Positions 1-64,000 of a stretch of 64,000 nt of DNA are shown piece after piece. The notes beneath the pieces were generated by a model, which ran no database searches, was not told where the DNA came from, and saw only the letters and a list, made by a program, of their open reading frames with translations. This DNA is from Orobanche coerulescens (lineage: Eukaryota; Streptophyta; Magnoliopsida; Lamiales; Orobanchaceae). The translations under genes and the position numbers were made by a program. The stretch lies in contig CM065814.1 in assembly GCA_033398695.1 (NCBI GenBank), positions 79,316,358 through 79,380,357 of the forward strand, written 5' to 3'. Every line of letters starts with the position of its first letter. The stretch's first letter is position 1.

Positions 1-302
1 AAGTGCTGATCATGCACATTATTAAATCGTTGTTCGAGTGTATCCCACAGTTCTTTGGGGATTTGCAAATTCATGTAACACTTTTTCAACAACGGATGTA
101 TATGTCTACGCAAGTACATCAGTGCATTAGCCTTGGTTTCCTCGCTCGGTTCTTGAGCGGTAGGCTCGTTAGAGGGAAAGATGGTGATGGTAAATCTCTT
201 ACCGACGAACGCCAAGCGAACGTCTGAGACCCACCTATGGTACTCCTTACCAACATGGTCAAGGATGTCGAACTCCGGATGAACATTGGAGCTTTGTGGC
301 AT
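1..302 (-). CDS. Copia-type gag, N-terminal part (cut by window edge)
   Basis: An open frame on the minus strand begins with ATG at 302 and runs without a stop for 100 codons to the window edge. The layout fits the gag polypeptide of plant copia elements (UBN2/DUF4219-type): a short N-terminus, then an LDHVGKEYHRW segment, an acidic/basic helix, an ANALMYLRRHIHP segment and a KELWDTLEQRF segment. In that family these correspond to the structural capsid domain of the particle. Codons look undamaged over the visible part. Upstream (higher coordinates) lie a leader of about 1 kb and a GTTATCAGCACG primer-site motif, as expected for this orientation. Family assignment is from recall of motif layout, not a search. 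Whether the rest of the element is intact is not visible. Confidence 0.75.
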   Translation of the reverse strand, partial: MPQSSNVHPEFDILDHVGKEYHRWVSDVRLAFVGKRFTITIFPSNEPTAQEPSEETKANALMYLRRHIHPLLKKCYMNLQIPKELWDTLEQRFNNVHDQH

Positions 303-856
303 CTACAAGATATAAACAAGAAGAAGTTAGTCTTGTCGGATTTTCAGTGACAATGTAAACGGTCACAATCGATGCTTTTAAAAGCGTGTAACATAACTGT
401 TACTCGATGTACTTCTCTTAATTGTTGTTTGGTAAAGTCGATAAAAAACGGCGATATCAAATCGCACCCAGATACGTGGTGTATGCAACAACCACAAGTA
501 TCGACTTTCAACAATTCTGTGACTCCCCCAGGACCGTCACACAGTTTTCTTCGACACGCAGAGATACCGACTTCCCTCGCGGTCTCATCCACCGCAAAGT
601 AGCGTGGGAGATAAAGAACCCAATAACCCATGTCCCCAAAAGAAAAATTCCCAAAAAGAAGAGAATTGAATAGGGACAAGTCAGATAATTACCTCGATTA
701 TAAAATTAGGCACGTGATATGGATAAGTTTGTGGTGTGCTTCGATCTACCAGTTGGTACTCGATGCGACGACGTGAAACCGGGGGCGCAATTTTGGAGGC
801 TTCCGAAAATAAGTTGATGTTCGGGTTTTGTTCCTAGGTTTTGAATCGGGTCGGAC
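303..856 (-). other. Leader between primer site and gag of the left copia element
   Basis: No convincing gene on either strand. The stretch lies between the gag start (302) and the GC-rich repeat, in the position of an untranslated leader of a minus-strand element. The short open frames here overlap each other in several frames and look like chance. Confidence 0.4.
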
Positions 857-1270
857 TTGGTTTGCTGGAGCCCAGTGGCGGTGGTGGTCGTGGCGGTCGC
901 GATAGTCAGTGGATCGATCGCGCGATGGTCCAGTGATTGCGTTCAGCTAAATTTGGATCGTGGGCGTCATTGGGTGGATCGTGACGGCGGCGTTCCGGCT
1001 GGACTGGATCGGCGGCGGCATTCGGCGGCCATGGTCCGGCTGTGGTGGCTGGACTTGATCGGCGGCGATGGTTGGCGGCAATGGTCCGGCGATGGTCGGC
1101 TGGACTGGATCGGCGGCGTTGTTGGCGGCGATGGTCCGGCGATTGCGTTAAATTTGGATCGGCGGCGTTCAGGCTGGATCGACGGCGGCGTTCCATTTGT
1201 GGTGGCTGGCGTGGCCAGGGGATCGGGCGATGGCGGCAGTCTTTGGCGCGGCAGCGATGGTGTAGGGCTG
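857..1270. repeat. GC-rich degenerate minisatellite
   Basis: This island is much richer in G and C than its AT-rich surroundings. It is built from degenerate repeats of GGATCGGCGGCG and ATGGTCCGGCGATGG words, with GGCTGGACTGGATCGG recurring. The open frames it supports on both strands are by-products of the repeat (proteins rich in Trp/Arg/Gly or Arg/Pro) and I do not call them genes. It lies in the leader of the left copia element. Confidence 0.6.
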
Positions 1271-1287
1271 CTTTTTTTTGTCTTCGA

Positions 1288-1376
1288 GCTACGTGCTGAT
1301 AACGTGTTTCAGGATAAAGTAAAAGACAGCAAATCAATTGTATTGATAACAATGAATAGAGGGGCCTTTATATAGG
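1288..1376 (-). promoter_or_regulatory. LTR promoter and primer-site region, minus strand
   Basis: Read on the minus strand, a TATATAAAG box (about 1366-1374) is followed about 65 bp downstream by ACACGTTATCAGCACG (1292-1307). A TATATAA box followed by a GTTATCAGCACG motif is the usual layout at the 3' end of the 5' LTR in one plant copia group. It supports a minus-strand element whose gag begins at 302. Confidence 0.55.
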
Positions 1377-1785
1377 CATTACAATGAGAGTCCTTCCATA
1401 CATAGGATTCCTAGTTAAGGTAAGACATCTAACAAGATCCTACTATCTCTGGAAGGGTCTAGAACCTTCTATATCTCTATTCCCTACAACTAGTATTAGG
1501 TAAGACACCAATAAGGGAAGGATATCCCGGAACAGTTAGAGAATAATTACTAAACTAAAATAAATTATCATCACGATACTTGAGATGTTAATATTATGCT
1601 AATATTAATACAATTAATGAGTATTATTTATGGATACATTGAAAGGATCTAATTGCTTTGGTGGGTATCTACTAATATAGCCTAATTACTAATTTAACAA
1701 AAACAAGTATGCACCCCAATATTTGGGTCGACAATGTTGTGCTGATATTATTTCAGTTAATAAAAATTCAATTTAAGGATTAATT
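1377..1785 (-). other. Probable U3 part of the left copia 5' LTR
   Basis: AT-rich sequence upstream (on the minus strand) of the TATA box at 1366-1374, with no open frame of note. I could not place the outer LTR boundary, because the partner LTR lies outside the window. Confidence 0.3.
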
Positions 1786-2130
1786 GAAAGACTCTTAGTT
1801 GCTTTTTCAATTCATCTCAATTTTTTTTTCAATGTCAGCTATTTTCTATACTTCAATAGAGTAATTTTATATGGAAATCACGATATATTTTGATTTTGTT
1901 CATGCCTGCTTGCAGCAAGACCAACAAATGGGAGTTTCAAACAACATACTTCATGACTAAACTCATACTACGAAAGACTCTTAGTTGCCTTTTTAATTCA
2001 CATCAATTTTTTTCAATGTCAGCTAGTTTTATACTCCAATACTATATTTTTATATGGAAATTGGGATATATTTTGATTCTGTTCATGCCTGCTTGCAGCA
2101 AGACCAATAAATGGGAGTTCCGACTGCGCT
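1786..2130. repeat. Tandem duplication, 186-bp unit
   Basis: Two diverged copies of one segment begin at 1786 and 1972 with GAAAGACTCTTAGTTG. Each ends in a near-identical block containing CATGCCTGCTTGCAGCAAGA (about 1900-1935 and 2084-2121). Small indels in the T-rich part separate the copies. No coding content is evident. Confidence 0.7.
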
Positions 2131-2179
2131 GAAATATGAATCATATGCTATATGACAGCTTGATTGACTTGATTTTACA

Positions 2180-2333
2180 CTGACGCAACGCCTTCTATAC
2201 ACCAAAATGTGATGTCAATGATATACAATAATATAGAAATAATAAATGCCTTATTCGATTAATACTCTTAATAACAATACAATATTCTCACTCTCTCATC
2301 CTCTGAGTGGCATTCGCAAGCATATTCCTAATA
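2180..2333 (-). mobile_element. Copia LTR fragment (H-like family), minus strand
   Basis: The stretch ending at about 2333 contains CATCCTCTGAGTGGCATTCG, also found at the edge of H's LTR (22606-22625). The order of LTR edge, then CTCC(C/T)ACTTG, then RNase H is the same as in H. The left limit is not resolved. Confidence 0.5.
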
Positions 2334-2698
2334 ATCTCCTACTTGTACTCGATGTCACAAACTATAATATCCAATATCATACTTTCTAGATGTCGCTCTA
2401 AGACCATATGAGACAGTGGCTTGGTTAGTGGATCAACAACGCTATTTGTTGTGTCTACTCTCTGCAGTATAACATTTCCCTCCTGAACCAATTTTCTAAT
2501 AAAATGATATTTTCTCTCAATATGTTTGGTGTTGTGGTGAGCCCTAGGATCCTTAGCCTGTGCAGCAGCCTCGTCGTTGTCGCAAAATAGTGCCAGGGCC
2601 ACTCTGTGTCAGGGACCACTTGAAGTTCTTCAGTAAACTTCTCAATTCAAAAAACTTCTTTAGCAGCCTCCGTGGTTGCTTGATATTCGGCTTGATAT
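2334..2698 (-). pseudogene. Copia RNase H, C-terminal fragment
   Basis: On the minus strand, 2602-2339 encodes the end of a copia RNase H: a CDNDEA motif, then HIERKYHFIRKLV, then VVDPLTKPLS. This matches the same region of H's pol (22657-22900) almost block for block. These motifs belong to the plant copia RNase H that degrades RNA in the RNA:DNA hybrid during reverse transcription. Upstream, 2603-2698 continues the homology in another frame with a stop, so the piece is frameshifted. It ends abruptly at 2698, where LTR E begins. Confidence 0.75.
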
Positions 2699-3418
2699 TA
2701 TAACACCCTTGAGATATTCAGGATTATTACAGCGACATAAATCCTTTATGTAATGATATACTAGGCTAAGAATGATAACAACATTAATAAATACAAATAT
2801 TGAAAATTATTATTACATACCGAGTTTCAAAAGTACGAAAAGATAAACACCGAACAGTAAACATCACTATGTACCCTCATCATCATGTAGCTCATGTGGT
2901 TGTTTTACAGTTCTCTTGGAACCTGAACATAAAATAAATGTCCATCCCCAAAGGGGTTAGCAAAACGATGCTAGTACAAGTGCAATAATTATTTAACAAT
3001 AGCTTATTCAACAATTCATGAAGGATAACAACAACAAGCCTCTCATACGAGAAGACCACCAATGCATGACACAATATGTCAAACTCATGGTAATCCAACG
3101 ATCCAGCGTGCACAGCATAGATACCCACGATGATCCCGTCGGACCAACACGTGGTGAAAAACCTGTCCAACGATCCAGCGCACACATCATAGATCCTAAG
3201 TTGATCCCGTTGGAACAACACGTGGTGGACAAACAACCACAACACATATGCATGACAACTTAAATGACATTAACACGGATAAACAAAATCAAAGTACTGC
3301 TTTAGTTAGACGAGAGGTATTCAATCCGACGAAGTTTCGCACACTCAAAGGATGTTCTCCGATAATCATTTCGCAACACCCGAACCTTATTATCAAGTTA
3401 ACACCAAAATCACTATTG
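2699..3418 (-). mobile_element. Element E: gypsy LTR, part 1 (3' end), minus strand
   Basis: The LTR starts (+ strand) with TATAACACCC, a mutated form of the usual TGTAACACCC edge, directly after the broken copia RNase H. Read on the minus strand it has the U5 signature GCTAACCCCTTTGGGG (near 2955) also found in C. It also carries two copies of a CCGACGGGATCA block homologous to D's LTR at 57086 and 57158. It is interrupted at 3419-3423 by F. The short ORFs here are spurious. Confidence 0.7.
3085..3215 (-). repeat. Two hairpin repeats in LTR E
   Basis: Two tandem copies of about 75 bp, read on the minus strand. Each can form a stem closing a GGGATCA...GGATC loop. Arms are 3138-3144 with 3093-3099 (pairing through two G-U wobbles) and 3209-3214 with 3166-3171 (perfect, TCCAAC/GTTGGA). 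They are homologous to the D repeats at 57086-57208. Confidence 0.55.
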
Positions 3419-3423
3419 GTTCG
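3419..3423. repeat. Target-site duplication of F (left)
   Basis: GTTCG here is repeated exactly at 11458-11462, directly flanking the TGATGGG...ATCAACA element F. Confidence 0.85.
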
Positions 3424-4626
3424 TGATGGGATAAATAATTTTGTTTTGATAATTGCCAAAAGCTTGATATGGCAAGCCCTGTATCGAAAGCCGGTTGAAG
3501 TTGCAATCCTGTATCGAAGACCTTCTGATAGCGCCAGCATACAGCAAGCTCTCGCGCTACCAAGATACAGCAACAAAGTCTAAATAAAGCGCCAAGTATG
3601 GAAGCTGTCTCGAAACCTCAATACAGCACCCTTCCATACAGCGCCTGACTATTCCAATATGCCTACATCACTAGTGGATACAGCATTCACATCAGAACAG
3701 GACTGAAGACCGTTTGAAAAGGAATCTTTAGTATTCACTAAAGTCAAGTACCGTTTGATAAAGAAGTATTTAAATACTGAAGATGTCAGAGATCTTCAAA
3801 TCCCGCAATATCCGGATCCTGGTCTATTCAAGTTATCATAGAATCTTACCCAACAGATCTTTTACAACGGATATATTATTCAGAAGACTATATATATCTC
3901 ATAAGAGCGTTGAAGATAATATAGACACATACAGATAGAATATACACCGAAATTACCAAGTGAAGAAGCTATCATTATATACATCAGAGCAAAACATATC
4001 TCCAGAAGCTTTCTGCAAATTAAGATCTAAAGAGATATACAGTGCTCAACATCAAGAACAGTCATCATCAGCTCAAGAACTTCATATTCAAAGCTACTGT
4101 TTACAGTTACCTACCTTTTACCTTGTGTAAAAACCGAGCTCTGTGTGAACTCAACAAGTTATTCGACTGTGGGACGAATAAGAGGACGAAGCTGAACCGT
4201 GTGTGAAGAAGCTAGTCAAGAAGGAAGCTTTAACCAATCTGTGTGAACGGTTGAAAGCGGCTCTTTGTATCTATCTGTGTGAACGATACAAGGATAGGTT
4301 TGATTATAAATACATAGTTGTGTATGCGGTATTTATAATAAACGCTTTACTCCTGTGTGGAGGACCAGTGGACGTAGAGGGGTTTACCTCGAACCACTTA
4401 AATACCGTGTTATTTACCTTTCGCCATTCTCGTTTTCATAATTGCAATTTATATAAGTATACATCGCAAAACCCCGCACGCATCAAGCTAACAGAGATTA
4501 GACCTAGTTCAGATCGACAGCAACTTACTATATTAAAGACTTCGCTACGCACTCGATTCGAAAACCATACACTGTTGCTCAAACATTTCCCAAGTCAGAC
4601 GAGTATACTTAAGAAGGGGACCAACA
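3424..4626 (+). repeat. F LTR 1
   Basis: 1,203 bp, TGATGGGATAAAT...ACCAACA. It is nearly identical to the other two F LTRs except for scattered small indels in its last 150 bp. The short frames inside are shared by all three LTRs in damaged forms and are not genes. Confidence 0.85.
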
Positions 4627-4735
4627 ATTGGTATCGAGCGGTTGATTCTAAAAGAATCACTCGTATTTTTAACTGAATTAGATCCTTAAAAACACTCATT
4701 TTCGAAAACAGTCTTTGTAATTCCCATCCTCTAAT
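4627..4735 (+). promoter_or_regulatory. F primer site and leader, copy 1
   Basis: TGGTATCGAGCGG starts at 4629, two bases after the LTR. It is the damaged form of the tRNA-iMet site TGGTATCAGAGC seen intact in copy 2 (8037). A leader of about 100 bp then leads to the gag ATG at 4736. Confidence 0.75.
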
Positions 4736-6047
4736 ATGAATACCTTTATCTCAAATAAGATATCTATGTTTCACATTAACGAGTTTGATGACTGGAGAAA
4801 CAGGATGAAGAACAAACTCAAAGCCTTCATTGGAGAATCAAAAGCTCCGCCCATATCAACAAAGACCGAAGAATGTCTTCAGGTGGTCACTGATAGTGAT
4901 TCGTCTGATAATGAGCTAGAATATAGAGCCTATATGTGCTCTATGGCCGGGTTAAAGAGGAAAATGAAGACGGCGATGATGAGGTAAGCTCCACCTCAAC
5001 TATTCCCATAAATGCATCTCATACCTTTGAAAATATGCTGAATGAATTTAATAACATTCAAACGGCCCATGAGATATTGAAAGGAGAAAACATACAGCTT
5101 GAAATTTCTAACTTAGAGCTGAAATAAGAAAATGACTTGCTGAAGAATAATTACTAAAATATGTCGGTTGATTGCGAAAACAGAAAGTCAATTTAGAAAA
5201 ACTCATGGAGAGCAATCATCAACTTGCTCATAATCTAAATGAGACTAAGTCTCATCTTGAAAGCAAGACAAATGATTTGGCTCTACTCGAAGCCAAAGTA
5301 AAATCTCTCGAGAAACGTGAAGGAGAATTAGAGACAATCTTGAAATCTTTCGAGAAATCCTCTAAAAGAAGGGAAGAGATCCTAAGCACTGGGAAACATG
5401 CTCATGATAAACGTGGCTTAGGGTACAACTCATTCTCCAACAAAGAAAAATCTAGTACGATATTCATCAGGAGTGAGGAATCCATTCCTGTATCGAAAGA
5501 AGTCCCGAGTCATGTGAAGGAACCTGTTGCACCGCGAACAGCAAAAGCTGCCATTCCGCCCCCGCAACTCTACTATTCGAGACAGTGGAACCAACAGCTA
5601 CTCAGAAGGCATACTCAACAGCATGCTCCACAAGCATATCAAAAACGCCAGCAGTCATTCAGAAGAAGGTCGTATCCAACCAACAAAGGCCCGCATAAAG
5701 ACTTCCTTGCACAGCGTGCCTAGACATTGGATACAAGAGACCCGCTATTCCTCGAGACAGCAGGTGCCCGCACGATCAACAACAGAATTGGGAATCCAAC
5801 CGGAGACCCAGGAGGCAATATGCAAGATCTATGAAAATGGCTCCACCTCCGAGACGACAATCGTCCGGAAAAACAACTATAATTCTCGATTTTTCATGCA
5901 TTATAATTATCATGATTACAACGACTACGTGCCTCCCCACGTAGATATCGATATAATGGACCAAAAGTAGCCTACAACAAACAAATTGTTGCCCGGCAAA
6001 TTTGGGTACCAAAAGGCAATATCACACCAGGACCCAAAGTTACTTGA
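4736..6047 (+). pseudogene. F gag-like protein, copy 1 (frameshifted)
   Basis: This is homologous over its full length to the copy at 8146-9465 but broken by several 1-2 base changes (near 4949, 5182, 5669, 5695, 5771, 5870 and 5934). The visible frames are 4736-4987, 5172-5723 and 5527-5970. Contents by comparison with copy 2: an N-terminal FDDWRNRMK segment, an acidic DSDSSD stretch, a long coiled coil, a KRGLGY motif and a basic Gln/Arg/Tyr-rich tail ending IWVPKG. As a structural gag it would act in particle assembly, but this copy cannot make the whole protein. It shares the in-frame UAA (5125-5127) with copy 2. Confidence 0.8.
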
Positions 6048-6815
6048 TATTCATGCGTCAACATGAATTGGAAACGCTACAGCCAGAAATCCCTGTAAGT
6101 TTTTATGCTTTTACTCATTAAGTGAGGGGGAATGCTGTAAGACCCATGAATACAGTATCTACCATTAATTAACTATACACTCAGAACAGTCAAGACAGCA
6201 CTGTAGGACTAAGAAGGCATGAAACCTTCCTACAGCTGATGTGTGTATTAATTAAGGGGGAATACAGTACGACCCATGAATACAGTGTTAATCCGAACAT
6301 ACATGTAAGAACTGAATCCTGTATGTACCTTTTAAGGGGGAACGCTATATTATTCGCTGGTACATTATTTTCACTACAGGACAACAATCATAATTGATAA
6401 TTTTTGTATATTGATGTAAGAACTTGTCTGCAAACAGTTCATAGGTTCAGTTGTATTCAACTAGATTACTAATGTAAGATTGTGCCTGCGCGCTAATCAT
6501 AAGTTTAAGATGTAATAAACTTTCCTATCATGTTAGAAATTGCCTGCGAGCAGTTCACATTTCTTTTAGATCAAGTGCTGAAGACCAGATCATTTGACAG
6601 AAGATCAAGAAGCCTGCTCAAGATATTATCAAATAGAGAAGGAAACAGTGGGATTAAAACATCTCCTGTATCGAAGTCTTCTCATGTTACCATCAAATGG
6701 TTATCGAAGGGGAAATTGTTTAGCTTGAAGAGGTTTTTGGTATCAAAACCTTGGCATGATCAAGAAGTTTTGGAATCATCAAAGAGGTTTTGGAAATTAT
6801 CAAAAAGGGGGAAAT
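6048..6815 (+). other. F 3' noncoding region with purine tracts, copy 1
   Basis: No gene. The stretch carries repeated AAGGGGGAA-type tracts (near 6125, 6256 and 6336), two of them followed by CCCATGAATACAGT, and the terminal tract AAAAAGGGGGAAAT directly before LTR 2 (6803-6815). The terminal tract is the expected plus-strand primer; the others look like duplicated or relic ones. Confidence 0.65.
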
Positions 6816-8034
6816 TGATGGGATAAATAATTTTGTTTTGATAATTGCCAAAAGCTTGATACAGCAAGCCCTGTATCGAAAGCCGGTTGAAGTTGCAATC
6901 TCAGATCGAAGACCTTCCGATAGCGCCAAAGATACAAAGAAGCTCTCGCGCTACCAAGATACAGCAACAAAGTCTAAATAAAGCGCCAAGTATGGAAGCT
7001 GTCTCGAAACCTCAATACAGCACCCTTCCATACAGCGCCTGACTATTCCAATATGCCTACATCACTAGTGGATACAGCATTCACATCGGAACAGGACTGA
7101 AGACCGTTTGAAAAGGAATCTTTAGTATTCACTAAAGTCAAGTACCGTTTGATAAAGAAGTATTTAAATACTGAAGATGTCAGAGATCTTCAAATCCCGC
7201 AATATCCGGATCCTGGTCTATTCAAGTTATCATAGAATCTTACCCAACAGATCTTTTACAACGGATATATTATTCAGAAGACTATATATATCTCATAAGA
7301 GCGTTGAAGATAATGTAGACACATACAGACAGAATATACACCGAAATTACCAAGTGAAGAAGCTATCATTATATACATCAGAGCAAAACATATCTCCAGA
7401 AGCTTTCTGCAAATTAAGATCTAAAGAGATATACAGTGCTCAACATCAAGAACAGTCATCATCAGCTCAAGAACTTCATATTCAAAGCTACTGTTCTTAC
7501 CTGGTTACCTACCTTTTACCTTGTGTAAAAACTGAGCTCTGTGTGAACTCAACAAGTTATTCGACTGTGTGGGACGAATAAGAGGACGAAGCTTTGGAAC
7601 CGTGTGTGAAGAAGCTAGTCAAGAAGGAAGCTTTAACCAATCTGTGAACGGTTGAAAGCGATCTTTGTATCTATCTCGTGTGAACGATACAAGGATAGGT
7701 TTGATTATAAATACATAGTTGTGTACGCAGATTTATAATAAACGTTTTACTCCTGTGTGGAGGACCAGTGGACGTAGAGGGGTTTACCTCGAACCACTTA
7801 AATACCGTGTTATTTACCTTTCGCCATATCGCTTTCATAATTGCAATTTATATAAGTATACACTGCAAAACCCTGCACGCATCAAGCTAACAGGAGATTA
7901 GACCTAGTTGCTGTATCGACAGGCAACTTACTATATTAAAGACTTCCGCTACGCACTCAGATTCGAAAACCATACAGCCTGTTGCTCAAACATTTCCCAA
8001 GCTGTATCGAGTATACTTAAGAAGGGGACCAACA
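6816..8034 (+). repeat. F LTR 2 (middle)
   Basis: 1,219 bp. It serves as the 3' LTR of the first unit and the 5' LTR of the second, with no target duplication on either side, so it does not mark a separate insertion. Confidence 0.85.
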
Positions 8035-8036
8035 AT

Positions 8037-8050
8037 TGGTATCAGAGCGG
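8037..8050 (+). promoter_or_regulatory. F primer-binding site, copy 2
   Basis: TGGTATCAGAGCGG two bases after the LTR matches the 3' end of plant initiator tRNA-Met (complement), the usual primer of copia and gypsy reverse transcription. Confidence 0.8.
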
Positions 8051-8145
8051 TTGATTCTAAAAAGAATCAGTCGTATTTTTAACTGAATTAGATCCTTAAA
8101 AACACTCATTTTCGAAAACAGTCTTTGTAATTCCCATCCTCTAAT

Positions 8146-9465
8146 ATGAATACCTTTATCTCAAATAAGATATCTATGTTTCACATTAACGAGTTTGATG
8201 ACTGGAGAAACAGGATGAAGAACAAACTCAAAGCCTTCATTGGAGAATCAAAAGCTCCGCCCATATCAACAAAGACCGAAGAATGTCTTCAGGTGGTCAC
8301 TGATAGTGATTCGTCTGATAATGAGCTAGAATATAGAGCCTATATGTGCTCTATGGCCGAAGTTAAAGAGGAAAATGAAGACGGCGATGATGAGGTAAGC
8401 TCCACCTCAACTATTCCCATAAATGCATCTCATACCTTTGAAAATATGCTGAATGAATTTAATAACATTCAAACGGCCCATGAGATATTGAAAGGAGAAA
8501 ACATACAGCTTGAAATTTCTAACTTAGAGCTGAAATAAGAAAATGACTTGCTGAAGAATAATTACAAAAATATGTCAGTTGATTGCGAAAACAGCAAAGT
8601 CAATTTAGAAAAACTCATGGAGAGCAATCATCAACTTGCTCATAATCTAAATGAGACTAAGTCTCATCTTGAAAGCAAGACAAATGATTTGGCTCTACTC
8701 GAAGCCAAAGTAAAATCTCTCGAGAAACGTGAAGGAGAATTAGAGACAATCTTGAAATCTTTCGAGAAATCCTCTAAAAGAAGGGAAGAGATCCTAAGCA
8801 CTGGGAAACATGCTCATGATAAACGTGGCTTAGGGTACAACTCATTCTCCAACAAAGAAAAATCTAGTACGATATTCATCAGGAGTGAGGAATCCATTCC
8901 TGTATCGAAAGAAGTCCCGAGTCATGTGAAGGAACCTGTTGCACCGCGAACAGCAAAAGCTGCCATTCCGCCCCCGCAACTCTACTATTCGAGACAGTGG
9001 AACCAACAGCTACTCAGAAGGCGTACTCAACAGCATGCTCCACAAGCATATCAAAAACGCCAGCAGTCATTCAGGAAGAAGGCTGTATCCAACCAACAAA
9101 GGCCCGTACAGCAGCACTCTCGGTACAGCGTGCCTAGACATTGGATACAAGAGACCCGCTATTCCTCGAGACAGCAGGTGCCCGCACAGTATCAACAACA
9201 GAATTGGGAATCCAACTGGAGACCCAGGAGGCAATATGCAAGATCTATGAAAATGGCTCCACCTCCGAGACGACAATCGTACTGGAAAAACAACTATAAT
9301 TCTCGATTTTTCATGCATTATAATTATCATGATTACAACGACTACGTGCCTGCCCCACGTAGATATCGATATAATGGACCAAAAGTAGCCTACAACAAAC
9401 AAATTGTTGCCCGGCAAATTTGGGTACCAAAAGGCAATATCACACCAGGACCCAAAGTTACTTGA
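8146..9465 (+). CDS. F gag-like protein, copy 2 (one in-frame stop)
   Basis: One frame of 440 codons from ATG 8146 to TGA 9463-9465, interrupted only by TAA at 8536-8538. Residues about 1-45 hold FDDWRNRMKNKLKAF, typical of the start of copia gag. About 45-100 are acidic (DSDSSD, EENEDGDDE). About 105-230 are strongly coiled coil (Leu/Glu/Lys heptads). A KRGLGYNSFS motif follows near 245, as in plant copia gag between coiled coil and zinc knuckle. The last 130 residues are basic, rich in Gln, Arg and Tyr, ending IWVPKG. No CCHC knuckle is visible, and the capsid core between residues 30 and 50 appears deleted relative to full-length copia gag. The same UAA occurs in copy 1, so it predates the tandem duplication. 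Confidence 0.75.
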
Positions 9466-10233
9466 TATTCATGCGTCAACATGAATTGGAAACGCTACAG
9501 CCAGAAATCCCTGTAAGTTTTTATGCTTTTACTCATTAAGTGAGGGGGAATGCTGTAAGACCCATGAATACAGTATCTACCATTAATTAACTATACACTC
9601 AGAACAGTCAAGACAGCACTGTAGGACTAAGAAGGCATGAAACCTTCCTACAGCTGATGTGTGTATTAATTAAGGGGGAATACAGTACGACCCATGAATA
9701 CAGTGTTAATCCGAACATACATGTAAGAACTGAATCCTGTATGTACCTTTTAAGGGGGAACGCTATATTATTCGCTGGTACATTATTTTCACTACAGGAC
9801 AACAATCATAATTGATAATTTTTGTATATTGATGTAAGAACTTGTCTGCAAACAGTTCATAGGTTCAGTTGTATTCAACTAGATTACTAATGTAAGATTG
9901 TGCCTGCGCGCTAATCATAAGTTTAAGATGTAATAAACTTTCCTATCATGTTAGAAATTGCCTGCGAGCAGTTCACATTTCTTTTAGATCAAGTGCTGAA
10001 GACCAGATCATTTGACAGAAGATCAAGAAGCCTGCTCAAGATATTATCAAATAGAGAAGGAAACAGTGGGATTAAAACATCTCCTGTATCGAAGTCTTCT
10101 CATGTTACCATCAAATGGTTATCGAAGGGGAAATTGTTTAGCTTGAAGAGGTTTTTGGTATCAAAACCTTGGCATGATCAAGAAGTTTTGGAATCATCAA
10201 AGAGGTTTTGGAAATTATCAAAAAGGGGGAAAT
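9466..10233 (+). other. F 3' noncoding region with purine tracts, copy 2
   Basis: No gene. The purine tracts recur near 9543, 9674 and 9754, and the terminal one lies at 10221-10233 just before LTR 3. Degenerate repeats of TTGCCTGCG(C/A)GC...(A/T)GTTCA-like words lie at about 9840-9980. Confidence 0.65.
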
Positions 10234-11457
10234 TGATGGGATAAATAATTTTGTTTTGATAATTGCCAAAAGCTTGATATGGCAAGCCCTGTATCGAAAG
10301 CCGGTTGAAGTTGCAATCCTGTATCGAAGACCTTCTGATAGCGCCAGCATACAGCAAGCTCTCGCGCTACCAAGATACAGCAACAAAGTCTAAATAAAGC
10401 GCCAAGTATGGAAGCTGTCTCGAAACCTCAATACAGCACCCTTCCATACAGCGCCTGACTATTCCAATATGCCTACATCACTAGTGGATACAGCATTCAC
10501 ATCGGAACAGGACTGAAGACCGTTTGAAAAGGAATCTTTAGTATTCACTAAAGTCAAGTACCGTTTGATAAAGAAGTATTTAAATACTGAAGATGTCAGA
10601 GATCTTCAAATCCCGCAATATCCGGATCCTGGTCTATTCAAGTTATCATAGAATCTTACCCAACAGATCTTTTACAACGGATATATTATTCAGAAGACTA
10701 TATATATCTCATAAGAGCGCTGAAGATAATATAGACACATACAGACAGAATATACACCAAAATTACCAAGTGAAGAAGCTATCATTATATACATCAGAGC
10801 AAAACATATCTCCAGAAGCTTTCTGCAAATTAAGATCTAAAGAGATATACAGTGCTCAACATCAAGAACAGTCATCATCAGCTCAAGAACTTCATATTCA
10901 AAGCTACTGTTCTTACCTGGTTACCTACCTTTTACCTTGTGTAAAAACTGAGCTCTGTGTGAACTCAACAAGTTATTCTGACCTGTGTGGGACGAATAAG
11001 AGGACGAAGCTTTGGAACTGTGTGTGAAGAAGCTAGTCAAGAAGGAAGATTTAACCAATCTGTGTGAACGGTTGAAAGCGACAGTCTTTGTATCTATCTG
11101 TGTGAACGATACAAGGATAGGTTTGATTATAAATACATAGTTGTGTACGCAGTATTTATAATAAACGTTTTACTCCTGTGTGGAGGACCAGTGGACGTAG
11201 AGGGTTTACCTCGAACCACTTAAATACTGTGTTATTTACCTTTCGCCGTTACTGTTTTCATAATTGCAATTTATATAAGTATACACTGCAAAACCCTGCA
11301 CGCATCAAGTTAACAGGAGATTAGACCTAGTTGCTGTATCGACAGGCAACTTACTATATTAAAGACTTCCGCTACGCACTCAGATTCGAAAACCATACAG
11401 CCTGTTGCTCAAACATTTCCCAAGCTGTATCGAGTATACTTAAGAAGGAGATCAACA
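10234..11457 (+). repeat. F LTR 3
   Basis: 1,224 bp, TGATGGG...ATCAACA, followed directly by the right GTTCG duplication at 11458-11462. Confidence 0.85.
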
Positions 11458-11462
11458 GTTCG

Positions 11463-11856
11463 GATAATCAACTTACAACCTATCTTACCATATTCCGGTA
11501 ACAAGTATGAACATGATTACGTGTGTTCCTTCCATACATTTTCAATTCGGTTGTTCTATCAAAACATGATCGTGACAACGTATCCCCGAAATGTCATATA
11601 AAGGAACATATTCATTCGGGTTCTAAGTTCAACTCAAAGCTTGCTAACAACATCGAATCCTTGATAAATCCTCCTATAAGAGTGCTATGATTCGATATAA
11701 TCATTACCAAGATATTCATTCATTTTAACAATCGATACTAGAATGTTATCTAATCAAAATCTGCCCATAAAATTCATCCTCTTGAAATCATCTATCATAG
11801 GTGGTAACCTTAACAAGTCATTGATGTAAGAACATTTTCGAAATCATCACCAAAAG
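11463..11856 (-). mobile_element. Element E: LTR part 2
   Basis: About 390 bp of noncoding sequence between F and A. It is assigned to E because removing F (with its GTTCG duplication) joins it to 3418, and removing A joins it to 54043. No gene here. Confidence 0.6.
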
Positions 11857-13699
11857 TGTAATATTCGTAAATTATTAATGTTATTATTATTATTATTATT
11901 TTTCTTTTACACTAGTCTATTAGATTTCAACCCAATTATATCTTCACTTTAGGCCATCCCAGCACCACCATGTCCTCTCCCATTCTCTAATTCTAATGAA
12001 ACATTTTTCAGTTTCTTTCCCAGACTTTAGTTGCCGTCTTTAATCCAAAATAACTCCTGAGAACTTATGACACAAACAATTAACACAAATAAATGAGGGG
12101 CCTTCTAATCATCCCAGTACAGTATAAAAAACTAAGAATCAGACAACTAGAGAAAAAGTACATGAACAGAAACTTTACAGAAGAATTTGGTAAGATTTTT
12201 ATTTTTTTAAGAATTTTTCTTAAAAAAAGAAAATAACGGAGAAGATGAACAGCAACGGCAATTCACTATCGCCGCCGCATCGCCAAAAATCCGCGGCCAA
12301 CCATCCAAACTCCTGAAACAGCCCAAACCAGAACAACCTTCCACCTCTCTTTCCGAAACGAGATCGACAACAACCTATGAAACCCGAGCTGGTTTCAATT
12401 TCTCCATGCGATGAACAATAGCCGAAAAACCACCACCATTTATCGCCCTTGCCGCTGCTTGTGCTCTGTCCATCCGCGGTCGTGACCCTCTGGCATCCCG
12501 CCAATCATTGTGAATTTATGAGAGATAAAAAAACGAAAAAAACATAGAAGATCGAGGGGATGAGAGAGGAAGCGGGGCAGAGTAGAAGAGAGGAAGAGTG
12601 GCGTATGTGGATGGGAATCTGACCTAGTGTTGGATTTTATATCCCAATAATTTTAATCCAAATTTCAATTTAACCCCTGGATATTTTTTATCTTTTGATT
12701 TTACCCCTGTTCAATTTCTAATATCTCAAATTACATCTTTTTAAATCAAATTCAAATATTTTAATATAGTTGGTGTTATTATATATTTTCATACTTTAAT
12801 AATAATATTAAATTATTTTATTGTAGATAACTATGAGAACTTTTGGGCCTAAGATTTCATGAGTCGAGCATCCATACTTAGTCAAGCACTGCATTTGAGG
12901 TGAGATTCATTTTTACTTACTTTCTACCAAATTACATGTCTCGTATGTATATTACATGTTATTTGGCATATATTATAAATTATGATGTGATTTATCATGT
13001 CACACAGACAGAACAGAAAAAATTGTACTTCTAGTACACAGAACATTTAGCCTTCGGGCTCAATTCGCCTCTGGGCTCCGAGTACTCCGTGTAGAAATAC
13101 ACGTAAAAATAGAACAAAAATATTTATGTGTTCAATTATTTATGATATATTCATATGTGGCATGTATAACCTCACTAAGCTCAAGCTTACCCCAAATTTT
13201 TATAAAATATTTTCAGGTTAATGGAGCGGGCGTGGTACTAGTGGAAGATGGTATCAATATAAGCATCAAACTCTTAATATTATTAATTATATTTTAATTT
13301 CTCAAGAATCTTTCAATTTGTAATTTGAATGTTTTGCGGACGTTAACAATGGCCTTATTTTTTATAAATGATGAATGTTTGGTATAATTTTACGTAATTA
13401 GACGTAATATAAATTCTGTACTTAATATTTTGGTTGCATTTTAAATTGAAGTTTTCGTTAATCCTTTACATTTATTTAATCACTAAAGTTTACTATGAAT
13501 TTTTGTTTATCTCAAAAAAAACATTATTAGTTCTTCTTCTAAATGATATTTATATGATATTATATTATTACATAGCTTTCGCACGTTATTATTTTATTTA
13601 AAGGAAAATTTTAAATTAAGATAATAAAAGTTATTATAAATAATTAAAATATGTAGATGTTTTCAAGATTTAATTATAAATTAAAATTAGGATGTTACA
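11857..13699 (+). repeat. A 5' LTR
   Basis: TGTAATATTCG...GATGTTACA. A TATA box (TATAAAAA, 12123-12130) sits in the first part. No AGCGCACGCTA-type array is present upstream of it, unlike B, C and D. The minus ORF at 12220-12504 is in a GC-rich transcribed stretch and I do not call it a gene. A 6-bp hairpin closing a GAAA loop lies at 13088-13103. Confidence 0.85.
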
Positions 13700-13702
13700 T
13701 TG

Positions 13703-13716
13703 TGGTATCAGAGAAC
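13703..13716 (+). promoter_or_regulatory. A primer-binding site
   Basis: TGGTATCAGAGAAC, three bases after the LTR; tRNA-iMet type. Confidence 0.8.
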
Positions 13717-13955
13717 ATTATGATTCTGCATACCCTTCTATATGAAAATATTATTCAGTGATACCATTCCATGGTACTTCGCCAGCTTCAACAGGTACAT
13801 ATTTTAATTTAGAAATTCTGATATGCATATATCTTGAAGTATTTTCATTTTCTTAAATTGTGGATATGCTTGATTGCTCAGTTAATATTATGGTTCGATA
13901 TTATTTGTATATTGGACAATGCATTTACACATTATAGAATAATCCATGCGAGTAG

Positions 13956-14405
13956 ATGGCTCGCACGAGATTAAACACTAGGAAATCAACTTCATGTTCA
14001 TTGGTATTGAGAAGCACGAGGGTTGGGACTTTTCGAGAATACCAAAGGCCAGACCATCACGACATAGGCGATCACATTAACACTATGGCGAGGAATTTTG
14101 TTCGTGTTATGCAGGATGGAGTTACCGACTACCTTGTTGTTGTGAAGCTTATGGAGACTCTTCCCCCTACTTGGAGTCTCCGAGCGACGATGCTACTCCT
14201 AAATCTGGTAGACTTGACCTCGACCTCAGACACTCCCGTAATCGACTTTGTGGAATTCTCAGCCGAGTTACATCGAATGTGGCTTCGTGAACGCTGTGGT
14301 CTGGATGAAATTCCGACAGTGATGAAGATGAAGAAGAAGATCCAAGCGAAGATGCCAGTGTGGCTTCGGCATCTACGGCATAATTCGAACTCAGATATAA
14401 TTTAG
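13956..14405 (+). CDS. Unrecognised 149-codon frame in A's leader/gag region
   Basis: An open frame from ATG 13956 to a stop at 14403-14405. The start (MARTRLNTRKSTS) resembles the basic N-termini of gypsy gag proteins, and the position, 240 bp after the primer site, suits gag. The rest is not recognisable to me: a METLPPTWSLRATML segment, a DFVEFSAELHRMWLR segment and a very basic MKMKKKIQAKM run. The recognisable gypsy gag homology starts only at about 14750. The frame may be a diverged gag N-terminus, a captured foreign segment or chance. Confidence 0.35.
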   Translation: MARTRLNTRKSTSCSLVLRSTRVGTFREYQRPDHHDIGDHINTMARNFVRVMQDGVTDYLVVVKLMETLPPTWSLRATMLLLNLVDLTSTSDTPVIDFVEFSAELHRMWLRERCGLDEIPTVMKMKKKIQAKMPVWLRHLRHNSNSDII

Positions 14406-14750
14406 ATTTGAGAATAAATTATGAGTATATTAGTATTTAATTATCATAGATTTGGCATCCGGTGTTTAACAATTTTATTTCTGAGTGCAATAATGTATTT
14501 TTATTTCCACTTAAAATAATCATAAAAAATTAATAATGGGTCAATATTTTACATATATTTATTTTCTTTCCAGTAATGAGTATGGCCTATATTCATAAAA
14601 TTCTGCAATAATATCTAGACATAGAATCTTACCAGTAATCAAAATTTTGAACATTAGGAAAATGTTTCGAGGCGGGCACGCACTGGGAGAGGAGGAAATG
14701 AATGTGCTATGAATGGAGGGCGTAGGGAACAAGAAAATAATGCTAAGGTA
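14406..14750 (+). other. AT-rich noncoding stretch inside A
   Basis: No gene and no repeat identified. It separates the 13956 frame from the gag remnant and may be a small insertion or decayed gag. Confidence 0.4.
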
Positions 14751-14753
14751 CCT

Positions 14754-15055
14754 GCTGGAAACCAGTACCAAGTGGTGGAACAATTCCATCGCTTCAGACC
14801 CCCAACACTCACTGGAAATGAAGAACCTACTTTTGTGGAAGAATGGATTTGATTGTTAGAACGAACTTTTAGGCTGATCGGATGTACGAATGCACAAGGA
14901 GTAATCTGTGCTGAATATCAGCTTATGGAAGGAGTTGACAGTTGATGAGAGCTATTGGAGGACTCAACCAGAAGAGGAACGAGAAGCCCTAACTTGGAAT
15001 GAGTTTAAGGTTATACTCAGAGAAATAACTCTAGTCTTGCTTGGGGATAAGTAGA
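14754..15055 (+). pseudogene. A gag remnant
   Basis: One reading frame gives a gypsy gag segment: a FHRFRPPTLTGNEEPTFVEEW block, then LLERTFRLIGCTNAQG, then AEYQLMEG. This is the conserved capsid stretch of plant Ty3/gypsy gag (retrotransposon gag family). It is broken by TGA after VEEWI and again near 14944, and continues in a shifted frame to the block around TWNEF (about 14995). The zinc knuckle and the protease that should follow are absent, so a deletion joins gag to the linker before RT at about 15055. Confidence 0.65.
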
Positions 15056-15105
15056 CTACATTTTTCGGAGCAAAGACTTGTACCTCACATAGGTTTATAT
15101 CTGCC

Positions 15106-16755
15106 ATGAAAGCAATTAAAAGGCTTAAAATAGGCAAATGTCAAGGATACCTGGTGAACATAGTTGGTTCACAGGAATTGTCAGTCTTAGATGTATCAAA
15201 TGTGAAGGAATTTCCAGATGTGTTTCCTGATGATTTGCCTGGAATTCCACCTGATAGACAAGTAGAGTTCACAATTTACTTGATACCTAAAGCAACACCG
15301 GTATCAAAGGCTCCTTATCGGATGGCGCCAAAAGAATTACAGGAATTGAAGGTTCAACTGCACGAGTTGCTGGACTGGAATTTTATTCGTCCAAGTGTTT
15401 CCCCATGGGGAGCACCGGTTCTTTTCGTCAATAAGAAAGATGGTACATTCAGAACGTGTATCGACTATCATGAGGTAAATCAACTCACAATTAAAAATAA
15501 GTATCCATTCCCAAGGATCGGGGATTCGTCTGACCAACTTAGAGGAGCGGGAATTTTCTCTAAGATTGATCTGATATCGGAATATCATCAATTGAAAATA
15601 AAGGAGGATGATATTTCTAAGACAGCCTTTCGGATAAGATATGGGCACTACGAATTTGTAGTAATGCCCTTTGGACTAAGTAATGCCCTAGTCGTATTTA
15701 TGGATTTGATGAATCGAGTATTTCACCAATATTTGGATAAATCCGTTATTGTATTCATTGACGATATCTTGGTATATTCTAAATATGTAAAACAACATGA
15801 GGAATATTTAAGAATAGTATTGGAGACTCTTCGCAATGAGAAATTATACGCGAAGTGTAAGAAATGTGAGTTTTGGATTGATCGAGTAGTATTTCTCGGT
15901 CATGTGGTGACCGCTCAGGGGATTGAAGTCGATCCAGTCAAGGTCGAAGCAATAAACAGTTGGGAAGGACTTACGAATGCGAATGAAGTTCGAAGTTTAG
16001 TCGGTTACTATAGGAGATTTATCGAGGGCTTGTCAAAGCTAGCAGCACCTATGATGAAGTTGACTCGAAAAGGGGAGAAATTCTTATGGATCGATAAGTG
16101 TGAAGTGAGTTTTCTAGAATTAAAGAAAAGGTTGACGACGGCACCTGTGTTGACAATTCCAGACCCTACGAAGGATTTTGTAATATACAATGATGCGTCG
16201 AAGCAAGGTCTTGGCTGTGTTCTGATGCAGCATGGCAAGGTGGTTGCATACGCATTTAGACAACTTAAACAGTATGAGTTAAACTACCCGACTCATGATT
16301 TAGAACTAGCCGCTGTAGTTCATGCGCTAAAGATTTGGCGGCATTACTTGTACGGAGGAAGGTGTGAAATCGTTATCGATCATAAAAGTTTGAAATATTT
16401 TTTTACTCAAAAGGAGCTAAACATGAGGCAAAGGAGGTGGCTTGAGTTAGTGAAAGATTATGATTGCACTATCCAATATCATCCAGCCAAGGCCAACGTA
16501 GTTGCAGATGACTTAAGTCGCAAGACGAGAGGAGAATTGTGTAATATGTTCACTACTCAAGAGCAGCTCATTCAAGATTTTTCGAAAATGAATATTGAAG
16601 TGGTTAGGCCACCAAAGGGAACAACATCAATTTTATCAGCTCTAGTGGTTCAACCAACCTTACAGGAAAGAATTAAAAGAGCTCAATCCCAGGATCAGAT
16701 ATTAAGTAGAATGAAAGAGTTGGCCATATCTGAAGATAATAAGGGTTTCGAATAG
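15106..16755 (+). pseudogene. A reverse transcriptase and RNase H (pol, N-terminal frame)
   Basis: An open frame of 549 codons. It starts in the linker before RT ([14 protein letters not shown], residues about 38-51). RT covers about 60-240, with the CIDYHEVN block, MPFGLSNA, and the catalytic FIDDILVYS (Asp-Asp kept). RNase H follows from about 335 with [13 protein letters not shown] and the [18 protein letters not shown] block, ending in [15 protein letters not shown]. These domains would copy element RNA into DNA and remove the RNA strand. Odd points: HEVN for the usual REVN or RELN, and SNALVVF for TNAPAVF. The frame ends at TAG 16753, where a shift separates it from integrase. The ATG at 15106 is just the first in frame. 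Confidence 0.9.
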
Positions 16756-17570
16756 CAAGTGATGGTACCTTGATGTACGAAGGGAGAATTTGTGTACCCA
16801 GAGATAAGGGTATGATAAAGGTAATTTTAATCGAAGCTCACAGTATGCCATATACTGTCCACCCTGGCAGTACGAAAATGTACCAAGATCTTAAGAAAAT
16901 ATTTTGGTGGAAAGGAATGAAGAATGATATAGGGAAATTTGTGGAGAGTTGTTTGACTTGTCAATAAGTCAAGGCCGAGCATCAACGACCATCAGGATTA
17001 CTCAAACCACTTGAGATTCCAGAATGGAAGTGGGAACATATAGCCATGGATTTCGTAGTTGGTCTACCCACAACTATTAAAGGAAATACTGTAGTTTGGG
17101 TGATTGTCGACAAAATGACAAAATCTACTCATTTTCTGCCAGTCAAGATGACGTTTAAGATGAATCAGTACGCACTAATGTATGTCAAGGATATAGTGAG
17201 ATTACATGGAGTTCCGGTATCAATAGTGTCCAATAGAGACCCGTATTTTACTTCAAGGTTTTGGAAAAGTTTGCATGAAGCTATGGGAATAAAGTTAAAT
17301 TTCAGCACTGCTTACCATCCTCAAACATATGGTCAAATGGAGCGAACAAATCAAATCCTTGAAGATACGCTGAGAGCAAGCATACTGGATGCAAATGGTG
17401 ATTGGGAATCACTACTACCTTTAGTTGAATTTTCCTACAATAATAGTTATCAAGCCACAATTGGGATAGCACCATACGAAGCTCTATATAGAAGAAAAAT
17501 GTAGATCTCCATTGTATTGGGATGAATTTGGAGAAAGCAAAATATTGGGACCTGAGTTAGTTTAGGAAAC
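16756..17570 (+). pseudogene. A integrase (zinc-binding and catalytic core)
   Basis: The frame shifts after 16755. 16770-16967 gives the zinc-binding HHCC domain (HSMPYTVHPGSTKMYQDL...CLTC), ending at TAA. 17046-17504 gives the catalytic core: Asp in MDFVVGLP, Asp in SNRDPYF and Glu in QMERTNQ, the DDE triad that joins element DNA to the target. Another shift lies near 17504 (YRRK then SPLYWDEF in another frame). The triad looks intact but at least three frame interruptions prevent expression. Confidence 0.85.
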
Positions 17571-18013
17571 AGTCGGAAGAGTTAAGATGATCCAAGAGAG
17601 AATTAAAATTGCTCAGGACTGACAGAAGTCATATGCTGATAAGCGTAGAAATTAGTTACATTTTGATGTTGGAGATAAAGTATTTTTTAAAAGTGGCCCC
17701 AATAAAAGAATTTTTCGTTTTGAAAAAAAAGGAAATCTTCGACCAAGATCTGTCGGACCAATCGAAATTCTTGAACGAATTGGAGGATTGGCATATCGTC
17801 TCGCTTTACCACCTGAATTTGCTTCAGTACACAATGTATTCCATGTCTCTATGCTCAGAAAATATGCGCATGATCCGAGTCATGTAATCATCAACGCGAA
17901 CTTGGACATTAACAAAGATTTAACGTATGAGGAGCTACCGTGTGCAATACTCGAGAAAAAAGTTCACAAATTGAGAAACAAAGATATCACATTGATTAAA
18001 GTGCAGTAGAATC
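17571..18013 (+). pseudogene. A integrase C-terminal part (interrupted by H)
   Basis: Shifted frames carry the C-terminal integrase region: HFDVGDKVF, FRFEKKGNLRPR, PIEILERIGGLAYRLALPP and VHNVFHVSMLRKY (17650-17870), then DPSHVI and EELPCAILEKK. This SH3-like tail is typical of gypsy integrases and binds DNA. The frame stops at 18008, four bases before the H insertion, and resumes beyond H at 29865. Confidence 0.75.
18009..18013. repeat. Target-site duplication of H (left)
   Basis: GAATC, repeated exactly at 29860-29864. Confidence 0.9.
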
Positions 18014-18368
18014 TGTTGGGATTCGGTGCCTAAAACGAAGGCACAACGGAAGTGGTAAAATGAAAATTAATTCGATCCGAATCCCTACGAGGATCGATCG
18101 AGCTACGTATATACGAATATATAAAAGAAAAACAAGAGTTGTAAGAAACTCACCCTTGAAGTTCATTGATTAAATGGTAACCTTATCTTGAGCTATTCCC
18201 CAAGCTTTACTTGTATTCTCAACGATCCGAAGTACTCCAAGCACTTGAATGATCCAACGCCGAAAGCACTGCGTCTCTACTTGCCACGCGCTGGAAAAAT
18301 GATCGGAATGATACTCACCTCGTTATCCTCCAAGGATACGGCTAGAACAAGGTGAGTAAGCTTATGTG

Positions 18369-18370
<2 letters not shown>

Positions 18371-18410
<40 letters not shown>
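18371..18410. repeat. (AT)20 microsatellite
   Basis: An uninterrupted AT repeat inside H's 3' LTR. The matching site in the 5' LTR holds only a few units. Confidence 0.9.
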
Positions 18411-18413
<3 letters not shown>

Positions 18414-19439
18414 TCTAAGTGTATAATATATATCTCTCTCAATTAATGTCTTGATATATCTCCAAGAAAAATCAAGATAATGAAGATGTAGTAAAAGAGT
18501 TGGAAAAACTATTTTTTTTCTTCTCTCTCTCTTCCACTCACGGCTCAATGCAAGAAAAAATACAAGCTTGCGTTTGAGATTTTTCTACTCCTTTTATTCT
18601 TCTTCCACAAGACAAATAAACACCTTTTTGATCACAAGAGATATCTGTTCCCTCCAAAGTCTTTGGTCTACCAATTATAAAATTGGAGACAAAGACCAAT
18701 AATGAGGTTGGTGAGATGGGGCGGCCATCTAGAAGAACCGGGATGAGTTCGGTCCGTTTCAGACTCCCGAGAGTCCAAACAGATAAACCCCGACTCCGTT
18801 CCGATGTATTTATATCGATTAATTAATCCAATTAATTAATCATATCAAATACATAATAACATAATTAAATTCTCCAAGAAATAATTATATTCATGAATTA
18901 AATTAATCACCCAGTAATATATTTAATCCATTAGGCCGTTGTAATATCCGCAATTTTCGATTTTCGGTAAATTTCTTTTTTCGGTCGGAGTCCGTTTCGA
19001 CGACTCGCTTGGGACCGTCTCATCATTCTGAGAATGATTAATTCTGCACTTTTTGTCATCCGAGTTCGTTTCGGTATCGTTTTGCTGAGTTCCGAGCTTT
19101 TTAACGACTTTTCCGCACTTGAGTTCGATTCTTGCGAATCTCGTCCGAAACTGTTGTTTCGAGTTTCTCGTAAGTTCATTTAATGTTATTATTCATGTTG
19201 CGAGCTTTGGTTTGGTGTTTCGATCGCGTATCGTGATTTTAGGACGTTTTGGGCCATTTTCGTAATTTCCCAAAGTTTTGGGCAATTACTTTCCGTTGTC
19301 GAATTTCGAGCCTTCGGGTGGTCGGAATCAGGTGTTCTCTCAGTATTCGGATTCGTATTTACGAGTACTTCGTAACCGTGCTTTCGGTTTACGCTCGTGT
19401 CCGAGTTTCGGATTTTTCTGACCGTCGGATCGACCGAGT

Positions 19440-19597
19440 CATGGTGGCCGGACACATGCGAACGGCCACAGAACGCGGCGCCAACGCCGTGTCTTGCGCC
19501 GGGTCGGCCAGGACCAGCAGCCCTGCCGAGACACGGCCGAGACACCCGGCCCGGTCCTGGCCGTTTCTTTGCGCCGTGTCCGGCAGGGCTATAAATA
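19440..19597 (+). promoter_or_regulatory. U3 motif cluster and TATA box of solo LTR I
   Basis: A GC-rich block just upstream of TATAAATA (19590) contains repeated GACACGGC / GCCGTGTC words on both strands (near 19485, 19529 and 19575) and GGCGCC. It occupies the same position as the 23-bp arrays of B, C and D but has a different motif. Confidence 0.55.
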
Positions 19598-20525
19598 TGG
19601 CAGAGCAGTCGGGTTTTTCTTTATTTTTCTCACTCGTTTCTTCCTCTTCTGCGGCTGTAACTTTGATTATCATGGAGAGATGTTGTTAGGGGTTAAATCC
19701 ATGAAGTTTTGAAGTTCATAACATCGATTAATCCTTCCATAACTTGCTCCGATCGACCGAATCAAGGCAAGTTTTCTTAAAATATAGTTTTGGGGATTTT
19801 GTTCGATTTGTCCGTTTAATCCGTTTTAACTCAGAATATTGATGGATTGATGATTGTTGAGCTATATTATATCTAATTCCTTGTTATTCCACGGTTGGAT
19901 TGCCACGGATTTGTCGTTTTATTGAGTATTTTATCGACGCCTTGAAGGTGTTCGATAAAATGTCACAAAGAGAATTTGAGCGTTCTACGATTATTCTTCC
20001 TCGTATGATCGATGATTTATTGATTATATGTTGTTAGGGTCGAATTCTTGTGAAGAACTCGAGTCGGAACCCTTCCGTTCGTTGTCTCCTTTGGGGTCCG
20101 AGCTTCCGATCAACCGTGTTCTTCGGAGCGTTTGGTAGCGGTTATTAAGGCAAGTATCTTATTATACGAATTGTATCTTGTGACTAGTAATTACGTATGA
20201 TATGTATGATGATTTTGCTTGCCTCCGTAAATATGTTCCGTTTGAGTTGGTTGTGTTTTCCGAAATTTGAAGGCTTTGTGATAATAGTGATATATTGGTA
20301 TCCGTGTTAGGCGTTGTGCCATTTGTGCAGGATTGCGATGTACATATGAGATGGTTGTACACGTGGTTGTTCAATGTATTGTGTACCGAATGTGTGTTAT
20401 GTTGGTTAAGAGTCGTTGTGATGATCATGATATTTGTGTTGTTTTGGTTTACATACTTGATTGTACATTTCATTGTAATGTGGAATAGCTTGACATTTAA
20501 TGATTATGAATTGTGTCGTGTAGAT

Positions 20526-20846
20526 GTGTGTGTGTTCCAGGTAGGGTCTGACGAGGCCTCTGGAGTTCGGTACATGATGTGTACGAACAAAGTGTGTGAT
20601 CCAGGTAGGGTCTGACGAGGCCTCTGGAGTCCGGTACATGACGTGTACGGACAAGTTGTGTGATCCAGGTAGGGTCCAGCGAGGCCTCAGTAGTTCTGTA
20701 CATGATGTGTACGAACAGTGTGTGTGGCCGGGTAGGGTCCGTTGAGGCCTCCGGAGTTCGGTACATGATGTGTACGAACAGTGTGTGTGGTCCGGGTAAG
20801 GTCCGTCGAGGCCTCCGGAGTTCGGTACATGATGTGTACGAACAAT
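20526..20846 (+). repeat. Five 64-bp tandem repeats, each with a hairpin
   Basis: Hairpins start at 20565, 20629, 20693, 20756 and 20820 (spacing 64, 64, 63, 64). Each has a 9-bp stem (arms of the GTTCG-TACA / TGTA-CGAAC type with one bulged base) closing a TGATG-type loop. In unit 2 both arms differ (GTCCG / CGGAC), so pairing is kept. The repeat lies in the transcribed part of the LTR. Each unit also carries GGGTC(T/C)...GAGGCCTC, a word shared with other LTR families here. Confidence 0.75.
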
Positions 20847-22641
20847 GATCGTATAACAGTGATTGTTCGGGTAACATTTTAAATATGGATCTCGGACTCA
20901 TAATGATATTATTTAGTATGCTTTGAAACGAGAATCGGGATAAGACCCTATTGTTTACGAAAAGGTTTTGTAAATTGGGACTCGAGGTCCAAAAGATTTT
21001 CTGCTTTAAAAATCCCTGAGATGATGTGTTCCTTTTCAAATATCTCTTACTTGAGTTCGAAATTCTAAAACTTCTCGGGAACATTTTGATAATGGATTTC
21101 CGTATTAAATTCGTAGTTGCTTTTTGCTTGTTACATTTCGTATGGTTTGATATTTGCACTAGTAAAACAAAGTTGTTTTACTAACCCCGAGTATTCGGGG
21201 TGGATGTCCTGCTCAAGGCCTGTACATGCAGCTTCAGAGGAGCAGTCACAGGATTGGCACAAGGGGATGACGAGCTGCGATACTAATCAAGAGTTGAAAG
21301 TTGGTAGAGTTTAGTTGTATTGTTAGCGTTGATTCAGTCTCCGCTGTATTGTATTTCGACCCCTGTGTGGGTAATGTTGTTAGTCAGTCCTGTTGATAGA
21401 GTTGTGTGACCTTATCGGTCTGTGTGTTTATGTGTAAGTGACCTTAACGGTCTGTATTATTATATTGTTTGACCCTGGCCGGGAAAGCATTTGGTTGTTT
21501 ATGGACGTTTAGCCTGGTAGATCCTTGCGGAAAGGGTTTACGGCGTGTAATATTCCCATACGGTTTTGGGAGTGTTACAGCCTTAAATCAATTTATCTAA
21601 TATCTAATATTCATAATGAGATAATAAGCTTGATACATTCCGTCGTCAATCCTATTACGCGACTCGATAGGTCCGTCTCAGTCAGCAATGGGAGGAACCA
21701 AAGAGTAGTAGCACCACCTAGCCAGTCTGGCGGCCTACACTGTACCCCAGCTGAGAACGAATGATTGGGATCATTCAAGAACCATTATGTCGTGAATAAC
21801 AGTATACGTATAAACCCTTCTTTCAAATGTCCCGATCAAGTTATAGGGTCATGGTCAGTCAAACCCTATTTGTACTTGATGCAATGCATGTGTTAATGCA
21901 AATCGAGATCATTGAGCTCTCGTGTATCCAATACAACTAGCTCCAATGCTTTGGCCAAAGACTTATGATCTCATCTGCCAATAACCGCCTAGGACATATA
22001 ACCCGCTCATTAACGAGAGAAATAATTCTATCTTGGTATTCAGTAGGACCTGCGACTTGCCCGTCAAGATGCACGTCGAGGTTGACCCCCACCTTCCGGT
22101 TTTCTGGGTCGAACTACTCTAATGAAAATCTTGACGTCACATGCACATCCCTACTATATCCTCAAGTCGAAGGTTCACGAATACCTATCACAACCTTTCG
22201 ATTCCGCCATTGACTGTCTCAGAGTGAAATCCGTGTGATGAATCGAGTGTGAGTCGGTTCGAGTATACTAATCCAATTAGCATACCTATAACGTGTGCTC
22301 CCACTAACCATTAGTGTTCGATAGACACTCTATGTCAAAGAACACGTCATACAAGTCTTCACATAAACTTAACGCCCAGTCAAGTTTCATCGATTTGCGA
22401 ACAATTAAGTTTTTGAGCTATAAACCCTTTCCAGTGCCGATCCCCTTATCCAGTAAGGAGTGGAATGTTTTGCTCTCAAATACACGGACTAGTTTCTATA
22501 TATATTTACGAGTCAGGAATTCCAGTAACTACCAGTAAATAAAGAAACACTCATTGCCTTATATTAATGATTTACATAATTACAAGTACAATGCCCTCAC
22601 TCAACATCCTCTGAGTGGCATTCGAGGGTATACTTCTAACA

Positions 22642-22653
22642 ATCTCCCACTTG
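22642..22653 (-). promoter_or_regulatory. H polypurine tract
   Basis: On the minus strand AAGTGGGAGAT directly precedes the 3' LTR, the usual plus-strand primer position. Confidence 0.75.
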
Positions 22654-22656
22654 CAC

Positions 22657-24084
22657 TCAATGCCACACACTATGGTATTTAATACCCACGTTCTCCAGAT
22701 GACGCTCCAAGCTAATCTGAGAAAATGGCTTGGTCAGTGGATCAGCGACGTTATCTGTTGAGTCTACTCTATGCAGCATAATGTATCCCTTGCGAACAAA
22801 TTCTCTTATGAGATGATACTTCCTCTCAATATGCTTGGTACTATTGTGAAACCTCGGCTCCTTGGCCTGTGCTACAGCTCCGTCGTTGTCGCAGTACAGC
22901 GGAACATGCAGCTCAGCACATGGTATCACTTGAAGTTCTCCCATAAACTTCTTAATCCAGAACCCTTCCTTGGAAGCCTCCGAGGCTGCTTGATACTTAG
23001 CCTGACAGGTGGAATCAGCAGTCGTGCTTTGCTTGGCGCTACACCAAGATACTGCTCCTCCATTAAGAGTAAATATGTAGTCAGAAGTAGACATCGAGTC
23101 ATCCTTCAGTCCTTGGAAGTCCGAATCAGTGAATCCCACCACATCCAATTCTCCACCGCCATACATCAGATCCATATCTCTAGTCCTTCTTAAGTACTTG
23201 AGAACGTTCTTTACGGCAGTCCAATGTTCCCTACCTGGGTTTGCCTGAAACCTACTCACCACGCTTACAACATGCGCAATGTCGGGTCTCATACACAACA
23301 TAGCATACATAAGGCTACCCACGGCCGAAGCATATGGTATATTACTCATTTCCTTTCGTTGTTCCTCACTTTGAGTACACATATTCAAGGAGAGTTTTAT
23401 TTCATGTCGCATCGGTAGGAACCCTCTTTTAGAATCATCCATCTTAAATTGCTTTAAGATTTTATCTATATAGAGAGCTTGGGAAAGACCTATTGTTCTC
23501 TTCGCTCTATCCCGGTAGAGTCGAATTCCAAGAATATAGGTTGCTTCTCCCAATTCTTTCATGGAGAAATTACTCGAAAGCCAAGCTTTCACAGAAATGA
23601 GCATTCCCACATCATTTCCTATTAGTAGAATGTCATCCACATATAGTACTAAGAATGCGATCTTGCTCCCACTAACCCTCTTGCATACACAAGGTTCCTC
23701 CTCATTTTGCACGAAGTCAAACTCTTTGACCGCCTCATCAAAATGAAGGTTCCAACTACGCGACGCTTGCTTCAGTCCATAAATGAAACGATGAAGCTTG
23801 CACACTTTCTGAATATCGACTTCGGACACAAAGCCTTTAGGCTGCTCCATATAGATTTCCTCCTCAGGGAATCCATTAAGGAAATCTGTCTTTACGTCCA
23901 TTTGCCATATCTCATAATCGTGGTAGGCAGCTATACCTACGGGCGTGAAGGTATCGTGGTAGTCGATCCCTTCTTTCTGGGTATAACCCTTTGCCAAAAG
24001 CCTGGCCTTATAGGCATCAACCTTGCCATCACCATCGATCTTTCTCTTGTATATCCACTTGTTCCCAATAGGCACTATGCCCAT
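22657..24084 (-). pseudogene. H reverse transcriptase and RNase H (copia)
   Basis: A 475-codon frame. RT: NKWIYKRKIDGDGKV (residues about 7-21), KARLLAKGYTQKEGIDY, WQMDVKTDFLNG, the LKQASRSWN block and catalytic YVDDILL (about residue 150, Asp-Asp kept). RNase H: CMRPDIAHVVSVVSRF, the FTDSDFQG block, the STCQAKYQAASEA block and YCDNDGAVAQAKEPRFH, ending LTKPFSQ near the stop. A short in-frame deletion lies between DTFTPVG and IAAYHDYEIW, where copia RTs normally carry about ten more residues. DSTCQAKYQA replaces the usual DSTTEAEYIA, losing the conserved Glu. The domain is recognisable but probably not functional, and it is separated from integrase by a stop. Confidence 0.9.
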
Positions 24085-24102
24085 GGGGAGGTGTACTAGA
24101 GT

Positions 24103-25269
24103 CTAGACTTGATTGACATGTATCGAGTCTATCTCAGCTTCCATAGCTTCACGCCATTTCGCGGAGTCTACATCCACCATCGCTTGGTCATAGGTCGTTG
24201 GGTCGGTCTCTTGGCTATCACTTGGAACCTCATGGAGACCTAGTTCCTCCAAGTGCACAAGCCCATACCTCTCAGGTAAATGAGACACCCTACTAGACCT
24301 ACGAGGTAGTTGTACTTGTGTTTCAGAAGGTTCAGTTCCAGTTTCTTGCATAGGTGTCTCCCGAGGAGTTTCATTGTATTCTTCTAAAGAAATAGTTCTA
24401 CCTGCTCCGCCTTCCTGAATGAACTCATCTTCCAGGAAGTGTGCATGCAAAGCAACAATTATCTTTCGATCTTTGGGTATGTAGAATAGATAACCCATCG
24501 TCCCAGACGGGAATCCAATGAAATGTCCCTGCGCGGACCTAGCTTCCAACTTCTCCATCTTAGTCTTCTTGACATAGGTGGGACATCCCCAAATCCTAAT
24601 ATGATTAAGACTTGGTGTCCTGCCCTCCCACATCTCATGTGGAGTTTTAGGAATGGATTTGGAAGGACATCTGTTCAAGATATAAGCGGCAGTCAGGAGT
24701 GCATACCCCCACAGGTAAATCGGTAAGTTAGTATAGCCCATCATGGAACAGACCATGTTCAATAGGGTCCGGTTCCTTCTTTCTGACACACCATTTAACT
24801 GAGGAGTACCTGGAGGTGTTAGTTGTGAAACTATTCCATGTTCCTTAAGGAACTCGTCAAACTCCGTACTCATATACTTGCCATCTCGGTCCAACCAAAG
24901 TGCTTTGATATGATTACCAGTTTGTTTCTCGACTAGGGCCTTGAATTCCTAGAATTTCTCAAAGGCCTCAGATTTATGTTTCATTAAGTATACATAACCA
25001 TACCTAGTATGATCATCCGTAAACGTAATGAAATATTGATATCCGTCACGTGATGCTTCCAAAGCACCACATACGTCGGTATGGATTAATCCCAGTTTAT
25101 CAGCGGCTCTTTCAAAAGTCCCTATGAAGGGGGACTTAGTCATTTTGCCTTTAAGGCAAGATTCACAAGTAGGAAAGGGATCCGATCGCAATGGACCCAT
25201 AAGTCCATCTTTTTCCATCATGTAAACCTTGGTCTGACCAACATGACCAAGTCTAAGATGCCATTTCAA
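24103..25269 (-). pseudogene. H integrase and RT linker (copia)
   Basis: 25269-24949 carries the zinc-binding domain (WHLRLGHV ... CESCLKGK) and the first catalytic Asp (HTDVCGAL), ending at a stop at 24949-24951. 24894-24103 continues with the second Asp (LDRDGKYMS) and the Glu (NGVSERRNRT), then AAYILNRCPSKSI, TPHEMWEGR and IWGCPTYVK, followed by a Pro/Glu/Thr-rich linker before RT with RRSSRVSHLPERY. The DDE residues are all present; one stop splits the domain and another separates it from RT. Confidence 0.88.
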
Positions 25270-25794
25270 AACTTGATTGGTTTCATCCCTACCACAACTA
25301 CTTTGTTGCTGAGATTTAGATGATACAATCCATTTAACAATGTAGCAGTACCCACTAGTTTATTTCTGAAATAAATTTTGCAGGAACCATCACCAATGAA
25401 AAATGAAAGCCTTTTCGGTCCATGACCGGAATGGATACAATATTTTGTGCCCCTTGGGCAAAACAAGTACATATTCTAGAGTCAAAACAAAACTGGATTC
25501 TAAACCCAAAAGAAGTGATCCTATGTCGGTCGCCTCGACACTATGCCGGCTTCCGACTGTGATCATAACTTCTGTAGCTCCAAGCTTTCTACTTTGTTCC
25601 AGATCCTGATTCACAGTACAAATATGAGAACTAGCACCAGAATCTAGTATCCAAGAAGTAGAAAATACAGTACCAGAACAATTTGTTTCCAAAACTAAAA
25701 GTTCTGTACTTGAAGTGCCATGAAAAATCGGACAGTCTCTATCCCAGTGGCCCGGCTCACCGAACTTGAGACAGGCATCCTTCTTCTTCTTGCC
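25270..25794 (-). pseudogene. H zinc knuckle and protease
   Basis: After the gag frame stops at 25795, homology continues: a zinc knuckle with spacing CLKFGEPGHWDRDC, where the second Cys is replaced by Phe, so zinc binding would be weak. Then comes a protease with ILDSGASSHIC, the conserved Asp-Ser-Gly-Ala active site of copia proteases. The frames at 25390-25692 and 25266-25472 overlap and are joined by a shift near 25430. Confidence 0.8.
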
Positions 25795-26529
25795 TTATGG
25801 AACCATCGGGGCCTTGGCCTTTCCTTTAAGGTCCTTAACTTGTGGTCCAGTCTGCTTCTTGGTCTTTTTCTTCTTATTCTTAGACCTCCAAGGTCCATAA
25901 GAAATCACAAGGGCAGATTTCATCCGCCGAGTCTTCATCTGAGACTGAGCGGTCACCAGTTTGTTCATTAGCCCACCTAAGTTACGTGCAATCTCATTGC
26001 AGTTAAAGTTCATAACAAACTGTGAGAAGGAGTCAGGGAGAAACTGCAGGATAAGGTCGGTTTGGAGAGAAGTATCCATTTTAAAATAAAGAGCCTCCAA
26101 TCTCTCGATCATGGATATCATTTTGAGGACGTGTTCCCCAACCTTCTCACCTTCCTTTATCCTTGCACCGAACAGTTGCTTGGATATCTCATATCTAGCA
26201 TTTCTGTCGTGCTCACCATAAAGCTCGGTTAAGTGAGGTAGAATCTGCCTAGCAGAAGTCATTTTCTCATGAGCTCTCTAAAGCTCATTATACATGGAAG
26301 CCATCATATAAGCATGGACTTTCACGTCATCCTTAACCTACTTTTCGTGGTTTTCAATTTCTTCCTGATTGGCTCGGGTCCGCACTGGAGGCGCTGGAAT
26401 GTCCGTCTCCAAGACGTATCCCAGTGCCTCTATACTGAGGGCAATCATCAGATTGCGGAGCCAATCTACAAAATTAGGTCCCATCAAGGTGTTCTTTTCG
26501 AGTAGAATTGCGAGTGGATTCATTGTCAT
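25795..26529 (-). pseudogene. H gag (copia)
   Basis: Gag starts at ATG 26529 (26529-26338: a GPNFVDWLRNLMIAL block near residue 18, then YVLETDIPAPP). It is followed by a stop, a short readable piece, another stop at about 26280 and a frame from 26262 to 25795 holding capsid blocks ISKQLFGARIKEGEKVGEHV, LIERLEALY-like, and a Lys-rich tail before the zinc knuckle. This is the UBN2-type copia gag. The two internal stops indicate decay. Confidence 0.85.
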
Positions 26530-27841
26530 ATTGAGAGTTTTGTCTGCATTAAGTACGACAGATTAATTAGTGACTGTTATATTACGATCCGAGTATAGAA
26601 TTAAGGTCTTTTCTATTCTTGTTACCCAGCTCCCTCTATTTTTTATCGGAATAACACACTCCCATGTGAAATCCGGAAGTATCGTCGCTTTACTTCATAG
26701 TGGTGATCGAGTTCTTTATAAATCTTAATAGAGGGCAACCGAATAGGTTTCTAGTCTATTAATTTTCATAAAGTGGTGTCCAACACCAACCCATCTAATG
26801 GATGATTCGATCTTCTTTTTCCCCTTGCTCACTCCCCTCAACCTATACGGTTTCTATGGTTCGTAAACAAGTTAAGTCTATACCATCGACACAAATCAGT
26901 TTCACAATTGAATCTTATCCGGTAACCTATCAGGTTTCTAGCGATAAAATTTGCTCCAATCGAAGGCATCCAATGCGCTCCCGGTAATTTATCCGTCTTC
27001 CCCGAACGACTACCCCGATAACTCGGAAGCATAGCACATCCGGTTTGGATTTCAATTTCCTGAAAACTCGATGGAGGGAAGGAAAAACTTTGAAACCTTA
27101 TAAACTTAATAATTTGTCGTGGGAGAATTTTCGCGATTAATATTACACTTTGCACATTAATTCATTTAAGCGCGTTTGTAGCATTCATACAATATGAACA
27201 ACCATTCACAACCTAGTTGCTACCAACATATAGCTCATGGACCGTTCCTAGAAACAAAAACTCCGTAATCTAATTACAAGTCTTCGTCTTGAATCTTCGT
27301 CTTCTCGAAACGGATCTTCCTCCGGTCTTCGTCATTACATATAAATTTTACATTGAAAATTGCATCCTAGATACAAATAATTCTAGTAAAATAAATAGGC
27401 TCAAAACTGCCTTTACAACCCAATCGAATAAAACCGAACGATTCAAAACTAAGTCCATGAACCGCATCACCATTCAAAATAATGCATCAAACACATTAAA
27501 ATAAATGGCATTCATAATTAATCTAAATATTGATCCAATCAATATAAATTAATCCATCCAAACGAATGAATCCAATTAATTCAAATAATCGTTAATTCTA
27601 GCTTATTCCGGACGATAAAATATTTCATTAAATTAATTCCCCTAAGAATAAAATTACCTTAATTATATCTTAGTCAAATTAAATCCAATTTAATTTGTGG
27701 AAAATTAATTACCGAACGAAATATAAAAATGGAGCCAAAACATAAAGCCCGGACCAAACATGCGGCCCTAGGGGCCGCCACCACCAAAGAACCCCGCTAC
27801 GCCTGGCACCCAAGCCGAAGTCGTACATACGATCGCAAGAC
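26530..27841 (-). other. H leader, no gene seen
   Basis: About 1.3 kb between primer site and gag with no convincing frame. Its small ORFs are short and lack family signatures. AT-rich direct repeats (AATTAATCCA-like) occur around 27520-27700. Confidence 0.6.
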
Positions 27842-27844
27842 CTT

Positions 27845-27856
27845 GCTCCGATACCA
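27845..27856 (-). promoter_or_regulatory. H primer-binding site
   Basis: On the minus strand TGGTATCGGAGC, two bases after the 5' LTR; tRNA-iMet type with one change. Confidence 0.8.
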
Positions 27857-27857
27857 C

Positions 27858-29859
27858 TGTTTGGATTCGGTGCCTAAAACGAAGGCCCAACGGAAGCGGT
27901 AAAATGAAAATTAATTCGATCTGAATCCCTACGAGGATCGATCGAGCTGCGTATATACGAATAAATAAACGAAAAACAAGAGTTGTAAGAAACTCACCCT
28001 TGAAGTCCGTTGATTAAAAGGTAACCTTCTCTTGAGCTATTCCCCAATCTTTACTTGTATTCTCACGATCCAAAGTACTCCAAGCACTTGAATGATCGAA
28101 CGCCGAAAGCACCGCGTCTCTACTTACCACGCGCCGGAAAAATGATCGGAATGACACTCACCTCGTTATCCTCCAAGGATACGGCTAGAACAAGGTGAGT
28201 AAGCTTATGTGTTATATATATATCACTCTAAGTGTATAATATATCTCTCTCTCAATTAATGTCTTGATATATCTCCAAGAAAAATCAAGATGAATGAAGA
28301 AGTAGTAAAAGAGTTGGAAAAGCTATTTTTTTTCTTCTCTCTCTTCCACTCACGGCTCAATGCAAGAAAAAATGCAAGCTTGCGTTTGAGATTTTTCTAC
28401 TCCTTTTATTCTTCTTCCACAAGACAAATCAACACCTTTTTTATCACAAGAGATATGTGTTACCTCCAAAGTCTTTGGTCTACCAATTATAAAATTAGAG
28501 ACAAAGACCAAGAATGAGGTTGGTGAGACGGGGCGGCCATCTAGAAGAACCGGGATGAGTTCGGTCCGTTTCGGACTCCCGAGAGTCCAAAAGATAAAAT
28601 CCAATTCCATTTTAATGTATTTATATCGATTAATTAATCCAATTAATTAATCATATCAAATACATAATAACATAATTAATTTCTCCAAGAAATAATTATA
28701 TTCATGAATTAAATTAATCACCCCGTAATTTATTTTATCCATTAGGCCGTAAATCAATTTATCCAATAAATCGATTTAGACATCCAATGTCCCAAATTAG
28801 ATATCTAATATCTAATATTCATAATGAGATAATAAGCTTGATACATTCCGTCGTCAATCCTATTGCGCGACTCGATAGGTCCGTCTCAGTCAGCAATGGG
28901 AGGAACCAAAGAGTAGTAGCACCACCTAGCCAGTCTCGCGGCGTACACTGTACCCCAACTGAGAACGAATGATTGGGATAATTCAAGAACCATTCTGTCG
29001 TGAATACCAGTATACGTATAATCCCTTTTTTCAAATGTCCCGATCAAGTTATAGGGTCACGGTCAGTCAAACCCTATCTGTACTTGACCCAATGCATGCA
29101 TTAAAGCAAATCGAGATCATTGAGCTCTCGTGTATCCAATACAACTAGCTCCAATTATTTGTCCAAAGACTTATGATCTCATCTGCCAATAACCGCCTAG
29201 GACATATAACCCGCTCACTAACGGGAGAAAGAATTCTATCTTGGTATTCAGTAGGACCTGCTACTTGCCCGTCAAGATGCATGTCGAGGTTGACCCCCAC
29301 CTTCTGATTTTCTGGGTCGAACTACTCTAATCAAAATCTTGACGTCACAAGCGCATCCCTACTAAATCCTCAAGTCGAAGGTTCACGAATACCTATCACA
29401 ACCTTTCGATTCCGTCATTGACTGTCCCAGAGTGAAATCCGTGTGACGAATCGAGTGTGAGTCGGTTTATGTATACTAATCCAATTAGCATACCTATAAC
29501 GTGTGCTCCCACTAACCAGTAGTGTTCGACAAGCACTCTCTATGTCAAATAACATGTCATACAAGTCTTCATATAAACTTAACGCCCAGTCAAGTTTCAT
29601 CGACTTGCGAACGATTAAGTATTTGATCTATAAACCATTTCCAGTGCCGATCCCCTTATCCAATAAGGAGTGGAATGTTTTGCTCTCAAACACACGGACT
29701 AGTTTCTATATATATATATATATTTACGAGTCAGGAACGCCAGCAACTACCAGTAAATAAAGAAACACCCATTGCCTTATATTAATGATTTACATAATTA
29801 TAAGTACAATGCCCTCACTCAACATGCTCTGAGTGGCATTCGAGGGCATACTTCTAACA
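27858..29859 (-). repeat. H 5' LTR
   Basis: 2,002 bp, intact. A minus-strand TATA box lies at 28618-28629. It provides the empty-site reference for solo LTR I. ORFs inside are shared by all LTR copies and are not genes. Confidence 0.9.
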
Positions 29860-29864
29860 GAATC

Positions 29865-29986
29865 ATCATGGAAAATATGAAGCTACTTGGGAACGCGAGG
29901 AAGACTTTCGAGCCCGTTATCCCGATTTCTATAATCAAGGTATGATACTAATTTTTGAGGACGAAAATTTTTCAACAAGGGTAGAA
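29865..29986 (+). pseudogene. A pol tail and polypurine tract
   Basis: Continues A's pol after H: the ATWEREEDFRARYPDFY block, the usual end of plant gypsy polyproteins, then TTTGAGGACGAAAATTT and the purine-rich AACAAGGGTAGAA before the 3' LTR at 29987. Confidence 0.8.
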
Positions 29987-31072
29987 TGTAATATCCGTAA
30001 ATTATTAATATTATTATATTATTATTATTATTTTTCTTTTAGACATTTAATTATAATTGAAGAACCCATTTATTAGTCCAACTCAATTATATATTAACTG
30101 GTCTATTAGATTTCAACCCAATTATATCTTCACTTTAGGCCAGCCCAACACCACCATGTCCTCTCTCATTCTCTGAACTGATGAAACGTTTTTCAGTTTC
30201 TTTCCCAGACTTTAGTTGCCGTCTTAATCCAAAATAACTCCTGAGAACTTATGACACAAACAATTAACACAAATAAATGAGTGCCCTTCCAGTCATCCCA
30301 GTACAGTATAAAAAATTAAGAATCAGACAACCTGAGAAAAAGTACACGAACAAAAACTTTACAGAAGAATTTGGTAATATCTTTTTTATGAATTTTTCTT
30401 AAAAAAGAAACGGAGAAGATGAACAGCAGTGGTGATTCGTTATCGCCGCCGCATCGCTGCAAATCCGCGCACAACCATCCAAACTCCTGAAATAGCCCAA
30501 ACCAGAACAACCCATCAAACCTGAGCCAGTTTCAATTTCTCCAGGTGACGAACAATCGCCGAAAAACCACCCCATCTATCGCCCTTGCCACTGCTTGTGC
30601 TCTGTCCATCCGCGGTCGCATCCCGCCGATCATTGAGAATTTGTGAGAGATAAAAAAGAAAAAAACATAGAAGATCGAGGGGATGAGAGGAAGCGGGGCA
30701 GAGTAGAAAAGAGGAAGAGCGGCGTATGTGTATGGGAATCTGACCTAGTGTTAGATTTTATATCCCAATAATTTTACTCCAAATTTTAATTTAACCCCTC
30801 AACTTTTTTTTTTATCTTTTGATTTTACCCCTATTCAATTTCTAATATCCCAAATTACATCTTTTTAGATCAAATTCAAATATTTTAATTTAGTTTGTGT
30901 TATTATATATTTTCATACTTTAATAATAATATTAAATTATTTTATTGTAGATAACGATGAGAACTTTTGCACCTAAGATTTCACGAGTCGAGCATCCATA
31001 CTTAGTCAAGCACTGCATTTGAGGTGGGGTTTCATTTTTACTTATTTTCTACAAAATTACATGTCTCGTATG
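29987..31072 (+). repeat. A 3' LTR, part 1
   Basis: Matches 11857-12950 of the 5' LTR. TATA box at 30307-30314. It ends at the GTATG duplication (31068-31072) where B is inserted. Confidence 0.88.
31068..31072. repeat. Target-site duplication of B (left)
   Basis: GTATG, repeated at 53277-53281; A's 5' LTR shows the empty site near 12945. Confidence 0.8.
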
Positions 31073-31324
31073 TTTAATATCCGTAATTTTGATTTTCGGT
31101 AAAAAAATTTTGGATGGAGTCCGTTTTAACGGCTCGCTGTGACTGTTTCATCATTCTGAGAATGATTATTTTTTGTCATCTGAGTTCGTTTTGGTGTCTT
31201 TTTGTTGAGTTCCGTGCTTCTTAGCGACTTTTCCGCCCTTGAGATTGATTCTTGTAAATCTTGTTCGAAAATGCTGTTTCGTGTTCCTTCAAAGTTTGTT
31301 TAACTTTGTTAGACGTGTTGTGAG
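31073..31324 (+). repeat. B 5' LTR, part 1
   Basis: First 252 bp of the LTR, homologous to 50371-50622, cut by C at the GTGAG duplication (31320-31324). Confidence 0.85.
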
Positions 31325-31862
31325 TGTAATATCCGCATTTTTCTTTTCCTGGTATTTTTATTATTGGTGTATTTTTCGTTTTTTTAGCGACTCGATTGTA
31401 ACCGTATTGATATTTCGAGAATATTTAATACTGGAGTTTTTGTCTTCTGAGTTTTTGTCATTTCGAGAATATTTAATACTAGAGTTTAATGTCAATTCCA
31501 TCGCTATTTAGTTTGATTCTCATAACTGGTGTTTGGAACTGCCGTTTCAGGGTTTCCGCAGGTCCGTCTCATGTTGTTATCCATGTTGTGAGCTTTCGTT
31601 TGTTGTTTCGATCATGTATCGTGTGTTTCGGATGTCTTGGGTCGTTTTGTAATTTCCCAAAGTTTTGGGGTGATTACTAACGTTGTAGTTTTCCATACCC
31701 TCGGGTAGTCGGAATCGTGTTTTCTTTTAGCGATTTGGTTCTGACTCAATCTTGTTGTTCGTGTGTCTCCTTCGGTTCGTTGTTTGGTGTAGGATGCGTG
31801 TTGTTTTCATCCAAGATGGAATTCACTGTTTTCCATCCCTGAGTACTGCTGTCTGCACTCGA

Positions 31863-32288
31863 TAGCGCACGCTACTATTGCTGTGTAGCGCACGCTAGAA
31901 CCGTTTACTAGCGCGTGATAACGGCTCGAACCCAGTAGTGACAGTGGGTTGTTTCTGCTCTCTGCTCTCTGGACGAGCAGCTTAGCGCATGCTACATTTA
32001 TATATTAGCGCACGCTACGGTTTGGATCTAGCGCACACTGGGGTGACCGGTACCGCGCGCTAACTCGGTAGTCTAGACTGGGCAAATTGTTTCTGGACTC
32101 GGTTTGGTGCCCAGGTAGCGCACGCTATGGCCCGATAGCATGCGCTATCGAAGGGTCGTTAGCGCATGCTATTCTTTAGTAGCACACGCTAACGGGCCAG
32201 AACCGTAGGTTCTGAATGGGTTTTTGGCTGGGTAGCGCACGTTAACTTTTATCGCTAGCGCACGCTACGTCTCTCTGGTTATAAAAAC
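31863..32288 (+). promoter_or_regulatory. AGCGCACGCTA motif array and TATA box, C 5' LTR
   Basis: Thirteen 12-bp sites of the TAGCGCACGCTA type, with starts at 31863, 31886, 31909; 31983, 32006, 32029, 32051; 32116, 32136, 32160, 32180; 32233, 32256. Six of the steps are exactly 23 bp or one off. TATAAAAA begins at 32280, 24 bp after the last start. Confidence 0.8.
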
Positions 32289-32896
32289 TAGAGAGTTGAC
32301 CAGATTCATCATTTTTTTCTCATATCCTCTCCACTCCACGGCCGAGCGACTCCGGGGCGATTTGGGGCGATTTCTTCTTCCAATCAATTCAGAGATAATT
32401 TTTCCTTGAGTTCTTGGTGTGGATTAACAACACCAACACTTGTTCTTCATCCTTAATCCAAGGTATTCTTCTAAAACTCTATTTTTGGGAAATTTGGGGG
32501 GTTTTAAATTTTCGTCCGATTCGTTCCGTATTGTTGATTAATCCATGATATATGTGATTAATCTTAGTGGTATTCTTATTTTCCCTACGATTTCATGGTA
32601 AGTTTTGTGGTATTTGTGAAATCGAGAGGGTTCGGTTGCGATCCGTCCTCGTCGTTATTTTGTACGAACTTACATGACTCGTAGGTGGGGTTTCGGGTGT
32701 CTTCCGTTATTGTTATTCTTGTCGAATTGGTTTTGATGGTGTTTAACGAATCGTCTAGGTTCGGTGTGTCCAATTTCTCGCAACCTCGATTGTTTCTTTC
32801 TGTCCTTTCGTCGTGATAATTGAGGCAAGTACACTTAATGAACTTACATGCTTAACATGGTAGCATTGCATGAGTAATGTGTGTATGTGTGTATGC

Positions 32897-33025
32897 TCAC
32901 TACGGGTTAGATCCGAAGGGGTCTCGGTAGGGGTCTACAGAGGCGTGGATCCACGAGCTTGGTTTTAACCACTATGGGTTAGATCCGTCGGGGTCTCGGT
33001 ATGGGTCCACAGAGGCGTGGGTCCG
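32897..33025 (+). repeat. Tandem block in C 5' LTR leader
   Basis: Two copies of about 85 bp containing ACTA(C/T)GGGTTAGATCCG, GGGGTCTCGGTA and GGCGTGG(A/G)TCC. The 3' LTR has the same pair at 44270-44395. Confidence 0.75.
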
Positions 33026-33609
33026 CGGTTAATTGTGGTGCATTTTGTAAATGTGTTTTAGGTTATGGCATTTCCAGAAATGTGTGTTTCAAACTGACGT
33101 TTTCTCATTTGCTTGCTTTGATTATATATGTAAGGTGTAAGTTGTTCATTGGTTACTTGTACTAGCGTAATTGCTAACCCCTTTGGGGACCCTTTTTGGG
33201 AAAATTATTATTATGAATTTCAGGTCATGTTCAGCTGGATGATCGTGCATTGGGACAGTACGAGGATGCTGGCTAGGGTTGATGATGTGTGCAACTGAGT
33301 CTCTTTATTTCCATTTTCCTTTTTAATGCGGAGTGGTGTCTTTAGACTTGTGAACTTATAGAAGGTACTCGCGAGTACTTAGGCATTTTTAGTGGGATTA
33401 TGGTTTGTATTATTATATATTGTTTATGATTGTCAGTGATGTCGGTTTTGCCGGTTATACCGTGAGTTTCATTTATTTTCGTTCTGGTGATGTGTGTTTT
33501 CTCGCTAACTAAGATAGTTAGACGAGTGGTATTTTTTAATTAGCCTGGTGGGTCCCATGTAGGGGTCCACGGTGATGTAATATTCCCTGAATACCTTCGG
33601 GGTTTTATA

Positions 33610-33837
33610 GAAAATGGTATCAGAGCACTAGGTTTATGGATACATAGGCTTGTCGGTGATTGGCTCTAGTTGTGTTTTGTTTTGCACATTGTCACCCTGC
33701 TGCCATCATCTCGGTACTTCCAGTGCTCGTAAGTTTTCCTTACTTGATTCCTTGTATCGTACTTTCGATTCTTGAATTTTGACTATTTTTCCTCTCGTAC
33801 TTATCATCGAATTGCAATTGCTACCTCTTATCTTCAG
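33610..33837 (+). promoter_or_regulatory. C primer-binding site and leader
   Basis: TGGTATCAGAGCAC at 33615-33628, five bases after the LTR, then a leader of about 210 bp to the gag start. Confidence 0.8.
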
Positions 33838-35066
33838 TATGTATGCTGGGAGAGACTGAGGTAGGGGTCACGGCCGTGGTCGTGGACGCGGTCGGGGATG
33901 TGGGGCAGCCAGTGAGGCGGCCACGTCACACAATTCTGGGGCTGGTAGTACTGATGGTCATCAGAGCCATAGTGCTACTCAGGAGGGCACAACCGGTGGT
34001 GGCGCCGAGCTTGGTGTTGCAGCTGTGATTCAACAGATGGTTAACCAAATGGATGCGATAGCTTAGGCGGTTCAGAACCTGACTCCGGCCCATGCTACTC
34101 AGGGCGGAGCAGATCGATGGCTTTAGGATGTCATCAAGATGCATCATCCTCAATTTTCGGGGGCTTCAGACCCGATTGGATGGGAGGGGTGGATCAAGGA
34201 GATATCCAAGGTCTTTGTTTCCACCAACTGTCCTGAGGATCGCAAGGTCCCTATTGCCCAGTACTTTCTCACTGAGGACGCTACCGACTGGTGGGAGGCT
34301 GTTGAGCCAAAGGACCATGTTGCTTCGTGGGTCGAGTTCAAGGACCTCATGGAAACCGAGTATTGCCCGTGGCCAGTTAAACAGGCTCGAGTCCATGCTT
34401 TCTATGATGCCCAGCCTCAGGATATTCCTGTTTCCTGGCTATTGCTGACTACAACCGGCAGTTGGGCTTCGTGAAGGCACAAGTTAGAGAGGAGAGCGAC
34501 AAGATTTTCCACTTTTCCAGACGGATGAAACTGAAGATTCGTGACTACATGTTTGGGCTCGCCTGCACCACCTTGAAGGATTATTAGAGTAGAGCTCTTG
34601 CATACGATATGTCTTTGACGACCAGTGAGATGACTCGTGAGAGTAAGAAACAGAAGTCCGTCGGAAATTTTTCGGGCCACAAAGGTGGAGGTCAGCAGAA
34701 ATCTCAGTCTGATAACTTTCCCACTGGTGGTGGTCCAGCTCGTTCTACTGGGGGTTTCTGCGGGACTGCCAGTACTTCTTACCGTGATGTGAAGTGTTTT
34801 AACTATGGCTGGCCGAGCCACATCAGTCGAGCTTGTCCGAGTCCTTTGTTGACGTGCAATCAGTGTGGCCAGCCGGGCCACCAAGCTGCTTTCTGTGCTG
34901 ATAGAGAGAGAATTTTTGGTGCCCTGGCTTCCTTCCCAGCACCTAGGGAACCAAGTGTGAACCAAGGGTCATTTGCTTCTCAGTCTACGCTGAGTGCCAG
35001 TCGAGGAAGAGGTCGGGGTCAGCCCGCTAGAGAGGGAGCTTCCAGTGTCGGCTCCGTTCATTCGTG
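33838..35066 (+). pseudogene. C gag
   Basis: Read across frames: a Gly/Arg-rich start (GRGHGRGRGRG), then a capsid part (34139-34440) with FSGASDPIGWEGWIKEI, EDRKVPIAQYFLTEDATDWW and WVEFKDLMETEY, the canonical gypsy gag motifs. A frameshift near 34440 leads to FHFSRRMKLKIRDY. The tail at 34609-35067 has two zinc knuckles: CFNYGWPSHISRAC (second Cys replaced by Tyr) and CNQCGQPGHQAAFC (intact). At least three stops and one shift. Gag would package element RNA in cytoplasmic particles. B's gag is homologous. Confidence 0.85.
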
Positions 35067-35079
35067 AGTTTACGAGATA

Positions 35080-35690
35080 AGGAGGGTCGATGATCCAGCA
35101 TCCACCGTGGCCAAAGGTACCGTTCATATCCAGTCCCATCCTGTCAGTTTGCTTTTTGATTTGGGTGCTATGCATTCATTCATGTCTATGGAGTGTGTGC
35201 GCCGTTTGAGTCTCGACTGTTTGATGCCTTATGAGCCTTTCATCGTTAAGCTTCCTAGCGGTGATGGGATCGTTGGTGATTAGGAGGTCCAAGACTGTTC
35301 GGTGTTTATTTGTGAGAGGGCTTGGCTCTCTAATCTTATTGTTGTGAGTATTAAGGGTGAGTATTTGATTCTCGGGGATGATTTGATCGAGCGGCATCGT
35401 GCAATCATGAACTACCGTACGAGAATCATCACCATGTTATCCGAGGATGGCACCGAGCACTCTTTCATGGGGTGAAAGAGGGGAAACCAGAAGTTCGCGA
35501 TTAACACCTTGAAGGCGATGAGACTCTTGCAGAAGGGGTGTACTGGTTACTGGTATTACGCCTTAAAGGCGGAGGATGGTGGGGTCGAGTTTTCATCAAT
35601 CCCAGTCGTTAGTGAGTTCCCTGATGTCTTTCCTGATGAGTTACCGGGGTTACCACTGGACCGTAGGTTGAGTTTGCTATTGAGTTAGAG
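35080..35690 (+). pseudogene. C protease and linker
   Basis: FDLGAMHSFMS marks the aspartic protease; the usual Asp-Ser/Thr-Gly-Ala reads Asp-Leu-Gly-Ala. LILGDDLIERHRAIMNY follows, as in gypsy proteases. A TAG near 35281 and a TGA near 35473 interrupt it. FPDVFPDELPGLPLDR at about 35615-35665 starts the RT linker, followed by a frameshift. Confidence 0.8.
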
Positions 35691-36644
35691 CCGGGTGCAG
35701 CTCCAATTTCGAAGGCGCCGTATCGCATGGAACCTTCAGAGATGGCTAATTTGAGGAAGCAGTTGAATGAGCTTCTTGAGTCAGGGTATATTCGGCCGAG
35801 CGCTTCACCTTGAGGCGCACTGGTTCTGTTTGTGCGGAAGAAGGATGGTTCACTGCGTTTATGTATCGACTACCGCGAGCTAGACAAGGTGACCATCAAG
35901 AACAAGTATCCCTTGCCGAGGATTGATGACTTGTTTGATCAGTTGCAGGGAGCTGCGGTATTCTCGAAGATCGACTTGAGATCGAGATACTATCAGCTTC
36001 GGGTGAAGGAGTCTGATATTCTGAAAACAACTTTTCGGACGAGATACGGACATTATGAGTTTATGGTTATGCCCTTTGGGCTAACCAACACACCGGCAGT
36101 GTTCATGCAATTGATGAAAAAAGTTTTCATAGAGTATTTGGATAAGTGTGTCGTCGTCTTTATTGACGATATCCTTATCTATTCGAGGAATGAGAAGGAG
36201 CATGCGCATTATCTGCGTGTGGGGTTAGACATTTTGAGAATCGAGCGACTCTATGCGAAATTCCCGAAATGTGAGTTCTGGCTGAAGGAGGTGATGTTTC
36301 TGGGTCACGTAATTTCAATCGAGGGGGTCCGTGTGGATCCACAGAAGATTGAGGCAGTGTTGGATTGGGCGTTGTCTAAGAATGTGAAGGAGGTTCGTAG
36401 TTTCTTGGGTTTGGCTGGCTACTATCGTAGGTTCATCGAGGGGTTTTCAAAACTGGATTGGCCACTTACACAGTTGCTTCAGAAATCTGAGAAGTTCGTC
36501 TGGAATGACGAAAGACAGTCGAGTTTTGAGGAGCTGAAGAGGCGCTTGACTTTAGCCCCGATTTTAGCATTGTCGTGTGGCAACGAGGGTTTTACTATTT
36601 ATAATGATGCTTCGGGTCAGGGTCTTGGGTGTGTATTGATGTAG
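35690..36644 (+). pseudogene. C reverse transcriptase and start of RNase H
   Basis: From [17 protein letters not shown] a TGA replaces the Trp of the usual SPWGAPV block (about 35811); the frame then stays open from 35832. RT motifs: [31 protein letters not shown] and catalytic FIDDILIYS. RNase H begins with [13 protein letters not shown] and stops at TAG 36642-36644, where about a dozen residues normally following are also missing. Apart from these two lesions the RT is well preserved. Confidence 0.9.
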
Positions 36645-37160
36645 TTGAGGCCATATGAGCTCAACTACCCTACTCATGATTTGGAATTAGCGGCAGTTGT
36701 TTTTGCGCTCAAGATTTGGCGTCACTATCTTTTTGGCTCTGCATGTCAGATTTTTACCGATCATAAAAGTGTGAAGTACATATTCACTCAGCGGGAGTTG
36801 AATATGAGGCAAAGGAGGTGGTTAGAGTTGATTAAGGATTATGACCTCGAGATCCTTTATCATCCGGGCAGGGTGAACGTCGTGGCGGATGCCTTGAGTC
36901 GAAAACCGGTTGCGTTGCGGACGCTTGAGATCCTTACATCTCGGTCTGGGCTTCAGTGGGATTTGATTGAGTTGAGTGTTGAGATTTTGTTGCCAGGAGT
37001 TGTCGGGCAACTTTGTGCTTTGGAGATTTTGTCGTCATTCATCGATGAAATTAAACTGAAGCAGTTGGAAGATCCGATGATTACTCAAATCCGAGAGAAT
37101 GTTCTTAAGGGAAAGTCTCCTGGGTTTTTGATCCACGAGGACGGTGTATTGAGATTCTAG
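36645..37160 (+). pseudogene. C RNase H, remaining part
   Basis: Continues in frame after the [53 protein letters not shown] and [16 protein letters not shown], the end of RNase H in gypsy pol, then the variable linker to integrase. It ends at TAG 37158. Confidence 0.85.
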
Positions 37161-38466
37161 ATTCGTTTTTGTATACCGAATGACATGGCATTGAGGTAGA
37201 GTATTTTGCGTGAGGCCCATGCTACGCCTTACTCAGTTCATCCGAGTTCGAGTAAGATGTACAAGGACCTAAAGAGGAATTTTTTGTGGAACTTCATGAA
37301 GGAGGAGGTCACACAGTTTGTATCGAGATGTTTTACTTGTCAACAGGTCAAAATCGAGCATCAGCGACCGGCCGGGTTATTGCAGTCGCTTCCCGTTCTG
37401 GAATGGAAATGGGAAGATATCTCGATGGACTTCGTCACGAACTTGCCGAGATCAAAGTGTGGTATGAATATGGTTTGGGTGATTGTGGATCGTCTGACCA
37501 AGTCGGCACATTTTATGGGCATCAAGGATACCTGGGGTCCGGAAAGGTTGGCTCGTGTGTTTATTGCGCAGATTATGAGGCTTCACGGTACTCCGAAGTC
37601 TATTATTTCGGATCGTGATGGCTGTTTTGTATCGCATTTTTGGCAGGCGGTACATAAGGCGTTGGCTACTCGGTTGCGTTTGAGTACTTCTTTTCATCCT
37701 CAGTCAGATGGGCAGTCGGAACGCACTATCCAGACATTTGAGGATATGTTGTGTGCTTGTGCTCTCGATTGGAGCTGTAATTGGGAGGAGCATTTTCCGT
37801 TGATCGAATTCACGTATAATAATAGTTGGCATGCCTCGATTCGAATGGCACCATATGAGGTGCTTTATAGGCGGCAATGTCGATCGCCGATTTGCTGGAA
37901 CGAGGCATCCGGTTTGGTTGGGACCGAACTGGATATCGCTATGGAGACGAGGCAGAAGGTGGAATTGATTCGGGAGAGGATGTTGACTGCTCAGAGTCGA
38001 CAGAAGTCATATGCTGATGTCCGTCGTCGACCTTTGGAATTCGAGGTGGGAGACCACATTTTGCTAAAGGTGTCTCCGACGAGGGGAGTTTTCCGCTTTG
38101 GCAAGAAGGGAAAGTTGAGTCCGAGATTTATTGGGCCCTTTGAGATTCTCGAGAGAGTCGGCGAGTTGGCATATCGTTTGGCATTGCCTCCGGCCTTAAG
38201 TCACGTTCATAGCATTTCCCATGTTTCCCAGCTGAAGAAATATGTTACAGATCCTAGTCACGTCATCGACTATGGTGAGATTGATGTCGTCGAGGATATT
38301 ACCTTCGAAGAGCACCCCTTGAAGATTTTGGAGCACCATGAGAAGCGACTAAGGCAGAAGACCATTCCTGGTCAAGATGCAGTGGTCGAGGCATGATGTT
38401 GAGGAGGCAACTTGGGAAATCGAGGATAGCATGCGTGCTAGGTACCCCGAGTTGTTTGTTTCTTAA
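37161..38466 (+). pseudogene. C integrase
   Basis: The long frame 37206-38396 holds the HHCC domain (AHATPYSVHPSSSKMYKDL ... CFTC), the DDE core (MDFVTNLP; SDRDGCF; GQSERTIQ) and a C-terminal domain (FEVGDHILLKVSPTRGVFRF, GPFEILERVGELAYRLALPP, HVSQLKKYVTDPSHVI). The DDE triad is intact. A TAG upstream (37198) cuts it from RNase H, and a shift near 38385 puts the last block (HDVEEATWEIEDSMRARYPE) in another frame. This is the best-preserved domain in the window: 396 codons without a stop. Confidence 0.92.
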
Positions 38467-38501
38467 GTTTCGGGACGAAACTTATTTTTAGAGGGGTAGA
38501 A
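38467..38501 (+). promoter_or_regulatory. C polypurine tract
   Basis: GGGACGAAACTT followed by AGAGGGGTAGAA immediately before the 3' LTR at 38502. Confidence 0.8.
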
Positions 38502-38867
38502 TGTAATACCCGCATGTTTCTTTTCCCGATATTTTCATTTTTGGTGTATTTTCGTTTTTTTAGCGACTCACTTGTAACCATATTGATATTTCGAGAATAT
38601 TTAATACTGGACTTTTTGTCATCCGAGCTTGTTTCAGACTTGTTTTACTCAATTACGTGTTTAATGTCAATTCCGTCGCTATTTCGTTCAATTCTCGTAA
38701 CCGTTGTTCGGAACCGCCATTTCGGGGTTGCCGCAGGTCCATCTCATGTTGTTATGCATGTTGTGAGCTTTCGTTTGTTATTTCGATCATGTATCGTGTA
38801 TTTCGGATGTTTTGGGTCGTTTTGTAATTTCTCAAAGTTTTGGGGTGATTACTAACGTTGTAGTTTT

Positions 38868-40838
38868 TGTTGGGATTCGGCGCCTAAAACGAAGGCCCAA
38901 CGAAAGCGGTAAAACAAAAATTAATTCGATCCGAATCCCTATGAGGATCGATCGAGCTACGTATATACGAATATTAAACGAAACACAAACATACCCTTGT
39001 AGTCCGTTGATTTAAATGGTGTCATTCTCTTGAGCTATTCCCCAAGCTTTAGTTGATTTCCCTACGATCCAATCTTTTCCAAGCTCTTGGATGATCCAAT
39101 TCCGAAAGCACCGCGTCTCTACTTGCCACGCGCCGGAGAAACGAATGGAACGACGATCACCTTGCTATCCTTCAAGGATACGGCTAGAGCTAGGATGATG
39201 AAGCTTTCGATTGTGATTATAACACTCTAAGTTTGTAACTCACTATCTCTCTTTGATTTTTTGATTTTTCTCCAAGAACAACTAAGAAGAAATGAAGAAG
39301 AAGATGAAGACTATTGAAATGAACTCTAAGTTCTTTATCTCTTTCTCACCAACCGTATGAAACAATGGGGTGGAAGAATAATGGAAGACTTCACTTCTCA
39401 TTCTAATTCAACCCACATGAAATCAATTCATTTCACATGATTGATAACCCTACAAGTCATTTTCTTCCATTTAAAATGGGAACAAAAGACAAGAGGAAAC
39501 TGGGTGGAAATGGGGGGGGGGCATCATGAATAAATCGGACGAGTTCGGTTCGTTCCGGACTCCCGTGAGTCCAAATAGATAAACTCCGATTCCGTTATGA
39601 TGTATTCATATTAATTAATTAATTCAATTATTTAATCATATCAAATACACAATAACATAATTAATTTCTCCAAGAAATAATTATATTTACGAATTAAATT
39701 AATCACCCAACAATTTATTTAATTCATTAGGCCATAAATCAACTCATCCAATAAATCGATTTAGACATCCAATGTTCCAAATTAGATATCCAATATCTAA
39801 TATTCATAATGAGAGAATAAGCTTGATTCATTCTGTTGTCAATCCTATTGCGCGACTCGATAGGTCCGTCTCAGTCAGCAATGGGAGGAACCAAAGAGTA
39901 GTAGCAGCACGTAGCCAGCCTGGCGGCCTACACTGTACCCCAGCTGAGAACGAATGATTGGGATCATTCAAGAACCATTCTGTCGTGAATACCAGTATAC
40001 GTATAAACCCTTCTTTCAAATGTCCCGATCAAGTTATAGTGTCACGGTCAGTCAATCTCTATCTGTACTTGATGCTATGCATGAGTTAATACAAATCAAG
40101 ATCATCGAGCATTCGTGTATCCAATACAACTAGCTCAAATGCTTTGGCCAAAGACTTATGATCTCATCTGCCAATAACCGGATAGGACATAAAACCCGTT
40201 CACCAACAGGAGAAAGAATTCTATCTTGGTATTCAGTAGGACCTGCTACTTGCCCATCAAGACGTACGTCGAGGTTGACCCCCGCCTTCCGGTTTACAGG
40301 ATCGAACTACTCTAATGAAAATCTTGACGTCACAAGCACATCCCTACTAAATCCTCAAGTCGAAGGTTCATGAATACCTATCACAACCTTTTGATTCCGT
40401 CATCGACTGTCATGGAGTGAAATCCATGTGACGAATCGAGGGTGAGTCGGTTCGAGTATACTAATCCAATTAGCATAACTACAACGTGTACTCCCACTAA
40501 CCATTAGTGTTCGACAGGCACTCTCCATGTCAAAGAACACTTCATACAAGTCTTCACATAAACTTAACGCCCAGCCAAGTTTCATCGACTTGCGAATGAT
40601 TAAGTATTTGAGCTATAAACCTTTCCAGTGCCGACCCCCTTATCCAATAAGGAGTGGAATGTTTTGCCCTCAAATACACGGACTAGTTTCTATATGTATA
40701 TTTACGAGTTAGGAATGCCAGTAACTTCCAGTAAATAAAGAAACATTCATTTGCCTTATGATAAAGAATTACATAATAACAAGTACAATGCCCTCACTCA
40801 ACATCCTCTGAGTGGCATTCGAGGGCATACTCCTAACA
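38868..40838 (-). mobile_element. Element J: solo copia LTR (H family), minus strand
   Basis: TGTTGGGATTCGG...CTCCTAACA, 1,971 bp, aligned end to end with H's LTRs. Exact GTTTT duplications at 38863-38867 and 40839-40843. There is no internal region. Its TATA region (near 39601) is altered relative to H. Internal ORFs mirror those of H's LTRs and are not genes. Confidence 0.9.
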
Positions 40839-41020
40839 GTTTTCCATATCCTCGGGTAGTGGGAATTGTGTTTTCTTTTAGCGCTTTGGTTGACTCAATC
40901 TTGTTGTTCGTGTGTCTCCTTCGGTTCGTTGTTTGGTGTCGGATGCGCGTTTTTTTCATCCGAGATGCAATTCACTGTTTTCCATACCTGAGTACTGTCT
41001 GTGCTGTTGTCTGCACTCAA

Positions 41021-41243
41021 TAGCGCACGCTACTATTGTTGTGTAGTGCACGCTATCGTTGCTTTGTAGCACATGCTACTACTGTTTAGTAGCGCGCACT
41101 AACAGCTCGAACCCAGCAGTGACAGTGGGTTGTTTCTGCTTTCTGCTCTCTGGATGAGCAGCTTAGCGCACGCTACATTTATATATTAGCGCACGCTACG
41201 ATTTGGATTTAGCGCACGCTGGGGTGACCAGTAGCGCGAGCTA
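41021..41243 (+). promoter_or_regulatory. Motif array, C 3' LTR, first segment
   Basis: Eight sites in two runs of four. The first run steps by exactly 23 bp three times; the second by 23, 23 and 22. The 5' LTR has only three units in the first run. Confidence 0.8.
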
Positions 41244-41302
41244 ACTCGGTAGTCCAGACTGGGCAGACTGTTTCTGGACTCAGTCTGGTGCCCAGGTAGC
41301 AT

Positions 41303-43496
41303 TGTAACGCCCCCAAAATGAACCGGGACGCCACAGTGCCGTAGATCCCATGAGGGACCCACAAGGCAAGTTTCTAAAATATTTTATTTAAAAGTGGTAA
41401 TATACGGAAGTAATTAAGAAAGTATTCGTGCATCCCAAGTGTACAAATGCAAATAGTGTCCGTACATACGGTTATTACACAACGTGGAATGTTCAAATTT
41501 ATTTAAGAAATTAACAGGCCTTCTTTCAACACAGCTCACGCCTGGCCGTAACCTTCGGGGGTGTCCTGCACAAATTCAACAAATTTACAGCACGACATGT
41601 CGTGCCAGAACCTAGGTCGAAACAATCCCAACCTATCTCAAAAGTAAAATCTAATAATTTCCAGAATAAAGTTATCACCGAATGTTCCATGTTATTCCTT
41701 TTATCAGACATAAACTCCCAAGGTCGCAACCAAGGGTCACGGAAGTATCTACAGAATACTCCTGACGTGGGTACCATTCAGTTTTATCCGCAACACGGTC
41801 CAACAAGAAAACTCCCAAGGCGGCCAAGGGTCACGGTAGTATCTACTCGGGAATACTCCGGACAAAATAACCGTAATAGCACCATTCCACAATAGTAACA
41901 TTTACTATGTCTAAAATTATAGGACGTAAAGTCTGAGCAAGATTCACTTGCCTCAAATCCGACGCGAGTTATCTCCGGACAAGGCAACGGCTTGAACGAT
42001 CGCACTTGGAAATCCGACCTATTATATGTTTGTCGATTAACATCTCGTGATATTAATAATGATCACGACGTTCCTCCCCCTCCCGTATGTTAAAACCCTA
42101 TCCTAGTTGTTTATGATGTCGGAATCGAATTTCTCTATTTTTTTCCATAATGCGTGCCATTAAGTTCTTAGGTTCGGCAACATTCTCTATAAGTTATCCG
42201 TCCGCTAAACAATAGTGTTTTAACACAACATTCCTAGTTAATTATAACCGACAATCACCAATATTTCATCGTTGTCTTAATATGCAAGTCTAGAACGATT
42301 AATCCATCATTTTAACATGTTTCGGTATCTATTTAGCTAGAAATTGTTGGTAACTTCATCAAGGATTCATTGACGGTTTTGTTCAACATGATAGTATGGT
42401 TATATATGAAATCCTTCAAGATGATTCCGAGAAGTTTGTGATTAGCAATATGATTATGAGTTCTACCATTATTCATTCCAATTTCAAGCTTTGATGGATA
42501 TCGATTAACAATTGCGATAGCTATATACCGGTTCGATTATTACGGAGGGTTCTAAGCTACCCAAGGCATCCGAGGTTTACTAAAACTTACTAAACAATAC
42601 TGAAATGAGTTCAAGATTGAATAAACTTACCTTAATTGACAAAAGATGATGAATAACGACGGTGGACGAAGGAGAACGAGAAGATAACACCTTCAAGACC
42701 TTCCCCGAAGCTTGATTAACGCACTCTAATAGGATAACACTTGAATTGGGAGGCTAGAATTGGTTCAATGATGGTGGAGAGTAGTGTACAAGGAAGAGGG
42801 ATGATGTTTGGGACGGGAGAAATGAAAGGCAAGGTGTTCTTTTATAAACTTAAGTTGCCCTTACGTACGTTATGCCTCACGACACGCACGTAAGAGGCTT
42901 TACGTACGTTATGGCAAAATACTTAACGTACGTAAGGAACTCACTGGAACGATTCACCCACATCGTTACGTACGTAACGAAAACGGGTTTACGTACGTAA
43001 CACCTCGTTGACTTGCCTGTCGCAATCACGCCGAAAGTTGGTCGGCACGCGTACTACCGGACGAAGATTCCTATCCGAAGACCGAAGACCGTTGTTACGT
43101 ACGTAAGGGCCAACATATAACGTACGTAATGGCTCAGACATAGCGTACGTAACGGGTCGGAGTATAACGTACGTAAAGGATAGTTTTGTTTGTCAAATTA
43201 TCATCTCATTAAATTATTATGACACGACTCCCTCTCCATGTTGTCCGGAAATCTCTCGGGGAACAAGACGTTGGCCACCGTCATATTCGCACCGATAATT
43301 ACCTAACGACATCGAGGTATGTCACTGAAAGTGCGTCAATCATCATGCCATCACAATACACGAATAATAGATACGATGCCGTACAACCATATTATACAGA
43401 ATATGTTCTATTGCAATGGAGTACATTTATTTATCAAACAGGAAAAATAGACGTGAGCGCCCAAAGTAAAAAGCATGTAATACTGGTGGTATTACA
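41303..43496 (-). mobile_element. Element K: solo gypsy-type LTR, minus strand
   Basis: TGTAACGCCCCC...GTATTACA, 2,194 bp, with exact AGCAT duplications at 41298-41302 and 43497-43501. Read on the minus strand it ends with a GTGGGTCCCTCATGGGATCTACG block like the U5 end of C, which sets the orientation. A minus-strand TATA box lies at 42841-42846, with a TTACGTACGTAA array upstream. The small ORFs inside have no family signature. Confidence 0.85.
42841..43176 (-). promoter_or_regulatory. TTACGTACGTAA array and TATA box of K
   Basis: Sites start (+ strand) at 42861, 42882, 42900, 42924; 42966, 42989; 43095, 43118, 43141, 43165. Steps of exactly 23 bp occur at 42966-42989, 43095-43118 and 43118-43141. 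The motif is a perfect palindrome in most copies. The TATA box (TTTATA on +) is at 42841-42846, downstream of the array on the minus strand. Confidence 0.75.
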
Positions 43497-45078
43497 AGCA
43501 TGCTATGGACCGATAGCGCGCGATATCGAGAGGTTATTAGCACACGCTATTCTCTAGTACAGCACGCTAACGGGCCAAAACCGTAGGTTTTGGATGGGTT
43601 TTTGGCTGGGTAGTGCACGCTAACTCTTATCGTTAGCGCACGCTACGTCTCTCGGGTTACAAAAACCAGAGAGTTGACCAGATTCATCATTTTTTTCTCA
43701 TCTCCTTTCCCCTCCGCGGTCGAGCGACTCCAAGGAGATTTGGGGCGATTTCTTCTTCCAATCACTTCAGAGATCATTTTTCCTTGAGTTCTTGGTGTGG
43801 ATTAACAACACCAACACTTGTTCTTCATCCTTAATCCAAGGTATTCTCCTAGAACCCTATTTTTGGAAAATTTGGGGGTTTTTGAGTTTCGTCCTATTCG
43901 TTCCGTATTGTTGATTAATCCATGATGTATATGATTAATCTTAGTGGTATTCTTGTTTTTCCTACGTTTCATGGTAAGTTTCGTGGTATTTGTGAAATCG
44001 AGAGGGTTTAGTTGCGCTCTGTCCTCGTCATTGTTTTGTACGAACTTAAATGAATCATAGGTGGGGTTTCGGGTGTCTTCCGTTATTGTTATTCTTGTCG
44101 AATTGGTTGTGATGGTGTTTAACGAATCATCTAGGTTCGGTGTGTCCAATTTCTCGCAACCACGATTGTAACATTTCGTCCTTTCGTTCTGATAATCGAG
44201 GCAAGTACCCTTAATGAACTTACATGCTTAACATGGTTGTATTGCATTAGTAACATGTGTGTGTATGCTCACTACGGGTTTGCTCCGACGGGGTCTTGGT
44301 AGGGGTCCACAAAGGTGTGGATCCACGAGCTTGCTTTTAACCACTACGGGTTAGATCCAACGGGGTCTCGGTAGGGGTCCACAGAGGCGTGGGTCCGTGA
44401 TTAATTGTGGTGCATTTTGTAAATTCGTTTTGGGTTATGGCGTTTCCGGAAAAGTGTGTTTCAAACTGATGCTTTCTCATTTGCATTCTTTGACTATATG
44501 TGTAAGGTGTAAGTTGTTCATTGGTTACTTCTACTAGCATAATTGCTAACCCTTTGGGGACCCGTTTTGGGGAAATTCTTGTTATGAATTCCAGGTCATG
44601 TTCAGCTGGATGATCGGGCACTGGGACAGTACGAGGATGCTGGCCAGGGTTGATGACGTGTGCAACTGAGTCTCTTTAGTTCCGTTGTCCTTTTTAATGT
44701 GGATTATTTTCTTTAGACTTGTGAACTTATAGAAGGTACTCGCGAGTACTTAGACATTTCTACTGGGATTATGGTTTGTATTATTATATATTGTTTATGA
44801 TTGTCAATGATGTTGGTTTTGCCGGTTATACCGGGAGTTCCATTTATTTTTGTTCTGGTGATGCGTGTTTCCTCGCTAACTAAGATAGTTAGACGAGTGG
44901 TATTTTTTAATTAGCATGGTGGGTCCCATATAGGGGTACACGGTGCTGTAATATTCCCTGAATATCTTGGGGGTGTTACAGTGAGCTTCGGTTTGGTAAT
45001 TTGTTGTCGTATCGTGATATTTCGATCGTTCGGAACATAAACAGTCCAGAGGCTACTGGACTGGGTTGGAACGTTGAT

Positions 45079-45338
45079 TGGCGCACTCTATGTAGTGGTA
45101 TAGTGCACACTAGGGTGCAGTTGTAGCGCACGCTATGGTGAGGATAGCGCACGCTAACTGGGAGTTCGGGGCAGTCCAGGAGCTACTGAACTCGATCTGG
45201 AGGTCTCGTTAGCGCACGCCAACACTTGTGGTTAGCGCATTCTAACAATGTGTTTTCGACATGAAGTTTTGTTTCGGTGCCTCGACAACGCACGATAATC
45301 ATAATGATTAGCGCACGCTAAGCTGTCCAGTATATAAA
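45079..45338 (+). promoter_or_regulatory. Motif array and TATA box, B 5' LTR
   Basis: Sites start at 45079, 45101, 45124, 45145, 45210, 45233, 45286 and 45309; three steps are exactly 23 bp. TATATAAA starts at 45331, 22 bp after the last site. Confidence 0.78.
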
Positions 45339-46254
45339 GTGGACAGCAGTCGTGAATTGTCATTTCCACTTCATTTCTGCTCCTCTCCGCGGGATTGAGT
45401 CAAGGGCGACTAGGGTTCGTGGTCTTGGCCGATTTTGTTCCATTCCAAGGTGTTTTGGGGAGTTCTAGGTGATTGTAACATCATCTAATCCGTTGTTCTT
45501 CATCAGATCAAGGTATTTTTCCCATTTTTCCCTAGAGTTGACTTTTTGGAGTTTTGTTCTTGATCTCGATCCTAGTCCAATTTTGATGAATCAGTTGGTT
45601 CTATATGATGTTGTTAATCGTGTTCTATGGATTGTATATCCATATTTAAGTTCGTTTAACTCGATTGACGATTTGAGTATTCTTGGGAATAAGTGAACAT
45701 TTAATGTTCGATTAAATGTTTCAATGAGTTTCCTTTGATGTTTTCAGGTGATTTCCGTTGTTATTGGTCTGGATCCTCATTGTGATAGTGTTCTCATTGT
45801 TTCTTGCAGTAGTTGTAGGTTTCAGGGCACTTTGGTCGAGCCGTGTTCGTCGGAGTATTCGTGTGCCGGTTTCAAGGCAAGTACCTTGTTCATACATTTG
45901 TTGTTTTGTGGATATGATGATCGGTGATCGTCTAAGTGTGTTCGTTTGGTTGTTTGAAATGAACTTTCAAAAGATTCGCTTAAGCCTCGTTAAAGGCTCA
46001 CTTTCAAAACGCGTGTACATTTGTGAATGGTGTGTTTGTAAATGATTAAGTGAATCCTATGGATATCTTTGGTGTTGATGTTGTGCTTTGATAATGCATA
46101 TAATATATATTACCTCATTTCGGTGCGTTGTGATGACGTTTGTGTCGTGCTAAGTCTTTGTTGCCTCTGGGTGAATTGTTGGGATATCCTTGGTGTATTG
46201 TGTTCAGTGGTGTGAATGTGTGGTCATAGTCTAGCCATGAAGCTGGACGAGGTC

Positions 46255-46560
46255 TACGGTGACACATGGCTTGTGTTCATGTGGTCAGGATGCAATAAGT
46301 GATTGATCCAATAGTGAGAGCCTAAGAAAACTATGGTGACACATGACTTGTGATTGTATGGTCATGATGCAACAAGTGATTGACCCAACCGTGAGAGCCT
46401 AAGAAAACTACGGTGACACATGACTTGTGATCGTGTGGTCAAGATGCAACAAGTGATTGATCCAACCGTGAGATCCTAAGAAAACTATCGTGAAACATGA
46501 CTTGTGATCATATGGTCAGGATGCAACAAGTCATTGATCCAACCATGAGAGCCTGATGAC
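46255..46560 (+). repeat. Tandem repeat of about 78 bp in B LTR leader
   Basis: Four copies of GTGACACATGACTTGTGAT... and CAACAAGTGATTGATCCAAC. The same array occurs in the 3' LTR (52074-52375). CACA-TGACT-TGTG within the unit can form a short hairpin. Confidence 0.75.
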
Positions 46561-47428
46561 CCGTGGCAAGCGATCACGGTGTCATGGATATAATTGTGGA
46601 TGTATTTTTGCCAGGATCGAGTACCTTGGACGTGTTACCGAGATTTCGTATCTTGGGTGGTTATGTTTTATTAATTTTATGTTTGTCGATGACACATGGT
46701 GTGGGTTGTGGACCCCGTGAATTACTGTTAGTTTTATTTGAGAAGGCAAATCTTTGGGCTGTGACCCCTTTTGGTTTTTGAAAGAGAAGGATTCGATAAT
46801 CCTAAATTGTTTTCGTTAAAACTCCTGAGGGCATTTGAAAACATTTTATAAATTGTTCTCTTGATTTGTGATCTTTCGAATTTGGAAAGTTTTACTCAAA
46901 CTCTTCACCTCGGGAATTATTTTTTTTGTTATGTTTGAATCTTTGAGGATTTTTGATTATTATTATTCCTGAAATATGATTTGTATGACTCGTATTTGCA
47001 CTTTGTACTTGCACTAGCAAAATAATGGAATTTTTCTAACCCCGAGTAATCGGGCGATGGATGTCTGCATTGCATTCAGGTACATGCAGGGCCTTGGGGA
47101 GCATAACACACAGTTGGCACGAAGGATGATGAAAGATGATCGATACTAATCACATGAGGACCCGTATGTTTTTGTATTGGTTTAGTTATAGTTATTTCCG
47201 TTGTAGTATTATCCCCGTTGTACGGGAGCGTGTTGTATTTTGACCCCTGCGTGGGTATGTATTGAGATTGAGTTGTATTTATTAATTGAAACACCTAATC
47301 GGTCTACTGGGTCGTCATTTAGCCTTGAAAGCGATATTTTGATGTTTGATTTTAGTTACCTGCCTGGTAGATCCTTGCGAAAAGGGGCTACGGCGTGTAA
47401 TATCCCTGAGAGTATTAGGGGCGTTACA

Positions 47429-49015
47429 TAAATGGTAACGGAGATTAGGTTGTGGAAACCTAGGCTGTCGGCTCAAGTTGTGACTGTTGAGTCTTGTCTC
47501 GTCGGATTTTGTCTGACTGGGTCGTGTCGTCGTCTGAGTTCGTTGGTCGTAATTAGTATCGTGGGGCGATCATCATCTTCGTGCGACCTGTAGATGTAAG
47601 TCTCCCTTCTTTGTGTTGTGCCTCGTGTGACACGAGCCACTTGTATGATTAATTGTTAAGTGATGGAGTTTTTATGTAGATTTTAATTTCGTGATATGTG
47701 TTTATTCGACTCTCATATTTTGTTTATACGAGGAGTGGTATCGCTGCTAATGTATTTTTTACTATTGATTTTGTCCGCTGCTAATAATTTCCAAAATGAT
47801 TTGCTCGTTTTGCAAGTATTCCTGTGAAACCCTTATGCTTAACATGGAATGGTAATGTCTATGTGTGTGATTTGCTTACTCCGGGAGGGTCCGACGGGGC
47901 CTCAGAGAAATATGTGATTTCGCTCCTGATTCACGAGCTTGTTTGGATAGCTAGTCCAGGAGGGTCCATAGAGGCCTCTGATGGGACCAGTTGTTTAGCC
48001 CCGGTCCTAGGCGAGTCATGTGCTTGATTTTTATCTATGGCCAGTCCGGGACGGTCCATAGAGGCATCGGATGGGACCAGTGGTTTAGCCCCGGTCCTAG
48101 GCGATTCTCAACTATGATTATTGACTGTTTGTTTTCCAGGAAAGACATGTCTTGATTTCGAAACAATTGGATGCATGTGCTATGAGATGTGTAAATGAAT
48201 GTGAGTTTTTAGGCATTCTGGACTAATGGATTTTTGAAAGTCTTGAGTATCTTAGAGAATAAATTTCGAGACGTACTTTTAAAATGGATTATTTTCTCGC
48301 GGTATTTTCAAGGTGCCTACTAGTACCACTGTATGTTTCAAAATTAATCCCCTTTGGGGACCAAAATAATTTGAGATAATTTCAGTAATTTAGAAACGCA
48401 TTTGCTTAGACCCGAAGGTCGAATATTTCTGAAAGTTTTTAACTAACAGAAATGTGTCCTCATTTTTATCAAACACAAGACGATTTTCCAAAGTTTCGAT
48501 AACGATGTTTGTATTACTTTTTCTAAATGTGATACTTAAGATCAACTGGTGTTTCCAATTTTTTTTTCAAAAAGGTGGTTTTCGTTTTTAAAACCTATCA
48601 TTTTCTGTTTGTGGTCAGAGAATGTGTGTATTATTAGCATTGTCGTTAGGGTGTTAGCCCTCCGAGTTGTGATTGAATTGGTGGTGAGAGCATTAAGTCG
48701 TTCGCCATGCAATAGTTGTGTTAGCCCCCTCTGTGAGAGGTGTGATGTTGGTATTAAATGTTTGTCGCTTCGTGGTGATTTGCGTGTTATCGCACCTGTG
48801 CGAGCTATTAAAGTTTGGGTTTGTATGATTGTGTACATATATGATTGTTTCACGATGTTTCATAATTATGTGCTGGTTATCGTTCGAGTCGTTGAAATCG
48901 CCGAACGATGCCATTGTTGCTGTGATTTTCGTATATGTGTTGCTTTACGATGGTAATCGTTGTATGTGTTATGTGTTATGATTTTCTGTTTGTGCTGAGT
49001 GGTTACTTATTTAGT
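47429..49015 (+). other. B primer site and long leader, no gene
   Basis: TGGTAACGGAG at 47433 replaces the usual TGGTATCAGAG. About 1.6 kb of leader follows with no convincing frame. 47878-48110 has three copies of a repeat with GGGTCC(A/G)-GAGGCCTC and GGGACCAGT-TTAGCCCCGGTCC. Confidence 0.65.
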
Positions 49016-50066
49016 ATGCCAAGAGGCAGAGGTCATGGTCGTGGCGACCAGATGCGTGGTCAGGATCATGCTGTCGGTGATGGTGTTGGTATCAGTGTTG
49101 CTACTATTTTACTGCAGGTAGCTGCACAGATGACTCAGTTGACTCAAGCAGTTCAATGTAATACAGATGTGACCCAGAACATTAGTGCAAATCAGTGGCT
49201 ACGAGAAGTGATTCAGATGAATCCATCTCATTTTGCTGGTGCTGCAGATGCATTGGGCCGGGAACATTGGCTTAGTATCTTCTCGACAAGGATGGGAAAG
49301 ATATTTGATGTGGTTGACTGTCCAGAAGAACGTAAGGTGCCAGTAGCTCAGTATCTTCTCGACAAGGATGCCGCTAACTAGTGGGAGGATGTTAAGCCTC
49401 GGGATCGTGTTGTCATGTGGGCAGAGTTCCAGGGATTCATGAGAGATGAGTTTTGTCCTAAATCGATCAGAAAGCAGAGGCTTAATGAATTCTTTTCGGT
49501 GAGGCCGCAAGATGTACCACTGTCTCAATCTATTATTGATTATAGCAAACAACTCGGCTACATGCAGGATCAGGTAAGCATAAAGGAAGATAAGATCTGT
49601 CATTTTAGTAGGCGAGTGAAGCCGGAGAATCATTAGTACATGGCGGGTCTCACTTGTACTTCATTGAGAGAGTATCATAATAGGGCGTTAGCCTACGAAC
49701 TATCTATAACATCGAATGAGCATATGTCTGAACCGAAGAAACAGAAAACAGTTGGGAACTTTTCAGGAAATCAGGGAAGTGGGCTCCCTGGGGCTGGGAC
49801 TTCGTGTCGTCATCCTAAGAAGGTTTCTCGATCGCGTGCGTGAACAGAGGAAGAGTATTACCCCTGCAGTGAGTAATGTGAGCAGCACGAAGATGTGTTA
49901 TAACTGTAGTCGAGCGGGCAATACCGTGAAGAATTGTCATTCACCGTTAGTCAGCTGTTTCGAGTGTGTCCAAGTGGGTCACCGAGCCGTGCATTGCGAG
50001 ATGGTAGCTGAGATATTTGGAGATCGAGTTTGCGTATCTGCTCTGAAAGGACACGGAGATGCCTAG
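49016..50066 (+). pseudogene. B gag
   Basis: ATG 49016 starts a Gly/Arg-rich MPRGRGHGRG, then a capsid part homologous to C gag: FAGAADALGREHW, EERKVPVAQYLLDKDAAN, WAEFQGFMRDEFCP and CHFSRRVKPE. A TAG at 49379 replaces the expected Trp codon, and another lies at 49634. After a frame change near 49715-49840 come two knuckles, CYNCSRAGNTVKNC (His missing) and CFECVQVGHRAVHC (complete). Length is close to C gag. This is the only coding region in B. Confidence 0.82.
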
Positions 50067-50370
50067 TGTGGTTTTCAAGGATTTCTGCGTGGTTGGAGTT
50101 CTTCGTGGTTACCCTCACGGACCGTTGTGTGCTTAATTTCTATTTTTTGACTGTGCGTGTTTTCTGGTGATAGGTACCTGTTGTTTTGTGATTGTTCGGA
50201 TAATTGACTTGATTGTGCTATTTGTTTGGTGATACTTGACACTTGTTGGTTTTATTATGTCTCTGCTTGTGACATTCTGATGGTTGTCGTCGAGTGTGAT
50301 TTCATGCCGTATGTTCTTTGCGTTGCTTGTAACGTTTCGCTGACGGGAACTTCTTTTAAGGAGGATAGTT
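50067..50370 (+). other. B sequence between gag and 3' LTR
   Basis: About 300 bp, no gene. It ends in TTTTAAGGAGGATAGTT, the presumed polypurine tract. All of pol is missing at this junction. Confidence 0.65.
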
Positions 50371-50784
50371 TTTAATATCCGCAATTTTAATTTTCGGTAA
50401 ATTTATTTTTTGGCAGGAGTCCGTTTTAACGGATCTTTTTAACCATTTTGTCATTTTGAGAATGATTAATTTTTGTCATTCGAGTTTGTCATGGTGTCGT
50501 TTGTTGAGTTCCGTGCTTCTTAGCGACTTTTCCGTGCTTGAGATTGATTCTTGCGAATCTTGTTCGAAACTGCTGTTTCATGTTCCTTCAAATTTTGTTT
50601 AACTTTGTTAGACGTATTGTGAGCTTCGGTTTGGTTATTCGTTGTCGTATCGTGATATTTCGGTCGTTCGGGCCATTTTGTAATTTCCCAAAGTCTTGGG
50701 GAACTTATTTCGTATTCCTCACTTCGACCTTTTTGGAGTGTCGTTATGAGTTTTGGTGCGATCCTACTGCCTGTGCACTAGGAA

Positions 50785-51153
50785 TAGCGCAAGCTATGGG
50801 CTAGATATAGCGCGCGCTACTTGAGATTGCTAGCGCACGCTAAGACTAGTTAGCGCATGCTAACTGGAGGTGCAGAAATAGTCCAGAGGCTACTGGACTC
50901 GGTTGGAACGTTGATTGGCGCATGCTATGTAGTGGTATAGCGCGCGCTAGGGTGTAGTAGTGGCTCACGCTATGGTGAGGATAGCGCACGCTAACTGGGA
51001 GTTCGGGGGCACTCTAGGAGCTACTGGACTCGATCTGGAGGTCTCGTTAGCACACGTTAACAGTGTGTTTTGGACATGAAGTTTTGTTTCGGTGCCTCGA
51101 TAACGCACGATAATCGTAATGATTAGCGCATGCTAAGCTGTCCAGTATATAAA
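50785..51153 (+). promoter_or_regulatory. Motif array and TATA box, B 3' LTR
   Basis: Sites start at 50785, 50808, 50831, 50851; 50916, 50938, 50961, 50982; 51048; 51101, 51124. Steps of exactly 23 bp occur four times. TATATAAA starts at 51146, 22 bp after the last site. Confidence 0.8.
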
Positions 51154-52774
51154 CTGGACAACAGTCGTGAATTATCATTTCCACTTCATTTCTTCTCCTC
51201 TCCATGGGATTGAGTCAAGGGCGACTAGGGTTCGTTGTCTTGGACGATTTTGTTCCATTCCAAGGTGTTTTGGGGAGTTCTAGGTGATTGTAACATCATC
51301 TAATCCGTTGTTCGTCATCGGATCAAGGTATTTTTTCCATTTCCCCTAGAGTTGACTTTTGGGAGTTTTGTTCTTGATCTCGATCCTAGTCCGATTTTGA
51401 TGAATTAGCTGGTTCTATATGATGTTGTTAATCGTGTTCTATGGATTGTGTATCAATATTTCAAGTTCATTTAACTCGATTGACGATTTGAGTGTTCTTG
51501 GGAATTATTGAACATTTAATGTTCGATTAAATGTTTCAATGAGTTTCCTTTGATGTTTTGAGGTGATTTCCGTTATTATTGGTCTAGATCCTCGTTTTGA
51601 TAGTGTTCTCATTGTTTCTTGCGGTAGTTGTAGGTTTTGGGGCACTTCGGTCGAGCCGTGTTCGTCGGAGTATTCGTGTGCCGGTTTCGAGGCAAGTACC
51701 TTGTTCATACATTTCTTTTTTGTGGATATAATGATCGGTGATCATCTAAGTGTGTTCGTTTGGTTGTTTGAAATGAACTTTCAAAAGATTCGCTTAAGCC
51801 TCATTATAGGCTCACTTTCAAAATGCGTGTGCATTTGTGAATGGTGTGTTTGTAAATGATTAAGTGAATCCTATGGATATGTTTGGTGTTGATGTTGTGC
51901 TTTGATAATGCATATATACATATATTACCTCATTTCGGTGCGTTGTGATTTGAGTTTGTGTCGTGCTAAGTTTTTGTTGCCTCTAGGTGAATTATTAGGA
52001 TATCCTTGGTGTACTGTGTTAAGTGGTGTGAATGTGTGTGGTCATAGTCTAGCCGTGAAGCTGGGCGAGGTCTACGGTGACACATGGCTTGTGATCATGT
52101 GATCAGGATGCAACAAGTGATTGATCCAACCGTGAGAGCCTAAGAAAACTATGGTGACACATGACTTGTGATCGTGTGGTCAGGATGCAACAAGTGATTG
52201 ATCCAACCATGAGATCCTAAGAAAACTACGGTGACAAATGACTTGTGATCGTGTGGTCAGGATGCAACAAGTGATTAATCCAACCGTGAGAGCTTAAGAA
52301 AACTACCGTGACACAACTTATGATCATGTGGTCAGGGTGCAACAAGTGATTGATCCAACCATGAGAAACTGATGACCCATGGCAAGCAATCACGGTGTCA
52401 TGGATATGATTGTGGATGTATTTTTGCCAGGGTTGAGTACATTGGACGTGTTACCGAGATTTCATATCTTGGGTGGTTATGGTTTATTGATTTTACGTCT
52501 ATCGAGGACACGTGGTGTGGGTTGTGTACCCCTTGAATTACTGTTGGTTTTATTTGAGAAAGCAGATCTTTGGGCTGTGACCCCTTTTGGTTTTTGATAG
52601 AGAAGGATTCGATAATCCTAAATTGTTTTCTATTAAAACTCCCGAGGGCATTTTAAAATATTTTATAAATTGTCCTCTTGATTTGTGATCTTTCGAATTT
52701 GAAAAGTTTTATTCAAACTCTTTGCCTCGGGAAGTATTTTTTTGTCGTTATGTTTGAATCTTTGAGGATTTCTG

Positions 52775-52775
<1 letters not shown>

Positions 52776-52816
<41 letters not shown>
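52776..52816. repeat. (ATT)n microsatellite
   Basis: About thirteen ATT units in B's 3' LTR; the partner LTR has only a few (near 46958). Confidence 0.9.
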
Positions 52817-53281
52817 GGAATATGATTTGTATGACTCGTATTTGCACTTTGTACTTGCACTAGCAAAATAGTGGAGTTTTGCTAACTCCCGAGTAATCGG
52901 GGGCTGGTTGTCTGTATTGCATTCAGGTACGTGCAGGGCCTTGGGGAGCATAACACAGGGTTGGCACGAAGGATGATGAATGATGATCGATTCTAATCAC
53001 ATGAGGACCTGTACATTGATGTATTGGTTTAGTTGTAGTTATTTCCTCTGCAGTATTATCCCCATTGTACGGAAGCGTGTTGTATTTTGACCCCTGTGTG
53101 GGTATGTATTGAGACTGAGTTGTATTTATTAAATAAAAATACCTAATCGGTCTACTGGGTCGTCATTTAGCCTTGAAGGCGATATTTTGATATTTGATTT
53201 TAGTTACCACCCTGGTAGATCCTTGAGGAAAGGGGCTACAGCGTGTAATATCCCTGAGAGGATTGGCAGTGTTACAGTATG

Positions 53282-54042
53282 TATATTACATGTTATTTTG
53301 CATATATTATAAATTATGATGTGATTGATAATGTCATACAGAAAGAACATAAAAAATTGTACTTCTAGTACGCAGGACATTTAGCATTCGGGCTCAGTTA
53401 GCCTTCGGGCTCAGATCGTCTTCGGGCTCCGAGTACTCCATGTAGAAATACATGTAAAAACAGAACATAAATATTTATGTGTTCAATTATTCGTGATATA
53501 TTCATATGTGACATAACCTCACTAAGCTCAAGCTTACCCCGAATTTTTATAAAATATTTCCATGATAATGGAGCGGGCGTGGTACTGGTGGAAGTTGCTA
53601 TCAATATAAGCATCAAACTCTTAATATTATTAATTATATTTTAATTTACGAAGAATCTTTCAATTTATAATTTGAATGTTTTGCGAATGTTAACAATGGC
53701 CTTATTTTTAATAAACGATGAATGTTTGGTATAATTTTACGTAATTAGACGTAGTATAAATTCTGTACTTAATATTTTAGTTGCATTTTAAATTGGAGTT
53801 TCGTTAATCCCTTACATTTATTTAATCACTAAGTTTACTATGAATTTTTGTTTATCTCAAAAAAAATTATTAGTTCTTCTCCTAAATGACATTTATGTGA
53901 TATTATATTATTATATAGCTTCCGCATGTTATTATTTTATTTAAAGGAAAATTTTAAATTAAGATAATCAAAGTTATTATAAATAATTAAAATATATAGA
54001 TGTTTTCAAGATTTAATTATAAATTAAAATTAGGATGTTACA
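53282..54042 (+). repeat. A 3' LTR, part 2
   Basis: Resumes A's LTR exactly after the GTATG duplication and matches 12946-13699. Ends GATGTTACA. The hairpin of 13088-13103 recurs at 53439-53454 with both arms changed. Confidence 0.88.
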
Positions 54043-54766
54043 AAGGGTATGTTACGATCTGAGAAAACTTCAGCCTAAGGTTTATCATAATCAAGGCTCA
54101 ACTCATACATGTCTAAATCAAGGTATACCTTATGTTTAATCATCTCAACCTTCCTAAAATCATGGTGTTCAGTAATTATGTCGTCAATGGAGTCTAATAG
54201 TCTCTAAAATGCATTCGTAATCATCCTAGAAATATGAACTCAGAGATGGAGCAACATTAACATATCTTACACGGAGGAAAACAATGAAACAATCGATAGA
54301 ACTCGACACCGAAAGCTTCAACACCAATCCAAGATGCCTATGATTTTAAAAATCAAGTTGAGGGGCTTATTTAGAGGTTATGTAAGGTTGGAAGGTCTGA
54401 GAGATGGGTAGAGTTCGGACAAGACGAGTGAATGAAATGAAATAGGTGAAGTAACAATTAATGTATGCTATCCCTAATTCTTAGCGTATGCTAACAGGTT
54501 ATGAAGCTTCACTGCCTCAATCTGCCTTCAGTCTTGCGTACGCTATCAGACATTACGTACACTACCTACTGCCTTTAACGTATGTTAACTCATAGTATAA
54601 CGTACGCTAACGATTTTATGAACCTTACTGCATCTTTCTGTCCTAGCATTAGCGTATATTAACTACATTACATAGTGTACGCTAAACACCATTGACTTCA
54701 CTTTTCCAAGAAGTTTCCAGGTTCATGCAAGAGAAATCCGTCCGCATCTTCGTCCTGCCCCACACG
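54043..54766 (-). mobile_element. Element E: LTR part 3 (U3)
   Basis: The upstream part of the minus-strand LTR. It contains a motif array at 54459-54684. No gene. It ends at ACACG (54762-54766), where D begins; E's outer edge must lie beyond D, outside the window. Confidence 0.6.
54459..54684 (-). promoter_or_regulatory. Motif array of LTR E
   Basis: Degenerate TAGCGTACGCTA-type sites start at 54459, 54482; 54534, 54553, 54576, 54598; 54650, 54673. Three steps are exactly 23 bp. A weak minus-strand TATA-like CTAAATAAG lies about 90 bp away at about 54370. Confidence 0.65.
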
Positions 54767-55041
54767 TGTAATATCCGGAATTTCTACTACCGTTGTTTAA
54801 TATTATTTTATCCGAGTTATATTGTACAGCGTGGAATCTGTACAGTATAGATAAAATAAATGAAGGACTGAGATGTCAGTATCGGTATAATTGTCGTACT
54901 TGGTCGACAATTGCAATTGAGGATATTATGTATCATATGAGAATATTATGGAATTAAGTATATATATTCAGTGCGTGAGTGTACGTATCCAGTATGTCGA
55001 GACAGACGAGAAGAGTTGGAAATGGCTAAGTATAGCCTGAC

Positions 55042-55555
55042 TAGCGCGCTAATGGTCAAGTATAGCGCACGCTATCGTTCATGGTTAGCGCACGCTAGAG
55101 GCAGAATGTAGCGCACGCTAGTGCAGTCAGATCAGAAGGAATCTACGTGTGGACCAGGCCACTTTCGGCGCACGTTCTGGTAAGTCAACGGATGTTGTAA
55201 TGTAGTGTTAGCGCACGCTAATGCATGATGGTTAGCGCACGCTAACTGTATATCGGACAAGAAGGAATCTTATCCTCGTTAGCACTTTCGGCGTGTGGAC
55301 CAGTCTTCGGAGCATACAGACAATCAAGTCAACTATGATTAGCGCACGCTATGGAAGAACACTTGCGTACGCTAAATATAGGCATTTACTTACGCTAAGG
55401 CATGGGCATTACGTACGTAAGTCATTGTACGAAGCCAGACAGTAGCCTCTGGATTGCGATAGCGCACGCTAACAAAAGTCAGTTAACGCATGCTAAGGCC
55501 GTAGCGCACGCTAAACATAAGGTTTAGCGCACGCTAGTAATACACTTTATAAAAA
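55042..55555 (+). promoter_or_regulatory. 23-bp-phased motif array and TATA box, D 5' LTR
   Basis: Sites start at 55042, 55063, 55086, 55109; 55209, 55233; 55340, 55363, 55386, 55409; 55460, 55484, 55502, 55525. The run 55340-55409 has three exact 23-bp steps although its motifs drift from TAGCGCACGCTA to TTACGTACGTAA. TATAAAAA starts at 55548, exactly 23 bp after the last site. Confidence 0.85.
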
Positions 55556-56219
55556 GGGACAGGAGAGTGTTATGAAGCATTTCGTCCACTTCTTTCCTTT
55601 CACTCGATAGAGAGAGCCCTGGGAGGTACTCGAGTACGAAACACGAGAGATGATGATCTTTAACAAGATTAAGCTGGGGATCATGAATTAAAGTCTTGTT
55701 CTTGAAGTTATTGATGATTCTTGGAATGAAGTGATTGTTCTCCTTCATGGTTCGTCTATACAAGGTAATAGTTCTTCACCTTTGGATTTCGTTTTGGATT
55801 GAAGATTGATGTTCTTGTGTTAATGATTATCATATAAACAAGTTGATAAGTATGATTATGAGATTGGTTACCGAGTTATGAGTATTGATATGATTTGGAT
55901 GGTTTCGAATGTGTTGTTTATCTTCAAAGAGATATGTTGGCCAATGTCTTCCTTGATTCGGATCTTTGATGTTGTTGTTGTTGGTTTCTTCATATGATGG
56001 TGATCATGGCATGATTATGAGTTCTTGGTATTTAGGTTGTTGATATTAAGGAAGATGAAATATGAATATATGACTTGAATTAAGAGTCGGATGATTACCT
56101 ATATGTTAAAAGATATTGGATTTCGTTGTTTGATAGCTATGTACATGGTTCAGAATCACTTAGTGTTCTTGATAATCGTCATATGTTGATCGAGATCCGA
56201 AATACATGCAATCTGACAT

Positions 56220-56301
56220 TAGCGCACGCTAAGCTTACTGCCTAACGCGCGCTAACGGGAGCAACTTAGCGTACGCTACGTTAAGTGACTAACGTGCGCT
56301 A
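56220..56301 (+). promoter_or_regulatory. Second motif array, D 5' LTR, in the transcribed part
   Basis: Four sites at 56220, 56243, 56267 and 56290 (steps 23, 24, 23), about 670 bp downstream of the TATA box. The 3' LTR has the same cluster from 62085. Confidence 0.8.
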
Positions 56302-57067
56302 AAAAGGCAGAAAGTGCCGTATGTTCGTGTAGTGGTTATGAATTCGGGCGGGTTTGAGTTGGATTGATCCGACTAGTTTTTAACTGAGATATTGTTGAGC
56401 CGTTGGGTTTGTGAATTGGTTTTAACGGTTGCTGATTATTATCGGATTGTTGTTTAATCGATTATTGTAATAGGTCAAGTTTATTGATCGGTGTTTATAA
56501 CCGTATGATGCGGTCGTGTTCAAGGATGTTCGTGAATTGCTTTGGTCGGGACCGAGGAACTTGTAGATGACGACAATGGATTTGGTAACGACTTCATCAT
56601 CGTCGTATCGGTATCGAGGTAAGTTATTACTTGCTCGATTCATAATATTTAATGAATGGTTTCCGTTTCATTCGTGTATAATTCGTATAGCAATGTTTAT
56701 AATCGTAATCACAGGAGATTTGAGATTATAAATCGTATTCGAGTTTTGGGAATCTAAATCATAATGTATATGATTTACTTTTGTTATTGGTATACTTGTA
56801 TATCGAGGATATATTGTGATAAAGACGAAGATATGAATTATCTGCAATCCGTGATACTTTGGACCGTCGAGTATTGAGGATAATGGTTCGTGATAGTTTA
56901 GACATTGAGATCGTTCTCGAAGGACTCGGGGCAAGTACTCTAATCATTTTTATTATTTGTGTCGATCATGTCGTGATACATTCGTGTATCGTTGTTGTCA
57001 TGCATTTGTGCATTGTTGTTGTCGTGTATTGTGTACTGTTGTTTTGTGCAGTTGTGCATTGTTGTCA

Positions 57068-57210
57068 TATGTCCACCTCGGGTTGGTCCGACGGGATCAT
57101 CGGGGGATCTATGCTAGCGTGCACTGGATCATCGGACGGGTTTTCCACCTCGGGTTGGTCTGACGGGATCATCGGGGGATCTAGGCAGTGAACGCTGGAT
57201 TATCGGATTG
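57068..57210 (+). repeat. Two hairpin repeats in D 5' LTR
   Basis: Two copies of CCACCTCGGGTTGGTC(C/T)GACGGG. Stems: 57086-57091 with 57132-57137 (GTCCGA/TCGGAC) and 57158-57163 with 57203-57208 (GTCTGA/TCGGAT, two wobble pairs). Homologous to the E repeats at 3085-3215. Confidence 0.65.
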
Positions 57211-58221
57211 CCATGTATTGTTGTTGTGCATATGTATATTATGGGTTTGCCATAAGTATACATTGTCGTTATTGTTGTGATCATATTGACGTTGTCATAT
57301 GAGTATGCATTTGTAGGTCTTGTATTAGGACCATGTCCGTATATTGTGTTGATCTGATCTCGGATTAGACTGACGTGATGGTAATGGTATTTCGTATCTT
57401 GAGGTATGTTCCGTATTTCCTTGGTACTTGTCTTTGATGGACAATAATTATCGTATTGGAATTGTCGGCGTTATCAAGCCCAGTTGAATTGGCGAGTTGG
57501 TATAATTTCCGTATCGCGAGTTATGATAATGTTTTGAGAACCTTGAGTATTGTTGAGATACCGCATGTATATTTCGGTATTATCTTAATGTGTTGTTAAG
57601 GATACGAATCGTGGATTCTCGTAAAGTTACAACGGTAAGATTACATTGGTCGTATTCTTACTTAGTATTTCCATTGATATGTAATTATTGACGAGATGTG
57701 ATGGTTATCATTGTTGGATATTATGGTGACCCCGTCGTGGGCTTTCTTTTAGGTTCTTGGATTATCAAGCTTGTAGCGGTCGTGGAGAGATGAACTTCTC
57801 GGAGGATACGGCTAGGACATGTATTTGTGTATTGAGTTTCGATCGGTTGTTGTATTTCCATTGTTAGAGTATTTTAAATTGTTTGTCTTTTCCATTGCGT
57901 GAGTATTTTTAAATGGCCTTTGGTATCGGTAACTTAGGTCACTTTGGCAATCGTTTTCTAAATTTATTAAGCCGATGCGTGTAAGCAATAGCTTAACGTA
58001 TGTTTTTAAAGCTGTTGAGTTTTGGCATTCGGGCCTTGTGGTTTCAAATGAGATTTTTACGGTTTGTTAAACGTATTTTATTGAGTCTTCAAATATTTTT
58101 AAAAGATCACAAGTCGTTAGCCTCTTGGGCATTGATAAATGTTTGCGAAAATTTCCTTGATCTTGTGGGTTCCATCTCGGGGCCACGGCTGTAATATTCC
58201 GGTCGGATCGGGGTCTTACGA

Positions 58222-60623
58222 ATATGGTATAAGAGCTTAGGTTGTGAAAACCTAGGCGGTCGGGTCGAGTTAGGTCGTGCTTACGCGTGTCATTTGAGTT
58301 GTCGGTTGACAAGTGTTTGAGCTAGGTTTTTGTTGTTCACTCGGGCTTGTGCGTTATGTGATTTACCGGTGTAGTCTTGGGATTGTTGTAACTTTTTCAA
58401 ATGGTGTAAACGTGTTTCTTCAGATAGAGCTGTGTTGTTTTCTCGAGTTGAACTGAGATTGCAAAATGCGTGTTTTGAAAATATCTGTGTCGAGAATTTT
58501 CTAGAGTCGAGACATGTGCCGAGATCACGGGGAATTGTCGGCTTCACGATCTGTAAGTATTTGGATTTTTGAATTGCATTGAGATTTATTGCCATTCTAA
58601 GTTGATATGTTTTGAGATTCAGAAAGATATTATGCGGTACAGTATAAGGTGACAGAGTTGGGACAGGATTTATGATCTTGAGAAGTTATGATTTTGGAAA
58701 TTAATATGTCGATTAAGTTTTGGAACAGAGTTTTGCATTTGGGAGAAATATTGTGGATTGTTCAGGAGAACATGTAGTCATGTTAGTTCATCTTGAGATA
58801 TATGAACTGTTTTTTGAGCATTTGAAAATGATACTTTTCAACATGAATGTTTTGCAGATGTTTTACTGTAAATGATTTTGGGCCGAGACCCAATAGATTT
58901 TTGAAATTGTTTTATAACTCAGGACTTGGGGTCCGAAAAAGAGTTTCCTACTTTTAAACTTCTTGTAATGCGGAACGAGATACGGGCTGAGACCCTGATA
59001 TTTCAAAAGACTTTTCTGTTTTCTTAAAAAACTCCCGAGACTTGTAAAACACTTTATCAATCGTTTATCTATGTCGTTCCTGCCTTTCGGGGTTCTGGAT
59101 TACTTGTTCAAAAGAAACTTCTCGGGAAGTCTTTCGCTGTGTTGATTTGTTTCAATGCATTGTCATAGCATAATTGAGGTGATCCAGGATGGAAAATGAT
59201 TGACGTTGCGAGTCATATGTGGAAAAGGAGTTTTTAGGCGGAGTTTATATATTGAAAATTTCGGAACTTTATCGTGTGGTTTTCCGATGGGATAGCGAAC
59301 CGAATTGGCATACAGTAATATGGATGTAGTCCAGCATTTGCATAGTTTTCATTTGAAACTTTGAAATCGTGTAGAATCGAAGGAAACTGTTATCGAATAC
59401 TTGGCACCAGTGAGCCGATTTAATTTTTTCGAAAATTGATTTCGTGGACTTAACGAAATTTATGTTTTGAGTTTTGAAATTTTTGAAAGAACTTTCGAAA
59501 ATGTGTCTCCTTGACAAGATTATATGATTTCAAACTGGTTTTGAAAATGTGATTGATGTACATACGCATTTAGTACATCGGGCATATCATATCGAGGGTA
59601 CAAGGAAAAGAGATTCGAACTTTAGTATGGCAGTTTGATTATCCGGTGATGATCGGTTGAGTTATCGGATAAGAGAAATATGTTGCGTGTTGTAGATTCA
59701 TGCACATAATATTATTTTGGAAACTTGGGATATTGTGAAACCGGAACATATGTACTACGTGATTCCATTGGTGCGGTAGTAGCGCAATTTTAACATAGTG
59801 ATCTTTGAATGATTTCTTTGTAAGTGTAAATTTGGGGATGGTGACCCCATGTTGGTTGTTTTGGATATTGAGTGGTCGTTCCCACTCCTTGTATGAATTG
59901 GTATCTTCGTCGATTTGCGATTCGTTGTTCGTATGCCGAGGGGAAAGTTCACCAGTCGGTTGTGTTTCGTTGAGATCCACTGTATGTGATTGGTGTGTCG
60001 TTTTGAGAACTCTATATCGGTTACTGTGGTTCTGCGTTGATCGTGTTGGAGCTTATCGTGTGAAGGTATTCTTGATTACCGTTAATTGTTCGTTGGTAAT
60101 AATAGGAGTTTATCATGTTGATGATATTCTCGACTGCGTTTTGACCTTTAGATTGGTCGTATCGGAGGATATCGTGTCGATGATACTCTCGGTTAATTTA
60201 TTGGTTGATCATTGTTAATGATCATATGAGCGTTCAGATTTTGTGTCGATATTTCGGAATTTGTTGGGCTGTTGTTTCACAGATGTATCGTGTATTATTC
60301 ATTTTATCAGAATTGAGACTGGATTGTGTAATCAGACAAACATAATTGAAACAGATAGATTATTTCATCCGAAGATGTTATGTTTTGATGGGACTCATGA
60401 AATGATGACCGTAAGCGTGTTGAGACTTTACAGAGGAGTCACTTGCTAGGATCTCAGGAGATCGTCGACTTTGCGCATTTGTAAGTATCTTTATTTGATT
60501 ATTCGTTAGTGATGACGATCGATCGTCGTGATGGTTTCGGAATATCTTGGTGAGCGGTTTGTTTGTTTTTTACGTGACGGGTTGCAAGTTTCGAGGACGA
60601 AACTTATTTTAAGTGGTGTAGTA
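58222..60623 (+). other. D internal region, noncoding
   Basis: The primer site TGGTATAAGAGCTTAGG starts at 58225. In 2.4 kb I see no frame with gag, protease, RT or integrase signatures; the longest ones (for example 59805-60218) look like chance. It ends in GAGGACGAAACTTATTTTAAGTGGTGTAGTA, read here as the gypsy 3' signature with a weakened polypurine tract. Confidence 0.75.
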
Positions 60624-63600
60624 TGTAATATCCGAATTTCTACTACGTTGTTTAATATTATTTTATCAAGGTTATATTGTACAGCGTGGAATCTGTACAG
60701 TATAGATAAAATAAATGAAGGACTGAGATGTCAGTATCAGTATAATTGTCGTACTTGGTCGACAATTGCAATTGAGGATATTATGTATCATATGAGAATA
60801 TTATGGAATTAAGTATATATATTCAGTGCGTGAGTGTACGTATCCAGTATGTCGAGACAGACGAGAAGAGTTGGAAATGGCTAAGTATAGCCTGACTAGC
60901 GCGCGCTAATGGTCAAGTATAGCGCACGCTATCGTTCATGGTTAGCGCACGCTAGAGGCAGAATGTAGCGCACGCTAGTGCAGTCAGATCAGAAGGAATC
61001 TACGTGTGGACCAAGCCACTTTCGGCGCACGTTCTGGTAAGTCAACGGATGTTGTAATGTAGTGTTAGCGCACGCTAATGCATGATGGTTAGCGCACGCT
61101 AACTGTATATCGGACAAGAAGGAATCTTATCCTCGTCAGCACTTTCGGCGTGTGGACCAGTCTTCGGAGCATACAGACAATCAAGTCAACTATGATTAGC
61201 GCACGCTATGGAAGAACACTTGCGTACGCTAAATATAGGCATTTACGTACGCTAAGGCATGGGCATTACGTACGTAAGTCATTGTACGAAGCCAGACAGT
61301 AGCCTCTGGATTGCGATAGCGCACGCTAACAAAAGTCGGTTAACGCACGCTAAGGCCGTAGCGCACGCTAAACATAGGGTTTAGCGCACGCTAGTAATAC
61401 ACTTTATAAAAAGGGACAGGAGGGTGTTATGAAGCATTTCGTCTACTTCTTTCCTTTCACTCGATAGAGAGGGCCCTGGGAGGTACTCGAGGTACAGAAA
61501 CACTGAGAGATGATGATCTTTAACAAGATTAAGCTGGGGATCATGAATTAAAGTCTTGTTCTTGAAGTTATTGATGATTCTTGGAATGAAGTGATTGTTC
61601 TCCTTCATGGTTCGTCTATACAAGGTAATAGTTCTTCACCTTTGGATTTCGTTTTGGATTGAAGATTGATGTTCTTGTGTTAATGATTATCATATAAACA
61701 AGTTGATAAGTATGATTATGAGATTGGTTACCGAGTTATGAGTATTGATATGATTTGGATGGTTTCGAATGTGTTGTTTATCTTCAAAGAGATATGTTGG
61801 CCAATGTCTTCCTTCAATTCGGATCTTTGATGTTGTTGTTGTTGGTTTCTTCATATGATGGTGATCATGGCATGATTATGAGTTCTTGGTATTTAGGTTG
61901 TTGATATTAAGGAAGATGAAATATGAATATATGACTTGAATTAAGAGTCGGATGATTACCTATATGTTAAAAGATATTGGATTTCGTTGTTTGATAGCTA
62001 TGTACATGGTTCAGAATCACTTAGTGTTCTTGATAATCGTCATATGTTGATCAGTATCCGAAATACATGCAATCAGACAAAGATTAGCGCACGCTAAGCT
62101 TCTTGCCTAACGCGCGCTAACGGGAGCAACTTAGCGTACGCTACGTTAAGTGACTAACGTGCGCTAAAAGCGCGAAAGTGCGATTTTCGTGTTGTGGTTA
62201 TGAATTCGTCCGGTTTGAGTTGGATTGATCCGACTAGTTTTTAATCGAGATATTGTTGAGCCGTTGGGTTTGTGAATTGGTTTTAACGGTTGCTGATTAT
62301 TATCGGATTGTTGTTTAATCGATTATTGTAATAGGTCAAGTTTATTGATCGGTGTTTATAACCGTATGATGCGGTCGTGTTCGAGGATGTTCGTGAATTG
62401 CTTTGGTCGGGACCGAGGAACTTGTAGATGACGACAATGGATTTGGTAACGACTTCATCATCGTCGTATCGGTATCGAGGTAAGTTATTACTTGCTCAGT
62501 TCATAATATTTAATGAATGGTTTCCGTTTCATTCGTGTATAATTCGTATAGCAATGTTTATAATCATAATCACAGGAGATTTGAGATTATAAATCGTATT
62601 CGAGTTTTGGGAATCTAAATCATAATGTATATGATTTACTTTTGTTATTGGTATACTTGTATATCGAGAATATATTGTGATAAAGACGAAGATATGAATT
62701 ATCGCAATCCGTGATACTTTGGACCGCCGAGTATTGAGGATAATGGTTCGTGATGGTTTAGACATTGAGATCGTTCTCGAAGGACTCGGGCAAGTACTCT
62801 AATCATTTTTATTATTTGTGTCGATCATGTCGTGATATATTCGTGTATCGTTGTTGTCATGCATTAGTGCATTGATGTTGACGTGTAAAGTGTAAAGATG
62901 TTTTGTTCATTTGTGCATTGTTGTCATATGTCCACCTCGTGTTGGTCCGACGGGATCATCGGGGATCTATGCTAGCGTCTACTGGATCATCGGACGGGTT
63001 TTCCACCTCGGGTTGGTCCGACGGATCATCGGGGATCTAGGCGATGAACGCTGGATTATCGGATTGCCATGTATTGTTGTTGTGCATATGTATATTATGG
63101 GTTTGCCATAAGTATACATTGTCGTTATTGTTGTGATCATATTGACGTTGTCATATGAGTATGCATTTGTAGGTCTTGTGTTAGGACCATGTCCGTATAT
63201 TGTGTTGATCTGATCTCGGATTAGACTGACGTGATGGTAATGGTATTTCGTATCTTGAGGTATGTTCCGTATTTCCTTGGTACTGGTCTTTGATGGACAA
63301 TAATTATCGTATTGGAATTGTCGACGTTATCCGACGGATTGAATTGGCCAGAGTTGGTATAATTTCCGTATCGCGAGTTATGATAATGTTTTGAGAACCT
63401 TGAGTATTGTTGAGATACCGTACAGATATTTCGGTATTATCTTAATGTGTTGTTAAGGATACGAATCGTGGATTCTCGTAAAGTTACAACGGTAAGATTA
63501 CATTGGTCGTATTCTTACTTAGTATTTCCATTGATATGTAATTATTGACGAGATGTGATGGTTATCATTGTTGGATATTATGGCTGACCCCGTCGTGGGC

Positions 63601-64000
63601 TTTCTTTTTAGGTTCTTGGATTATCAAGCTTGTAGCGGTCGTGGAGAGATGAACTTCTCGGAGGATACTGGCTAGGACATGTATTTGTGTATTGAGTTTC
63701 TGATCAGTTGTTGTATTTCCGCTGTTAGAGTATTTTAAATTGTTTGTCTTTTTCCGCTGCGTGAGTATTTTTAAATGGCCTTTGGTATCTGGTAACTTAG
63801 GTCACTTTGGCAATCGTTTTCTAAATTTATTCTGTCGGTACGTGTAAGCAATAGCTTAACGTATGTTTTTAAACTGTTGAGTTTTGGCATTCGGGCCTTG
63901 TGGTTTCAAATGAGATTTTACGACGGTTTGTTAAACGTATTTTATTGAGTCTTCAAATATTTTTAAAAGACAGTACCGTCGTTAGCCTCTTGGGCATTGA
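60624..64000 (+). repeat. D 3' LTR (cut by window end)
   Basis: Matches the 5' LTR from its first base; 3,377 bp are visible, and roughly 100 bp are missing at the end. Motif array from 60897 (60897, 60920, 60943 and 60966 are exactly 23 bp apart), TATA box at 61405, second array from 62085. Confidence 0.88.

Follow-up and report, generated by a model that had tools for sequence, protein, structure and literature searches.

The LTR palindromes of maize Sireviruses, treated by Bousios in 2016, reportedly lie in the cis-region of the LTR, evolve fast and have been read in terms of small-RNA targeting. For the Sireviruses, which are Ty1/copia elements, an earlier paper describes repeated motifs as palindromic, CpG-rich CG boxes that are present in at least eight copies per element and are mostly concentrated in the LTR's upper half, ahead of the TATA box (Bousios 2010, PMC2829016). 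By that account, near-identical boxes occur in otherwise dissimilar LTRs, the motifs are Sirevirus-specific and absent from classic Ty1/copia elements, 12 of the 13 repeated motifs in the paper's table have the core CGG-CCG, and the boxes form CpG islands (PMC2829016). The target arrays of VANC in VANDAL transposons, as far as the cited parts of their description go, consist of same-orientation copies of a short motif in non-coding parts; these copies diverge together, and the motif differs between related families (PMC5735166). NAC factors are described as recognising TTNCGT[G/A] or the core CGT[G/A] (PMC4081100). Judged by titles, the literature apart from the Sirevirus paper gave no report of palindromic promoter arrays in gypsy/chromovirus LTRs or of NAC factors with LTRs, and searches with exact 12-mers (four words) returned unrelated work.

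A preliminary description of one array of 12-bp quasi-palindromic sites had no name for the arrangement, which can at least be set beside its closest described kind, the Sirevirus repeated motif (PMC2829016). Arrays of this sort look like a shared landing platform for a regulatory protein, common to the promoters of many different jumping genes, and we consider it fairly probable that they form a platform of many binding sites close to the promoter, in the U3 of Ty3/gypsy LTRs of chromovirus type.

Arrays in five LTR families of the window

The window, by which we mean the whole analysed stretch of 64,000 nucleotides (64 kb), is a nest of LTR retrotransposons, and five different LTR families in it, called X, C, D, S and E here, carry arrays. 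With up to two mismatches allowed, the window holds 140 matches to the site versus 49 +/- 7 after shuffling (0 of 100 shuffles reach 140), and all 61 exact TWRCGYRCGYWA matches in the 64 kb lie inside the arrays X, C, D, S and E and a second cluster of D.

The 5' LTR of D (54767..58220, forward strand) starts with TGTAATATCC, is followed by the PBS-like TGGTATAAGAGC at about 58225 and has 96.6% identity to 60624-64000. Its U3 array (55042..55536, forward strand) had been credited with 14 sites, and the site starts given for it, 55063-55086-55109, 55340-55363-55386-55409 and 55502-55525, are exact. Thirteen of the sites have at most one mismatch to TWRCGYRCGYWA; the fourteenth, at 55042, is shortened by 2 bp, and its counterpart at 60897 in the 3' LTR (60624..64000, forward strand, continuing beyond the window end) is full-length. 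TATAAAA follows the 5' array 11 bp past the last site (55548..55554, forward strand), and the 3' U3 array (60897..61393, forward strand; 14 sites) is followed by TATAAAA at 61405. The second cluster of D (56220..56301, forward strand) has four sites at steps of 23, 24 and 23 bp about 670 bp downstream of the TATA box, and a site scan places it at 62085..62166 (forward strand) in the 3' LTR.

Element X (31325-44980) is nested within the 5' LTR of C, which it splits with the TSD GTGAG, and two nested insertions lie in its own 3' LTR. The X 5' array (31863..32267, forward strand) has 13 sites with up to two mismatches and TATAAAA 12 bp past the last, and the X 3' array (41021..43645, forward strand) is broken up by the solo LTR S and reads TTACAAAA at the TATA position. 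In C, the 5' array (45079..45320, forward strand) has eight and the 3' array (50785..51135, forward strand) 11 sites with up to two mismatches, both with TATATAAA 10 bp past the last site; the C 3' LTR spans 50366..53277 (forward strand, ends approximate). The array of the solo LTR S (42861..43176, reverse strand; LTR about 41303-43496) has 10 sites of the TWACGTACGTWA dialect and TATAAAA 14 bp past the last (42846-42840). Array E (54459..54684, reverse strand; eight sites with up to two mismatches), which sits in the repeat that received the D insertion, is without TATA[AT]A and was oriented by its step order (52, 23). A sixth LTR at about 18941-21579, by its ends a C-related solo LTR, has no array, and its U3 beside the TATA box consists of CGGCC-rich inverted repeats; an array is thus not obligatory.

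Some further features of the nest may be recorded. The insertion of the solo LTR S (41298-43501, TSD AGCAT) lies within an array site of X itself; for plant LTR elements, though not for Tekay, the cited part of one paper describes a weak preference for insertion into palindromes (PMC6911290). The C LTRs contain a 77-bp minisatellite of about four copies downstream of the TATA box (46254-46554; 52072-52366), and at 3424-11460 two near-identical overlapping segments with a period of about 3.4 kb resemble a tandem LTR-internal-LTR-internal-LTR arrangement.

Abundance in the genome

Exact words were counted on both strands of the 3.65-Gb genome to which the window belongs (3,646,015,169 bases), with words of reversed letters as controls. 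TAGCGCACGCTA occurs 1,017,744 times (510,633 + 507,111 by strand) and the backwards-read word 56 times (23 + 33); TTACGTACGTAA has 170,680 places genome-wide and its control 255. Exact pairs at the 23-bp step number 131,744 (66,333 + 65,411) and those at the 22-bp step 5,532 (2,800 + 2,732), each with a control count of 0, which is a ratio of 24:1; pairs at 24 bp, counted with the final base of the second site unconstrained, are also common (78,131; 39,087 + 39,044). The 23-bp peak to be looked for elsewhere, according to the preliminary description, is therefore present genome-wide, and the scale of the arrays is far beyond what was observed in a single window. The viral and prokaryote sequence collections gave no exact 23-bp pairs.

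The material beside the window came from the same one genome and comprised 20 stretches of 10 kb at round-number fixed positions (200 kb) and eight 3-kb loci taken from the first genome matches. Arrays were found in eight of the 20 stretches (L010, L013, L015, L019, L021, L022, L023 and L025), in which all 161 exact sites of the sample are clustered, each with at least three further matches within 250 bp, and 57 of 145 adjacent exact gaps are 23 bp. At L010 (2136-2700 and 7363-7900), TTACGTACGTAA sites are interleaved with a second short repeat of CGGCCA type, which is repeated alone in a 166-bp gap. For the analyses below, 23 array segments (5 from the window and 18 from loci) were reduced to 13 groups with no alignment once the sites were masked (BLAST E 1e-4), and one representative of each was used.

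A million-copy motif that crosses families, with no lone exact site in 200 kb, might also be seen if a host repressor or chromatin protein read the arrays to silence the elements, the copies being a target of host defence. Elements would then be expected to lose sites, yet abundant families share and multiply them beside the TATA box, and we hold this account to be very improbable.

Position beside the TATA box and polarity of the site

TATA[AT]A starts 10-14 bp past one array end in 7 of the 13 groups and past the other end in none (0/13), versus a background of 0.93% per position and strand for offsets of 9-15 bp; where present, it also served to orient the array. Counted by segment, 14 of 23 have it at 10-14 bp from the last site and one more at 18 bp, with none within 40 bp of the other end; in six of the 13 groups neither array end has TATA[AT]A within 40 bp. 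A TATA box is present in six of seven window LTR copies checked, the exception being the 3' copy of X. The location in the LTR U3 that was originally assigned to the array of D is thus confirmed, and can be narrowed to the stretch directly upstream of TATA. The TATA boxes of X and C lie within inverted repeats, for example CTGTCCAG-TATATAAA-CTGGACAG (32268-32300; 45321-45345; 51136-51165).

The commonest site has the centre CA, read in sense within TATA-oriented arrays of the main dialect, and where neighbouring sites have CA or TG centres, their orientations agree in 51 cases and are opposite in three (14 representatives). The site is therefore polar and not a true palindrome. This bears on the suggestion, made for the palindromes of maize Sireviruses, that such quasi-palindromes act as RNA or single-strand structures, for example at a transcript 3' end or as a small-RNA signal. 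The RNA of the D 3' array does fold better than 100 shuffles (z -4.25), and maize copia LTR palindromes are described as small-RNA hotspots in the cited part of one study (PMC5311732). A near-palindrome array is expected to fold well whatever its role, however, the CA centre of the commonest site would mispair in stems between neighbours, whose orientations do not alternate, and pairing needs no step exact to 1 bp, yet pairs fall 24-fold from 23 to 22 bp. We judge a hairpin role to be quite improbable. For a binding platform, a polar site would mean a preferred direction of reading, and if the polarity is real, few TAGCGCACGCTA-N11-TAGCGTGCGCTA pairs are expected in the genome.

Conserved motif and step, nearly free spacers

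With one copy of each array kind in the window (60 sites, 54 gaps), a gap of exactly 23 bp occurs 24 times versus 1.5 expected by random placement (0 of 20,000 draws), and over the 13 group representatives 57 of 139 gaps are 23 bp; the recurrence of starts at this distance, first seen in D, thus holds in both sets. Across the 13 groups, information per column is 0.92-2.24 bits in the 12 columns of the motif and 0.02-0.14 bits in the 11 of the spacer (null 99% level 0.143), so that spacers are not as conserved as motifs. The first spacer base is marginally over this level in the window set (0.15 vs 0.143 bits), and among the first 100 genome pairs listed at 23 bp, which all come from the beginning of contig C1 and have 64 different spacers, grouped into 33 clusters, it is alone among spacer positions in being biased, with A or C in 30 of 33 clusters. 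Identity of the 23-bp units in the 13 groups is 0.83 for the motif and 0.32 for the spacer within arrays, and 0.75 and 0.26 between arrays. The impression that site and step look selected and the spacer nearly free is borne out by this contrast in information, in the window as in the 13 groups.

The further claim that spacers have no common sequence stands for their columns, at or below the null 99% level in the 13 groups, and needs qualification for their pairwise likeness. In the larger set, spacers are slightly more alike than shuffles both within arrays (0.321 vs 0.276 +/- 0.012, 0/500) and between them (0.261 vs 0.253, p 0.008), and in the window alone the likeness is not significant (within 0.285 vs 0.275, p 0.30; between 0.269 vs 0.257, p 0.07). 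This slight likeness shows that local duplication contributed to building the arrays. Nor are the groups fully independent: among the five window arrays, similarity with sites masked is far above shuffles for D-S and nominally so for D-E (p 0.0125) and X-E (p 0.0375), and the other 7 of 10 pairs are not above shuffles.

Copies resident in the genome are not protected, since in the LTR pairs of X and C the motif differs by 0.128 and 0.131 versus 0.094 and 0.086 for the rest; selection, if any, would thus act on active lineages only. The columns that differ most between LTR pairs are the CpG columns. The array of D differs at 6 of 495 columns between LTRs (55042-55536 vs 60897-61393) versus 88 of 2,861 for the rest of the LTR, motif and spacer alike. 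Observed/expected CpG is 1.19-2.14 in the arrays, 0.23-1.25 in motif-masked arrays and 0.99 in the window, and it is equally high in the D LTR outside the array (1.42-1.48).

Were the arrays decayed 23-bp minisatellites, tandem duplication would have made them and the motif would be their slowest-decaying part. Tandem Repeats Finder does report short 23-bp arrays with 71-88% matches, and the shared orientation of neighbours and the slight likeness of spacers within arrays point the same way. The contrast between motif and spacer identity within arrays argues against it, as does the CpG content of the motif, which should make it decay faster and not slower, given that CpG columns differ most between LTR pairs. 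Moreover, motif and step are found again in each of 13 groups between which nothing aligns beyond the motif, and many sites of one array differ together when D is compared with S. The minisatellite account is already strained and appears unlikely to us, and the binding platform remains the preferred reading.

Two dialects and the symmetry of the half-sites

The majority of arrays have TAGCGCACGCTA and others TWACGTACGTWA, and 149 of 160 sites match the majority dialect of their own array versus 101.6 +/- 3.1 when permuted; array E is mixed, with five of eight sites in its majority dialect. D and S, which differ in dialect, are related: the module AGGAATCT ... ACTTTCGGCG ... AAGTCAAC in the first long gap of D (55137..55189, forward strand) is common to the second long gap (55263..55333, forward strand, by local alignment) and to S, and these modules, which contain AGGAATCT, CTTTCGGCG and AAGTCAAC, give local alignment scores of 36-45, far beyond the about 17.7 +/- 3.6 of shuffled sequence. 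A W-box-like word [AG]GTCAA is present in each of the two D modules and in the single S module. When ten corresponding D and S sites are paired by order, T1, C4, G5, C8 and G9 are kept in 10 of 10, agreement at positions 3, 6 and 10 is only 3, 2 and 2 of 10, and the short spacers between them are at chance identity (0.47 vs 0.50); two of the D sites with S counterparts retain S-like letters.

The two-fold (dimeric) recognition envisaged in the preliminary description is upheld in part. From one array kind to another, the symmetric positions 2/11 (p 0.009) and 3/10 (p 0.0004) change jointly (total p 0.0014), which favours it; within array kinds there is no co-variation of symmetric positions (total p 0.77), and this, the CA centre and the polarity of the sites do not.

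Array architecture and helical phase

Sites occur in blocks of two to four, mostly at steps of 18-24 bp with a mode of 23, and longer gaps separate the blocks. Terminal steps are 52-54 and 23 in X, C, E and the L013 group, and 51, 23-24, 18 and 23 in D, L021 and L022, with S similar (42, 24, 18, 21). In this D-type class the steps agree and spacer identity is no higher than chance (p 0.135-0.545 in six pairwise comparisons). Absolute site positions did not match above a gap-permuted null in ten comparisons between family pairs (lowest p 0.064).

Among long gaps, of 30-135 bp, there is a period of about 10.5-10.8 bp, with R at 10.5 of 0.38, 0.48 and 0.50 for 0, 1 and 2 mismatches; the p values, 0.0034 to below 0.0001 under a uniform null, 0.0062 or less with distinct gap values only and, when the period is scanned, 0.036 for exact sites and below 0.001 for 1 and 2 mismatches, are optimistic because of shared ancestry. 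The phase of these gaps is 1.8, 1.3 and 0.7 (0, 1 and 2 mismatches) vs 2.0 for 23 bp.

Placement of the sites on a similar face of the DNA, as had been proposed from the 23-bp step, is not upheld: with 10.5 bp to the turn a 23-bp step makes 2.19 turns, and in most arrays, 10 of 13, R at 10.5 bp is below 0.5, so that their sites do not share a single helical phase. This phase, taken array by array, rules out a single helical face for all sites. The helical relation that tends to be preserved is that between neighbours, with the long gaps near the phase of 23.

Carrier elements

Carriers with readable genes, X and the element at L013, are Ty3/gypsy elements. The pol frames of X (35814..38396, forward strand) encode RVT_1 (RT), RNase H and an integrase with H2C2 and SH3_Tf2-1 domains, and the domain scan detected no chromodomain of X's own. 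Among 120 listed relatives of the X integrase, those named by species are from plants, with dicots making up nearly all, and it is from these that we take the genome to be a plant's; one relative bears the name Ty3-gypsy, and PF00385 is present in several. The L013 element has an array in each LTR and encodes gag (Ty3_capsid), protease, RT and RNase H-integrase-SH3 followed by a weak Chromo match (E 0.0034, under the cut-off), that is, the Ty3/gypsy pol order with a C-terminal chromodomain, if this sub-threshold match is accepted. The carriers probably belong to the Tekay/Del-type chromoviruses; for C, S and E, LTR ends or the PPT, and these solely, suggest the chromovirus-type group. The short internal regions of D (58221-60623) and C (47429-50365) gave no retrotransposon domain in the four ORFs scanned, and both thus look non-autonomous.

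Beyond gag-pol, ORFs of at least 130 aa in L013 comprise only a 178-aa frame overlapping gag, and frames of at least 90 aa in X are gag-pol and overlapping frames only; L019 has a frame of 163 aa. These contents bear on the idea of an anti-silencing platform like that of VANDAL/VANC, in which the array would recruit a methylation-removing factor rather than a direct activator. The VANC21 targets, in the cited part of their description, are likewise arrays of motifs that share one orientation, lie in non-coding parts of the element and change in concert (PMC5735166), and same orientation and array-wide dialects are observed in the LTR arrays here. VANC is, however, encoded by the element, X and the fairly intact L013 element show only gag-pol and overlapping frames, and a host factor or a gag-pol product would be required instead; we find such an anti-silencing role rather improbable.

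A proposed promoter-proximal binding platform

Present by observation are the sites, their step, polarity, position and copy number, the two dialects, and the shared use of the sites by LTR groups that show no alignment elsewhere. The grammar of the sites, their proximity to TATA and their re-use by dissimilar LTRs fit a transcriptional platform for a polar factor with two half-sites and contacts between neighbours. From the sequence we infer a protein binder, cooperativity, activation and control by methylation. The 12-mer would be the predicted target of a single factor, which would recognise its two CG-containing half-sites (T-W-R-C-G-Y / R-C-G-Y-W-A) with a preferred direction. Adjacent bound units would be in contact at a fixed step of 23-24 bp, in blocks of two to four, and as longer gaps tend to hold the same helical relation, the blocks could perhaps pack together. 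The platform, ending 10-14 bp before TATA, most likely raises transcription of the retrotransposon. Two CpGs in every site make methylation gating plausible, with cytosine methylation as the putative natural off switch.

A NAC factor may be considered as the binder. All 10 sites of S contain TTNCGT[G/A], as do 3 of the 14 in D and 2 of the 8 in E; none of the 13 sites of X, the 11 of C or the 4 in the second cluster of D does, so the sites overall do not follow the NAC consensus. The core CGT[A/G] is present in 46 of 60 sites, and column shuffling gives 47.8 +/- 2.0; CG centres without a CGT core number 22, vs 21.3 predicted under independence. Since X and C are without TTNCGT[G/A], CGT[A/G] has no excess above shuffles and core-less centres are at the number expected under independence, a NAC factor is kept only as a possibility, a weakly supported candidate. 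Among bZIP, SBP and BZR cores, we know of none that fits both dialects.

Relationship to described systems and implications

We tentatively suggest, going beyond the binding platform itself, that one sequence-specific factor of the plant may have considerably more than a million potential sites, nearly all of them in U3 promoters of chromovirus families that compete with one another. These families would keep a grammar, consisting of the 12-mer, its polarity, the 23-24 bp step, phased gaps and an end 10-14 bp before TATA, while their surroundings turn over and whole arrays are switched between two dialects. If so, retrotransposon lineages would be following or splitting a binding specificity in concert, and the genome itself would be a sink for the factor, gated by CpG methylation. 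With about one exact site per 3.6 kb, this would permit a direct test of how a factor is shared between the genes of a genome and its million transposon sites, and of how promoter specificity can shift in retrotransposon families with their architecture conserved.

The sites resemble those of NAC factors in that TTNCGT[G/A] matches the TTACGTACGTAA dialect on both strands; they differ in that the main dialect is without TTNCGT[G/A] and the half-sites are fused, not arranged as CGT-N7/8-ACG. VANDAL elements are not counted among the LTR retrotransposons, and the likeness of the LTR arrays here to VANC arrays lies in their one orientation and concerted change. The binder of VANC arrays is encoded by the element, whereas none was seen in X and L013 beyond gag-pol and overlapping frames, and the cited part of the VANC work reports no link to TATA and no 23-bp step (PMC5735166).

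The palindromes of maize Sireviruses share with our arrays a location in the LTR cis-region and fast evolution, and differ in belonging to copia elements. As for the Sirevirus repeated motif, at least eight palindromic boxes upstream of TATA are likewise found here in X (13), C (11), D (14) and S (10; up to two mismatches), with TATA 10-14 bp downstream, and E has eight without TATA[AT]A. Both systems also have boxes that are almost the same in LTRs of little other likeness. However, the carriers here are Ty3/gypsy elements, judged by the domains of X and L013, and not Ty1/copia Sireviruses, and the core is CG-YR-CG and not CGG-CCG; the arrays are thus not a member of the Sirevirus repeated motifs but a parallel to them. 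A fixed step, polarity and the switching of dialects are found here, and none of these is described for the Sirevirus motif in the part of that paper drawn on (PMC2829016). Through the arrays, a motif type of copia Sireviruses would be extended to gypsy elements that abound in a large plant genome, with a grammar that can be measured.
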